This document shows, one piece after another, positions 1-64,000 of a DNA stretch of 64,000 nucleotides. Positions within the stretch are counted from its first letter, which is position 1. Each line of letters starts with the position of its first letter. The notes beneath the pieces were generated by a model. It ran no database searches, had not been told where the DNA came from, and saw only the letters and a program-made list of their open reading frames with translations. The stretch is from Limonium bicolor (lineage: Eukaryota > Streptophyta > Magnoliopsida > Caryophyllales > Plumbaginaceae), in contig CM041783.1 in NCBI GenBank assembly GCA_023374045.1, positions 94,089,298 through 94,153,297 on the forward strand, given 5' to 3'. The position numbers and the translations under genes were made by a program.

Positions 1-852
1 CTGATCAGCTCAATGATAAGTGTAGTGAAATCTAGGTCCTACCTAGAAAGACTATATCGATATGCACAAACGAATCTAGTACTTCTCTCTCTCCTTTTCT
101 TTCTTTTTCTCTCAAAAATAGGCAAAGCTTTCTCTAAACAAATGCTCTATATGATTCTCTAGAAAGCTGCAATGAGAAACGAAATGACAACTCTCTTATA
201 TAGTGGAGCCGTTGAGGGAGTCTGCTTCCGAAATTTCTGCCATCTGAACATGGTAGTTACTTGTAGTTGCTTAAAATCCGGTCCTAACTTCTTTGTGAAC
301 GTTGCTAAGCCTTGGCCCTTAATTTTCGGACAATTACCAATCCATTGGATGACTTGGCAACATTCAATTATGACTTTCACGTCTGATGTAGTAGACTAAC
401 TCTGTCAGTTCCGAAATTTCAGGAACCAACGACTTTTTCCTTGAATTTCGGAAGCTGGAGCCATATTTTGGAAGCTGGAGCCAAGTCTTCTGATTAGTGC
501 CATGTTGAGAGAATTTTGGTCCAAGTCTAAGCGTTGATGACCGTTGTAAGTCATGTAGGTGGCTGTACTTGCTCCTTAATTTTCGCAACTGACCGACAGA
601 CTCTCTCGAATTATCAGAAAGTCAAGGCTTTGGATTTTGCCCACATTTTGCATGAATTTCGGCCAAGGATGATAGTTGATGACTATTATGGTTTAGTGGA
701 CGTTGCTCCTTGAATTTCATAACTGATTGATGAATTCACATAGATGGACTCTCTCGCTCTTTCAAGGTTGACTGACTCTGTCTTGTTTTGAGAAGTGTGA
801 TTGACTCCTTTGATCTGGTTGACTATCTCAGCAACACCTTCATACTCCAACA
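1..852 (-). repeat. Copia 3' LTR (partial)
   Basis: Matches 4180-5029 with scattered substitutions and small indels. Its inner edge ends CCAACA at 852, the complement of the LTR start TGTTGG. About 320 bp of LTR lies outside the window. The open frames inside it are not coding: the same frames occur in the other LTR. Confidence 0.9.
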
Positions 853-864
853 GTTTCCCCCTTG
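853..864 (-). other. Copia polypurine tract
   Basis: On the minus strand this reads AAGGGGGAAAC directly before the 3' LTR, the expected position for the plus-strand primer of reverse transcription. Confidence 0.75.
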
Positions 865-1850
865 TTGCTGATGATAGCAAAACTCTTTTTGTGAATCCCG
901 AATGAGTCAATCTGCAAAACAAGACAAGAGCAAAAAGAATTTTGGGGAACCAACCCTGTCCAGGTTCCCCCTTAATCACAGCATAGATTGAGTAACTCTT
1001 GTTAGAGTTCCCCCTGAATCGATGAGCACAATTTTGGCAAACCACAACCTACTAAGAGAGATTGGAAAAAGGGAATATATGACTAAGTTAAGAAAACTGC
1101 AACCAACATGATCTAGTACCAGCAGAGTAAAAATAAAACAGAATATCCAAACTTCACCTAAGACCTAGTCACACAGAGACAAAGTCAATCCAGAACATAG
1201 CCAGAGTGACCCGTTCATAGAGAGACGGGATTCACTACTTCCCCTTTTTTGCTGTCATCAGTAAGGGAAGTTTGCAACAGAGTCTAAGTCAATTCGTACA
1301 TTAAAAAACAAATAGATTGTATCCATAACGCAAAACATACTCATGGACGACAAGGGGCAAGAAGTATTGTCATATTCCACAATACCTTTCATTGCCACAT
1401 ACTCATAACTTGTAATGATCCCTGTTGCATTGCATTGTATTTTTGAAGACTTTATAGCTCTATATTTGCAATGCATAGATATTTAACAAGTTTAAGCACA
1501 TAGGGACTGTCTCCATCCCCCAGAATTTTCTCTCCACCCATGTAACAGCTTTGGGCCAACTTTCCCAGGTTTCGCATCCTTAGGAAGTTAGGTGATGAAG
1601 CACCCTTAAAGGCTTTATAACCAAGTGGACGAGGTCCGTTTTGGTTCAAGAGAAACAAGTTAGCGGAGTACCTTGCCTTTGTCCTCTCTCCCTTTTTTTG
1701 CTTTTTCCCTTTCTTTTTTTTTTGAAAGCCGCTAAGGGACACAAAGAACAGACACAGTCTATCAATATGAGAACACGGATTGACTCAAACAGTATGCAAG
1801 CAACACATACTAATTATACAGCCAAAGTTGGAGAGAGACTATCGTCTTAC
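865..1850 (-). other. Copia 3' non-coding region
   Basis: Lies between the end of the RNase H remnant and the polypurine tract. No recognisable domain is visible; the short open frames here are not supported. It includes a pyrimidine-rich stretch near 1690-1725. An env-like frame, as found in SIRE-type Copia elements, was looked for and not recognised. Confidence 0.5.
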
Positions 1851-1856
1851 GTTGAT

Positions 1857-2330
1857 TGAGTCATTCTGATTGCTGAACGGAGTTCCTCGAATCTGGTGGT
1901 AGGAAGAGGTTTGGCAAAGATATCTGCTAGCTGATCCTTTATTGGAACAAAGTCAAGTTGAATTAGCTTTTTCTCAACACAGTCCTTCAAGAAATGAAAA
2001 CGTATTTCAATGTGTATGGTTCTCGAATGTTGGACTGTGTTTCTAGAGATTTTAAATGCGCAATTGTTATCACAGGAAATACCAATTTGATCTCAGCGAA
2101 ATTTTACTTTTTAGAGGACCAAGAGACTAAGCATACACTAAGGAATTATGCATTGCTAGATGTACTCTTTTGATCATGGAGGGAATATGTCCAGTCAGAA
2201 TCACTAAAAGAAGATAAAGTAATATAGGGGAACGATGGTACCATAGATGAAATTGACTGGTTCCTTTTAAGTATCGAAAGATTTGCTTGACCGCCTTGAG
2301 ATGGGACTATTTGGGTGCTGCTTGAAAGCG
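1857..2330 (-). pseudogene. Copia RT C-terminus / RNase H remnant
   Basis: The minus-strand translation in shifting frames shows the end of the Copia RT domain (around 2221-2305, with the typical RYLKGTS motif), then the start of RNase H (SDSDW near 2195), a LVSWSSKK stretch followed by a stop near 2115, and finally the conserved QLADIFAKPLP box near 1920-1950. Stops and frameshifts break it, so it is dead. It joins abruptly to protease-side sequence at about 2370, showing that integrase and most of RT were deleted. Confidence 0.8.
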
Positions 2331-2368
2331 AGCACATAGACAGACTTGGTCGTCCTAATTGATGGCAT

Positions 2369-2758
2369 TTAGACATTTCTTGTACATATTACCTTCTTTA
2401 CGTCCTGTGGCTCTAGAGATCCTGTACGTTCATCAAAAACTTTGCAAATGACATATGAGAGAAGTACTAAATTGAATCTTTCACAAATTTGAAAAATGCT
2501 TAACAGACTAGGTTGAAGTCCAGTGACCAGATGGACTCCATCTACCTTAAACTTGGAGGGGTTACCTATGGTGCCAACTCCCACGATTTCACCTTGGTTG
2601 TTGTTTCCAAAGGTGACCTTACCTCCTTTGTAGGATGAAAGTGAGCTGAATTTGTCGGGATTTCCAGTTGTGGAGCACCCTCTGTCCAAGTGCACATAGT
2701 CCATCTCCACGCTCGCTTCCACCTGCAAAAAAATCACTTGGTACTTTTGGGAACCCAA
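2369..2758 (-). pseudogene. Copia protease / GAG-pre-integrase remnant
   Basis: The translation shows a Copia-type aspartic protease start, in which the usual DSGCSRHMTG motif has degenerated to DRGCSTTGN, so the catalytic triplet is lost. It then runs into the conserved VTFGNNNQGEIVGVG and LQPSLLSIFQ stretches that precede the GAG-pre-integrase zinc region. The reading frame then leaves the family pattern at the deletion. The family assignment is firm and the loss of function is evident from the missing catalytic residue. Confidence 0.8.
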
Positions 2759-3814
2759 ATATACTTGGGTCCCCTTTTTGAACCAGATTTTTTCAGCTTT
2801 TCTCGTGCCTCAAGGATAAGATTGAGTCGCTTGATATTAAATGATACATCCTTGTGAAGCTTTTCACGGGCACTATCTCGATGTCCAAGACTCCCGCAAT
2901 AACCACAAATCTTAGTGGGAGGAAGATTGACGTATTTTTGCTGTCCTTTCCACCAAGAATCAAAATTTTCTTTTTGTTGTTGGCGCTTGGGTTTGTTGTT
3001 GGATTTGGACATATTTTTAGGGATATCGAATTTACCTTTATGCCACTTGGGCTTCGATTGAGTGGATCCAACTCCAGATCGTATATTGACTATCTCTTGG
3101 GAGAGTTTTTCAACTTCCTTTCGAAGATTATCACGATCTTGACTAACTTCCTTGATCTTGGAGTTGGCCCACTTGGGCAATTCTGATGGAGTGACCTGTT
3201 TGATGAAATTGACTGGCTTGAGAGAGAGTGCATGTTCCTTTTCTTTCAGTTTTCGAGAGAGTTGCTCAACAGAAGAGGTTAGAGAGATAACTTGAGATTC
3301 TGAACTATTTAACTCATTCTGCAAAGAACAACACTTGTCCGCGAAAACAGTGATGTTATGTTTGAGAGAGTCAATCTGAGTGAGTGACTCTAACTGTTCC
3401 CTTTGGTTGGATTCAGTAAGACTCTTGGTTTTGTCGAGCTCCTTTTTAAGGGAGTCAACACGACCGAGAGTCTCGCAAATCTAATCTAAGTGAGCAGCAA
3501 ATAGTCTTATGTTCCTCAGCTTCATCTCTCAAAGCATACATAAGACTTTTTGAGACCTCAAGTTCCTCAGTTAACTCAGAGATTTTTCTGTTAAGATCAG
3601 CTTTAAGAGAGTTAGTCTCAGAAACCATTTTAGCAATCAAAGTCATAAAACCCATAGGAGATATACGATAAAGATCTGTCTCAAGATGAGAGCGAGTTAC
3701 CTCATTGTCGGGGATCATGGACTCAGTCGCATCATGTGCCATGAGACATACTAGGCCGCTAGACTCTGTGTCTTGATCGTCGGAGTCTGAGTCACCCTTA
3801 CCGACGGTTGCCAT
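2734..3814 (-). pseudogene. Copia gag remnant
   Basis: Two open frames (3455-3883 and 2734-3324) with a broken link between them give an acidic N-terminus, a long coiled-coil-rich middle and a CCHC knuckle near 2860-2910. The knuckle reads CGYCGSLGHRDSAR, so the last cysteine is replaced by arginine. I place the start at the ATG at 3814: the longer open frame from 3883 translates the primer-binding site and is not plausible as protein. Stops near 3480 break the frame. Gag would form the particle that packages element RNA; this copy could not make an intact one. Confidence 0.75.
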
Positions 3815-3845
3815 TTCTCGTTGATTGACTGTCAGCCTAAGCAAG

Positions 3846-3857
3846 GCTCTGATACCA
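3846..3857 (-). other. Copia primer-binding site (tRNA-iMet)
   Basis: On the minus strand it reads TGGTATCAGAGC, complementary to the 3' end of initiator methionine tRNA, two bases after the end of the 5' LTR. Confidence 0.9.
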
Positions 3858-3859
3858 CA

Positions 3860-5029
3860 TGTAGGATCGGGTGGCTGACTCAAACCAACTCAAGGTGTGA
3901 GTCTGTGAGATGGTTTGACTCAATCGAACTTACACTTGAGACGTAGAAACACTTAGTCGAACTAAGTGCGCGGAAGCAGTTGCTCAAGGTAGTAAAGTAA
4001 GAGAGATTTAGAGGAGCTAAATGGATTAACACCCGAAAGGTACAAGGACTCTGTCGAACTCAGCAGGATACACAATATAAGTTATTTTATTTCCTGGTCA
4101 AAACAAAACAACTTATAATGCCCACTCAGTAGATGAGATCTACTTCGTGGTTTTCACTCACTCACCCAATACAATCTCTGATCAGCTCAATGATAAGTGT
4201 AGTGAAAACTAGGTCCTACCTAGAAAGACTCTGTCGATATGCACAAACGAATCTAGTACTTCTCTCTCTCTTTTACTTTCTTTCTCTCTCTAAAATAGGC
4301 AAAGCTTTCTCTAAACAAATGCTCTGTACGATTCTCTAGAAAGCTGCAATGAGAAACGAAATGACAACTCTCTTATATAGTGGAGCCGTTGAGGGAGTCT
4401 ACTTCCAAAATTTCTGCCATCTGAACATGGTAGTTACTTGTAGTTGCTTAAAATTCGGTCCTAACTTCTTTGTGAACGTTGCTAAGCCTTGGCCCTTAAT
4501 TTTCGGACAATTACCAATCCATTGGACGACTTGGCAACATTCAATTATGACTTTCACGTCTGATATAGTAGACTGACTCTGTCAGTTCCGAAATTTCAGG
4601 AACCAACGACTCTTTCCTTGAATTTCGGAAGCTGGAGCCATATTTTGGAAGCTGGAGCAAAGTCTTCTGATTAGTGCCATGTTGAGAGAATTTTGGTCCA
4701 AGTCTGAACGTTGATGACCGTTGTAAGTCAATGTAGGTGCTGTACTTGCTCCTTAATTTTCGCAACTGACCGACAGACTCTCTCGAATTATCAGAAAGTC
4801 AAGGCTTTGGATTTTGCTCACATTTTGCATGAATTTCGGCCAAGGATGATAGTTGATGACTATTATGGTTTAGTGGACGTTGCTCCTTGAATTTCATAAC
4901 TGATTGATGAATTCACATAGATGGACTCTCTCGCTCTTTCAAGGTTGACTGACTTTGTCTTGTTTTGAGAAGTGTGATTGACTCCTTTGATCTGGTTGAC
5001 TATCTCAGCAACACCTTCATACTCCAACA
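3860..5029 (-). repeat. Copia 5' LTR
   Basis: About 1,170 bp, TG...CA on the minus strand, with terminal TGTTGG and CTACA. It matches the partial left LTR. Unlike the Gypsy LTRs in this window it shows no cluster of GTCC/GGAC inverted repeats. Confidence 0.9.
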
Positions 5030-5261
5030 AATAGCACCACCAACGGTATGCTAGCTAACTAAGGACATAGTCAGGAACGGTGAACTCCAAAACTATAACG
5101 CCATTAAGGTTACAATACCTGGCCAACATAGCTTACACAGCTACGGGAACATTCACAAGATGTGATCTGACGCAACTACAACCGTAGTGCCTAAAACAAC
5201 TCAGGCACAGTAACCACAACGAACGTGTAGGAACGAGCAACGAGGAAGAACACAACCAAAT
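5030..5261. other. Unassigned sequence; left flank of the Ogre-like insertion
   Basis: No coding potential seen. It was contiguous with 22878 onward before the Ogre-like element inserted: the five bases CAAAT at 5257-5261 are repeated at 22873-22877. Confidence 0.6.
5257..5261. repeat. Target-site duplication CAAAT (left)
   Basis: Directly abuts the outer end of the first Ogre-like LTR and is identical to 22873-22877 after the last LTR. Confidence 0.85.
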
Positions 5262-5692
5262 TGTGAGCCTCGATTTTAAACCCTATCCTATGTGGATTAA
5301 CTTGGTTGGGATCTAATCGGGTTTTAGGTCTACTTATAGCCTAAGATTAATAACTATGTCATATAACAATAATTATTAAAACCTAAACTAGCTCACTGGA
5401 ACCTATTATGAGTCGCCACCTAATTTTAACCTAGATCAAATTAGGAAAGGAGAGTTCGGGTTCGGGGGCTTGATATTCGACTTAATTAGGGTTCAAATTA
5501 CTTTCATTACCCTTCCTAGGTCGTTTTTCCTCTACTTGGTTTATTTACGGCTTTCTACAAAGTTGTTTTTAACCTAAGTGCGCGAGCTTCTGTTTTTTTG
5601 TGTTTTTTAGCATTTTTTGACAGAAAATTAAAGTGAACTTAAAAGCTACCTAAACTAGGGTTTCGGAGGCAGAATTAGGTCGAATTTTGCTT

Positions 5693-5950
5693 ACGTCCGT
5701 AGCCACGGACCCCATGTCCGAGACCACGGACCCCAGTTAACCTAATTATACAAAAGAGTTGAAATTAATGGAAAACAAAAATTTGCAAAGTCCGGGGCCA
5801 CGGACAGGCTGTCCGTGGGCCCGGACATTATTAGAAAACCTAAATTTTGAATTTTTTAAAATCCCACCGCCGTCCGTGGGCGTCCGGGCTTACGGACAGG
5901 GAGTCTGGGACCCCGGACATGACGTCCGTGGGTGCGGACCGCCCTCGGAC
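5693..5950. promoter_or_regulatory. GTCCG/CGGAC inverted-repeat cluster in Ogre-like LTR
   Basis: About seven GTCCG and eight CGGAC words occur within 260 bp, largely paired as GTCCG-6 nt-CGGAC short hairpins. The surrounding LTR is AT-rich. The cluster is repeated at about 13985-14245 and 21225-21483. Relative to the minus-strand TATA box it lies downstream, so it would be transcribed. Function unknown. Confidence 0.6.
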
Positions 5951-6522
5951 GGCGGCGTTGAGGCTGTTCCCGAAGGTGTTTTTGGCTCAAATTTTATGGG
6001 TGTGTAGCCTGAAAGATGTACAAGACGTTAGTGATTGAAAGAATTCAATTTGAAGTCAAAATTAATACGAAACTTAGTTAACAAGTTATTAGACAGAAAC
6101 ACAAACAAACCTTAATTCAGAAGCAATAAAAAGTCAATTCGATTAGAAATTTCATACATAAGTGTATTCTGATCAGAGGGGTTAAGGAAGTCAAATTCCA
6201 ACCTGTTTTGACTTCGAGATTTGATTGTTCCTTCACATCGGGAATCTTCGAGAGCTTCGTTGATGGCCAATCCGGTTCGACTTTGACCCAAGCTTCTGGC
6301 TCCTTCTTCCTTGTATTGTTAGCCACGGTTTGCTTCTGTATTTTTTGTGTTTTGGTGCTAGGAATCTCAATGGGAGAAGAAGGAACGTGTTTTTTGGTGA
6401 TTTCGGGATGATTTCGGTATAGATTCGAGGCTCGGGGTTGCAAAAACGTTGGAAGTAGGTTGACGGCTGAGTTCTCTGACTTTGGGGATGATCTCCCCTG
6501 CCCTAGTTCGTTTTTTGGGGGT

Positions 6523-6531
6523 CCTTTTATA
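6523..6531 (-). promoter_or_regulatory. TATA box of Ogre-like LTR A
   Basis: Minus strand TATAAAAGG, about 775 bp into the LTR in the direction of transcription, kept in all three LTRs. Confidence 0.6.
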
Positions 6532-7303
6532 GAAAGAGCATGGTCAAATTGATAGAGCAAGATCTTTATCTAAAACGCTGATTTCGTGCTCTAAGGGAAT
6601 CTGATTTTGTAAAATATGATTCAGGCCGAGATAAATTATGAAATTTTAACTGAATATAAAGGATGATTTTTAAGAATTTTGAGAGTTGGAATCGGGTTAT
6701 TTTGATAAATAACCGATTAGATAAAAATCTTGCAATCTGGAATCTCCCATAATTCATAACTTATTATTGGAAAGTCGAAATAACGAAATTCCAACGGCAT
6801 TAGTCTCTAATAAACATCCTCTATCTTGTGTTAAAATTTCATGATGTTTTGTTTTAATTTCGGTATTTTCCATAGGAGAGAGAAAATTGCAAAAATGATT
6901 GAATTTCTCTTTTAAATTTTGGGCTAAGGTACCAAATAAAATAATTTCAGGTTTATGACTGTATGTAGTCATGCTAACCATGTGACAATTTTATTTTAAT
7001 TTTGGAAACCTTTTATTATTTCTATTTTGAGGTTATTTCATGTGTTAATTAAAGAAATTAGCTTATAATATGAATTAAAAGCTAAATTTCCAGAATAAAT
7101 ATTATCAGAGAATCATGAAATACCTTTCATAATGACTATGATATTTGGAAGTGTTTGGAGATAATGAACAAGTCATATAAAAATAGAAAATCCCGATAAT
7201 GTCCTTGGAAAATCCCGCCTTGGTGCTTTTTGACCCCTTTTACCCTTTGTAACATGTATGCCTTAGAGACTACTCCGGGGGGGTTGAAATTTTGGGTACA
7301 ACA

Positions 7304-7320
7304 GATTGCCCCCCGTCAAC
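7304..7320 (-). other. Polypurine tract beside LTR A
   Basis: Minus strand GACGGGGGGCAATC immediately before the LTR. The copy at 15596-15612 has the same G run. The duplicated one at 8415-8431 is interrupted (CTCCC). Confidence 0.65.
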
Positions 7321-7389
7321 TAGGCTTTGTAATGAAGATGAAAAGACTAGTTGATGCCTGAGTGATACCCCAAAATTTTGGGATCTTAA

Positions 7390-8845
7390 AAGTCCTTGTA
7401 TGCAGATTGTTGAACTATTCGAAGGCGCCAACTATCTGAAATGATGATATGTTGTCGAGCTATTCTAAGGTGCTGACTACCTAAAGATGATGAAAATTTT
7501 GTCAATCTATTCTAAGGCGTTCACTACCTGAAAATGATGTCAATGATGCCAAGCTATTCTAAGGCGTTGACTACCTGAAAATGATAATGTCAAGCGATTC
7601 TAAGGCGCTGACTACCTGAAAGATGAAGAAATGTCAAGCGATTCTAAGGCGTTGACAACCTAAAAGATGAAGAAATGTCAAGCGATTCTAAGGCGTTGAC
7701 AACCTAAAAGATGAAGTAATGTGTAGATGCAGGAATGCTGATGATGCTCGGATGCTTTTGGGGAATATAAAGGATGATTTTTAAGAATTTTGAGAGTTGG
7801 AATCGGGTTATTTTGATAAATAACCGATTAGATAAAAATCTTGCAATCTGGAATCTCCCATAATTTATAACTTATTATTGGAAAGTCGAAATAACGAAAT
7901 TACAACGGCATTAGTCTCTAATAAACATCCTCTATCTTGTGTTCAACTTTCATGACGTTTTGTTTTAATTTCGGTATTTTCCATATGAGAGAGAAAATTG
8001 CAAAAATAATTGAATTTCTCTTTTAAATTTTGGGCTAAGGTACCAAATAAAATAATTTCAGGTTTATGACTGTATGTAGTCATGCTAACCATGTGACAAT
8101 TTTATTTTAATTTTGGAAACCTTTTATTATTTCTATTTTGAGGTTATTTCATGTGTTAATTAAAGAAATTAGCTTATAATATGAATTAAAAGCTAAATTT
8201 CCAGAATAAATATTATCAGAGAATCATGAAATAACTTTCATAATGACTATGATATTTGGAAGTGTTTGGAGATAATGAACAAGTCATATAAAAATAGAAA
8301 ATCCCGATAATGTCCTTGGAAAATCCCGCCTTGGTGCTTTTTGACCCCTTTTACCCTTTGTAACACGTATGCCTTAGAGACTACTCCGGGGGGGTTGAAA
8401 TTTTGGGTATAACAGATTGCCTCCCGTCAACTAGGCTTTGTAATGAAGATGAAAAGACTAGTTGATGCCTGAGTGATACCCCAAAATTTTGGGATCTTAA
8501 AAGTCCTTGTATGCAGATTGTTGAACTATTCGAAGGCGCCAACTATCTAAAATGATGATATGTTGTCGAGCTATTCTAAGGCGCTGACTACCTAAAGATG
8601 ATGAAAATTTTTTCAATCTATTCTAAGGCATTCACTACCTAAAAATGATGTCAATGATGCCAAGCTATTCTAAGGCGTTGACTACCTGAAAATGATAATG
8701 TCAAGCGATTCTAAGGCGTTGACTACCTGAAAGATGAAGAAATGTCAAGCGATTCTAAGGCGTTGACAACCTAAAAGATGAAGAACTGTCAAGCGATTCT
8801 AAGGCGTTGACAACCTAAAAGATGAAGTAATGTGTAGATGCAGGA
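7390..8845. repeat. Degenerate tandem repeats with TTCTAAGGCG core
   Basis: Units of roughly 45 bp containing CTATTCTAAGGCG and GACTACCTGAAA recur from 7400 to 7735 and again from 8520 to 8845 through the 1.1-kb duplication. The same array is at about 15705-16015 in internal region 2. Non-coding; position next to the 3' LTR fits the minisatellite zones known from Ogre elements. Confidence 0.75.
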
Positions 8846-8874
8846 ATGCTGATGATGCTCGGATGCTTTTGGGG

Positions 8875-9660
8875 ACCGAAACCCGTGTCAATGCTCCTGG
8901 CTGGACCCAATGTGGACTTATTGCCATCGCCCCCCAAGCCGGTGTGCAGGGATAACTCCTGGTAAAAACCCTGGGGACTTATTGCCATCGCCCACCACTC
9001 GTTGATCCCAAAATAAGTTGACATCGCATAGGAGGATTTATTGCCATCACCTCGCCAACTTTTCTGTTGCCAGGTCTTGTGACGCGCCTGGATAATGCAG
9101 ATGAATGATATGAAGATGATGCAAATGAAAGTGATGCAAATGTAGATGATGAAGATGATGCAAATGCAAATGATATGGATGATATGAAAATGATGTCCGG
9201 ATGCTTCTGGGGACCGAAACCCGTTCCAACGCCCCTTGCTGGTATACTATGGGGACTTATTGCCTCTGCCCACAAGCTGAGGTACTGGGATAACTTCTAG
9301 ATTACCAAGGGGACTTATTGCCACTGCCCACTAGTTGTTTCTCCCAAGAAGTTGACATGAAGATGGGGACTTATTGCCTCTGCCCCGCCAACTTAGATCA
9401 CGCTCTGTCTCGTATTTGTCTCGCACTAGGTCTCGTACTGGTCTCGCACTGGATGATGAAAATGCAGGGTCTCGCGCTGATGAAGATGATGGGTCTCGCA
9501 CTGGTCTCGCACTGAAGAAAATGATGGTCTCGCACTGATAAAGATGCATGGTCTCACACTGAAGTCTCGTACTAAACGGATAAAGAAAAAGCTGGATTTC
9601 GCACTGATTCTGGGTCTCGAACTAAAAATGAGTCGGAAAGATAATGGTCTCATGCAAATG
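8875..9660. repeat. Two minisatellite-like zones (GGGGACTTATTGCC and GTCTCGCAC)
   Basis: 8900-9390 carries repeated GGGGACTTATTGCC units about 60 bp apart, broken by a GATGAT-rich stretch (9090-9200). 9400-9660 carries around ten GTCTCGCACTG-like words. The matching zones in internal region 2 are 16050-16570 and 16580-16840. Open frames here simply translate the repeats. Confidence 0.75.
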
Positions 9661-11681
9661 ATGAGGACTGATTACTAGAGTGCCAAACATGGCAATGATG
9701 ATAAGATGTATGCAATCAAAATATATGAAAGATAAACTTTCAAAATAGGAAACTGTTGAAAAATGTGCCAAACATGGCAACGCTTGAGAAAACTCTGCTG
9801 AAAAAGGAAAGTGAAATGATCATTTCCTGACTAAAAATTTCATATCTGCAATTTGTTTCTTAAGAAAGTGAACATGCCGTTGGTGGAAGTGTGTGGTGTT
9901 TGTTGTGGTGCTAAAGGTTTTTGCCGGTGTTCAAGATTTGTGATAGACCTGGGATTGGGTTGTGATTTTAGATGGTGGTCAGGGTTATGACGGGCCTGAT
10001 GTTCTTGTGGAGATAAGGCCAATGGCGGGCTTGAGAGTGTGTGTGTGGGGGTAAGGGCTTATGTGTGCCTGTGGTGGTATGGTGGTGCTCAAGCTTTGGG
10101 TTTTAATTGGTGTTGACATGGCAATTGTTGGAACCAACAATTGCCCCCAGTATTTTCCTTAGGACAATCTGAGCTAGAGTTCATGGCAATCGATCGGAAC
10201 GATCGATTACCCCCAGTACTTTCTTTGATTAAACGCGCGAACAAATCACGTCCTCACAGGGTCATGGCTTATGTTTCGATATGGCGCTTCCTAACCTACG
10301 CTCAGTGTGTTTGATGCTTGTACCTGTTTTTTGCTCACGGTCACAACTTCTAGACCATTGAATTTGACATTTTGTGGATTTACGCATTCGATCTGTTACT
10401 TTCACGTGATTAGATACACAACTATCAAGTCAGAAGTCTTTAAAGCTTATAACATGGCCATAGGGTGTGATGAAGGACGATGGGATCATGGAGGGATATT
10501 TGAGGTATGTGAAGCTTAAATGGATGACCGAAGCTGCAACTTGTGTCTTCTCTCAGATTCATCTTTCTTGTCTTGAAGTCGTCTACCTGCTTCATGTTGT
10601 CATTTGGATTTCTTCGAGGCACTTCGGGTTTGCCTTTTTGTTTTATCCTTTCTGGACTTTGCCTTCGGGGTTCTTGTGTTTCCTAGTTTTGGGCTTCGAG
10701 AACTGTTTTGATGTGAGCTCTTTAGATCCTGCGTCACTCTGGGACCATTTGTGGATCACTTTGTCATGCTGATAGCGGCGTTGCTTCTTTGGACTGATGA
10801 GAACGTTATCTAAGAGTTTGACTCCTCGCTCCCTTCGGTCACCGGGTCGTACTTTCATCATTGGCTGGGTTATTTTGTGGTGTTCATATTATCGAAAAGG
10901 GATATATGAAAGGCTCAGCGGGGGTGCCTAGGGTTTAATGTCAGGGTTTACAAGCTTTTGGCTATGTGGTGCTGCCCCTAGGTGCTTCGTCATTCCTGAT
11001 AGTTGTGTATCCATTCTCTGTTACTTTTCACAGATCTAAGAGTAAATTTACAAATTATCTCCTTCGGTCGGAGTTATGCCGTTTACCTCATCTTTGAACG
11101 TGGTCTCACCAGAGTCGTGTAAAAATGACACGCTCGTTCACTCATGGTTTTTCCACTCAAGACACTCTTGTGAGATTTTCACTTGGAAACTCGTTCGCAC
11201 ATTTAAACAAAAGATAAAAGACAACGAACTTAAACTTAGATTGCCCCCAGTATTGATTTTGGGGTTTGTGACAACAATTCGATAAATGTGGACCTTGAAC
11301 CTCTTTGTGGGTTGTGAGTTGTGGTGTTTGGTTAGGCATGTTCAAATTTTCAGAAACAAAATGCAAGTCTTTGTATCACATTACATAGTCAGAAAATGAT
11401 TACCTCGTGATCCTTGAAAGACGTGAGTGCTCTTTTTTAGTTTTTTGAATAATGCTTTGTACAAAAATTAAGAAAATGGAACTATGTTTTATTCAACAAA
11501 AAGAATAATGTTGGAAATTACAAACTCAAGAAAACTACCGAAAATGATTAAGGGAACTAACTACTACAAAAGTTGAAAGACAACTAATGAAGAAAAAAAA
11601 TGCATTTAATGAGAAAAACACTAAAAAAACAACATTTCTGATGATGCTTGGGCACGCGTGCTCTGCGCTCTCCACCATGTT
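9661..11681 (-). other. Non-coding internal region 1 of Ogre-like array
   Basis: No protease, RT, RNase H or integrase motif recognised on either strand. Three T/GCCCCCAGTA-type words (around 10142, 10210, 11240) look like relics of duplicated segments. Compared with region 2 it lacks a segment of about 77 bp at 10600. Confidence 0.6.
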
Positions 11682-12330
11682 CTCAGAATTGGAGCCCTTG
11701 GTCAATTAGATCCTGGATTCTGTGTTGTAGGGCCCTGCAGTGGTCAGTGTCGTGACCGGGCAGCTGATGGAAGTATCAAAATTGAGTAAGATCCTTCCCC
11801 AAATGAGTAGTTCCTGGCCTCAGGGCGAGCGGTTGCATCAGATATCTTCCTCGAAGCTCTTTAAGTGCTTGTCTTGGTGTTCGACCGATATCTGTAAACT
11901 CTCTTTGTCGAGAATTCCGTCGGGGCGGTTCTACTGTCCCAACGCTCCAACCAGGTCCTCTTGACTGTCGATCACTGTCTTCCTCATGTTGCTTGGTCCT
12001 CTTGCGGGTGCAGCTTTGGATGCAAGTTGCTGCTCCTGGTTGCCTAATCACTTTCCTGAGTTTTGTAGAAATTTCTTTGACATTCTCCTTCGATCCTCGG
12101 ACCCAAATGGAGCCAACTTCAATGCAGTCAAAAAGGGTGTTGAGAAGCCTGTCCACCAACTCATCCCGAGCTTGACGTTCGGACTCGAGGGAAAGAGCCT
12201 TTGCTTTCAACTCTTCGATAACAGCAACGTAGTTAGATTCCACGGCGTCCATGGCAGCACTATGCCTCTGCTCCATAGCTTCAACGGTGGCCATGTGCTT
12301 TTGTTCCAAAATTGCGAGCTGGGCTTCCAT
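11682..12330 (-). pseudogene. Tat/Ogre-type gag-like ORF, copy 1
   Basis: A short gag-like protein of about 216 codons starts at the ATG at 12330. It has an N-terminal coiled coil (about residues 1-55, heptad-like, rich in E, A, L and M), a basic middle, and a C-terminal zinc-binding-like box around FHQLPGHDTDHC followed by RIQDLIDQG, which is typical of the C-terminal gag of Tat/Ogre elements. In this copy the first cysteine codon of the box is a TGA stop (about 11776); copy 2 keeps the cysteine. The central capsid-like gag domain is absent. It may supply only RNA binding in trans to an autonomous partner. Confidence 0.65.
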
Positions 12331-12439
12331 GTCAATTGGACCGCACTTAGGACTTGAGTCTACCTGTGTCCAAGGTGTCCATTATTAGCTAACCAAAGGA
12401 AGTGGGCTGAAACATGATGCTTCACAAGATAGATCGAAG

Positions 12440-13280
12440 CAGACTTATGCTGAAAGCGAGTGGGCCAGGATACCCAGAGAATGTCTGGGCTAGAGTATCT
12501 TTCAGACTATGAACTGGAACTTGGACTAAAACCTAAACAGATGGCTTTGATTGGGCCTGAGAGGTGACACCTAGATCTAGGGTTTGGGGCTAGGGCCCGA
12601 ATAAGAAGTCTACCTAGTCTAGAATGAGCCCTTGGGCCGGAATGTGTTTGGGCCTGGAGTAAAGCACATGGGCTGGCATGGACCCTAAATCACAAATGGG
12701 CCCAACTTTCTTTGGGCCAGAGAAGATGGTTGCTAAGCAGAAAAAGATTTTACTTTCATAACTTGTGGGTTATTTCAAGTTCAGGTGGATTTCTTTTTTA
12801 TGGGCCTATAACTGATTGCATAATTCAAATTGGGCCAGAAGAGAAATAACCTAAGTCTAAGCTTTTGGGCCGAAGCCCAAATGACTCACATATTAAACCA
12901 AACAGGACCTCTAGGCCGCAAACAAGCAGAGCCGCCAATTCGGGTTGGGCTAGGTTAATGTAGGAGAAGTTCCTATCAATCTCTAGGCTGGGTAATGGGC
13001 CGATCATACGAGCAAACAAGGCCCACAAAAATTCAACATGTCCTCACTAGACGTTTAAATCAAACCGGGTATGGATCGATCCGGAGAGGTGCTTGGGGCC
13101 TGGGCCCAGGTCACCTCAAAGGAATAGGGCTTGCACGCTATTCTCCTTGGGCTTCCCCACTCTTTTCACATCACCTGAAGGTGTGCGTCTACGGTCGGGT
13201 CTTTGACTGACCAAACAATGGGCTAGGTAAGGATACTCCCAGGAAAATGCTTGGGGCTAAAGCCCAGGTATTAAGGGGGT
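12440..13280. promoter_or_regulatory. Dense TGGGCC/TGGGCT motif cluster in 5' leader
   Basis: Between the gag start and the primer site there are at least 15 TGGGC[CT] or GGCCCA words in about 830 bp. TGGGCY is the plant site II element, bound by TCP transcription factors. The same cluster is in the second internal region (about 19700-20540). Regulatory role is inference. Confidence 0.45.
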
Positions 13281-13531
13281 GTGGTTAGACGACACCCTCC
13301 TCTTTTCCCCCACTTATTCACATCACCTAAAAGGTGTGAGTCCCTGACAGGGGACCCTCAAACAGGTCCCGGGGTAAAATCGGTTTGCATGGACCCTCGC
13401 TCTCACATGATGCAAAGGTGCAGAAATTAAAGTGCGTAAAAAAGTAAACAAACAAAGTAATAAAGCCATAAATAAACATTTTCGAGTTAAGCCCTCTTTC
13501 TTAAAACTAAACAAGTTAAAATTAAGAGTTT

Positions 13532-13550
13532 GTCCCCAGCAGAGTCGCCA
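13532..13550 (-). other. Primer-binding site after LTR B
   Basis: Minus strand TGGCGACTCTGCTGGGGAC, three bases from the LTR end; this sequence is characteristic of Tat/Ogre elements, where the primer is an arginine tRNA. Confidence 0.8.
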
Positions 13551-13553
13551 GTC

Positions 13554-15595
13554 TGTGAGCCTCGATTTTAAACCCTATCCTATGTGGATTGAGTTGATTG
13601 GGATCTAGTCGGGTTTTAGGTCTACTTATAGCCTAAGATTAATAACTATGTCATATAACAATAATTATTAAAACCTAAACTAGCTCACTGGAACCTATTA
13701 TGAGTCGCCACCTAATTTTAACCTAGATCAAATTAGGAAAGGAGAGTTCGGGTTCGGGGGCTTGATATTCGACTTAATTAGGGTTCAAATTACTTTCATT
13801 ACCCTTCCTAGGTCATTTTTCCTCTACTTGGTTTATTTACGGCTTTCTACAAAGTTGTTTTTAACCTAAGTGCGCGAGCTTCTGTTTTTTTGTGTTTTTT
13901 AGCATTTTTTGACAGAAAATTAAAGTGAACTTAAAAGCTACCTAAACTAGGGTTTCGGAGGCAGAATTAGGTTGAATTTTGCTTACGTCCGTAGCCACGG
14001 ACCCCATGTCCGAGACCACGGACCTCAGTTAACCTAATTATACAAAAGAGTCGAAATTAAAGGAAAACAAAAATTTGCAAAGTCCGGGGCCACGGACAGG
14101 CTGTCCGTGGGCCCGGACATTATTAGAAAACCTAAATTTTGAATTTTTTAAAATCCCGCCGCCGTCCGTGGGCATCCGGGCTTACGGACAGGGAGTCCGG
14201 GACCCCGGACATGACGTCCGTGGGTGCGGACCGCCCTCGGACGGCGGCGTTGAGGCTGTTCCCGAAGGTGTTTTTGGCTCAAATTTTATGGGTGTGTAGC
14301 CTGAAAGATGTACAAGACGTTAGTGATTGAAAGAATTCAATTTGAAGTCAAAATTAATACGAAACTTAGTTAACAAGTTATTAGACAGAAACACAAACAA
14401 ACCTTAATTCAGAAGCAATAAAAAGTCAATTCGATTAGAAATTTCACACATAAGTGTATTCTGATCAGAGGGGTTAAGGAAGTTAAATTCCAACCTGTTT
14501 TGACTTCGGGATTTGATTGTTCCTTCACATCGGGAATCTTCGAGAGCTTCGTTGATGGCCAATCCGGTTCGACTTTGACCCAAGCTTCTGGCTCCTTCTT
14601 CCTTGTATTGTTATCCACGGTTTGCTTCTGTATTTTTTGTGTTTTGGTGCTAGGAATCTCAATGGGAGAAGAAGGAACGTGTTTTTTGGTGATTTCGGGA
14701 TGATTTCGGTATAGATTCGAGGCTCGGGGTTGCAAAAACGTTGGAAATAGGTTGACGGCTGAGTTCTCTGACTTTGGGGATGATCTCCCCTGCCCTAGTT
14801 CGTTTTTTGGGGGTCCTTTTATAGAAAGAGCATGGTCAAATTGATAGAGCAAGATCTTTATCTAAAACGCTGATTTCGTGCTCTAAGGGAATCTGATTTT
14901 GTAAAATATGTTTCAGGCCGAGATAAAATATGAAATTTTAACTGAAGATAAAGGATGATTTTTAAGAATTTTGAGAGTTGGAATCGGGTTATTTTGATAA
15001 ATAACCGATTAGATAAAAATCTTGCAATCTGGAATCTCCCATAATTCATAACTTATTATTGGAAAGTCGAAATAACGAAATTACAACGGCATTAGTCTCT
15101 AATAAACATCCTCTATCTTGCGTTAAACTTTCATGACGTTTTGTTTTAATTTCGGTATTTTCCATAGGAGAGAGAAAATTGCAAAAATGATTGAATTTCT
15201 CTTTTAAATTTTGGGCTAAGGTACCAAATAAAATAATTTCAGGTTTATGACTGTATGTAGTCATGCTAACCATGTGACAATTTTATTTTAATTTTGGAAA
15301 CCTTTTATTATTTCTATTTTGAGGTTATTTCATGTGTTAATTAAAGAAATTAGCTTATAATATGAATTAAAAGCTAAATTTCCAAAATAAATATTATCAG
15401 AGAATCATGAAATACCTTTCATAATGACTATGATATTTGGAAGTGTTTGGAGATAATGAACAAGTCATATAAAAATAGAAAATCCCGATAATGTCCTTGG
15501 AAAATCCCGCCTTGGTGCTTTTTGACCCCTTTTACCCTTTGTAACACGTATGCCTTAGAGACTACTCCGGGGGGGTTGAAATTTTGGGTATAACA
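13554..15595 (-). repeat. Ogre-like LTR B (shared middle LTR)
   Basis: 2,042 bp, the same length as LTR A. It serves as 5' LTR for internal region 1 and 3' LTR for internal region 2. The inverted-repeat cluster is at about 13985-14245. Confidence 0.9.
14815..14823 (-). promoter_or_regulatory. TATA box of Ogre-like LTR B
   Basis: Minus strand TATAAAAGG, same position as in LTR A. Confidence 0.6.
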
Positions 15596-18500
15596 GATTG
15601 CCCCCCGTCAACTAGGCTTTGTAATGAAGATGAAAAGACTAGTTGATGCCTGAGTGATACCCCAAAATTTTGGGATCTTAAAAGTCCTTGTATGCAGATT
15701 GTTGAACTATTCGAAGGCGCCAACTATCTGAAATGATGATATGTTGTCGAGCTATTCTAAGGCGCTGACTACCTAAAGATGATGAAAATTTTGTCAATCT
15801 ATTCTAAGGCGTTCACTACCTGAAAATGATGTCAATGATGCCAAGCTATTCTAAGGCGTTGACTACCTGAAAATGATAATGTCAAGCGATTCTAAGGCGT
15901 TGACTACCTGAAAGATGAAGAAATGTCAAGCGATTCTAAGGCATTGACAACCTAAAAGATGAAGAAATGTCAAGCGATTCTAAGGCGTTGACAACCTAAA
16001 AGATGAAGTAATGTGTAGATGCAGGAATGCTGATGATGCTCGGATGCTTTTGGGGACCGAAACCCGTGTCAATGCTCCTGGCTGGACCCAATGTGGACTT
16101 ATTGCCATCACCCCCCAAGCCGGTGTGCAGGGATAACTCCTGGTAAAAACCCTGGGGACTTATTGCCATCGCCCACCACTCGTTGATCCCAAAATAAGTT
16201 GACATCGCATAGGAGGATTTATTGCCATCACCTCGCCAACTTTTCTGTTGCCAGGTCTTGTGACGCGCCTAGATAATGCAGATGAATGATATGAAGATGA
16301 TGCAAATGAAAGTGATGCAAATGTAGATGATGAAGATGATGCAAATGCAAATGATATGGATGATATGAAAATGATGTCCGGATGCTTCTGGGGACCGAAA
16401 CCCGTTCCAACGCCCCTTGCTGGTATACTATGGGGACTTATTGCCTCTGCCCACCAGCTGAGGTGGGGATAACTTCTAGATTACCAAGGGGACTTATTGC
16501 CACTGCCCACTAGTTGTTTCTCCCAAGAAGTTGACATGAAGATGGGGACTTATTGCCTCTGCCCCGCCAACTTAGATCACGCTCTGTCTCGTATTTGTCT
16601 CGCACTAGGTCTCGTACTGGTCTCGCACTGGATGATGAAAATGCAGGGTCTCGCACTGATGAAGATGATGGGTCTCGCACTGGTCTCGCACTGAAGAAAA
16701 TGATGGTCTCGCACTGATAAAGATGCATGGTCTCACACTGAAGTCTCGTACTAAACGGATAAAGAAAAAGCTGGATTTCGCACTGATTCTGGGTCTCGAA
16801 CTAAAAATGAGTCGGAAAGATAATGGTCTCATGCAAATGATGAGGACTGATTACTAGAGTGCCAAACATGGCAATGATGATAAGATGTATGCAATCAAAA
16901 TATATGAAAGATAAACTTTCAAAACAGGAAACTGTTGAAAAATGTGCCAAACATGGCAACGCTTGAGAAAACTCTGCTGAAAAAGGAAAGTGAAATGATC
17001 ATTTCCTGACTAAAAATTTCATATCTGCAATTTGTTTCTTAAGAAAGTGAACATGCCGTTGGTGGAAGTGTGTGGTGTTTGTTGTGGTGCTAAAGGTTTT
17101 TGCCAGTGTTCAAGATTTGTGATAGACCTGGGATTGGGTTGTGATTTTAGATGGTGGTCAGGGTTATGACGGGCCTGATGTTCTTGTGGAGATAAGGCCA
17201 ATGGCGGGCTTGAGAGTGTGTGTGTGGGGTAAGGGCTTATGTGTGCCTGTGGTGGTATGGTGGTGCTCAAGCTTTGGGTTTTAATTGGTGTTGACATGGC
17301 AATTGTTGGAACCAACAATTGCCCCCAGTATTTTCCTTAGGACAATCTGAGCTAGAGTTCATGGCAATCGATCGGAACGATCGATTACCCCCAGTACTTT
17401 CTTTGATTAAACGCGCGAACAAATCACGTCCTCACAGGGTCATGGCTTATGTTTCGATATGGCGCTTCCTAACCTACGCTCAGTGTGTTTGATGCTTGTA
17501 CCTGTCTTTTGCTCACGGTCACAACTTCTAGACCATTGAATTTGACATTTGGTGGATTTACGCATTCGATCTGTTACTTTCACGTGATTAGATACACAAC
17601 TATCAAGTCAGAAGTCTTTAAAGCTTATAACATGGCCATAGGGTGTGATGAAGGACGATGGGATCATGGAGGGATATTTGAGGTATGTGGAGCTTAAATG
17701 GATGACCGAAGCTGCAACTTGTGTCTTCTCTCAGATTCATCTTTCTTGTCTTGAAGTCGTCTACCTGCTTCATGTTGACGTTTTTTTTCGAGCTTCTGGA
17801 CCTGGACTTTTGAAGTTGTCCTCTACACCATTTCCCTTTTTGTCATTTGGATTTCTTCAAGGCACTTCGGGTTTGCCTTTTTGTTTTATCCTTTCTGGAC
17901 TTTGCCTTCGGGGTTCTTGTGTTTCCCGGTTTTGGGCTTCGAGAACTGTTTTGATGTGAGCTCTTTAGATCCTGTGTCACTCTGGGACCATTTGTGGATC
18001 ACTTTGTCATGCTGATAGCGGCGTTGCTTCTTTGGACTGATGAGAACGTTATCTAAGAGTTTGACTCCTCGCTCCCTTCGGTCACCGGGTCGGACTTTCA
18101 TCATTGGCTGGGTTATTTTGTGGTGTTCATATTATCGAAAAGGGATATATGAAAGGCTCAGCGGGGGTGCCTAGGGTTTAATGTCAGGGTTTACAAGCTT
18201 TTGGCTATGTGGTGCTGCCCCTAGGTGCTTCGTCATTCCTGATAGTTGTGTATCCATTCTCTGTTACTTTTCACAGATCTAAGAGTAAATTTACAAATTA
18301 TCTCCTTCGGTCGGAGTTATGCCGTTTACCTCACCTTTGAACGTGGTCTCACCAGAGTCGTGTAAAAATGACACGCTCGTTCACTCATGGTTTTTCCACT
18401 CAAGACACTCTCGTGAGATTTTCACTTGGAAACTCGTTCGCACATTTAAACAAAAGATAAAAGACAACGAACTTAAACTTAGATTGCCCCCAGTATTGAT

Positions 18501-18925
18501 TTTGGGGTTTGTGACAACAATTCGATAAATGTGGACCTTGAACCTCTTTGTGGGTTGTGAGTTGTGGTGTTTGGTTAGGCATGTTCAAATTTTCAGAAAC
18601 AAAATGCAAGTCTTTGTATCCCATTACATAGTCAGAAAATGATTACCTCGTGATCCTTGAAAGACGTGAGTGCTCTTTTTTAGTTTTTTGAATAATGCTT
18701 TGTACAAAAATTAAGAAAATGGAACTATGTTTTATTCAACAAAAAGAATAATGTTGGAAATTACAAACTCAAGAAAACTACCGAAAATGATTAAGGTAAC
18801 TAACTACTTCAAAAGTTGAAAGACAACTAATCAAGAAAAGAAATGCATTTAATGAGAAAAACACTAAAAAAACAACATTTCTGATGATGCTTGGGCACGC
18901 GTGCTCTGCGCTCTCCACCATGTTC

Positions 18926-19572
18926 TCAGAATTGGAGCCCTTGGTCAATTAGATCCTGGATTCTGTGTTGTAGGGCCCTGCAGTGGTCAGTGTCGTGACC
19001 GGGCAGCTGATGGAAGTAACAAAATTGAGTAAGATCCTTCCCCAAATGAGTAGTTCCTGGCCTCAGGGCGAGCGGTTGCATCGGAAATCTTCCTCGAAGC
19101 TCTTCAAGTGCTTGTCTTGGTGTTCGACCGATATCTGTAAACTCTCTTTGTCGAGAATTCCGTCGGGGCGGTTCTACTGTCCCAATGCTCCAACCAGGTC
19201 CTCTTGACTGTCGATCACTGTCTTCCTCATGTTGCCTGGTCCTCTTGCGGGTGCAGCTTTGGATGCAAGTTGCTGCTCCTGGTTGCCTAACCACTTTCCT
19301 GAGTTTTGTAGCAATTTCTTTGAATTCTCCTTCGATCCTCGGACCCTAATGGAGCCAACTTCAATGCAGTCAAAAAGGGTGTTGAGAAGCCTATCCACCA
19401 ACTCATCCCGAGCTTGACGTTCGGACTCGAGGGAAAGAGCCTTTGCTTTCAACTCTTCGATAACAGCAACGTAGTTAGATTCCACGGCGTCCATGGCAGC
19501 ACTATGCCTCTGCTCCATAGCTTCAACGGTGGCCATGTGCTTTTGTTCCAAAATTGCGAGCTGGGCTTCCAT
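18926..19572 (-). pseudogene. Tat/Ogre-type gag-like ORF, copy 2
   Basis: Same protein as copy 1, starting at 19572. The first part (19572 to about 19320) stays in frame, then a one-base deletion relative to copy 1 shifts it; the second part (19294-18926) continues in the correct frame and keeps the full cysteine-histidine box and the natural stop. So the two copies are broken at different sites: copy 1 by a nonsense change, copy 2 by a frameshift. The ancestor was therefore open throughout, and the ORF was probably functional when the array formed. Confidence 0.65.
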
Positions 19573-20769
19573 GTCAATTGGACCGCACTTAGGACTTGAG
19601 TCTACCTATGTCCAAGGTGTCCATTATTAGCTAACCAAAGGAAGTGGGCTGAAACATGATGCTTCACAAGATAGATCGAAGCAGACTTATGCTGAAAGCG
19701 AGTGGGCCAGGATACCCAGAGAATGTCTGGGCTAGAGTATCTTTCAGACTATGAACTGGAACTTGGACTAAAACCTAAACAGATGGCTTTGATTGGGCCT
19801 GAGAGGTGACACCTAGATCTAGGGTTTGGGGCTAGGGCCCGAATAAGAAATCTACCTAGTCTAGAATGAGCCCTTGGGCCGGAATGTGTTTGGGCCTGGA
19901 GTAAAGCACATGGGCTGGCATGGTCCCTAAATCACAAATGGGCCCAACTTTCTTTGGGCCAGAAAAGATGGTTGCTAAGCAGAAAAAGATTTTACTTTCA
20001 TAACTTGTGGGTTATTTCAAGTTCAGGTGGATTTCTTTTTATGGGCCTATAACTGATTGCATAATTCAAATTGGGCCAGAAGAGAAATAACCTAAGTCTA
20101 AGCTTTGGGCCGAAGCCCAAATGACTCACATATTAAACCAAACAGGACCTCTAGGCCGCAAACAAGCAGAGCCGCCAATTCGGGTTGGGCTAGGTTAATG
20201 TAGGAGAAGTTCCTATCAATCTCTAGGCTGGGTAATGGGCCGATCATACGAGCAAACAAGGCCCACACAAATTCAACATGTCCTCACTAGACGTTTAAAT
20301 CAAACCGGGTATGGATCGATCCGGAGAGGTGCTTGGGGCCTGGGCCCAGGTCACCTCAAAGGAATAGGGCTTGCACGCTATTCTCCTTGGGCTTCCCCAC
20401 TCTTTTCACATCACCTGAAGGTGTGCGTCTACGGTCGGGTCTTTGACTGACCAAACAATGGGCTAGGTAAGGATACTGCCAGGAAAATGCTTGGGGCTAA
20501 AGCCCAGGTATTAAGGGGGTGTGGTTAGACGACACCCTCCTCTTTTCCCCCACTTATTCACATCACCTAAAAGGTGTGAGTCCCTGACAGGGGACCCTCA
20601 AACAGGTCCCGGGGTAAAATCGGTTTGCATGGACCCTCGCTCTCACATGATGCAAAGGTGCAGAAATTAAAGTGCGCAAAAAGTAAACAAACAAAGTAAT
20701 AAAGCCATAAATAAACATTTTCGAGTTAAGCCCTCTTTCTTAAAATAAACAAGTTAAAATTAAGAGTTT

Positions 20770-20788
20770 GTCCCCAGCAGAGTCGCCA
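20770..20788 (-). other. Primer-binding site after LTR C
   Basis: Same sequence and spacing as at 13532-13550. Confidence 0.8.
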
Positions 20789-20791
20789 GTC

Positions 20792-22872
20792 TGTGAGCCT
20801 CGATTTTAAACCCTATCCTATGTGGATTAAGTTGATTGGGATCTAGTCGGGTTTTAGGTCCACTTATAACCTAAGATTAATAACTATGTCATATAACAAT
20901 AATTATTAAAACCTAAACTAGCTCACTGGAACCTATTATGAGTCGCCACCTAATTTTAACCTAGATCAAATTAGGAAAGGAGAGTTCGGGTTCGGGGGCT
21001 TGATATTCGACTTAATTAGGGTTCAATTACTTTATTACCCTTCCTAGGTCGTTTTTCCTCTACTTGGTTTATTTACGGCTTTCTACAAGTTGTTTTTAAC
21101 CTAAGTGCGCGAGCTTCTGTTTTTTTGTGTTTTTTTAGCATTTTTTGACAGAAAATTAAAGTGAACTTAAAAGCTACCTAAACTAGGGTTTCGGAGGCAG
21201 AATTAGGTCGAATTTTGCTTACGTCCGTAGCCACGGACCCCATGTCCGAGACCACGGACCCCAGTTAACCTAATTATACAAAAGAGTCAAAATTAAAGGA
21301 AAACAAAAATTTACAAAGTCCAGGGCCACGGACAGGCTGTCCGTGGGCCCGGACATTATTAGAAAACCAAAATTTTGAATTTTTTAAAATCCCGCCGCCG
21401 TCCGTGGGCATCCGGGCTTACGGACAGGGAGTCCGGGACCCCGGACATGATGTCCGTGGGTGCGGACCGCCCTCGGACGGCGGCGTTGAGGCTGTTCCCG
21501 AAGGTGTTTTTGGCTCACATTTTATGGGTGTGTAGCCTGAAAGATGTACAAGACGTTAGTGATTGAAAGAATTCAATTTGAAGTCAAAATTAATACGAAA
21601 CTTAGTTAACAAGTTATTAGACAGAACACAAACAAACCTTAATTCAGAAGCAATAAAAAGTCAATTCGATTAGAAATTTCACACATAAGTGTATTCTGAT
21701 CAGAGGGGTTAAGGAAGTCAATTCCAACCTGTTTTGACTTCGGGATTGATTGTTTCCTTCACGTCGGGAATCTTCGAAATGGCCAATCCGCGACTTTGAC
21801 CCAAGCTTCTGGCTCCTTCTTCCTTGTATTGTTAGCCACGGTTTGCTTCTGTATTTTTTGTGTTTTGGTGCTAGGAATCTCAATGGGAGAAGTGAGGAAA
21901 AGAGATGCGTAGTCGTTTAGTTGGGTTTGGCAGGTGATTTAGAAGAAAGAACGTTTTTTTTTTTGGTGATTTCGGGATGATTTCGGTATAGATTCGAGGC
22001 TCGGGGTTGCAAAAACGTTGGAAATAGGTTGACGGCTGAGTTCTCTGACTTTGGGGATGATCTCCCCTGCCCTAGTTCATTTTTTGGGGGTCCTTTTATA
22101 GAAAGAGCATGGTCAAATTGATAGAGCAAGATCTTTATCTAAAACGCTGATTTCGTGCTCTAAGGGAATCTGATTTTGTAAAATATGTTTCAGGCCGAGA
22201 TAAATTATGAAATTTTAACTGAAGATAAAGGATGATTTTTATAAATTTTGAGAGTTGGAATCGGGTTATTTTGATAAATAACCGATTAGATAAAAATCTT
22301 GCAATCTGGAATCTCCCATAATTCATAACTTATTATTGGAAATTCGAAATAACGAAATTCCAATGGCATTAGTCTCTAATAAACATCCTCTATCTTGTGT
22401 TAAACTTTCATGACATTTTGTTTTAATTTCGGTATTTTCCATAGGAGAGAGAAAATTGCAAAAATGATTGAATTTCTCTTTTAAATTTTGGGCTAAGGTA
22501 CCAAATAAAATAATTTCAGGGTTATGACTGTATGTAGTCATGCTAACCATGTGACAATTTTATTTTAATTTTGGAAACCTTTTATTATTTCTATTTTGAG
22601 GTTATTTCATGTGTTAATTAAAGAAATTAGCTTATAATATGAATTAAAAGCTAAATTTCCAGAATAAATATTATCAGAGAATCATGAAATACCTTTCATA
22701 ATGACTATGATATTTGGAAGTGTTTGGAGATAATGAACAAGTCATATAAAAATAGAAAATCCCGATAATGTCCTTGGGAAATCCCGCCTTGGTGCTTTTT
22801 GACCCCTTTTACCCTTTGTAACACGTATGCCTTAGAGACTACTCCGTGGGGGTTGAAATTTTGGGTATAACA
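20792..22872 (-). repeat. Ogre-like LTR C (5' LTR of the array)
   Basis: 2,081 bp, more divergent than A and B. It carries an extra segment of about 70 bp near 21890-21960 and small deletions near 21775. The inverted-repeat cluster is at about 21225-21483. It ends TAACA followed by the target duplicate CAAAT. Confidence 0.9.
22092..22100 (-). promoter_or_regulatory. TATA box of Ogre-like LTR C
   Basis: Minus strand TATAAAAGG, in the LTR that would drive transcription of the array. Confidence 0.6.
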
Positions 22873-22877
22873 CAAAT
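22873..22877. repeat. Target-site duplication CAAAT (right)
   Basis: Identical to 5257-5261. Confidence 0.85.
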
Positions 22878-25800
22878 CAAAAAGGGAATCTCCAAGGATT
22901 GGAGAAGTACCCAGATCTACGACAGCCATGTCCAGATGCTGAGAAGCTACCTAAAGGATCAAGCGTTCTAAAACATAAATCAACACTTCAAAGGAAGAGT
23001 TGACAAGACTACCAAATACGAGTGGAAACCATGCCGTGACCGGTATAGGTTTACCCAAAAACCGCCAGTACCACGCACTTGCCACGGCAAGTGCAGTAAT
23101 AATAGGAGCATTCAGGAGGACTTTTAACACACCACAGGTACATAGTAATGTACCGTGACAACAATGAAGCAACTACAGGAATAAACATCCTAAAACTGAA
23201 AGAATGAAAACTTGGAAGGGCCTAACGGCCTGACCACTGTATTTAGAACATACCAGTCAGCAAGAAGCTAGACTCGGTCAGAACCAACCGGCATGGAGAT
23301 GCCATGAAGATTTCTGTTCTCTACAAAACCCAATATTTCTTTCAAAACCACAACCTTGCTTTTAAACCTGGATTTTAAAACCAAACCAATAGAATTACGG
23401 TGAGTATCATAGAATGATACAAGAGGAATTGACAATAGAATACTTCACCTAGGTGTGTGACGAACACTACGAGTGTACCCAAATATGGGATGTGGGACAA
23501 CTGCACTCCGAAGGAGCTTGCGGGCCTGACAGATGGTCGGGTGAGTGGTAACGTATCAACAAGGTACCCCACGTATGTATACATGTAGTGTACGAAACAC
23601 AGGAGGTAGTCAACTCCGTTCTACGGACCATGAGTAAGTTCAAACTAGAACAACTGGACACCTCAGGCGATCCAGGAGAAGGAACTCAGCTAAGAAATAA
23701 GTATAAAGGAACTCAGAGAACCCATCTGAGGATAAGGAATGAGGATTAGGAAGTGCAAAGAGCACAAACTAGTAAGTATAGACATTGGATATGTCTCAAA
23801 GACTTCAAACAACTACGTGACAGCTGGAAGGGTTACCCAGCCTGAACACGGTAAGGAAAATGCCTAATGTGAACACAACGATGCACAACAAACGGGACAG
23901 AGTTCCCAAGAGCAATCACAAGATTACCACAAAGTTTAATCCATCATTGGAGAGGATTTTAAACCTAGTCAAGAACACTAGGAGAAGGTATAAACAGTCT
24001 ACCCAAGAACGGGAGACATTATAACCCTAAAGGGGATAGCTCAAATACGATACCACAAGGCGGTATAGTAGACACAACATATCATAAACATTAGCCGAAT
24101 GTAACGGCGTAACCAACAACACCCAGGAGCAACCCTTGAAGGGTGTATGAGTTAATAACCATCAAACAAAGCGTTATCATAAGAGCACGGGAGCTAAAAC
24201 GAACACTCGGTTGGAACACCGAAGGGATTTCACTTAACAGGAAATACCCTGAATTACCAGAAGGCACTGATTAGCACCAGATTGCCAAAAGGACCTCCTA
24301 TGAACGGAAGCGTGATGTCACGACTTGCCATGGAGCCTAGTAATACCTCCAACATATGGGGTATACAAGGAGTGGAAACATGTATAAGCAGCTTGCGAAG
24401 AGCATAGCTTGCAGCAATAAGGCTCAGAAGCCATGAACCAACTACGTTATGTAAACTTAAACAGTTGCAAAACCCACACCATTTCATAACAAGACTTGCA
24501 AGAGTTATTGCGTCATACGACCAACAGATCAACAACTGAACCACCCAATTTGAGCTCAAAATAATGAGTGGCTTGAAGTAATGGCTACCTCAATATCACT
24601 GTCACTAGAGCATCACTCTATGTACAGCTGACGAAGCTTTTAAATTGCCTTCATGCTTTCTGTCACAATGGTAGCACAGAGGCATAGTACACTGTTCTAG
24701 TCCACACTTGGACACTACGAGAAACCCGAGGGAAGACACCTCTTGCTAACCAAAGATCACCAATGCGGTGATGATGTGAACCCTTAGAAAAGGCTTCCAT
24801 CTACCATAACGACAAGCTCACGCATGTAGTTATTGCCAAGAGACAGTCGAATAACAAATGAGATTTCCAAACCACTACGCCTACAAGAGGCTGTGGACTG
24901 TAAAAGCACAACGCTTAAAGAGCATAAAGACTCGAAGGAGCAAGTATACTCCATACGCAACCAAGCATATGGCGAACCATTGAATGAATACCAACAGAGT
25001 AAACCTTGTCAATAAAAACCTTCACTTAACAGTGATAAAATACACCTCAGTTGAGGACGGGACCAGAAGACCCTTGAAGTTTCATGGGATGTCCCGGTGA
25101 TGTACATACAAAAGTAAAACTGCACAATTGGAGCCTATAACCAGTGCTCAGCACTAAGGAGACAGTTAATGTCAAAGACAACCAATGTGAACGCACATTG
25201 CACACCACGAATGACCAACGCTCAAGAGAGCTTACAACCCGGTAAATTATTTCATCCATTGTCAACCAAGACACTTGGTAAATTGTATCATAAATTAGGA
25301 AGTAATGTGAGGTAAGCTAACCTACACATGAAACCTAAATTGGAATAAAACACCTCCACATTGGGAAGATAGTAACATTGCGGTATGCTACGACAGCCAT
25401 CATACACATGAACACAGGAAACCCTCAGTGTTCACACCATAAGGAAATGGTGCCAACGACAATGGCAATGAGTAAAGATAAGCTACCACAGTAACGGAGA
25501 CCGTAAAAACGATGTCATATAATGAGTAAGAATACGGTACGCAACAAGCGACCGCTATGAGGAAGTAGTTAGACAATGACATGGAGTATAAGTATGAGAT
25601 GACAGGCAGAAATATTCATTCCTATCACATAAGTGATTTACTGCCAAGCGTTTACGCCTCTGCATTCTATATGACTGAGTGTTTTGGTATTGCACTGGCA
25701 CAGTAATGATCTAATGGGATAGCTAGGAATATGGAAAATGTAAATCGTAGTAAACCCTTCTTTTCACCAATGAACATGGCATAAGCCAGTTAACCAAGCT

Positions 25801-26110
25801 TAGCAACAAACCGTGCGGCCTAAAGCCAAAGAAGCATGAAGAGTGTAAAGCACACTAACAATCACAAGATGTGAATTCCATCGGAATAGAAGGTGAAAGG
25901 AGACTTAAGAGAGTCACAAGGACCGACGCATAGAAAATGCAAGGTCATACAAGTAAAGAACACTTGTACTGAACCAGAAGAACTGGTATAATCCAGAAGC
26001 TATTGACAACAGAGGAAGCACTACAACTAAGTAGTGACTTAACCTCGCCCGACAATAAGTCGGAGGAACTTAGTGAATAATCGTGGGAGTACGAATAGTA
26101 TGTATGATAG
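22878..26110. other. Unassigned decayed repeat DNA
   Basis: No convincing coding region: the open frames are short and match no domain I know. Around 25645-25760 the sequence resembles part of the Tekay LTR near 38965-39070 (shared GAGTGTTTTGGTATTGC and flanking words), so this tract is at least partly an old, strongly diverged Gypsy LTR relative. Confidence 0.45.
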
Positions 26111-26115
26111 ATAAC
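26111..26115. repeat. Target-site duplication ATAAC (left)
   Basis: Identical to 33897-33901. Confidence 0.85.
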
Positions 26116-26950
26116 TGTTGGGATAAAACTACACTATAATAAATATAGATTTATAGCAAACTAATAGGCAAGTGCACCTATTTGTAGTAGTATAACAAGT
26201 GTCATATCCATAGGGAAATTGTTCAATTATCCTAGTCTTGGTAGTTAATAAAAACTGTAAAAAGGGGTTTAGCCGGAGGCAAGCTTGATTTGTTGTTGGA
26301 TTAGTACAGAAATAATAAAAACAGTAAAAACAGGTGAATTAAGTGATGTGGATGGAAAAAGGTATCCTAGGATAGCGGGGGAATTGCCTAAATTACTTAA
26401 ACAGATTTATAACCATGTCTCAAATATTTATTGTTTATTAGAGTTAATAATTGTCAGTTACGAACTCTTAGTAATAGCCTTAATATTTTCCTGCTCAATC
26501 CGGAGTGTAAATATCAAGATTAATTCCTTTGTGGTACTTAGACTATCTCAAAATCATATGTTGATAGTTACCATAAAAATGCAGTATTTTGTCAGAATAA
26601 GCATTTAACAATATTAGTTGAAAGGAATTAAAACAAGTTAACAAGTGAGACAGGTAATAAATATTGATTACGTAATATTAGGATCAAACCCCCATCCTAG
26701 GATACAAAAGAAAATTACTCAGACATTAACGGAGATAAGAAGATAGCACAGATAGATTTTGACATTATTTCAGAGAAAGAACGGGTCTGCTCTCGCTCTC
26801 ACTGCTGCTCTTCTATTTTTTTTGTTACTGCGTGAGTATGGAATGTTGTGGTGTTACGGGAGAAAATGAATGGAAGAGAATGGATGAGTGTGGTAAGCGA
26901 TTTCTTCAGTCTCCCGTCGTGGTGTCCTCTATTTATGGTAGAAGGAGTGG

Positions 26951-26959
26951 GTTTATATA
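26951..26959 (-). promoter_or_regulatory. TATA box of Athila-like 3' LTR
   Basis: Minus strand TATATAAAC, about 695 bp into the LTR in the transcription direction. Confidence 0.5.
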
Positions 26960-27217
26960 GAGGCAGAGAATGATTGAAGATAGAACCGGAGAGGAAGAAT
27001 TGAATGCAGATTGATTGATTGCTCATTAATTGCAGGGGACAGAGCTGGAGACGCGTGAGGGAAATAAGGTAGGCGCCGCTCGGAGTAGATGGATATGGCA
27101 GAATCAAGTTGCAGACAGTCGCGTGAAGAAGAAAACTGTCGCGTTGATTATCTGGACATTTACACGCGTCCGCGTAGTGTCTTCCCTTCTGTCCGCCTAA
27201 ACTACACGCGGTCTCCT

Positions 27218-27346
27218 CTCTTGTCCGCCTAGAGCCAAGCGCACGCGGGCGCGGTCACAACTCTTGTCCGCCTAGAGCCATGCGGACGTGGGCGCGGTCA
27301 CAACTCTTGTCCGCCTAGAGCCATGCGGACGCGGACGCGGTCACAA
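27218..27346. repeat. 43-bp tandem repeat x3 with GTCCGC...GCGGAC hairpins
   Basis: Three units begin at 27218, 27261 and 27304. Each has GTCCGC, a loop around CTAGAGCCA, then GCGGAC, although the first unit is degenerate. GC-rich island in an AT-rich LTR. The same array is in the other LTR at about 33460-33590. It lies upstream of the TATA box. Confidence 0.8.
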
Positions 27347-27651
27347 CATGGACGTGTTGTGGTATTGTCCGAACCAGTGGTTCAGACTAAAATTGGTTTG
27401 GACAACAATTGTTTTGCTCCTGAAATATTCATTTTAGCTCCGATTTAAGATCCGTCTGCGCCTATGCGTTCGTCTCTTCATCTACTTTGCTCTTAGCTTG
27501 GTTTTTCTCGTGTTTAACCAATAAATCTGTAAGATAACCAATTAAAACATAAACTAGAGAAAAACTAAGATAAGTGGAGAAATGAGCAAGAAAAGTGCTA
27601 ATAATATATATGAAATACACCTATAAAACATGCTCATTTGGACACTTATCA

Positions 27652-27665
27652 CACCCCCACACTTA
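27652..27665 (-). other. Athila polypurine tract
   Basis: Minus strand TAAGTGTGGGGGTG directly before the 3' LTR. Confidence 0.8.
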
Positions 27666-28873
27666 CCTTTTGCTTGTCCTCAAGCAAAACCATGTACCCA
27701 AACAAGTAGGGAATGCTCAATATTAACAAATACTATTATGAAGGGTAGGATAAAGAGGTCAATAGTACATGATCTTAAACTTTTTAGAGGAGTGTGATCC
27801 ATCACCTACTGGTGGCATAGGTGTACTCAGGGCAAAAATAAAAATTAGAGTTTCGGGGTATGATTCGGAGTACTTCAATGCTTCTTAGTTAAGGTGACTT
27901 TGAGAACTTTTACCATGGCCAACTTCTCTCAAGAATGGGCATTGAGGAGAAATCAAAAGGAAAAATAGAATTATGAATTTGTTTCACTTTTGCATAAGAG
28001 ATGAGAAGATAATATGTAGGCATTAAGCCTTCGTATTTTAAAGAACACTCAACTCTCTTTGTTGGTTACCAATGGTGTCTCGCAAGTCCCTTATGATTTT
28101 TTGTATATATATGTATTTTTTTGACAGAGAAGCACCCCTTAGCAATCCCTAAGAAAGAAGACAGAAAGAACCCCTGAGTAATAAAAATCCATCCATTTCA
28201 GATCATTTGGTCACACCACATAAAAATGCTCCTCAAAAGTAATCAAAATTTTAAAATTTTTGTACCATTTACTCCACAATTCATAACAGTATTTATTCTT
28301 AAAGAGAACAACCCACATATAAAGGGTCCATGAAGTTGAATTTGGACAAACGCAAGATTAACAGAGAGATTAAGCATTTTAGCATAAAATGTCATCGAAA
28401 AGGGCATACTCCCCCACACTTAAATTGAACAATGTCCTCATTGTTCACCAGAAAAAAACAAGGGAAAGTTTCAGGAGACCTTTTCGGTAAGTAGATAAAA
28501 TAGAGAGAACACAAAGCTCACGAATAATCATTTAAGCACATAAACTCTCCTCTGCATATTTTATTTAAATAAAAGCATAATTAAAGAAACTGGTACTCCC
28601 CTGAGATTATTTTTGCTAGCGTTAAAAGTGTTCCCCCACACTTGAGCTTCAGCCTCAAGTAGCATAGCTTGGTTGCGGTGTAGACATGAAATTGCACCTG
28701 CATAAGACACTAGAAGCAACCATACTACAAACGGGGTTAAGAGTTTAACAAAAACAAAATTTAAAGAGAACCTGAAAATTAAAAGAGCATAAAAGCATAT
28801 AAAAGATAAGTTCCTCCGGGTTGCCTCCCGGAAAGCTGCCCTTCTTTAACGTCTTTGGCTAGACGCTTTGTTG
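27666..28873 (-). other. Athila 3' non-coding region
   Basis: No domain seen. It contains the CTTGTCCTCAAGCAA box (about 27672) and the GGGTTGCCTCCCGGAAAG box (about 28818), both familiar from Athila-derived elements. Confidence 0.6.
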
Positions 28874-29704
28874 TTAGATCGATCCTGGGGGGTGGTTATG
28901 AGGAGGAGATCCAAAGCATGACTCGATGGTATTTTTGAGTGTCCACCGGGATGCATGTTTTCTTTTCTTATCCCACTCTTCATCCGGGATTGGTGGTGGT
29001 ATTTCTGTAATAGACATGCTGTCTGGAAGGGTGATAAAGAGAAGTGGGGATGATGGTGATTGAGTGTCCCGCACAAACTTGAGATCCTTAGATTTGTTAT
29101 CTGGAGATCTTCCTGATGCAAACTCCAGTTTTTCATTATAAGCGTGAAGGGTGATTGTCCCCTGGGCTACCCAAATGTGCACATCTGCTGTGGCAAGGAA
29201 TGGTCGTCCAAGGATGAGAGGTGTAGTGGAGTTCTCTTCGATGTCTAGAATGACAAAATCGCATGGGAAGTATAAGTGTTCCACTTTGATGATAACATCC
29301 TCCACCACTCCGCTTGGGTAAGTTACCGAACCATCCGCCAGTTGAAGGGTCATCTTGGTCTTTTTCATCTCTCCAATTCCCAGCTTTTTGAAAGTGGAAA
29401 GGGGCATCAAATTAATGGAGGCACCCAGATCGCATAGGGAGTATGGAAATGAGGTGCTACCAATTGTGACTGGAATGGTGAAGCTGCCTGGATCATTACA
29501 TTTTGAAGGCAGTGGTTGTTGCAGAATAGCTGAGCAAGCTACATTGAGTGGTACAGTACCGACTTCGGCCAATTTAGTTTTGTTGGATATAAGGTGTTTG
29601 AGGAATTTGGCGTAGTTTGGCATTTTGGCAATGAGGTCTACAAACTGTATGTTGACGTTTAGCTGTTTCAGCATTGCTAGAAACTTACCATATTCATTAT
29701 CCAA
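28874..29704 (-). pseudogene. Athila-like aspartic protease
   Basis: An open frame of 276 codons. The N-terminal part resembles the Athila gag-protease linker (MPNYAKFLKHLISNK). The retropepsin core has the active-site triplet as DLGAS (near 29430), then LADGSVTYPSGVVEDV and a C-terminal LILGRPFL flap-like strand (near 29215). It would cleave the Gag polyprotein. The frame is separated from the upstream linker by an in-frame TAG at about 29713. The ORF ends naturally with no RT after it. The domain itself looks intact, so protease could be active if translation reached it. Confidence 0.8.
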
Positions 29705-29713
29705 CTTCTGCTT

Positions 29714-30340
29714 CTAGAGTCGGTGGGGAAATGGTATAGGCGGTTCTTGTGGAGAAGATTTTGAAGTTGATGGAATAGTGAGGATGCTGGGAGATGTTTT
29801 TTCTACTGGGGCCTCAGCTTTTTCTTCACTATCCTCTTTGGATTCTTCTGACCTTTGCGGGATGTGAATCTCGTCGGTTTTTCTACCGCTTCTCAAGGTT
29901 ATTGCCTTAACCTCCTCTTCTTCTTCTTCAAAGTCGAGCTTTTCATTTTCATAGCCGGCCTCCAACTGCTCAAGGTAGGTATTCTCGGACTGAATGTGAT
30001 TTTATAGACTTTGGCAGTGCTTTCCAATTCAGCTACATTCCTTTTGGAAGTTTCGATTGCTACTACCCACTCTTGAAGGGAAGGGTGAAGTTTTGGAACC
30101 TCAACTGTTTTAGCCACCTCCATCTTTTCTTCACCGTGTTCCTTCACATAGATGCATTTGGCTTGCTCTCTTGGATTCGGCTCCGTTTGGCTTGGGAGAG
30201 CCCCTGGCGGTCTTCGAGCAAGATGTTCTACAAGTTGATTGAATTTACCTTCGATTTTCTGGTTGAAGGCTTCTTGTGCAGAAAGCTGGTTCTGAGTCAT
30301 AGTCATGTAACCCTTCATCATCTCTTTGAGTTCTGCGTTT
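29714..30340 (-). pseudogene. Athila-like gag C-terminal part and linker (frameshifted)
   Basis: Two overlapping open frames (29899-30321 and 29714-29965) continue gag after the frameshift near 30340. The second holds a glutamate-rich stretch and the VKAITLRSGR box that precedes the protease in Athila proteins. Frameshifts near 30340 and 29930 and the stop at 29713 split what was one Gag-protease frame. Confidence 0.7.
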
Positions 30341-31622
30341 GGATCAACAGAGGATGAAGATGGTTGTTGTTTTGTTGGAAACCTGGAGGGGCACTCAGTG
30401 CTCTATAACCCATATTAGAGTTTGGTTGGGGTCTGTTTCCCTGATAGGTATTGGAACTGTTGTTCTGCCCTCCTTGGTTCTGATCATTGTTTTTCCATGA
30501 GAAATTCGGGTGATTTCTCCATGGGTAGTTGTTGTTGATGTTATTGTTGTAGGAATTACCGGGGAGGTTTCCTATGAAATTCACATCTTCATACTGGTTT
30601 TTACCTTCGCACTGATGAGTTTCATGAGGACCGGTGCATATGACACATCCTTCTGTGGGTGGAACTGGTGGTGAACTTGTAGGTGGGGAAGCTATTGTTT
30701 TTACGATTTCGTTTTGAGATGTTGTTAGCTTTTCCACCATCTTTGCAAGGGACGAGATCTGAGCCGATAAATGATCTGTAGGCTCTACATGGAGTAGGCC
30801 TGCTGCTCGTGGTGTTCTTCCTTTGGATCTCGTCCACTGTCTTGTATTGCTCGTCATGGTTTCGTGAAGGTTCATCCCTTCTTGAGGAGATTTCATCATG
30901 AAACTTCCTCCTGCAGAGGAATTTACGAGTAGTATGTTTCCATCATCTAGGCCATTGAAGAATGATAGGCAAAGGGATTGATCGTCGAGACCATGGTGGG
31001 AACATTTCATCAACATATCCTTGAATCTGTCCCATGCGTCGTATAACGTTTCTCCCGGCTCCTGACAGAAAGTGTTGATTTCACCGATCAATTGCCTCGT
31101 TCTACTGGTTGGGTAGTATTTGGCAAGGAATTTTTGGGCCATTTGCAGCCATGTGGTGATTGATCGGGAGGGAAGACTTCGGTACCACCTGTTTGCTGAA
31201 TCCGACAACGAGTGAGGAAATAGTTGTAGACGGATTCTTTCTTTGACGTTGCCGGTCTGACCAAAGGAATTGCAGAAGTCTAGGAAGAGACTCAGATGAT
31301 TTGGGGCTTCATCTGGGTTCGCTCCACTAAACTTGCCTAAATCCCGGACGGCGGTGATGTAGTGGGTTTTGAAAGCCCATCGTCCGGCTTCTTGTGGTGT
31401 TAGTTCAGGGAGAACTATGGTTGATGCTCTTCCTTCGGTATCCGGTTGGTGGTAGTCAGAGAGAGCACGGTGTTCTGGTTGATTTGCATGGTCCATTTCA
31501 TTTATAACTTCGTTATTGGCCATGGCTTGATTTCTCAGGTTTCTTTGTGCTTGTAATAAAGTGCGCTCGGGTTCGGGTCTCGGACTGACAAGTGGAGAAC
31601 CTCGGGTTCGAGTATTTGGCAT
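30318..31622 (-). pseudogene. Athila-like Gag
   Basis: Starts at the ATG at 31622 and stays open for 434 codons, the last few of them out of the ancestral frame. Residues about 85-220 form the plant retrotransposon gag (capsid) domain, with the hallmarks RLQLFPHSLSDSANRWYRSLP, TTWLQMAQKFLAKYYP and GETLYDAWDRFKDML. A zinc knuckle of the Athila type (CVICTGPHETHQC, C-x2-C-x3-H-x4-C) sits at about residue 327, followed by an Asn/Gln-rich tail. Gag would form the particle and bind RNA. The frame ends by a shift before the C-terminal part. Confidence 0.85.
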
Positions 31623-31899
31623 GCACAGAAGATAACTTGGGGTTCGTCAGAAACTGTGAAATTAATTAGTAAATAGAATAAGAAAGGCAGAGATATTGGT
31701 TAGGCTGATAAACGTTAATTAAACAACACTTATATTTTTGTTGATTTTTTTTTATATAATTTTTTTTTATGATTATTAATTTTTTTATGACAAGAGTAAA
31801 AAGAAACGAAAATAAGTGAACAAAAAAAGGAACTGAAATAAATGCAGTTAAGTAAATAATAATATTAAAATAAAGAAAAAGGACAGAATTAAATTGCGG

Positions 31900-32280
31900 G
31901 AATTTGAATGACAAAAATTATAAGTTAGTAATTAGTTGACAGAAATTTAATGACAGAAAATTAAATGACAGAAATTATAAGTTAGTAGTTAGAGACAAAA
32001 ATTATAAGTTAGTATACTGGAAATTTAAATGTTAAGGACAATGGAAATTAAATGTTAAGGACAATGGAAATAAATGTTAAGGACAATGGAAATAAATGTT
32101 AAGGACAATGGAAATAAATGTTAAGGACAATGGAAATTAAATGACTGAAAAATTAATGACAATAAAATAAAGAGCTGAAATTAAATGTCAGAAGTTAGAT
32201 GTCCGAAGTCAGATGTCCAAAGTCAGATGTCCGAAATTAGATGTCCGAAATTAGATTAACAACAAAATAATATAAACAAA
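31900..32280. repeat. Short tandem repeats in Athila 5' leader
   Basis: About five copies of a 21-22 bp unit containing TAAATGTTAAGGACAATGG lie at 32037-32140, followed by a 14-15 bp unit (AGATGTCCGAAATT) at 32190-32255. The leader lies between primer site and gag and is poor in C on the plus strand; no coding potential. Confidence 0.8.
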
Positions 32281-32336
32281 ATATTACAGTATAGCAAGTG
32301 AACTACCGGAAACTAGGGAAATTGATGGAATCAATC

Positions 32337-32354
32337 TCCCAGGCAACGGCGCCA
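32337..32354 (-). other. Athila primer-binding site (tRNA-Asp type)
   Basis: Minus strand TGGCGCCGTTGCCTGGGA, six bases from the 5' LTR; this is the typical Athila site. Confidence 0.85.
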
Positions 32355-32360
32355 AAAACT

Positions 32361-33896
32361 TGTTGGGATAAAACTACACTATAATAAATATAGATTTATA
32401 GCAAACTAATAGGCAAGTGCACCTATTCGTAGTAGTATAACAAGTGTCGTATCCACAGGGAAATTGTTCAATTATCCTAGTCTTGGTAGTTAATAAAAAC
32501 TGTAAAAAGGGGTTTAGCCGGAGGCAAGCTTGATTTGTTGTTGGATTAGTACAGAAATAATAAAAACAGTAAAAACAGGTGAATTAAGTGATGTGGATGG
32601 AAAAAGGTATCCTAGGATAGCGGGGGGATTGCCTAAATTACTTAAACAGATTTATAACTATGTCTCAAATATTTATTGTTTATTAGAGTTAATAATTGTT
32701 AGTTATGAACTCTTAGTAATAGCCTTAATATTTTCCTGCTCAATCCGGAGTGTAAATATCAAGATTAATTCCTTTGTGGTACTTAGACTATCTCAAAATC
32801 ATATGTTGATAGTTACCATAAAAATGCAGTATTTTGTCAGAATAAGCATTTAGCAATATTAGTTGAAAGGAATTAAAACAAGTTAACAAGTGAGACAGGT
32901 AATAAATATTGATTACGTAATATTAGGATCAAACCCCCATCCTAGGATACAAAAGAAAATTACTCAGACATTAACGGAGATAAGAAGATAGCATAGATAG
33001 ATTTTGACATTATTTCAGAGAAAGAACGGGTCTGCTCTCGCTCTCACTACTGCTCTTCTATTTCTTTTGTTACTGCGTGAGTATGGAATGTTGTGGTGTT
33101 ACGGGAGAAATTGAATGGAAGAGAATGGATGAGTGTGGTAAGCGATTTCTTCAGTCTCCCGTCGTGGTGTCCTCTATTTATGGTAGAAAGAGTGGGTTTA
33201 TATAGAGGCAGAGAATGATTGAAGATAGAACCGGAGAGGAAGAATTGATTGCAGATTGATTGATTTCTCATTAATTGCAGGGGACAGAGCTGGAGACGCG
33301 TGAGGGAAATAAGGTAGGCGCCGCTCAGAGTAGATGGATATGGCAGAATCAAGTTGCAGACAGTTGCGCGAAGAAGAAAACTGTCGCGTTGATTATCTGG
33401 ACATTTACACGCGTCCGCGTAGTGTCTTCCCTTCTGTCCGCCTAAACTACACGCGGTCTCCTCTCTTGTCCGCCTAGAGCCAAGCGGACACGGGCGCGGT
33501 CACAACTCTTGTCCGCCTAGAGCCATGCGGACGCGGGCGCGGTCACAACTCTTGTCCGCCTAGAGCCATGCGGACGCGGACGCGGTCACAACATGGACGT
33601 GTTGTGGTATTGTCCGAACCAGTGGTTCAGACTAAAATTGGTTTGGACAACAGTTGTTTTGCTCCTGAAATATTCATTTTAGCTCCGATTTAAGATCCGT
33701 CTACGCCTATGCGTTCGTCTCTTCATCTACTTTGCTCCTAGCTTGGTTTTTCTCGTGTTTAACCAATAAATCTGTAAGATAACCAATTAAAACATAAACT
33801 AGAGAAAAACTAAGATAAGTGGAGAAATGAGCAAGAAAAGTGCTAATAATATATATGAAATACACCTATAAAACATGCTCATTTGGACACTTATCA
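32361..33896 (-). repeat. Athila-like 5' LTR
   Basis: 1,536 bp, closely matching 26116-27651. Minus-strand TATA box TATATAAAC at 33196-33204; GTCCGC/GCGGAC array at about 33460-33590. Confidence 0.9.
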
Positions 33897-33901
33897 ATAA
33901 C
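33897..33901. repeat. Target-site duplication ATAAC (right)
   Basis: Identical to 26111-26115. Confidence 0.85.
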
Positions 33902-34640
33902 CAGAGAGCTAGTTACAATCTAAAACTCATTGAGTTCAAGCACGGTAAAAGAATACCACACTTGCTAGTAAACCTTATTTCCACAATAAAGGGATAAAAA
34001 GGCGATGAGTAGCATATTTAGAATAACCAAAGAGCGAATTAAGCACTAAGGTTATCAGGGTCGCGCAGCAGAAGCTAGTGGGCCCTAGCTAAGGAACTTA
34101 ATACACTTAGTAAGTATGAAAGAATGGCTATCAATGCCTTGAAGCCTAATAGGCTAGAACCGAATTGGTTATGAGTTAAATAAACTCATATAAATATGTC
34201 ATTATGACACTTTGGAATAAAAGATGGGGTGGAAATGTAATATACCGAAAGTATATGGTTAGTAAGGGTAATTATAACCCTTTGGTGAAATTTGGTGATT
34301 TTTAGAATTATATAAGAGTATTTATTAAGATATGTGTATAATATATAGTTTTAATGATATTATAAAACTATATGTTATAAAGTGGGCCAAATGGCAATTA
34401 TAGAAACTTGGTGGGTTAGAAAAATAATATGTAACAGCTAGGGTCTGTTCGTAATTTTAAATATATATATATATATATAACCATAGGTTATATTATATTA
34501 AGGTTTAAAATGTTATATTATATGGTATATATAACATGGTATAAATTATGGGGTGATTTTGTAAATAAAGGAAACTATGGATTATGGAAAAGAATAAGGT
34601 TTTAATATATGTGCCTATGCGGCAATATAAATAGTTTTGT
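33902..34640. other. Unassigned AT-rich repeat remnant
   Basis: No coding potential. Includes a (TA)n run at about 34463-34480. The AT-rich style resembles Gypsy LTR interiors. It joined 53551 onward before the solo LTR inserted. Confidence 0.45.
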
Positions 34641-34645
34641 ATAAA
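34641..34645. repeat. Target-site duplication ATAAA (left)
   Basis: Identical to 53546-53550 once the nested Tekay element is removed. Confidence 0.75.
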
Positions 34646-35974
34646 TGTAACACCCCATCTCAATCCAAATGTGGTTTCTCAACTTATCAACATATATATA
34701 CATATCACAGCGGAACTCAGTACACTCCAGGACCTTGCCACGGTCTGACTACAGAATATACCGAACATTAATACATATCACTCTTAGCCAAGTACATATC
34801 TTTCTTACAATCCCCTCACATCCTATACATCTTACTAACTCAAATTGCCTTACGAGTGTACATGCACAACTCGTAGGCCTCACTTAACCCGTAACGCTTG
34901 TACCCCTTCTTACTCTCGCGACGGCCGCCTCCTGACGTTCACCTGTGTAGTAAAAACATCCCCCAAAGGGGGTCAGCACGATTGCTGGTACGATCCTCTC
35001 ATGGCCCCCAAGCTAACGTGGCTACGACGACTAATTGTCGATAGCATGGAGGTTGATTAGATGCACAACATAATAGAAGGTGCAATAAACAATCAATCCA
35101 AATATGAACAATCAAAGTTCAAACAATTGAACGACTTAGATGCATTCCCTTAATTAGAGAGTTAATTATTTAACTCCTTAAGTTACATTTCCTCTTAATC
35201 TTAGTCCATCCTTATCTTGCCTCAATCTTAGTCTTATCTTAATCTTAGAAAACAACCATCCTTTAAAAAGGAATGGATGTAGCTTATCTCAGTCTTATAA
35301 TACAAACCATCCTTTAAAAAGGAATGGTTGCAACTTATCTCAACCTTATCTTAATCTTAGAATACAAACCACTCTTTAAATAGAAATGATTGTATCTTAT
35401 CTCAATGTTTATTTTTGTCGGGTCAAAAGCAACCCTAGCCAATGAGCTATTAACTCCATTGGTTGAATAAACAAATTATCTTATAATTTAGGATTTAGGT
35501 GATCCTACCGCACCATCTTAATGCCACCTACCTTGAGCCGTATGTCCAACGTAGATGGGCCGGTAACCGACCCTAGGCAACAAGTCCAAAGACAAGTCCT
35601 TAATCGGAAGTCGGATCTGCTATAGATACCGACCCCCTTTTTCCTTAGCATGCATGACCGGAGTCAGTCCCGGGTTCCTCACTCCCCCCTTAAGTTCCAG
35701 TTAGTAGAAGTCTCAAGACAATGTTTGTTGGTTAACCTCTTTCGGTTTATAACAAACTAAAATTAGGGAGCGTTCCTTAGTCTCACTCAATTCCTTACTA
35801 AACGTTGGTTAGTAAGTTCTCACGGTAAGTTGTGTTAGTTTTCAAACATCACACAACAATACAATAAACATAATGTTCCGGTTGCATGCTTTATCTCGTT
35901 TAGTGAGCACACAAAAACAAATAGCACACAAGCCGAGGGACACCTCGTTAGCTAGCAGGTCACAAGAAGAACTG
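34646..35974 (-). repeat. Solo Gypsy LTR, left part
   Basis: Begins TGTAACACCCC on the plus strand, the complement of the LTR end GGGGTGTTACA. It matches the LTR at 59062-63720 and continues at 50354-53545. The Tekay element interrupts it and duplicates AACTG (35970-35974). Confidence 0.85.
35970..35974. repeat. Target-site duplication AACTG (left)
   Basis: Identical to 50349-50353. Confidence 0.85.
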
Positions 35975-35981
35975 TGAAATA

Positions 35982-36011
35982 CCCCTAAATTAATTTAAAT
36001 TAATTTAGGGG
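35982..36011. repeat. 30-bp perfect palindrome at the LTR start
   Basis: CCCCTAAATTAATTT followed by its exact reverse complement. It sits 7 bp from the LTR terminus and is repeated at 46429-46458 in the 3' LTR. Confidence 0.9.
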
Positions 36012-39000
36012 ATTTCTTTTATTAAAAATTTACTTATTATATGGAATTATGAATACTAAATTATTATATGGAATTGTGAAATTTATTTAGGGGTTTTCTC
36101 CTATTTAACCCTAATTATTATACATTATTATATAGTATTATGAATTTAATAATAAGATTTATAAGTCAATAAATCTTGGGAAAATTTCTAAACACTCCAA
36201 ATATATTATAAAGATTTTAGGAAGTGTTGGAACATTGTTTTGAAACATAAAAGTCAATATAAAATTCTAGAAACCTTAAAGCTTATTAAGCCTTGTTAGA
36301 GTTGACTTTTTGAGAATGGTCAAACCAGGCCATGAAACCTATACCAATAAATAGGTTATGAAAAACCATGAAGATCGATAAAAAGAACGTTAAAAACGGA
36401 TCATCCTAGCCAAAGTTATGATAAATTGAAGTTTAGAGCCAAAATTTTGAAGGATGCTGACGTGTCCAGGACACGTGTCGCGCCCAGTCAGCACCCGACA
36501 CTTAACCGTTTGATTTTCCCAGCGGTTTTGGCATGTCGAGGGTCGATCTTTAGACACCTATATCTTTTTCCTACTCCACCATTTGGTATGCCGTTTGTTT
36601 CATTCGATTCTCCTATCTTTCCTCTTTCCAACCATTACTCACACACCATCTAACTCCTTCTACAATGATCGGAAAGTTGATCCAAAGTTGCCTCCTCGCG
36701 AGTTCGTAACCCAGAACTGCAGTTTTTCCTGAAAACGGGTAAACTTCGTCACGCCATAACTTCTTCATTTCTCGTCCAAATTCTTGTTCTTTAGCTTGTT
36801 TTGAAGATCTCTAATCCCTCTATAACTTTCATGTTGATGGCCAAGGCTGATTCGCACTGGGTTGGGAGATAAATCTGTCTAAAGTTGCCCACTCGATCAC
36901 GGCGGTAATTCTGCCCAGTTTCATCCTGAACCAACTAGGTAAACTCGGATCTTGTGAGATCTATAACTTTCTCCCTAGTTCATCAAAATCAATGATTCTT
37001 CCACTAGCATCTAGAGTTACATGTCTAGTTTGGATTGTGATAGGTTACATGAATCAATCTCTCTCAGTTGGTGCGAGTTGATTCGAGAAGAGGCGTACCT
37101 GAAACGCGCATAAAATACCGATTCCAGAATTGTCGACTTGGTTTCACGATTAATGCAATTCCGGTAAGTTTCTGGCCAAATTGTTCCATTGATGCCATTC
37201 GAAATTTCATCACCGATCAAACCCACATGCCAATTTAGTCTATTATGCATTACAATGGGAGAATTTGTAGGAATTGCAACCGAATTAAGTTCTGTACCGA
37301 AATAAACCCTAACTCTCGAATCGATTTCGAAACTTGGTGTATACTGCATTATAATTGGGGAAATCGGTACCATTAGAACCGGAATTTGATTACGAATCGA
37401 TAGGAACAAGAATCATCGAATTTCGTTCTGTAGATTGTGAGTTATAGGGTGATTAGTACTCGGGTCGGAAGGGGAGAACGCTGAAGAACTCGAGGGTTCT
37501 GGGCCGCCCGATCGCGATTAAAAGAAACGGACGGCCACGATTAAAACGTTTCAAAATATAAGTATAAGTTTTTATATTATTTCCAGAATAAAGTCCTAAC
37601 TTGCTAGATTTATTTAATGGCCTTCCCGATTGTATTTTGACTTGAAATTTTAACCATAGATTCCTTATAAAGTCTAGTTTATTTTGATGTAAATTAATAT
37701 GAGTTTTAAGTTTTTAAACATAAGTTATGAATTTTGCAAGTTACGGGTATTATGGAATTATTTGGGTGATTTAAAAAGATATTTTTATGGAATAAAAATT
37801 TTATAATATGTCTAAAATGTTATAGTTATTATATATTAAGTTTGGGAATTTTTGGGCAAGGGTAAATAGGTTTAAAAATTATGTTTATGAGTTTTTCATA
37901 AGAATAACCTATAATATAAGGTTTTTAATGTAACCAAAAATTAAAGTATGGTTGGGTAATTAACTTTTTAGGATGGGGAAAATAATTAAACCTAAATTAA
38001 CATTTTACATCAGTATGTTTATAAATATTTTGGGTGTTATCTTTTCGGTGAAGTAAAAGTTGTTTACACATAAATATATATATATATGAGAAGAATAAAA
38101 TAGGGACTTATATTAAATCGAGGTATTAAACTAAACTACATATTATTATTATGTAGGTTAATATGCTTAATTAAACTAGGGCAAACACTTTATTTTATAA
38201 ACCATATATCAGTTGTGGAGATGTCTAAAAGATATTAGATATAATTAAATACAATAAGAATTTCTTAAAGAATGTTTTGGATAAATCCTAAGAAAAATAT
38301 AAGTGTATATATAAATACATTAAAAGTAAATAAGAGAAGTAACATTCCTTATGGGAAACATATTAAGAGGGAAAAATTGGGATAAACCTAATTCCTACGT
38401 GGCAATTAAAAATATTAAAGGTTAGTGTGACATCCAGGTAGACTATTAGGGGGAAATACACATCCTAAACCTTAATAGGTGTCAAATTAAGTTAGCCAAT
38501 CGTAACCCAAGGGATTAATTAAATCAAACCTATAATCAGGAGTGGGTAAATGGAGTAAGATAAGTTTACATTAAAAATTTAATTACGAGATCTAGCCAGA
38601 TCCTTAGGAGGGAGTAACTGTAAAACGAAAATATAGACTAATAAGAATGGGGGATGTGTAGCATTATAGTGCCTTAACTAATCAATACTTGGAATACTTT
38701 AATTATAGGTGATTAGTGGAAGTAGTTCGCATTTTCAAGTTTGGTTGCTGCTTCTACATATACCAGGTACGATTTCTCGTACTCAGATACTTTTTGGTGA
38801 CGAACTTCTTGGAATGTTTTGAGAAACGCTAACTGAGCTTGAATGAATCTCGAAAGGGAACTGTTGTGTGACTAACTCAGCTTGATGTGACTAACTGGAC
38901 CTTGAATGTACAATTCACATGATCATTGGTTCTCCTTATCTGGTTACCTCATTAGATATTAACTGCTGAGGGTTTACGCTTCTGCACTCTGTAGGACTGA

Positions 39001-39140
39001 GTGTTTTGGTATTGCGCTCGTGCAGTTATTAATCTAGTGGGAATATGGGAATGTTGATCTTGGTAAATTCTTCTTTCGACTATGGATATCATTTCAACCA
39101 TGAGCTGAGTCTTTGTTGTGATGTGCGCACATCTTCACCG

Positions 39141-39269
39141 GTAAACAGCGAGGGGCTGTATATCCCCTGTCCAATCGGACGTGGTAAACAGCGAGGGGCT
39201 GTATATCCCCTGTCCAGACGGACGTTGTAAACAGCGAGGGGCTGTATATCCCCTGTCCTATCGGACGTA
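39141..39269. repeat. 43-bp tandem repeat x3 with two nested hairpins
   Basis: Units start at 39141, 39184 and 39227. Each holds AGGGG-8 nt-CCCCT and then GTCC-4 nt-GGAC; the loop bases vary (AATC, AGAC, TATC) while the stems do not. A partial fourth unit follows. The same array is at 49578-49706. Confidence 0.85.
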
Positions 39270-39915
39270 GTCAACAGCGAGCCATCTCTTCCAATTGGTT
39301 TCATTCCACCCTTGAGTTGTTGTTCTTGGATTTCTTCTTTCCTTTCCTAGTCCTTGTGACTACTTGGGTTTTTCCACTCTTACTGGAACTTAATCTAACT
39401 TAAGCATGGGATGTTCACTAACTCCTGGTGTGGTTTAACTGACTAACTTTATCTTTATTGTTGACTATCTCTATTACTTGCTTGTTGCTTTGACTTGGTG
39501 ATTTGAAGTGCCTTGTCCCTCTGTTTGGTTTTTAAGAGTTTCTTTCTAAGTTTCTATATTGTTAAAGATTATGTTTTAATTTCTGTTATGAGGATTGTAC
39601 CAGTTCCATTCCAGGGAACTGACTCACCCCTCCCGGGGTGGGCTGCTTGGTTTCATCATGCAGGTACGAATTGTTGTACAGGTGGCCACGAAGAGAGTGA
39701 GTGTATGGGATGGGAATTAGGAATTTTGGAGAGCTATTGTATCTTGTTATTATTACTTTTATGTGATGTTTTCTCGAGTTCAGACCGTAGCTTCTGTAAT
39801 TTCATAAGTTGTAATTGGTGAGGTTTGGTGCCGGGTGTTTGGAACCCGATGATCTGTAATCGCCTTAGTGTTTTATTTCCGCTGCATTTATGTTAAATAG
39901 GGGCGTTACAGAAAG

Positions 39916-39927
39916 TGGTATCAGAGC
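39916..39927 (+). other. Tekay primer-binding site (tRNA-iMet)
   Basis: TGGTATCAGAGC five bases after the 5' LTR. Confidence 0.93.
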
Positions 39928-40199
39928 GTAGTTACGCTCTGAGCCCGAGAAAACAAGCCGAGTGAAATACTTAGAATATAGGTGCCCTTAAAACTGGGGA
40001 AGTGGGGTAGAATTGGGAAGTGAGGATTCCAGAAAGGCACGTTACCCTTACCCCATACTTTGCCTTACTTACATTACTCATGAACACACTAACTACATAC
40101 CGTCCATGGGTAGTTATGAAACACTTCGCGCGTTACTATTTAGATATCTAGAATTAATACGCAACATCTGAACAACAAACACCATCCTTTAGCAGCTAA
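39928..40199 (+). other. Tekay 5' leader
   Basis: 272 bp between the primer site and the gag ATG. No ORF of note. Confidence 0.6.
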
Positions 40200-40861
40200 A
40201 TGTCTCAAAGAGGAGGAAGAGGAGGACGTGGAGGAAGAGGAGGACGAGGAGCGGGACCCCCAGGTGGTTACGGACCCGACGCTGTTACCCCTGAGGTCAT
40301 AGCTCAGATTGTGACCGCTGCATTAGCTCAGCAGCAGGCTCAGATCCCTCAACCACCGCCACCACCACCCAATGGTCCACGAGAGTTTAACTGGTTGAAA
40401 GCGGTCAACGATCTTCGTCCCCCAGTCTACGAAGGCCAGCCAGTACCAAAAGCTCTGGAGAAATACATAGCTGAGATTCAAAAGGCTTTTACCTCTCTAC
40501 ATGTTCCAGCAGAACGCCAAGTGGACATAGCGGCCTACTTTCTCCAAGGGCCCGCTCATCGATGGTGGCAGACAGCCAGAGCCGAGCTGACCGCTCAAGC
40601 GAACTTTGATTTCCAAGCTTTTCTGGTGGCCCTGAGAGCTAAGTTCTACCCATCCTACCTACAGAAGAGGATGAGAAGTGAATTTGAGCAGTTGAAGCAG
40701 GGGACTTCCTCTGTTGCTGAATACTATGACAAGTTGTGGAGTTGCTTGCCGTCATTGGCGAGGGGGCTTACGCTCCGAGGTATTTGGTGGACAAATTCCA
40801 TACCGGCTTGGACTTCAGGATCATGAATATGATCGGTTCCACCAGAGGAAAGACTTTACAG
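40200..40861 (+). CDS. Tekay gag, exon 1
   Basis: Starts at the ATG at 40200, preceded by an in-frame stop (TAA). The N-terminus is an unusual RGG-type Gly/Arg repeat (about residues 4-17), followed by a Pro/Gln-rich stretch (about 40-58). The gag capsid domain follows (about 65-180), with the QVDIAAYFLQGPAHRWW and FLVALRAKFYPSYLQKRMRSEF motifs. A one-base deletion near 40739 shifts the frame; the next frame continues the capsid domain to the CAG at 40859-40861, where a GT donor begins. RGG repeats are a known RNA-binding feature, so the N-terminus may help bind element RNA (inference). Confidence 0.85.
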
Positions 40862-40928
40862 GTATAAAATATGACTATGAAATTTCTAGCATGCTTGGAT
40901 TCCCCACTAACACGTGCTGTAACGACAG
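40862..40928 (+). other. Candidate intron 1 (gag)
   Basis: 67 bp, GTATAA...GACAG, with a CACTAAC branch-point-like word 22-28 bases before the acceptor. Left in, it adds in-frame stops; removed, gag runs on in phase 0 into the GAA CTA codons of exon 2. Confidence 0.75.
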
Positions 40929-41139
40929 GAACTAGCTGATGATGCGAATGACTGCGAAACCACCATCGCATACCAGGATTCTGTGCTAGGGAAGAGGAGG
41001 AATGATAATGGAGGAGGAAATGGAAGAGGATCCTCTCAGAATCATGAGAAGAGGGGAAAATTTTTCAAGGGAGGGAATGAGAAGGCCATCGTTCCTTCCC
41101 ATGCTGATGCTAAGCCTCTCCGCTATGAGCCACCTAGGG
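40929..41139 (+). CDS. Tekay gag, exon 2
   Basis: 211 bp with no stop in the gag frame. Encodes the linker after the capsid domain, starting ELADDA and rich in Gly, Asn and Lys. It ends in phase 1 at a donor reading GGGG/TGAG. Confidence 0.75.
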
Positions 41140-41208
41140 GTGAGAAAAGATAGAATCTACAATGTAGCTTTATTTTGCTATCACATTACTAACCTTGAAT
41201 TGAAACAG
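41140..41208 (+). other. Candidate intron 2 (gag)
   Basis: 69 bp, GTGAGA...AAACAG, T-rich, with an ACTAACC branch-point-like word 18-24 bases before the acceptor. Splicing joins a phase-1 donor to a phase-1 acceptor and restores a glycine codon. Confidence 0.75.
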
Positions 41209-41553
41209 GAGACAACCCGGTGAGAAGGTATTTCTGCAGGTGGTGCCAGAAGGATCACCCAGGAAAGGACTGTAAAGGGAACCTGGTAGAATGCCACTAC
41301 TGCGGTAAGAAGGGGCACAGGGGGTTCGAATGCTTCTTGAACCCGGACTCCAAGAGTTACAAGCCACACACCGGGTCGACGGCTAAAGCCCCAGCTACAA
41401 ATGCTGCCGGAGGAGGAGGTAGAGGTGGCACAGGAGGTGCAGGACCATCTACCAACCGCCCTGCCCAGAGCTACCCTCAAAGGCCGGGCAAAGCACCAAT
41501 TCTCAACCTGGTGGACCGTGTTGAATCAGCTAGTGATGATCCGAGCTCACCTG
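41209..41553 (+). CDS. Tekay gag, exon 3 (nucleocapsid zinc knuckles)
   Basis: 345 bp. Two zinc knuckles stand in tandem: CRWCQKDHPGKDC and CHYCGKKGHRGFEC, both C-x2-C-x4-H-x4-C. They would bind RNA. A Gly/Ala/Pro-rich tail follows. Unspliced, the frame stops at 41583-41585 after about ten more codons, giving a plain Gag. Spliced at 41553 (donor GTGAGG), it ends in phase 1 and can join either the AlkB exon (41735) or the small protease-side exon (42542); both joins are in frame. Confidence 0.82.
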
Positions 41554-41734
41554 GTGAGGACTACTTTCCTACTGAAGAAGCTTAGACCTTCGTTCCACTT
41601 AATTTCTTCAAGCAATTTTTCCTCTACATTGTAAAGGGATGAACTATAAATCCCTCTTTCTTTTACATCTTTGTGCTAAGACCAGTTTGAACCTTGACTT
41701 GTTTTACTTAATGGCAATTGTTGTTTTCGTTCAG
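41554..41734 (+). other. Candidate intron 3a (gag to AlkB)
   Basis: 181 bp, GTGAGG...GTTCAG, with a T-rich tract before the acceptor. The longer alternative, 41554-42541, uses the same donor and skips the AlkB exon; its acceptor GTTGTAG also follows a T-rich tract. Confidence 0.65.
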
Positions 41735-42444
41735 CTTTCGATATTTGCTTTCCTGTACTGCCTATTTCCACACCCACCATTCCCTTTGAGGCCAAACCAC
41801 ACCCACCAGAGAAGTGTGAGATATTGAGGCCTGGGATGGTCTTATTACGAGAATTTCTGACCCCAGCTGACCAATATGCATTGATCCTCAAGATCAGAGA
41901 ATTAGGTGTGAAAGGAGGAAACTTTTACACCCCTACCTTCAAGAACGGTGCGACCATGAAGGTAAAGATCATGTGCCTAGGTAAGAAGTGGGACCACACC
42001 ACTGGAAGCTATGAAGAGGTGGAGGTGCCACCAATTCCAGGAGAGTTGCAGACCATTATCGGGGCTGCAGTTAAAGCGGCCCAGGAATTGGAGGATGAGC
42101 CCGTCCCAGACCTAACCTCAGACGTGTGCATCATCAACTTCTATGGGAAAGAAGGTAAGCTAGGAATGCATCAGGATAGGGACGAGTCTCTGGAGTCCAT
42201 CACCAGAGGAGTTCCAGTGGTGTCCATATCACTTGGAGACGATGCGGAGTTCCTATTTGGAGATCAGAAGAGAATGGATCTCGCTACAAAGATCCTCCTG
42301 AAGTCGGGTGATGTGCTATATTCGGGGGAGCAGCCAGACTTATCTACCATGGGGTGAAGAGAATTAAGCCCCACACCCCCCATCCATCATCAACCAGACC
42401 ACATGAAACCTGGCCGTTTAAATCTGACCTTTAGACAGATCTAG
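41735..42444 (+). CDS. AlkB-like 2-oxoglutarate/Fe(II) dioxygenase exon in the retrotransposon
   Basis: Plant ALKBH1-type AlkB domain. Seen: FDIC near the exon start, LRPGMVLLREFL, MKVKIMCLGKKWD, CIINFYGKEGKLGMHQDRDE, in which HQD is the HxD iron-binding pair (residues 116 and 118 counted from the ATG at 41824), then PVVSISLGDDAEFLFGD and LKSGDVL. The distal iron ligand lies in another frame as IYHGV (about 42345), after a one-base deletion near 42317. A one-base insertion in the C run at 42376-42381 returns to the first frame for the 2OG-binding RxxxxxR motif, RLNLTFR, just before the TAG stop. AlkB enzymes oxidatively demethylate nucleic acids. All key residues are present, but this copy as read is frameshifted. 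Its location inside the target duplications shows it belongs to the transposon, not to a host gene. Confidence 0.9.
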
Positions 42445-42541
42445 CCTTGTAATTTATGCAATTTCAGCATTGTAATCATTAAAATGCTCACGAAGACCTT
42501 AATAAGAGTGGAAATCTTATGAGTTTGTTTCGTCGTTGTAG
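42445..42541 (+). other. Non-coding spacer and acceptor before the protease-side exon
   Basis: Follows the AlkB stop. AT-rich, ends in a T-rich tract and GTTGTAG acceptor. It would be removed as part of the long intron 41554-42541. Confidence 0.55.
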
Positions 42542-42616
42542 GGGTTGGGAACTCAGAGATCAGGTTGACTGTGTTGAACCAGGCTCAAGCGAAGAGCAAT
42601 GGGATGGTCATCACAG
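42542..42616 (+). CDS. Small Pol exon upstream of protease
   Basis: 75 bp, two bases plus 24 codons plus one base. Joined to the gag donor at 41553 it is in frame. It encodes the strand leading into the protease and ends AQAKSNGMVIT plus the first base of a glycine codon. Confidence 0.65.
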
Positions 42617-42689
42617 GTATAACTACTAGCCTGATTTATTACCTTGGAAGTAATGCCTGAGAATCTTAGAATCTACTCTGTGGTTTCAG
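42617..42689 (+). other. Candidate intron 4 (inside protease domain)
   Basis: 73 bp, GTATAA...TTTCAG, splitting a glycine codon (phase 1). It contains CTGAT, a branch-point-like word. The related Gypsy protease at 57966-58207 reads straight through this point (ILTGTFPVNG), so the insertion here behaves exactly as an intron should. Confidence 0.8.
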
Positions 42690-43340
42690 GCACGTTCTTA
42701 ATTAATGAGGTGGAAGCCACTGTTCTGTTTGATTCTGGAGCCTCCCATTCATTCGTATCCCAGGCATTCCATGCTAAGATAGATGCCCCCACAGAGGATA
42801 TCCATGACTGCTCAGTTTTATTGCCATCCAGAGAGTTAATCAAGTGCAGTAAGCAATGTAGGACTTGAATATACGCATCAAGGGAGCAGATTTCCTCTTT
42901 GATGCCATTGTCTTCCCTGGCATGGGGTTCGACATAATTGTGGGCATGGACACACTACAGCGATACAGAGGTAGGCTTCACTGTGCAGAGCATCGCCTCC
43001 TCTTGAAGTCAGCTACAGGGATCACAGTATCATACCGAATGCAGCCCAAGCAGCCGACTGTGAAGGTTGTATCGGCATTATCCCTGATGAAGGAGGTGTC
43101 CAAGGGAGCGACCGCCTACTACTGTTATGCCCAGGATCTGAGGACAGATCCAAAGTTCAAGAGTGACGTACCTGTTGTGTCGGAGTACCCCGACGTTTTT
43201 CCGGAGGAGTTACCTGGACTACCACCATTGAGGGAGGTTGAGTTCAACATCGACCTCATACCTGGTACAGGACCGATTGCCAAAGCACCCTACCGGATGG
43301 GCCCTGCGGAGATGGTGGAATTGAAGAAACAACTCAGGAG
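42690..43340 (+). pseudogene. Tekay aspartic protease
   Basis: Retropepsin with the catalytic DSGASHSF motif (D codon at 42731) and a conserved FDIIVGMDTL strand near 42920, then the linker SEYPDVFPEELPGLPP that precedes RT in Gypsy Pol. It would process Gag and Pol. Single-base deletions near 42864 and 43334 break the frame; the domain order and residues are otherwise complete. Confidence 0.85.
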
Positions 43341-44100
43341 TTACTAGATAAGGGTTTCATCCGACCCAGTGTCTCACCTTGGGGTGCTCCTGTGCTGTTC
43401 GTCAAGAAGAAGGACGGAAGCATGAGATTATGTATTGACTACAGGGAGTTGAATAATGTCACGATCAAGAACAAGTACCCACTGCCCAGGATCGATGACT
43501 TGTTCGACCAGCTGAGGGGAGCTAAGGTGTTCTCTAAAATTGATCTGCGTTCCGGGTATCATCAGATAGCTGTAGCTGAGACAGATATAGAGAAGACAGC
43601 CTTCCGGACCAGATATGGCCACTATGAGTTCACAGTGATGCCATTTGGATGACCAATGCACCGGCGAGATTTATGGATTTGATGCAGAGAGTCTTCCAAG
43701 CCCAGCTAGATAAGTCAGTGGTCGTATTCATAGACGACATTCTGATCTTCTCCAAGAGCAAAGAGGAACATGAGCAGCATTTGAGGACAGTCTTGGAGAC
43801 CTGAGAGAGAGGCAACTCTATGCCAAGTTCAGCAAGTGCGAATTCTGGCTGGACAAGGTATCATTTCTTGGTCATGTGATCTCAGCTGAGGGAGTTTCAG
43901 TGGACCCAGCTAAAATTGAGGCGGTAAAGAGCTGGCACAGACCTCGCTCAGTGACTGAGATTCGGAGCTTCCTTGGGTTGGCTGGCTATTATAGACGCTT
44001 TGTGAAGGATTTCTCCAGGCTAGCCAAGCCCTTAACCTCTCTGATGAAGAAGGATAGCCGTTTGTATGGACAGAGGCATGTGAGGTCTCCTTTCAGGCAC
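43341..44100 (+). pseudogene. Tekay reverse transcriptase
   Basis: Standard Gypsy [52 protein letters not shown] and the catalytic FIDDILIFS box (near 43727-43750, the Y/FxDD motif), then the thumb [11 protein letters not shown] and [15 protein letters not shown]. Frameshifts of one base at about 43650, 43802 and 44058 divide it into separate open frames. All catalytic aspartates are present. Confidence 0.9.
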
Positions 44101-44540
44101 TGAAGGATGCTCTGACCACAGCTCCTGTATTGGTGATCCCCGAGGGAAATGAGGGATTCGAGGTTTACTGTGATGCTTCGGGCAAGGGGATCGGTGGAGT
44201 ATTGATGCAAAATGGTAGAGTCGTGGCTTACGCTTCTCGACAGCTGAAGAAGCACGAAGAAAATTATCCCACACATGACCTTGAGCTCCTCGCCATAGTT
44301 TTTGCCTTGAAGATCTGGCGACACTACCTGTATGGAGCCACGGTCCGAATTATGACAGATCATAAGAGTTTGAAATACATCTGGACCCAGAAGGAGCTGA
44401 ACTTGAGGCAACGACGGTGGATCGAGCTACTAGCTGATTATGATATCGACCTCCAGTACACTGAGGGTAAAGGTAATGTCGTGGCAGACGCTCTGAGCAG
44501 AAGCACATTCACTTCTTGCTCTCATAGAGACGACCACGAT
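44101..44540 (+). pseudogene. Tekay RNase H
   Basis: Gypsy RNase H with [37 protein letters not shown], the MTDHKSLKY strand and the end motif [12 protein letters not shown]. It would degrade the RNA strand of the RNA-DNA hybrid. The frame is broken just after the domain by a one-base deletion near 44507. Confidence 0.88.
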
Positions 44541-45430
44541 AGCTGAGGAGGTATATGCAGCTCAGGACAGTGATGTGTATCTACAGGGTATCAGGCAGAA
44601 ATTAGCAGATGGGTTGACTGATGGTCTGAAGTATGACTACGAGCTAGACAGCGAGGGACACCTTCGAGTTAGAGGCAGACTCTGCGTTCCTCAGGATGCG
44701 ACAGAACTTCAGACCAGGATTCTCTCTGAAGCTCATTCCTCTACGTTATCAGTACATCCTGGAGCCACCAAGATGTACAAGGATTTAAAGAAGTTATTCT
44801 GGTGGAGCGGGATGAAGAGGGATGTAGCAGACTTCGTCTCGCGATGTCTCACCTGTCAGAAGGTGAAGTTCGAGCATCGGCGACCAGGAGGCCAGATTCA
44901 GTCATTACCAGTACCGTGCTGGAAGTTTGACGATATTAGTATGGATTTTGTGGTCGGTCTCCCTCCAGCTAGAGGTGGATTGAACACAATTTGGGTGATA
45001 GTGGATAGGTTAACTAAGACAGCTAAGTTTATACCTATCAAGGACACATGGAAGGTGCCCAAACTAGCTGAGGTGTTCACCACAGAGCACATCCGGTACC
45101 ATGGGGTACCGAAGACGATCGTCTCCGATCGTGATGCACGTTTCCTTAGTAGATTTTGGCGTCAGGTGCAGGAGGCATTTGGTACTCAGTTGCGACTTAG
45201 CACAGCCTTCCACCCTCAGACAGATGGGCAGACCGAGAGGACGATTCAGACACTGGAGATATGTTGAGAGCGGTCGCCTTAGACTATCAGGGGAGTTGGA
45301 TAGAGCGTCTACACTTGGTAGAGTTCTCCTACAACAACTCCTATCACTCGTCTATCGGCATGGCCCCATTTCAGGCTCTGTATGGCAGACCGTGCCGGAC
45401 ACCTTTATCATGGAGTGACCCGCTGAGACA
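44541..45430 (+). pseudogene. Tekay integrase (zinc-binding and catalytic core)
   Basis: The HHCC zinc finger spans H-S-S-T...VHPG to CLTCQ (about 44730-44860). The DDE core shows its first Asp in MDFVVGLPP, the second in VSDRDARFLSRFW and the Glu in QTDGQTERTIQTLE. It inserts the cDNA. One-base deletions near 45258 and 45425 break the frame near the end of the core. Confidence 0.9.
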
Positions 45431-45979
45431 GTTTTGATTGGTCCAGAGTATGTTCAGAGACTACAGGATGACATCAGAGTTATTCAGCAGCACATGAGGG
45501 CAGCGCAGTCTAGGCAGAAATCTTACGGGGATCAGCGTACCAGAGAGCTTGAATTTCAGATCAGTGATATGGTTTTCCTACGAGTATCTCCGATGAGAGG
45601 TATCTTCAGATTTGGGATGAGAGGAAAGCTAAGCCCTAAGTATGTTGGTCCGTACAGGATTACGGAGCGCGTGGGCCCAGCAGCATATCGGCTAGACCTA
45701 CCAGCGGAGTTGGGGAAGGTACATGACGTGTTTCATGTATCTCAGCTGAAGAAGTATGTACCTGACCCTTCTCACGTGCTACAGCCAGAGAGATTAGAGA
45801 TTGAACCTACACTGAGATATGAGGAGACTCCCATACAGATCCTGGACACGAAGGTCCGGGAAACGAGAGGCAGATCAGTCAAGCTGGTGAAGGTTCTTTG
45901 GGAGCATCATGGGGTTGAAGAAGCTACTTGGGAGTCTGAGGACTCTATGAGAGTGAAGTACCCACACCTATTCCCATGA
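45431..45979 (+). pseudogene. Tekay integrase C-terminus with chromodomain
   Basis: Includes the GPYRITERVGPAAYRLDLP (GPY/F) module at about residues 75-95, and a C-terminal chromodomain with LVKVLWEHHGVEEATWE and KYPHLFP up to the TGA at 45977. In chromoviruses this domain is thought to steer integration into heterochromatin by binding modified histone H3. The frame from 45434 to 45979 is intact, though it depends on the upstream frameshifted part. Confidence 0.88.
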
Positions 45980-46421
45980 TATTTCCTTGTATTCTTGCCT
46001 TTACTGGGTTCTTGTTCATAGCGGTACGAGGGCGTACCTTGGCTCTTTTCGGGGGGGGGGGGGTAGTGCATACTCTTCCTTCGTCACCTCATCCAGATTA
46101 TGCCCTGTTTGTTTTGTTAGTAGAATGATGGAGAGGTGTATGCATGTACTTGATTTATACATTGTGTGATTCTTGATTTCTGTTTATGAAAATCTTGGTT
46201 TTGGTCTGACGATGAATAATCTTGCGTGGAATTTGGAAATGGAAATGAGTGGAAATGGATTGTGGGAGAAGTTACAATTGGTATGGATTGGTATGGAATT
46301 TTGGTTGGGATTGTTATTGGATGAATATTCTGGTAATTTTTGACAGCACACCTGATGTGGTGTGAGTAGCTATTAGTTGGTGATAAACTTCGGGACGAAG
46401 TTTCTTTTAAGGGGGATATAC
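45980..46421 (+). other. Tekay 3' non-coding region, G13 run and polypurine tract
   Basis: 442 bp without ORF of note. A run of 13 G lies at 46051-46063. The CGGGACGAAG word and the purine tract TAAGGGGGAT (about 46408-46417) precede the 3' LTR, as in other Tekay elements. Confidence 0.75.
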
Positions 46422-49400
46422 TGAAATACCCCTAAATTAATTTAAATTAATTTAGGGGATTTCTTTTATTAAAAATTTACTTATTATATGGAATTATGAA
46501 TATAAATTATTATATGGAATTGTGAAATTTATTTAGGGGTTTTCTCCTATTTAACCCTAATTATTATACATTATTATATAGTATTATGAATTTAATAATA
46601 AGATTTATAAGTCAATAAATCTTGGGAAAATTTCTAAACACTCCAAATATATTATAAAGATTTTAGGAAGTGTTGGAACATTGTTTTGAAACATAAAAGT
46701 CAATATAAATTCTAGAAACCTTAAAGCTTATTAAGCCTTGTTAGAGTTGACTTTTTGAGAATGGTCAAACCAGGCCATGAAACCTATACCAATAAATAGG
46801 TTATGAAAAACCATGAAGATCGATAAAAAGAACGTTAAAAACGGATCATCCTAGCCAAAGTTATGATAAATTGAAGTTTAGAGCCAAAATTTTGAAGGAT
46901 GCTGACGTGTCCAGGACACGTGTCGCGCCCAGTCAGCACCCGACACTTAACCGTTTGATTTTCCCAGCGGTTTTGGCATGTCGAGGGTCGATCTTTAGAC
47001 ACCTATATCTTTTTCCCTACTCCACCATTTGGTATGCCGTTTGTTTCATTCGATTCTCCTATCTTTCCTCTTTCCAACCATTACTCACACACCATCTAAC
47101 TCCTTCTACAATGATCGGAAAGTTGATCCAAAGTTGCCTCCTCGCGAGTTCGTAACCCAGAACTGCAGTTTTTCCTGAAAACGGGTAAACTTCGTCACGC
47201 CATAACTTCTTCATTTCTCGTCCAAATTTCTTGTTCTTTAGCTTGTTTTGAAGATCTCTAATCCCTCTATAACTTTCATGTTGATGGCCAAGGCTGATTC
47301 GCACTGGGTTGGGAGATAAATCTGTCTAAAGTTGCCCACTCGATCACGGCGGTAATTCTGCCCAGTTTCATCCTGAACCAACTAGGTAAACTCGGATCTT
47401 GTGAGATCTATAACTTTCTCCCTAGTTCATCAAAATCAATGATTCTTCCACTAGCATCTAGAGTTACATGTCTAGTTTGGATTGTGATAGGTTACATGAA
47501 TCAATCTCTCTCAGTTGGTGCGAGTTGATTCGAGAAGAGGCGTACCTGAAACGCGCATAAAATACCGATTCCAGAATTGTCGACTTGGTTTCACCCCGAT
47601 TAATGCAATTCCGGTAAGTTTCTGGCAAATTGTTCCATTGATGCCATTCGAAATTTCATCACCGATCAAACCCACATGCCAATTTAGTCTATTATGCATT
47701 ACAATGGGAGAATTTGTAGGAATTGCAACCGAATTAAGTTCTGTACCGAAATAAACCCTAACTCTCGAATCGATTTCGAAACTTGGTGTATACTGCATTA
47801 TAATTGGGGAAATCGGTACCATTAGAACCGGAATTTGATTACGAATCGATAGGAACAAGAATCATCGAATTTCGTTCTGTAGATTGTGAGTTATAGGGTG
47901 ATTAGTACTCGGGTCGGAAGGGGAGAACGCTGAAGAACTCGAGGGTTCTGGGCCGCCCGATCGCGGTTAAAAGAAACGGACGGCCACGATTAAAACGTTT
48001 CAAAATATAAGTATAAGTTTTTATATTATTCCAGAATAAAGTCCTAACTTGCTAGATTTATTTAATGGCCTTCCCGATTGTATTTTGACTTGAAATTTTA
48101 ACCATAGATTCCTTATAAAGTCTAGTTTATTTTGATGTAAATTAATATGAGTTTTAGTTTTTAAACATAAGTTATGAATTTTGCAAGTTACGGGTATTAT
48201 GGAATTATTTGGGTGATTTAAAAAGATATTTTTATGGAATAAAAATTTTATAATATGTCTAAAATGTTATAGTTATTATATATTAAGTTTGGGAATTTTT
48301 GGGCAAGGGTAAATAGGTTTAAAAATTATGTTTATGAGTTTTTCATAAGAATAACCTATAATATAAGGTTTTTAATGTAACCAAAAATTAAAGTATGGTT
48401 GGGTAATTAACTTTTTAGGATGGGGAAAATAATTAAACCTAAATTAACATTTTACATCAGTATGTTTATAAATATTTTGGGTGTTATCTTTTCGGTGAAG
48501 TAAAAGTTGTTTACACATAAATATATATATGAGAAGAATAAAAGGGACTTATATTAAATCGAGGTATTAAACTAAACTACATATTATTATTATGGAGGTT
48601 AATATGCTTAATTAAACTAGGGCAAACACTTTATTTTATAAACCATATATCAGTTGTGGAGATGTCTAAAAGATATTAGATATAATTAAATACAATAAGA
48701 ATTTCTTAAAGAATGTTTTGGATAAATCCTAAGAAAATATAAGTGTATATATAAATACATTAAAGTAAATAAAAGAAGTAACATTCCTTATGGGAAACAT
48801 ATTAAGAGGGAAAAATTGGGATAAACCTAATTCCTACGTGGCAATTAAAAATATTAAAGGTTAGTGTGACATCCAGGTAGACTATTAGGGGGAAATACAC
48901 ATCCTAAACCTTAATAGGTGTCAAATAAGTTAGCCAATCGTAACCCAAGGGATTAATTAAATCAAACCTATAATCAGGAGTGGGTAAATGGAGTAAGATA
49001 AGTTTACATTAAAAATTTAATTACGAGATCTAGCCAGATCCTTAGGAGGGAGTAACTGTAAAACGAAAATATAGACTAATAAGAATGGGGGATGTGTAGC
49101 ATTATAGTGCCTTAACTAATCAATACTTGGAATACTTTAATTATAGGTGATTAGTGGAAGTAGTTCGCATTTTCAAGTTTGGTTGCTGCTTCTACATATA
49201 CCAGGTACGATTTCTCGTACTCAGATACTTTTGGTGACGAACTTCTTGGAATGTTTTGAGAAACGCTAACTGAGCTTGAATGAATCTCGAAAGGGAACTG
49301 TTGTGTGACTAACTCAGCTTGATGTGACTAACTGGACCTTGAATGTACAATTCACATGATCATTGGTTCTCCTTATCTGGTTACCTCATTAGATATTAAC

Positions 49401-50348
49401 TGCTGAGGGTTTACGCTTCTGCACTCTGTAGGACTGAGTGTTTTGGTATTGCGCTCGTGCAGTTATTAATCTAGTGGGAATATGGGAATGTTGATCTTGG
49501 TAAATTCTTCTTTCGACTATGGATATCATTTCAACCATGAGCTGAGTCTTTGTTGTGATGTGCGCACATCTTCACCGGTAAACAGCGAGGGGCTGTATAT
49601 CCCCTGTCCAATCGGACGTGGTAAACAGCGAGGGGCTGTATATCCCCTGTCCAGACGGACGTTGTAAACAGCGAGGGGCTGTATATCCCCTGTCCTATCG
49701 GACGTAGTCAACAGCGAGCCATCTCTTCCAATTGGTTTCATTCCACCCTTGAGTTGTTAGTTCTTGGATTTCTTCTTTCCTTTCCTAGTCCTTGTGACTA
49801 CTTGGGTTTTTCCACTCTTACTGGAACTTAATCTAACTTAAGCATGGGATGTTCACTAACTCCTGGTGTGGTTTAACTGACTAACTTTATCTTTATTGTT
49901 GACTATCTCTATTACTTGCTTGTTGCTTTGACTTGGTGATTTGAAGTGCCTTGTCCCTCTGTTTGGTTTTTAAGAGTTTCTTTCTAAGTTTCTATATTGT
50001 TAAAGATTATGTTTTAATTTCTGTTATGAGGATTGTACCAGTTCCATTCCAGGGAACTGACTCACCCCTCCCGGGGTGGGCTGCTTGGTTTCATCATGCA
50101 GGTACGAATTGTTGTACAGGTGGCCACGAAGAGAGTGAGTGTATGGGATGGGAATTAGGAATTTTGGAGAGCTATTGTATCTTGTTATTATTACTTTTAT
50201 GTGATGTTTTCTCGAGTTCAGACCGTAGCTTCTGTAATTTCATAAGTTGTAATTGGTGAGGTTTGGTGCCGGGTGTTTGGAACCCGATGATCTGTAATCG
50301 CCTTAGTGTTTTATTTCCGCTGCATTTATGTTAAATAGGGGCGTTACA
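46422..50348 (+). repeat. Tekay 3' LTR
   Basis: 3,927 bp. Palindrome at 46429-46458, 43-bp hairpin repeats at 49578-49706. Followed directly by the target duplicate AACTG. Confidence 0.93.
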
Positions 50349-50353
50349 AACTG
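50349..50353. repeat. Target-site duplication AACTG (right)
   Basis: Identical to 35970-35974. Confidence 0.85.
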
Positions 50354-50670
50354 TACAGTTCACTGTTGGTCGTTCGGTTGCTTACTCTCTTCCGGAGTCC
50401 AAATTCCCAAGTCCTAAAACATTCATTCAGTTTTAGGTTGTTAATCACTTAACTTAATTCAACTTACTTAACTTACTTCACCCTTAATGATCCCCACCTA
50501 ACACCTCTTAAGTTTTACAACTTAATCTTACAAACTTAACCTTAAACTTTTAAGTTTATACTCAACTTAATCCCTTAGGTCTTTATACCTCTAATCATCA
50601 TTGTCCTCTTAATGGGGTACCATTAATACCACTAAACTCTCTTAGGGTTTTTTTTTTTAATCTTAAGGGT

Positions 50671-50846
50671 CGTCCGACCCACCGTCCGACCCAACCAACT
50701 GGGTCGGACCATTCCAGTAATTTTCCGTCTTCTAAGCCTCACCTGTCCGACCCAAGTCCTCTGGGTCGGACCATTCCAGAACCCTTCACTGCGTCTAACA
50801 AAGGCCGTCCGACCCAAACTTGGGTCGGACCCCTGGGTCGGACGCC
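50671..50846. promoter_or_regulatory. GTCCGACCC/GGGTCGGAC hairpin cluster
   Basis: Several inverted repeats with 9-10 bp stems, for example GTCCGACCCA-6 nt-TGGGTCGGAC at about 50684-50709. Homologous in position to 60868-61150. Confidence 0.65.
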
Positions 50847-52917
50847 ACCAGAACATGTCCAAAAATTGTTAAATCTTCACCAAACTTATCCTAAAGCCTC
50901 CTAATGTGTTCTAACATCATTTAGACCCTTAAACCCCCTTTAATCATCCTCCAAACTCATTAAAATAACCTCCAAAGATCATTCCAACCTTTAGCTCAAT
51001 TCTTGCAAGAAATTCCTAACACTTGTTAACTAATTCCTTATATTTCCAACATGTACATTTTGTCTAAAACTTCAACTAACCAAAATGTTTCTTTCAACCC
51101 ATATAACTCCTCCTTAACATCATTATTCCATCTTTGCTTTGTTAAACCTTCCATGGTCATCTTGCATGTCCATGCACAACTTCTCTTCTTTTCATTGTTA
51201 CTCATCACTCCTAAACTCTTGAGCTTACTTATACATTTCTTTCCATTACCTTAACACCTTGCCATTGTTCTTCATTTACCTTGACCATGCAACACCCTCC
51301 TTAGACATTTCCACCTCTTTATATGCAACTTACTCACCATTCTCATGATCATACACTCTTATACGTTTCTAGTCATTTTCCTTGACGACTTACCATTCTC
51401 CTACAATTTCACTTCCATCACCAAAGTCCACACATTACCATTTAAACTAAACCTTACTAGTCCACTACTAAATCACCACCTCTTACACAAACTTCCCGAA
51501 ACTCTCATTGTTTTACTCTCTAGTTCATACCTAAATCATCTCAAAGCATTATACATCATTTCCTCCAGATTATTGCACAAGTCCTACCATTCCTCATAAC
51601 ATGACTTTGGTGTGTTCAATACACCCACCAATCCTCTAATTTCCTCCTAGACAATTCTAGATCATCCTAAACCTCAAGAACTTCTTATCTAACTCATTTC
51701 CACTCAAATTCCTCATAATGATCCCTAGTGAATCCTAGGCATATTAACTGACCACTACCACTTAAATACTTTGTTTTCTACTCAAATTTCGCCATAGCTT
51801 CTCTAGTATATTATCATGCCCAAATGCATTGTTTTCCTCATTCAACCATCTCACACACATCAAGTTCTTTCCCATCATATCTTCTCACCCAAACCAACTC
51901 ATTCACAACAAACTCAATATATTGCAATAATCTTAAATTGCATAGCACTAAGGCTCTTAAATGGCATGGCTCTTAGGCCCTTAAATAACTTAAACTTAAA
52001 CACTGAATTTCCCACATATAAAAGCCTTCAACCTGCAAATACACCCATCAATCTCATAGTAGTTACAATACTCTTAAAATCCATCTTAAACTTATCTCAC
52101 TAACTCATTCCCTTTGGCTCCTTAATCACAAGTTCATAAGCTTGTTTAAGTTCTTTTTCTTAGGTTATATAACCCAATACACAATGTAAGCTCTAAGCCA
52201 CATTGGTACCCACCTAAACTCATCCTTAAACTTAAACCACCATTAGGTAAGCATTTTACCTTGTTTTCTCAAGCTTATCTTAACTTCCTCCTTAGACCTT
52301 TTCCCTTGGGAATCTCGGCCACCATCTTAACTTCCCTTGCCAATGTTCTAATCAATACACAATGACTCTCATGAGTGCTAAATAATACACTAACCTTAAG
52401 GAGTAAACCCTAGGTTGAAAATGTATTTTTAGGTATTAAATTGAATGTTTTACCTTGGATTCTCAAACAAGCTTGGATATGAATCAAGTAGGACCTCCTC
52501 TAGCCCTTGGAGAATAGAATCAAGCTAGAACAATGGATAAAACAAGGCTCCATGAGAAGGTAGTTTTCGGTCATGGTGAGAAAGTGATGGAACATGATTT
52601 TTCTTACATATTCCTTACCTTAAGAGAATGGAGAAGCCAATGAACTCTCCAAGCTTGAATTTCCTCCATCAATGGATTTTCTCTGGCACCTAAATGGAGC
52701 TTTGAAGGATTTGAAAAGATAGAAAGCTAGAGCTTGAGCTAACTAAGAATAATATGTGTTTAGTTTTTTTATTGGAGCTAAAATGAGCAAGTTATGGACA
52801 AAGCAAGGTGAAGCAACAATGGAGGCTTCTCTTACGTGAATGGAGAGAGAGGAGGTGAAGAAAACCGTGTGAAGAGGAGGAATGAAGAGAGAGAAGAAAA
52901 AGGTAGGCTAATATAAG

Positions 52918-52938
52918 ATTTGCTTTATAAAAGCAAAT
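52918..52938 (-). promoter_or_regulatory. TATA-like box in an inverted repeat (solo LTR)
   Basis: Minus strand TTTATAAAGC between ATTTGCTTT-type arms, about 610-625 bp into the LTR. The equivalent in the related LTR is 63087-63109. Candidate promoter only. Confidence 0.4.
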
Positions 52939-53545
52939 AGTAACTCCTTTTACTTACTCTTCTTTATCCTTTCTTATTTGATGAAGTCTTGGGTGACTCA
53001 TCCCTTAGAAAACCGGCCCCCTCTTAAATAAGGCTAGTCATGGCTTTGTTGACCAACTAATTAGCTTATATTTATTAAAACTTAAACTAGTCACTATTTG
53101 GCACTATTCACTAATAGTGCACATATTCGTGAAATTTTTGGTTTCCCATTGATTTAGGCTTCCTAATGTGATACTAATTAGTACACATGTTGATTAAGAT
53201 GTAATCTTGGGCATTTAGCCACTCAAAACTCAATCTAAGACAATTTCTCAAAAAGGTGCTTTAAGGAGTCTTAAAGCACATTTTGTGTTTAAGCTTGTTT
53301 TTGAGCTTGGTTTTCTTTGCTAATTGATTTAAAATGTCATTAGCATATTACTAAAGTCTTATAATGGTATTTGGGTGCTAATCAAAGTCCTGCAAGCTTA
53401 GAGCACGTTTTTGCCCAAATTGCCCTTAAGGCATTTTCTTGTTTTTCCTTGGTTTAAAAATTCCTACTAATATTTCTAAAGCATATTTAGCCTTACTACA
53501 TCATAAATTGATGTTACTTAGCATACTTAGGTTTGGGTTATTTCA

Positions 53546-53550
53546 ATAAA
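53546..53550. repeat. Target-site duplication ATAAA (right)
   Basis: Identical to 34641-34645. Confidence 0.75.
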
Positions 53551-55217
53551 AACTATAGGTTATAAGTTAAAGGAAATAAAAATATCATATTATATGATAT
53601 TAGTATATGGTATAACATTACATAATGTTATGTGATCAAAATAGAATTTAAATAAAGAAAAGGGCTGTACCGATTTATAAAAGTTTGGAATATTATTTTA
53701 GACTAAGGTCTATAATGTTATAAATGTTTATAACAATTATATGGTAATAATGTGGTTTAATGGAATTAATATAAGTAAGGATATTCACATTAAATAATGT
53801 GACAAATTATAAATAAATAAGATTTATAAACTAAGGTATATATTGAATAAACCTTAGGAGTTGTAATTATAACATAAATTGTTACATAATATTAGGATAA
53901 TAATCTTAATATAAGGTGTATAATATAATACAACTAATGGGAATAATCATCTAATATAAGATGATAAAATGTAACATATAAAATAAGAGTTTTATAACTC
54001 ATGAAACTTTCCTATATTGGTAAATATATACATATACAAGAATAATGTATATAAGGATGAATATATAATATGGTTGGAAACCATATAATATAATGGTGGT
54101 GGTTGTTACATAAAAATAGTTTATAAACTATATGTTATGAGTTTTGAAATGGAAATATAGATTTACTAAAGGTAATGGATTATATAATACAATGTATTAT
54201 AATGGATGGTGGAAAATAATACAATATAATAGATAATGCATGCATTCATGCAACTATAGGTTATATACCTAAATTAATGGTGGATAAGATTAAGGAAGTG
54301 TAATGAATTAAACTTAACAGTCGAAACAGTTCGACATACAAATTTAAGTAACAAAGCCGACCGGTTTAGTGAAACCCGTAACAAATAACTATAGAATCCA
54401 GGGATGAACTGTCGGGGTTACTTGTTATTCGGAAGTACCGGATGTAGTTAGTCACGGAAACTGACTTATAGTTTTATTACCGTTTAGATCATGCTTCAGA
54501 CGGAGGCGCTTGACGAGCTAGTGGTCTACATTGCGCATCCTAGGTCTTGGTGAACGGTATGTAAAGGGGTTTGATCCGAGTTGTCCTAAGGAAACTCCTT
54601 GGGCTCGGATTTGGTTGATATCACTTGTGTGTTAAGTGTTTTGGATACATGTATGTGATTGTGTGCTACTGCATTAATTATTTATGCATGAGCGTCCTAC
54701 GGGACTAACACTACGTCGACAATAGATCGACTTATATAAACATACATATACGTTAATGTGATTACATGACGGTTACTTGACATAATACCATAGTATTAAT
54801 ATTAAGTATATGGTAACCTAAGTAAAACACTTAGGAACGAGTCACGATATTGTCGGTCTCTAGAGCATGGATCTCGAACATGAATATGACCTAGATTACT
54901 TCTAGGTATGCGTGACACCCATTGGGCAGCTAACTAATAATTATTCTCCATAAGACTAAGAGCATATCTTAAACATTATGAGAGAGAGATGGTATGAGTT
55001 GAGGTGAGGAATCCCTGTAGTTTACGAACTACTTGGTTGCGCATTTGTGATCACTGAGGGGTTCCCGATTGGGTTCCGCTCCAGGTTTATACCCAACGAG
55101 CCCTATTTGGATCGTGGGTCAGGTGGCTACGGCCTTTTATATGGACGTCTTACGAGACAAAAGAGAATAGTCAGGGGCCTCTGGACCTCTGGCGAAATGA
55201 GCACCTTTGTGTGTACG
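53551..55217. other. AT-rich remnant, probably old Gypsy LTR
   Basis: Rich in ATAATATAA words to about 54300, then mixed sequence. No coding potential. It was contiguous with 33902-34640 on the left and 57224-57965 on the right, the latter ending like a Gypsy LTR. Confidence 0.45.
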
Positions 55218-55222
55218 GGAGG
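55218..55222. repeat. Target-site duplication GGAGG (left)
   Basis: Identical to 57219-57223. Confidence 0.75.
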
Positions 55223-56236
55223 TGCAAACGGTTTTATTTGGTGTATTAAAAGCTAAGAAATTAATCCTAGAAATCAACAAATCAATAGACCGTCGGGTTG
55301 CAAAAATCCCGGTCGTAGTAGTATAGTAATTTAGAAGCGACCAGGTGTCAATCCACGGGACTTGAGGTAAATAAGTTTAGCCTAAGACAATGGGTAATTC
55401 AAAAGGGGTTGTTTTTGTTTTGGGATTTAAATAAATAATAAGAACGAGATAATTAAAGTAACAGACAGGGAAATAAATAACAGATAAATTAAAGTGATAG
55501 ATGATATGGATGAACGGGACTCTGGGTTCAGGTTAGAACCGTTTGATCAATTATGTCTACTGGTTAATTAAAGATAGATTGGCAAAATTCCTAATATTTT
55601 CTTAAGAGCTAATTCATAGTCTCAGAAGAACTCGTTTACCATAAATGCGGGGTCTAGTCTAGACTCGAGCAGAAACATATGTAAACGGATTAAGTACGAA
55701 GAATAATAATTTGCGTCTGCAGGAATAATTAATTAATCCAATCAATAATTCCACAGATATACAGATTAATTTAACCGATCTATTTATCACTTGGTCGGAT
55801 CAAACTAGATTTAGTAAAGCAGTTCAATAAACTCATGACATTTATTAAAAAGCGCAAGAATAACATTAATCGTAACAATCCATAATTAATTAAAACCAGA
55901 AAATATAAATTACATAATTAAAACAAACTGAAATAAACCATCCCCTAGAGTAAATCCTCTAAACCGACATAATGAATAAATAGACAGAATAAGAAATCAT
56001 CTTATCTGACATCCTGATATTGCGTTGTTATTTGGACTGATAATATGTCGATTTATCGGTTGAATAATGAGTGTGAATGGAAAATGGATGAATGGATTAT
56101 GAAGGTGAGTGAGGTGCTGTATGATGGTGGTATCGAATGGAGGAGTGTGAGAGTGAATGGAAAATGGAGGTGGTATTGTGAAGTAGTGTGGAAACACCAC
56201 GTACTGGATGTGTGTGGTGAGTGAGCAGTGTGTGTT

Positions 56237-56246
56237 CTATTTATAG
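56237..56246 (-). promoter_or_regulatory. TATA box of solo Athila-type LTR
   Basis: Minus strand CTATAAATAG, about 975 bp into the LTR. Confidence 0.55.
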
Positions 56247-56548
56247 AACTTCCAGAGGTGCAATCGGTGGTGGATGATGATGTTTAATGATAATGATGAA
56301 TGTGATTAAGGTGGGTTGGTTGAAAAGAAGAAAAGGAATGTGGTGTAAATGTGTTGGAAAGGAAGAAAGTTGATGTGGAGCATGTGGAATTAATAGTGGT
56401 GCTAGAAAAGAATACTGATCGTGGGTTTTGTTTGCTGGAAGGAATAATACTCAAGTGAAGAAGGAGTAGTGGGGCGGCGTCGGAAGTTTAATAATGTTAA
56501 ACTTTGCTTTTCATCAAGCAGCGCTACAGTTTTGTCGGCCTGTGTGAC

Positions 56549-56949
56549 GTCCGGATCTGTGTCCGGATCCGGACGTGAGATAAAAGTTTAGATCTGGATC
56601 TCGCCTCATGTCCGGATTTGTGTCCGGATCCGGACGTGTGATAGAAGTTTGGTAGGTGTCCGGATCAGCTCGGCCGGACGGAGATCCGGACGTAAGATGT
56701 CCGGGTCTGTCTGGGTCGGACAGAGATCCGGACGTGTGTATTTTGTTTTGGTTTTCTTTGTAAACTTTGACAGGCTCCAGATTCTTCGTTTGAGCTCCGT
56801 TTTTCGATCCGTTTGCGGCGTTGGAAAGCTCGTGATGAGATCTATGCATTTCCATAAATTCTCTGTGAGGTGTCCGGATCAGCTGGGCCGGACGGAGATC
56901 CGGACGTGAGATGTCCGGGTCTGTGTCCGGATCAGTTGGTCCGGACGTG
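56549..56949. promoter_or_regulatory. GTCCGG/CCGGAC palindrome cluster
   Basis: Contains the perfect 14-bp palindrome GTCCGGATCCGGAC twice (56561-56574, 56622-56635) and several longer GTCCGG...CCGGAC hairpins. It lies upstream of the TATA box in the transcription direction. Confidence 0.65.
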
Positions 56950-57218
56950 TGTATTTTTTTGTTTTTTCTGCAACTTTCAGCTGGGCTTTGATTCTTCGTT
57001 TGAGCTCCGTTTTACTCCCCGTTTGTTGCGTTGGAAAGATCTTGAGGAGAACTATGCATTTCTACCATCATTTCCTGATTTTATCATATAAATTGGTATC
57101 AGCTCTAGCCCAAGGTAAGAATCATGAAAAGCATAGGATAAGTGTGAGAAAACGCCTGAAAACTTGCGTAAAATAGGAATTTAGATCATATAAAACTATA
57201 TCAATTTCACACTTATCA

Positions 57219-57223
57219 GGAGG
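57219..57223. repeat. Target-site duplication GGAGG (right)
   Basis: Identical to 55218-55222. Confidence 0.75.
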
Positions 57224-57965
57224 ACTACTGTCCATGGTGAGGTTATCGGGTTGTCTTAACATGACACCCAACTGGTATTTAATTAACATGGTTTGGTGGA
57301 TGGGGCCTTAAAGGCCAAATTAAATTAATTATGGAAGTTGTACGCTACGGCGATTGTACATTGTGCATTATACTACAATTATTCGATACTTTCGATTATG
57401 CAACTGCTGTTTGTGATATGAAATGAATGTTTGGATTGGATGGATGGTTATGTTTATATACATGATTATACAGTATTAAATATATCTGTAAAATGGTAAA
57501 GCATGAAACCAATCTAATAATAAGATGGTTAAAATGACTAAGTGACCATTAGGGTCCAGGCCCGGCATACTCAGTGTCTATCGCTGATACTACACTCATT
57601 GCAGGTTGATGATTATTGTCGAAGCCGAAGTGCGGGAATAGGGTAATTAAAGTTCATTTTAATTACCGCACATGGAGTTGTATTATGGTACGGTTATGTA
57701 TATTTGGGATTGGGTAGACGCTCACTTGTCGATGTTTATCAGTATGGACTTAGTATGATGTATAGGATTATTCTCGTTATCACGACGGTTAGCAGTTTTT
57801 TTATGTTGGAAGTTGGATATAGTTTGGCTTCGTTGCTCGCATGGGCGAGTAATGGCCGGTGACACCCGAGTGAGTATTGTTGTTGTTATTATTTCTTCCG
57901 TTGTAAGACGTTTTATTTATTGCTACGTGAGAGATTATTACGTGATTATGGAGAGGGGTGTTACA
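57224..57965 (+). repeat. Old Gypsy LTR, 3' part
   Basis: Ends GGGGTGTTACA, the usual LTR terminus of the Tekay-like elements here, at 57965. No primer site follows; the next base pairs are protease sequence. The start of the LTR is not identified; it probably lies in the AT-rich remnants to the left. Confidence 0.5.
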
Positions 57966-58207
57966 GGAGGTATACTGAGTGTCTGCAATGAGGCAGAAGC
58001 CGGCAGGAGCGGCACGATCCTCACCGGTACCTTTCCAGTTAATGGCGTGGACACATTGATCTTGTTCGACTCCGGAGCCTCACATACATTTATCTCGCTG
58101 TCATTTGCGAAGAGGCTGGGGTTAGACGGTGAAGAGATACTTGACTTTCTAGTCACTCTCCCGTCGGAAGAGCGGATCAAGTGTACCCGCTACTACCGAG
58201 ATGCTGC
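57966..58207 (+). pseudogene. Gypsy protease fragment joined directly to an LTR end
   Basis: About 80 codons, starting GGILSVCNEAEAGRSGTILTGTFPVNG and including the retropepsin active site DSGASHTF. It ends EERIKCTRYYRDAA, where an LTR-like TGTAACACCCC begins at 58208. Gag is entirely missing: protease follows the LTR end without primer site or leader, so a deletion or recombination joined them. It has no intron at the position of intron 4 of the Tekay element. The open frame runs on to 58589 but that part is LTR sequence. Confidence 0.75.
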
Positions 58208-59061
58208 TGTAACACCCCTACCATTAGTACAGTGCTTACCGTCCAATCTCCATACATATCAGATACACGCAGCGGAAATATACTTACATACAATGGGTGA
58301 TACAATGCCGTTAGTCACCCACGTGACTAACAAGGCTACTACCTCTACATACAGCATCGGTCTGATGGACCGGAATCCCGAGTACTACGCATCTAGAATA
58401 CATACTCCATTCATCAATCAATTACAACAATACTCCATTCAGTACTTACTCCTCTTCAATCCATACAATACAATATACTTAACCGAGTCTACTAGGATCC
58501 TTATACAATTATCATATCCCTTCCAAGTTCATACATACACCCTAAGAGACTACTTACTACCCATTCCTCACTACTACATTACTTTCTAAATACAAAGGGT
58601 GTGCTAGTTGATACACCTCTACATTCTACTACTACTATCCAATGTAGTCGCCGGTCTCGTGCCTTGACCACATTCGCTTCGGGTACCTGCACACTAAAAA
58701 ATGTATACCCCGCGTACTAGTGAGGGTACGCCGACCACTTGGTCGAATACATGCGGTTCATTTATTCACACAACATGCATACATGCTTTCATACTCAATA
58801 CTACATTACTTTCACAAGGCATACATACACACATACATTTAATTACATTCAAGGAACACAATACAATCATCCAATACATACTTACCTTCTTCCGAATACA
58901 CATACGCATTATATACACAATATACAATACTTGTTAGCTTCATTGGTCCACCCGGGTTAATCGGGTGGAGATTACTCTTTTACTCGTTACTTCATACATA
59001 CGCATACATACTCATACTCATACTTACTTACGGTTCCATACTTACTTACTCTTACTCTTAC
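58208..59061 (-). repeat. Partial Gypsy LTR, interrupted
   Basis: Begins TGTAACACCCC with GCAGCGGAAATA further in, like the ends of the related LTRs (CACAGCGGAA). It is cut at 59061 by the next insertion. Much of it is simple CATAC/CTTAC repeat, so the open frames are not coding. The remainder should lie beyond the right edge of the window. Confidence 0.6.
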
Positions 59062-60867
59062 TGTAACACCCCAACTCAATCCAATTGTGGTCTCGCAACT
59101 TAACAGCATATATACATACATGTCACAGCGGAATTCTTTACAATCCAGGACCTTGCCACGGTCTGACTACAGAATATACCGAACTTTAGTCTAACAACCT
59201 TAACCATTTACATAACCTTCTTGCAATCCTCTCACAACCTATACATCTTACTAACTCAACTTGCCATACGAGTGTACAGGCACAACTCGTAGGCCACACT
59301 AAACCCTTAACAGCTGTATCCTCTTCTTACTCTCGCGTCGGCCGCTTCCTGATATTCACCTGTGTAGTAAAAAGAAGCCCCCGAGGGGGTCAGCACGAAT
59401 GCTGGTACGATCCTCTCATGGCCCCCAAGCTAACGTGACTACGACGACTAATTGTCGATAGCATGGAGGTTGATTAGATGCACAACATAATAGAAAGTGC
59501 AGTAAACAACAACTCAGATATGAACAATCAAAGTTCACACACAATGAACGACTTAAATGCGTTCCCTCAATTAGAGAGTTAGTTATTTAACTCTTTAAGC
59601 AATGTTCCCTCTTAAACTTAGTCCATCCTTATCTCACCTCAATCTTAGTCTTATCTTAATCTTAGAAACAACCATCCTTTAATGAGGAGTGGATGTAGCT
59701 TATCTTAATCTTAATATTACAAACCATCCTTTAATGAGGTATGGTTGCAACTTACCTTAATCTTAATCTTAACTTAATCTCAATATACAAACCGTTCCTG
59801 GAAGGGATTGGTTGTAACTTGTCTCAGTCTTAGAATACAAACCATTCTTTAAATAGAGATGGTTGTATCTTATCTCAAACCTTATCTCAATCTTATCTCA
59901 GTTCTTATCTCAATTAAGTCAACCGTTCTTTAATTAGAATGGTTGTACCTTAATCCATTGTTTATCTGTCGGGTCACGTAACCCTAGCCAATGAGTTATC
60001 AGCTCCATTGGTTTACATAAACAATATTTATTAGAATTAGTTGGGCATTTAGGTAGATCCCACTACACCATCTCAGTATGCCTCCCTCCTAAAACAAGAA
60101 GTCCGAGGAGGTCGAGTCTATTTGTCGACTCTAGGCGACGAGTCCGAGGACAAGTCATCTTTGGAAGACGGTATTTGATAAGGATACCGACTTCCCCCAA
60201 TACACATGTGCCGGTACCATTCCGGATTCCTCACTCAAGTTCAGTTAGTAATAGTCTCAAGACCATGTTTGTTGGTTAACCTCTTTCGGTTCATATCGTC
60301 CCTCATTAGGGGGCGTTCCTTATTCTCACTCAATTTCTTACTAAACATTGGTTAGTAAGTTCTCACGGTATGTTGTGTTAGTTTTCAAACATCACACAAC
60401 AATACAATATATATGTATATATAATCCGGTTGCATGCTTTATCTTGTTTAGTGAGCACACAAAAACAATTAGCACACAAGCCGAGGGACACCTCGTTAGC
60501 AAGCAGGTCACAAGAAGAAACAACTGTACCGTTCACCGTTGGCCGTTTGGTTGCTTACTCTCTTCCGGAGTCCAAATTCCAAGTCCTAAAATTCATTCAG
60601 TTTTAGGTTGTTAATCACTTAACTTAATTCAACTTACTTAATTTACTTACCTTACTTAACTCTTAATGATCCCAACCTAACACTTCTTAAGTCTTACCAC
60701 TTAATCTTACAACTTAACCTTACACTTTTAAGTTTATATTTAACTTAACTAAATCCCTTAAGTTCTTAGGGTCCTAATCATTACCACCCTACCAAAGGTA
60801 TTCCTCATTACCCATTACCATCCTTAGAATTCAAAATTTCTTTTTCTTTTTTTTTTAAGTGTTGAGG

Positions 60868-61150
60868 GTCGACCGACCCACCGACCGACCCAACCCCTGG
60901 GTCGGTCCATTACAGAAACTCCTCCGTCTTTTGGAACCCATCCGACCGACCCAGAGCTAGACCGACCGACCCAAACCCTCTGGGTCGGTCCCTTACCGAA
61001 CCCATTTTCCTACATCAAACCTTTGTCCGACCGACCCAAAGCTAAGCCGACCGACCCAAACCCTCTGGGTCGGTCTAGTCCAGAGACATTCCGGCTGGCT
61101 CAACATGGCCCGACCGACCCAAAACTGGGTCGGACCCTGGGTCGGTCCAC
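60868..61150. promoter_or_regulatory. GACCGACCC/GGGTCGGTC hairpin cluster
   Basis: About a dozen CCGACC words paired with GGTCGG as hairpins of 9-10 bp stem. The words contain ACCGAC, the core of the DRE/CRT element bound by DREB/CBF factors. Positional homologue of 50671-50846 but with changed stem bases. Confidence 0.6.
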
Positions 61151-63086
61151 TACAGATCTCTCTCTTAAATTGCTCTTCCAATTCCAAACTCTTCCACAAG
61201 TGTCCTAATAGGTCCAACACCATCTTGGCACCTTAAACCCACCTTATAACCTCCTTTAAATACCTTAAATCATCCACCAAAATCCACCTTAGACATTATG
61301 CATTTTCCTTGTAGTAATGCTACTCTTGTAATGCTTTCCTCTAGGTTTCTAGGTGGTGGTTCATACTTAATGTAACCACTATGCCAATGTTTTCCTCACC
61401 ACTATAACATCATCTCCCAAGCATCTCTCACTATCTAAAACTCTTTCAAGCATTTACTAAAAGTTCCTTCACAAGCTTAAGCTTCCATACACCAACACCT
61501 TATTTCCTTCCTAGTTGTTACCAACATTTGCCTAAGTTCTAAATACTCAATTACATTCTCTTGATTCCTAAATCCCCCAAGGTAATGCCTAAGTCATTAC
61601 CACTCATTCCAACACTTTATCTTACCCCTCTTCATCAAGACAATCTCTAAAACTTCCTAGTACTTCCTTAGTCATTATATTCCCTTAGAACATATCTTAA
61701 TCACCTTAAACATCATACCTTCTCCTTAAACTTATGCTCAAGTCTTATATTCCTCATCTCATGATTTTGGTGTGCTCAAAACACTCACCCATCCTCTAAT
61801 TCCTCCTAGACATCTCCAGATCATTCTAAACCTCAAGAACCCCTTAGTTAACTCATTCCCACTCAAATTCCTTTAATGCTCCCTAGTAAACCCTAGGGCA
61901 TATTAGCTCACCACTACCACTTAAACACCTTGTTTTCTACTCAAATTTCGCCATAGCTCCTCTAGTATCTTATCATTCCCAAACACATTATTTTCCTCAT
62001 TTAACCATCTCACACACATCAAGTTCTTCTCATCATATATCATCACCCAAACCAACTCATTCATAACAAACTCAATATATTGCAATAATCTTAAATTGCA
62101 TAGCACTAAGGCTCTTAAATGACATGGCTCTTAGGCCCTTAAATGACTTAAACTTAAACACTGAATTTCCCACATATATAAGCTTTCAACCTGCAAATAC
62201 ACTCATCAATCTCATAGTAGTTATAATGCTCTTAAAATCCACCTTAAACTTATATTACTAACTCATTCTCATTAGCTCCTTAATCACAAGTTCATAAGCT
62301 TGTTTAGGTTCTTTTTCTTAGGTTATATAACCCAATACACAATGTAAGCTCTAAGCCACATTGGTATTTATCTAAAACTCATTCCTTAATCTTAAATCAC
62401 CATTAGGTAAGCATTTTACCTTGTTTTCTCAAGCTTATCTTAATCTCCTCCTTAGGCCTTCTTCTTGCTTAGATCTCGGCCACCACTTAAGTTCCTTTTG
62501 CCAATGTTCTAATCAATATTTAAGGACTCATATGAGTACTAAACAATGCACTAACCTCAAGGAATAAAAACCTAGGTTAGAAATGTGTTCTAAGGCATAA
62601 AAGTGGATGATTACCTTTGAAGTCTCAATGTAGACTTTGGCATTGAATGAAATAGGACATCCACTAGTCCTTGGTGAATAAATCAAGCTAGAACAAGGCA
62701 TAAAAACAAGGCCCCATGAGTAGAAATTTTCGGCCATGTATAAGGAATGATGGAAACATGGTTTTTCTTACATTTTCTTTACCTTAAGAGAATGGAGAAG
62801 CTAATGAGCTCTTCAAACTTGATTTTCCTCCATCAATGGAGTTTTCTCATGGCACCAAAATGGAGCTTTGAAAGATTTGGAAAGATAGAATGGTAGGTCT
62901 TGACCTAACTAAGACAAATATGCAATTTGTTTTGGATTTGGAGCTTGGAGTTGTATTTGGCAAGTGATTGAAGATGGAGCATCCATGAATGAAGCCCTCT
63001 CGGTTTGGAGCAAAAGAAGAGAAGAAGAAATCGTGTGGAGAAGAGAAATGAAGAGAGAGAAGAAGAAAAGGTAGGCTAAGGTAATA

Positions 63087-63109
63087 TATTTGCTTTAATA
63101 AAGCAAATA
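63087..63109 (-). promoter_or_regulatory. AT-rich palindrome, candidate core promoter
   Basis: TATTTGCTTTA-A-TAAAGCAAATA, about 615-630 bp into the LTR on the minus strand. Equivalent of the TATA-like box at 52918-52938. Confidence 0.35.
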
Positions 63110-63720
63110 GTAACTTCTTTACTTATCTCTTCTTTTCCTTTCTCATTTGATGACTCATGTGGTGACTCCCCACATAAAAACCGGCCACCCTCTTTAATAT
63201 AAGGCTAACATGGTCTTTGTTGACCAATTAATTGACTTATATTGATTAAAACTTAAACTAGTCACTAAATAGTTACTATTCACTAATCAAGGCACATAAT
63301 CGGGAAATTTTTGATTTCCCATTGATTTAGACCTCCTAATGTGATACTAATTAGTACACATGTTGATTAAAGAGTAATGATGGACATTTAGCCACTCAAA
63401 ACTCAATTCTAAGCAATTTCTCAAAAATGTGCTTTAAGACTTCTTAAAGCACATTTTGTTTTAACTTGTTTTCAAGCTTGGTTTTCTTTGCTAATTGATT
63501 TAAAATGACCATTAGAATATTACTAAGGTCTTACCATGATATTTGGGTACTCACCCAAGTCTCTCCAAGCTTAAAGCACGTTTTTGCCCTGATTGCCCTT
63601 AAGGCATTTTCTTGTGTTTTCCTTGGTTAAAATTGTCTACCAATCTTTCTAAGGCATATTTTAGCCTTACTACATCCTAATTTGATGTTCACTTAGCATA
63701 CTTAGGTTTGGGGTATTTCA

Positions 63721-64000
63721 ATCTACCCCCCTTAAAAGAACTTTGTCCTCAAAGTTCCCATGCATCTTATCTCATTAGAATACATGTCTTACCTCATTCC
63801 TTAGATCATATAGATCATACTTATGTATACTTAATCTCATTGGATCATCGTATCCTCCACATTCTTATACTTAAATATCACACAACATGCTTAAGCATGT
63901 GTAGCACTCAAAATTCCTTTTGTTCCTTTTGATGATTAAAACATTCACATAACTTCCAACGTATTCTCCCATGTCACCGGTCCGTAGACAATGGCTCATT
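63721..64000 (-). mobile_element. Polypurine tract and 3' non-coding end of the minus-strand Gypsy
   Basis: 63721-63738 reads CTTTTAAGGGGGGTAGAT on the minus strand, directly before the LTR. The word GAACTTTGAGGACAAAGTTC next to it (about 63739-63758) is an inverted repeat and matches the ACGAAG box of the Tekay element. The rest is non-coding to the window edge. Confidence 0.75.

Follow-up and report, generated by a model that had tools for sequence, protein, structure and literature searches.

An ALKBH1-related AlkB exon conserved in a Ty3/gypsy retrotransposon family of Limonium bicolor and probably joined to Gag by splice choice

The closest described system is a retroelement of orchids. 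Gypsy_Pa_2799 of Phalaenopsis is an amplified element that has kept a PF13532 AlkB domain with conserved cofactor residues, and its AlkB is active on m6A RNA in vitro; in the passages drawn on here, a screen of 121 plant genomes is reported to have found the domain in elements of two Phalaenopsis species only (PMC9289625). As far as those passages describe it, the orchid element is about 25 kb long, is related to Ogre/Tat, has a dual RNase H and a tRNA-Arg primer binding site (PBS), and carries an ALKBH5-like AlkB in a separate ORF2 (PMC9289625). Methylation is known to matter to another plant retroelement: ONSEN is held back in its mobility by m6A on its RNA, a restraint that is eased by host ALKBH9B (PMC12786077). 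The same source describes EVADE/Copia and BARE1, as well as Ogre, as setting their Gag and Pol products by splicing, and its passages on these elements mention no extra enzyme exon with a competing acceptor (PMC12786077). A Tekay group of sunflower also has an extra conserved open reading frame (ORF), which lies 5' of gag-pol and for which the parts of the account cited here report no dioxygenase (PMC11728184).

The window analysed here is a stretch of 64,000 nucleotides of Limonium bicolor (contig CM041783.1, positions 94,089,298 to 94,153,297 of the forward strand). A matK piece from this genome matches a cluster named for Limonium carolinianum at 96% identity, over 92% of the query, and further matches are to another Limonium at 93%, Popoviolimon at 87% and Plumbago at 79%. 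The AlkB-bearing element in it differs from the orchid elements in its length of 14.4 kb, its putative chromodomain-type pol end, a PBS that we take to be of tRNA-Met type, an ALKBH1-like rather than ALKBH5-like AlkB, and the location of this AlkB in an exon with its own acceptor between gag and protease (PR). These differences indicate that the Limonium AlkB is an independent capture of another AlkB type. Among the matches listed in a search of open-licence papers, no report was found of an AlkB exon in chromovirus or Limonium elements. In betaretroviruses a nucleic-acid hygiene enzyme, dUTPase, likewise lies between nucleocapsid and protease as a Gag fusion, although that fusion is made by frameshifting and the enzyme hydrolyses dUTP and is unrelated in sequence. 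What the Limonium and orchid elements share is a plant Ty3/gypsy family with a kept and amplified PF13532 domain; the initial annotation knew of no standard Tekay element with such a domain, and for an AlkB domain in plant Ty3/gypsy elements in general the orchid elements are a precedent (PMC9289625).

The Limonium element is a young Ty3/gypsy element that occupies window positions 35975-50348 and has the AlkB exon inside it (Table 1). It is bounded by long terminal repeats (LTRs), with one AACTG duplication around the whole element, as had been noticed from the sequence alone. The insertion appears young because the LTR pair shows few substitutions (3 in 3,921 aligned positions); at a substitution rate of 1.3e-8 per site and year, its age is about 0.03 million years. 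The LTRs also differ by 15 indel events, 12 of them single-base, and so many small indels point to assembly errors behind some of the frame breaks, although real damage may also account for them. Pfam searches recovered gag, protease, reverse transcriptase (RT), RNase H (RH) and integrase (INT) pieces in addition to PF13532, and a weak Chromo match, below its cut-off, at the integrase end, upstream of the polypurine tract (E 0.0016; 18.8 bits against a cut-off of 25.1). The element has the PR-RT-RH-INT order, a 5-bp target-site duplication (TSD) and a PBS presumably of tRNA-Met type, and its membership of the Tekay clade is plausible.

Table 1. Features of the AlkB-bearing element, in window coordinates
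Feature	Position	Strand	Basis
Target-site duplication AACTG, left copy	35970..35974	.	sequence
5' LTR, TG...CA, 3,936 bp	35975..39910	+	
Primer binding site TGGTATCAGAGC, presumably tRNA-Met type	39916..39927	+	
gag exon 1; PF03732 at 40200-40826; frame break close to its end in window copy	40200..40861	+	
Predicted gag intron 1, GT...AG; missing at homologous junction of subfamily D	40862..40928	+	sequence
gag exon 2	40929..41139	+	sequence; homology to subfamilies B and C
Predicted gag intron 2; missing at homologous junction of subfamily D	41140..41208	+	sequence
gag exon 3, including the zinc knuckle; GT donor at 41554	41209..41553	+	
Predicted gag/AlkB intron	41554..41734	+	
AlkB-type dioxygenase exon, ALKBH1C/D-like, TAG end; frame-broken as assembled	41735..42444	+	
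Predicted intronic stretch, AlkB stop to PR acceptor (AG 42540-42541)	42445..42541	+	
PR exon, N-terminal piece, phase equal to AlkB exon phase	42542..42616	+	
Predicted extra intron, subfamily A only; read through in B, C and D	42617..42689	+	
Protease region; RVP_2 over 42865-43347	42690..43347	+	
Reverse transcriptase and RNase H, ORF pieces, interrupted frame	43392..44546	+	
Integrase and C-terminal chromodomain-like end	44575..45979	+	
Polypurine tract	46409..46416	+	
3' LTR, 3,927 bp	46422..50348	+	
Target-site duplication AACTG, right copy	50349..50353	.	

Other repeat remains surround the element. A fragment of a C-type AlkB element (the end of the AlkB-PR intron and the start of PR, 92% identical), without AlkB, lies at window positions 57963-58210, and LTR-side pieces of C-type lie on the minus strand at 52962-53547 and 63160-63760. 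A repeat pair of 76-86% identity stands on either side of the element (34645-35969 and 59062-60517), as if it had landed in an older element. Long ORFs at 28874-31622 on the minus strand resemble, by eye, gag and protease of another LTR retrotransposon.

The AlkB domain that had been read from motifs alone proved real: the first uninterrupted part of the window copy (41737-42357) matches PF13532 with E = 7.5e-28 and 98.5 bits (cut-off 31.2). The span first proposed for the domain, 41735-42444, is exactly that of the exon, with AG at 41733-41734 directly before it and TAG at 42442-42444 ending it. The ALKBH1-like motifs are in the right order, as claimed, but not in a single frame: HQD and RLNLTFR lie in the frame starting at 41737 and IYHGV in a different one. 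The window copy as assembled thus encodes no complete enzyme. Family copies with an uninterrupted AlkB frame exist, and one open copy matches PF13532 over its full length (1-194 of 194) with 169.6 bits.

The initial annotation had allowed for the domain being confined to one copy or being an independent gene insertion; it is instead family-wide and at the same position. In a PF13532 profile search of the genome, all 150 scored candidates were above cut-off and 149 of the 150 list no internal stop, while the 38,325 first-look candidates of this search do not amount to a copy count. Rather than forming a separate ORF outside gag-pol as in the orchid layout, the exon sits between the gag zinc finger and PR in all 20 of the 10-kb stretches fetched from many contigs, each with the order gag zinc finger-AlkB-PR-RT-RH-INT; the first gag part was matched in 17 of these (missing in L013, L022 and L023) and the integrase-end/chromodomain part in 19 (missing in L021). 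An exact window-type 28-mer of AlkB occurs 243 times in the genome and one of PR 262 times, the reversed control giving 0 in each case. On the two contigs listed in full, the PR 28-mer lies at most 400 bp from the AlkB 28-mer in 56 of 74 cases, and reciprocally in 56 of 80; an absent partner may reflect a single base change. Four subfamilies (A, which includes the window copy, B, C and D) carry the exon at the same place, although the AlkBs of B and C are 46-49% identical to that of the window. A set blind to AlkB was made up of the 39 other copies closest to the window in integrase DNA (of 40 scored), of which 33 aligned over the exon and six (L031, L032, L035, L039, L052 and L065) were unaligned over its start; the frame is open to the shared stop in 6 of the 33 A copies that aligned and broken in 27. 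At one locus (G000:C1:497439466-497470353), four AlkB-element matches of equal score are spaced near-evenly at about 10.1 kb, as in an LTR-sharing tandem array.

The exon is predicted to encode an AlkB-type Fe(II)/2-oxoglutarate dioxygenase related to plant ALKBH1C/D and likely to act as a demethylase. The closest solved structures by sequence are rice ALKBH1 (240 bits), E. coli AlkB (83) and human ALKBH1 (47), and the named plant matches are of ALKBH1C/D type at about 50% identity. The predicted structure (mean pLDDT 90.5) has OsALKBH1 (5xeg, 5xoi) as its best fold match and E. coli AlkB as its second. Both sequences and folds thus place the protein with the ALKBH1 type and not with the ALKBH5-like type of the orchids, and the capture of an ALKBH1-type domain, as originally suggested, is borne out. 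The iron ligands H143, D145 and H203 (HxD...H) are invariant in 46 of 46 aligned proteins, as are a tryptophan and an acidic pair after HxD, which align with AlkB positions that we take to be substrate contacts (W69, D135 and E136); R227 and R233 of the 2-oxoglutarate motif RxxxxxR are present in at least 90% of the 46, some rows being cut short. The element protein shares with plant ALKBH1C/D and rice ALKBH1 the fold, the metal and cofactor residues and an FDIC motif upstream of the core, but it is retroelement-encoded, is without the stretch that host proteins have from FDIC to the core, and belongs to a separate clade.

In two trees, with 46 and 38 plant ALKBH1-type proteins, a branch with 100/100 support separates these proteins from the element AlkBs and the further proteins P0001-P0004, the only other members of the clade seen. 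The element clade is nested in no sampled plant lineage, which would fit either an old capture or fast evolution with a long-branch effect; the E. coli AlkB outgroup branch is saturated (length 10), leaving the root unsure. P0001 and P0003 adjoin subfamilies B and C and P0002 adjoins D, which places relatives of these subfamilies in other samples as well. Among the best 120 of 547 profile matches (7,995 candidates scored), none was an element-type AlkB in a named species. Genome searches with plant pieces found no host ALKBH1 gene, the top matches being element copies, and three candidate host loci (L068, L069 and L070) also proved to be element copies. A viral origin of the domain was rejected: the best predicted viral structures (giant-virus and flexivirus-type AlkBs) match at E 1e-11 or weaker, against 1.6e-27 for OsALKBH1. 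A scan of IMG/VR for close relatives gave two pattern-matching stretches, neither of which encodes a relative.

The layout around the exon, which the initial annotation had missed and which is the most informative feature, suggests alternative splicing. A GT donor follows the last gag exon, and the AlkB and PR exons each start after AG; both need a one-base overhang, which the gag donor supplies. The donor is in phase in the window copy, in C copy L011 and in D copy L068, whereas B copy L009 has a break in its zinc-finger frame ahead of the donor (phase 0) and A copy L062 gave no gag motif. With the frame set by the conserved gag end at 62 loci (12 without the motif), there were 51 donor matches, 49 of them in phase 1 and the other two out of it. 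Read unspliced, gag runs into a stop 6-29 nt beyond the donor in each of the four copies read (29 nt in the window copy). The donor is kept in 32 of 32 and the AlkB acceptor in 33 of 33 copies of subfamily A; donor, AlkB acceptor and PR acceptor are kept in 15 of 15 copies each in C and in 4/4, 5/5 and 5/5 in B. Kept splice dinucleotides are modest evidence by themselves because the copies are near-identical, introns included (between copies, introns are 88-90% identical and the AlkB exon 94.5-96%). The acceptor of the AlkB exon in subfamily C (CTTAAAG) has a poor pyrimidine tract, and the PR acceptor of subfamily D is a choice among several AGs.

Subfamily D appears to provide stronger evidence of splicing. 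Its gag frame runs uninterrupted across exactly both gag-intron junctions of A, B and C in L068 and L069, which are 98-99% alike and thus almost one observation, and it keeps the AlkB donor and acceptor. In both copies (positions 1-4601 of each), the absence of both gag introns with the AlkB donor and acceptor kept looks as if partly spliced RNA had been reverse transcribed. Window positions 42617-42689, a predicted intron of subfamily A only, represent an intron gain or loss within one retroelement family. What seems to be new here, judged from these sequences, is an AlkB exon with its own 3' splice site in phase with the gag donor, the same donor being also in phase with the PR exon.

The AlkB exon is under purifying selection in subfamilies A, B and C, a point that the initial annotation had raised. 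Pairwise dN/dS (NG86, bootstrap over codons) was calculated after leaving out regions with stops or less than 75% coverage, so that n varies by region. For AlkB it is 0.035 [0-0.10] among six full frames of subfamily A, which were picked without regard to AlkB score but required to be open for at least 190 residues, and 0.31 [0.19-0.49] among nine A frames that include damaged ones. It is 0.133 [0.07-0.22] in B and 0.143 [0.10-0.21] in C, whose copies were chosen by PF13532 score, which biases both values down, and 0.108 for B against C, with dS near saturation. The values of the full A frames, B and C (0.035-0.14) can be set beside those of other regions in C: RT 0.020, RNase H 0.030, INT 0.100, chromodomain end 0.154, PR 0.169 and gag zinc finger 0.229. 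Thus, AlkB is constrained about as firmly as INT and PR. The gap fraction in C is 0.002 in the AlkB exon versus 0.019-0.03 in the introns.

We consider it rather likely that this conserved exon of a Ty3/gypsy family is an ALKBH1C/D-related AlkB dioxygenase that is joined to Gag by splice choice and demethylates the element's own RNA or cDNA. The one donor at the gag end would be used with either of two acceptors: without splicing, Gag would be made; joining to the AlkB acceptor would give a Gag-AlkB protein ending at the AlkB stop; and joining to the PR acceptor, with AlkB skipped, would give Gag-Pol. The Gag part would take the enzyme into virus-like particles, where AlkB would demethylate or repair element RNA or cDNA. 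As substrates, 6mA or m1A/m3C in RNA or cDNA might be ranked weakly over m6A, because the nearest characterised relative, rice ALKBH1, is proposed as an eraser of 6mA in DNA (PMC7758401). More tentatively, a chromovirus lineage may have made a captured ALKBH1 into a third structural product (Gag, Gag-AlkB, Gag-Pol), so that a demethylase in every particle clears the RNA genome and the nascent cDNA of methyl marks or damage ahead of integration; the placement of P0001-P0004 suggests that the same lineage is present in other plants, and hence that the capture is old, but we give this wider picture less than even chances.

Another way of reading the AlkB exon, internal initiation for example, is also conceivable. 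Expressed alone, from an internal start or a separate short mRNA, it would yield a free enzyme acting on host RNAs or DNA, for example weakening host silencing. The methionine at the start of the catalytic core (PGM) would suit such expression, and so would the orchid case, where AlkB is a separate ORF and the cited passages suggest a silencing role for free ORF2 (PMC9289625). However, the frames seen in A, B and C have no ATG between the exon start and the core, and in A, B, C and D the exon begins at a 3' splice site whose phase is that of the gag donor, which makes a free enzyme unlikely. Somewhat better placed, though still doubtful, is an enzyme that serves mainly to mend base alkylation (1-methyladenine, 3-methylcytosine) of the genomic RNA or of single-stranded cDNA, like bacterial AlkB, instead of removing regulatory marks. 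E. coli AlkB is the second nearest fold, and the invariant tryptophan and acidic pair align with what we take to be AlkB substrate contacts (46 of 46); yet plant ALKBH1 proteins have these residues too, and the rice member is the proposed 6mA eraser (PMC7758401).

A passenger role, in which a captured gene fragment multiplied along with the element but is of no use to it, is very improbable for the exon. Gene pieces do get picked up by plant retrotransposons, and 27 of 33 A copies are frame-broken, but four subfamilies keep the exon at one place despite AlkB divergence to 46-49% identity, its dN/dS is low and similar to that of PR and INT, and in subfamily C its indels are rarer than those of the introns. 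A host gene with elements inserted in or beside it, or an assembly artefact, is refuted by the same gag-PR position in 20 of 20 stretches from many contigs, the hundreds of exact copies and the single TSD around the whole element, and has next to no probability left.

If the Gag-joined demethylase proposed here is real, plant Ty3/gypsy elements would have captured AlkB a second time and independently, with a different AlkB type and in a different element lineage, and here the enzyme exon and pol seem to be in competition for a single splice donor. The idea is testable, as the family is numerous, its young copies are near-identical and one RNA junction (gag to AlkB) is predicted. It has a bearing on the importance in plants of 6mA or m1A on the nucleic acid of retroelements, and would mean that methylation of element RNA or cDNA, or damage to it, really limits retrotransposition and that elements evolve erasers of their own.
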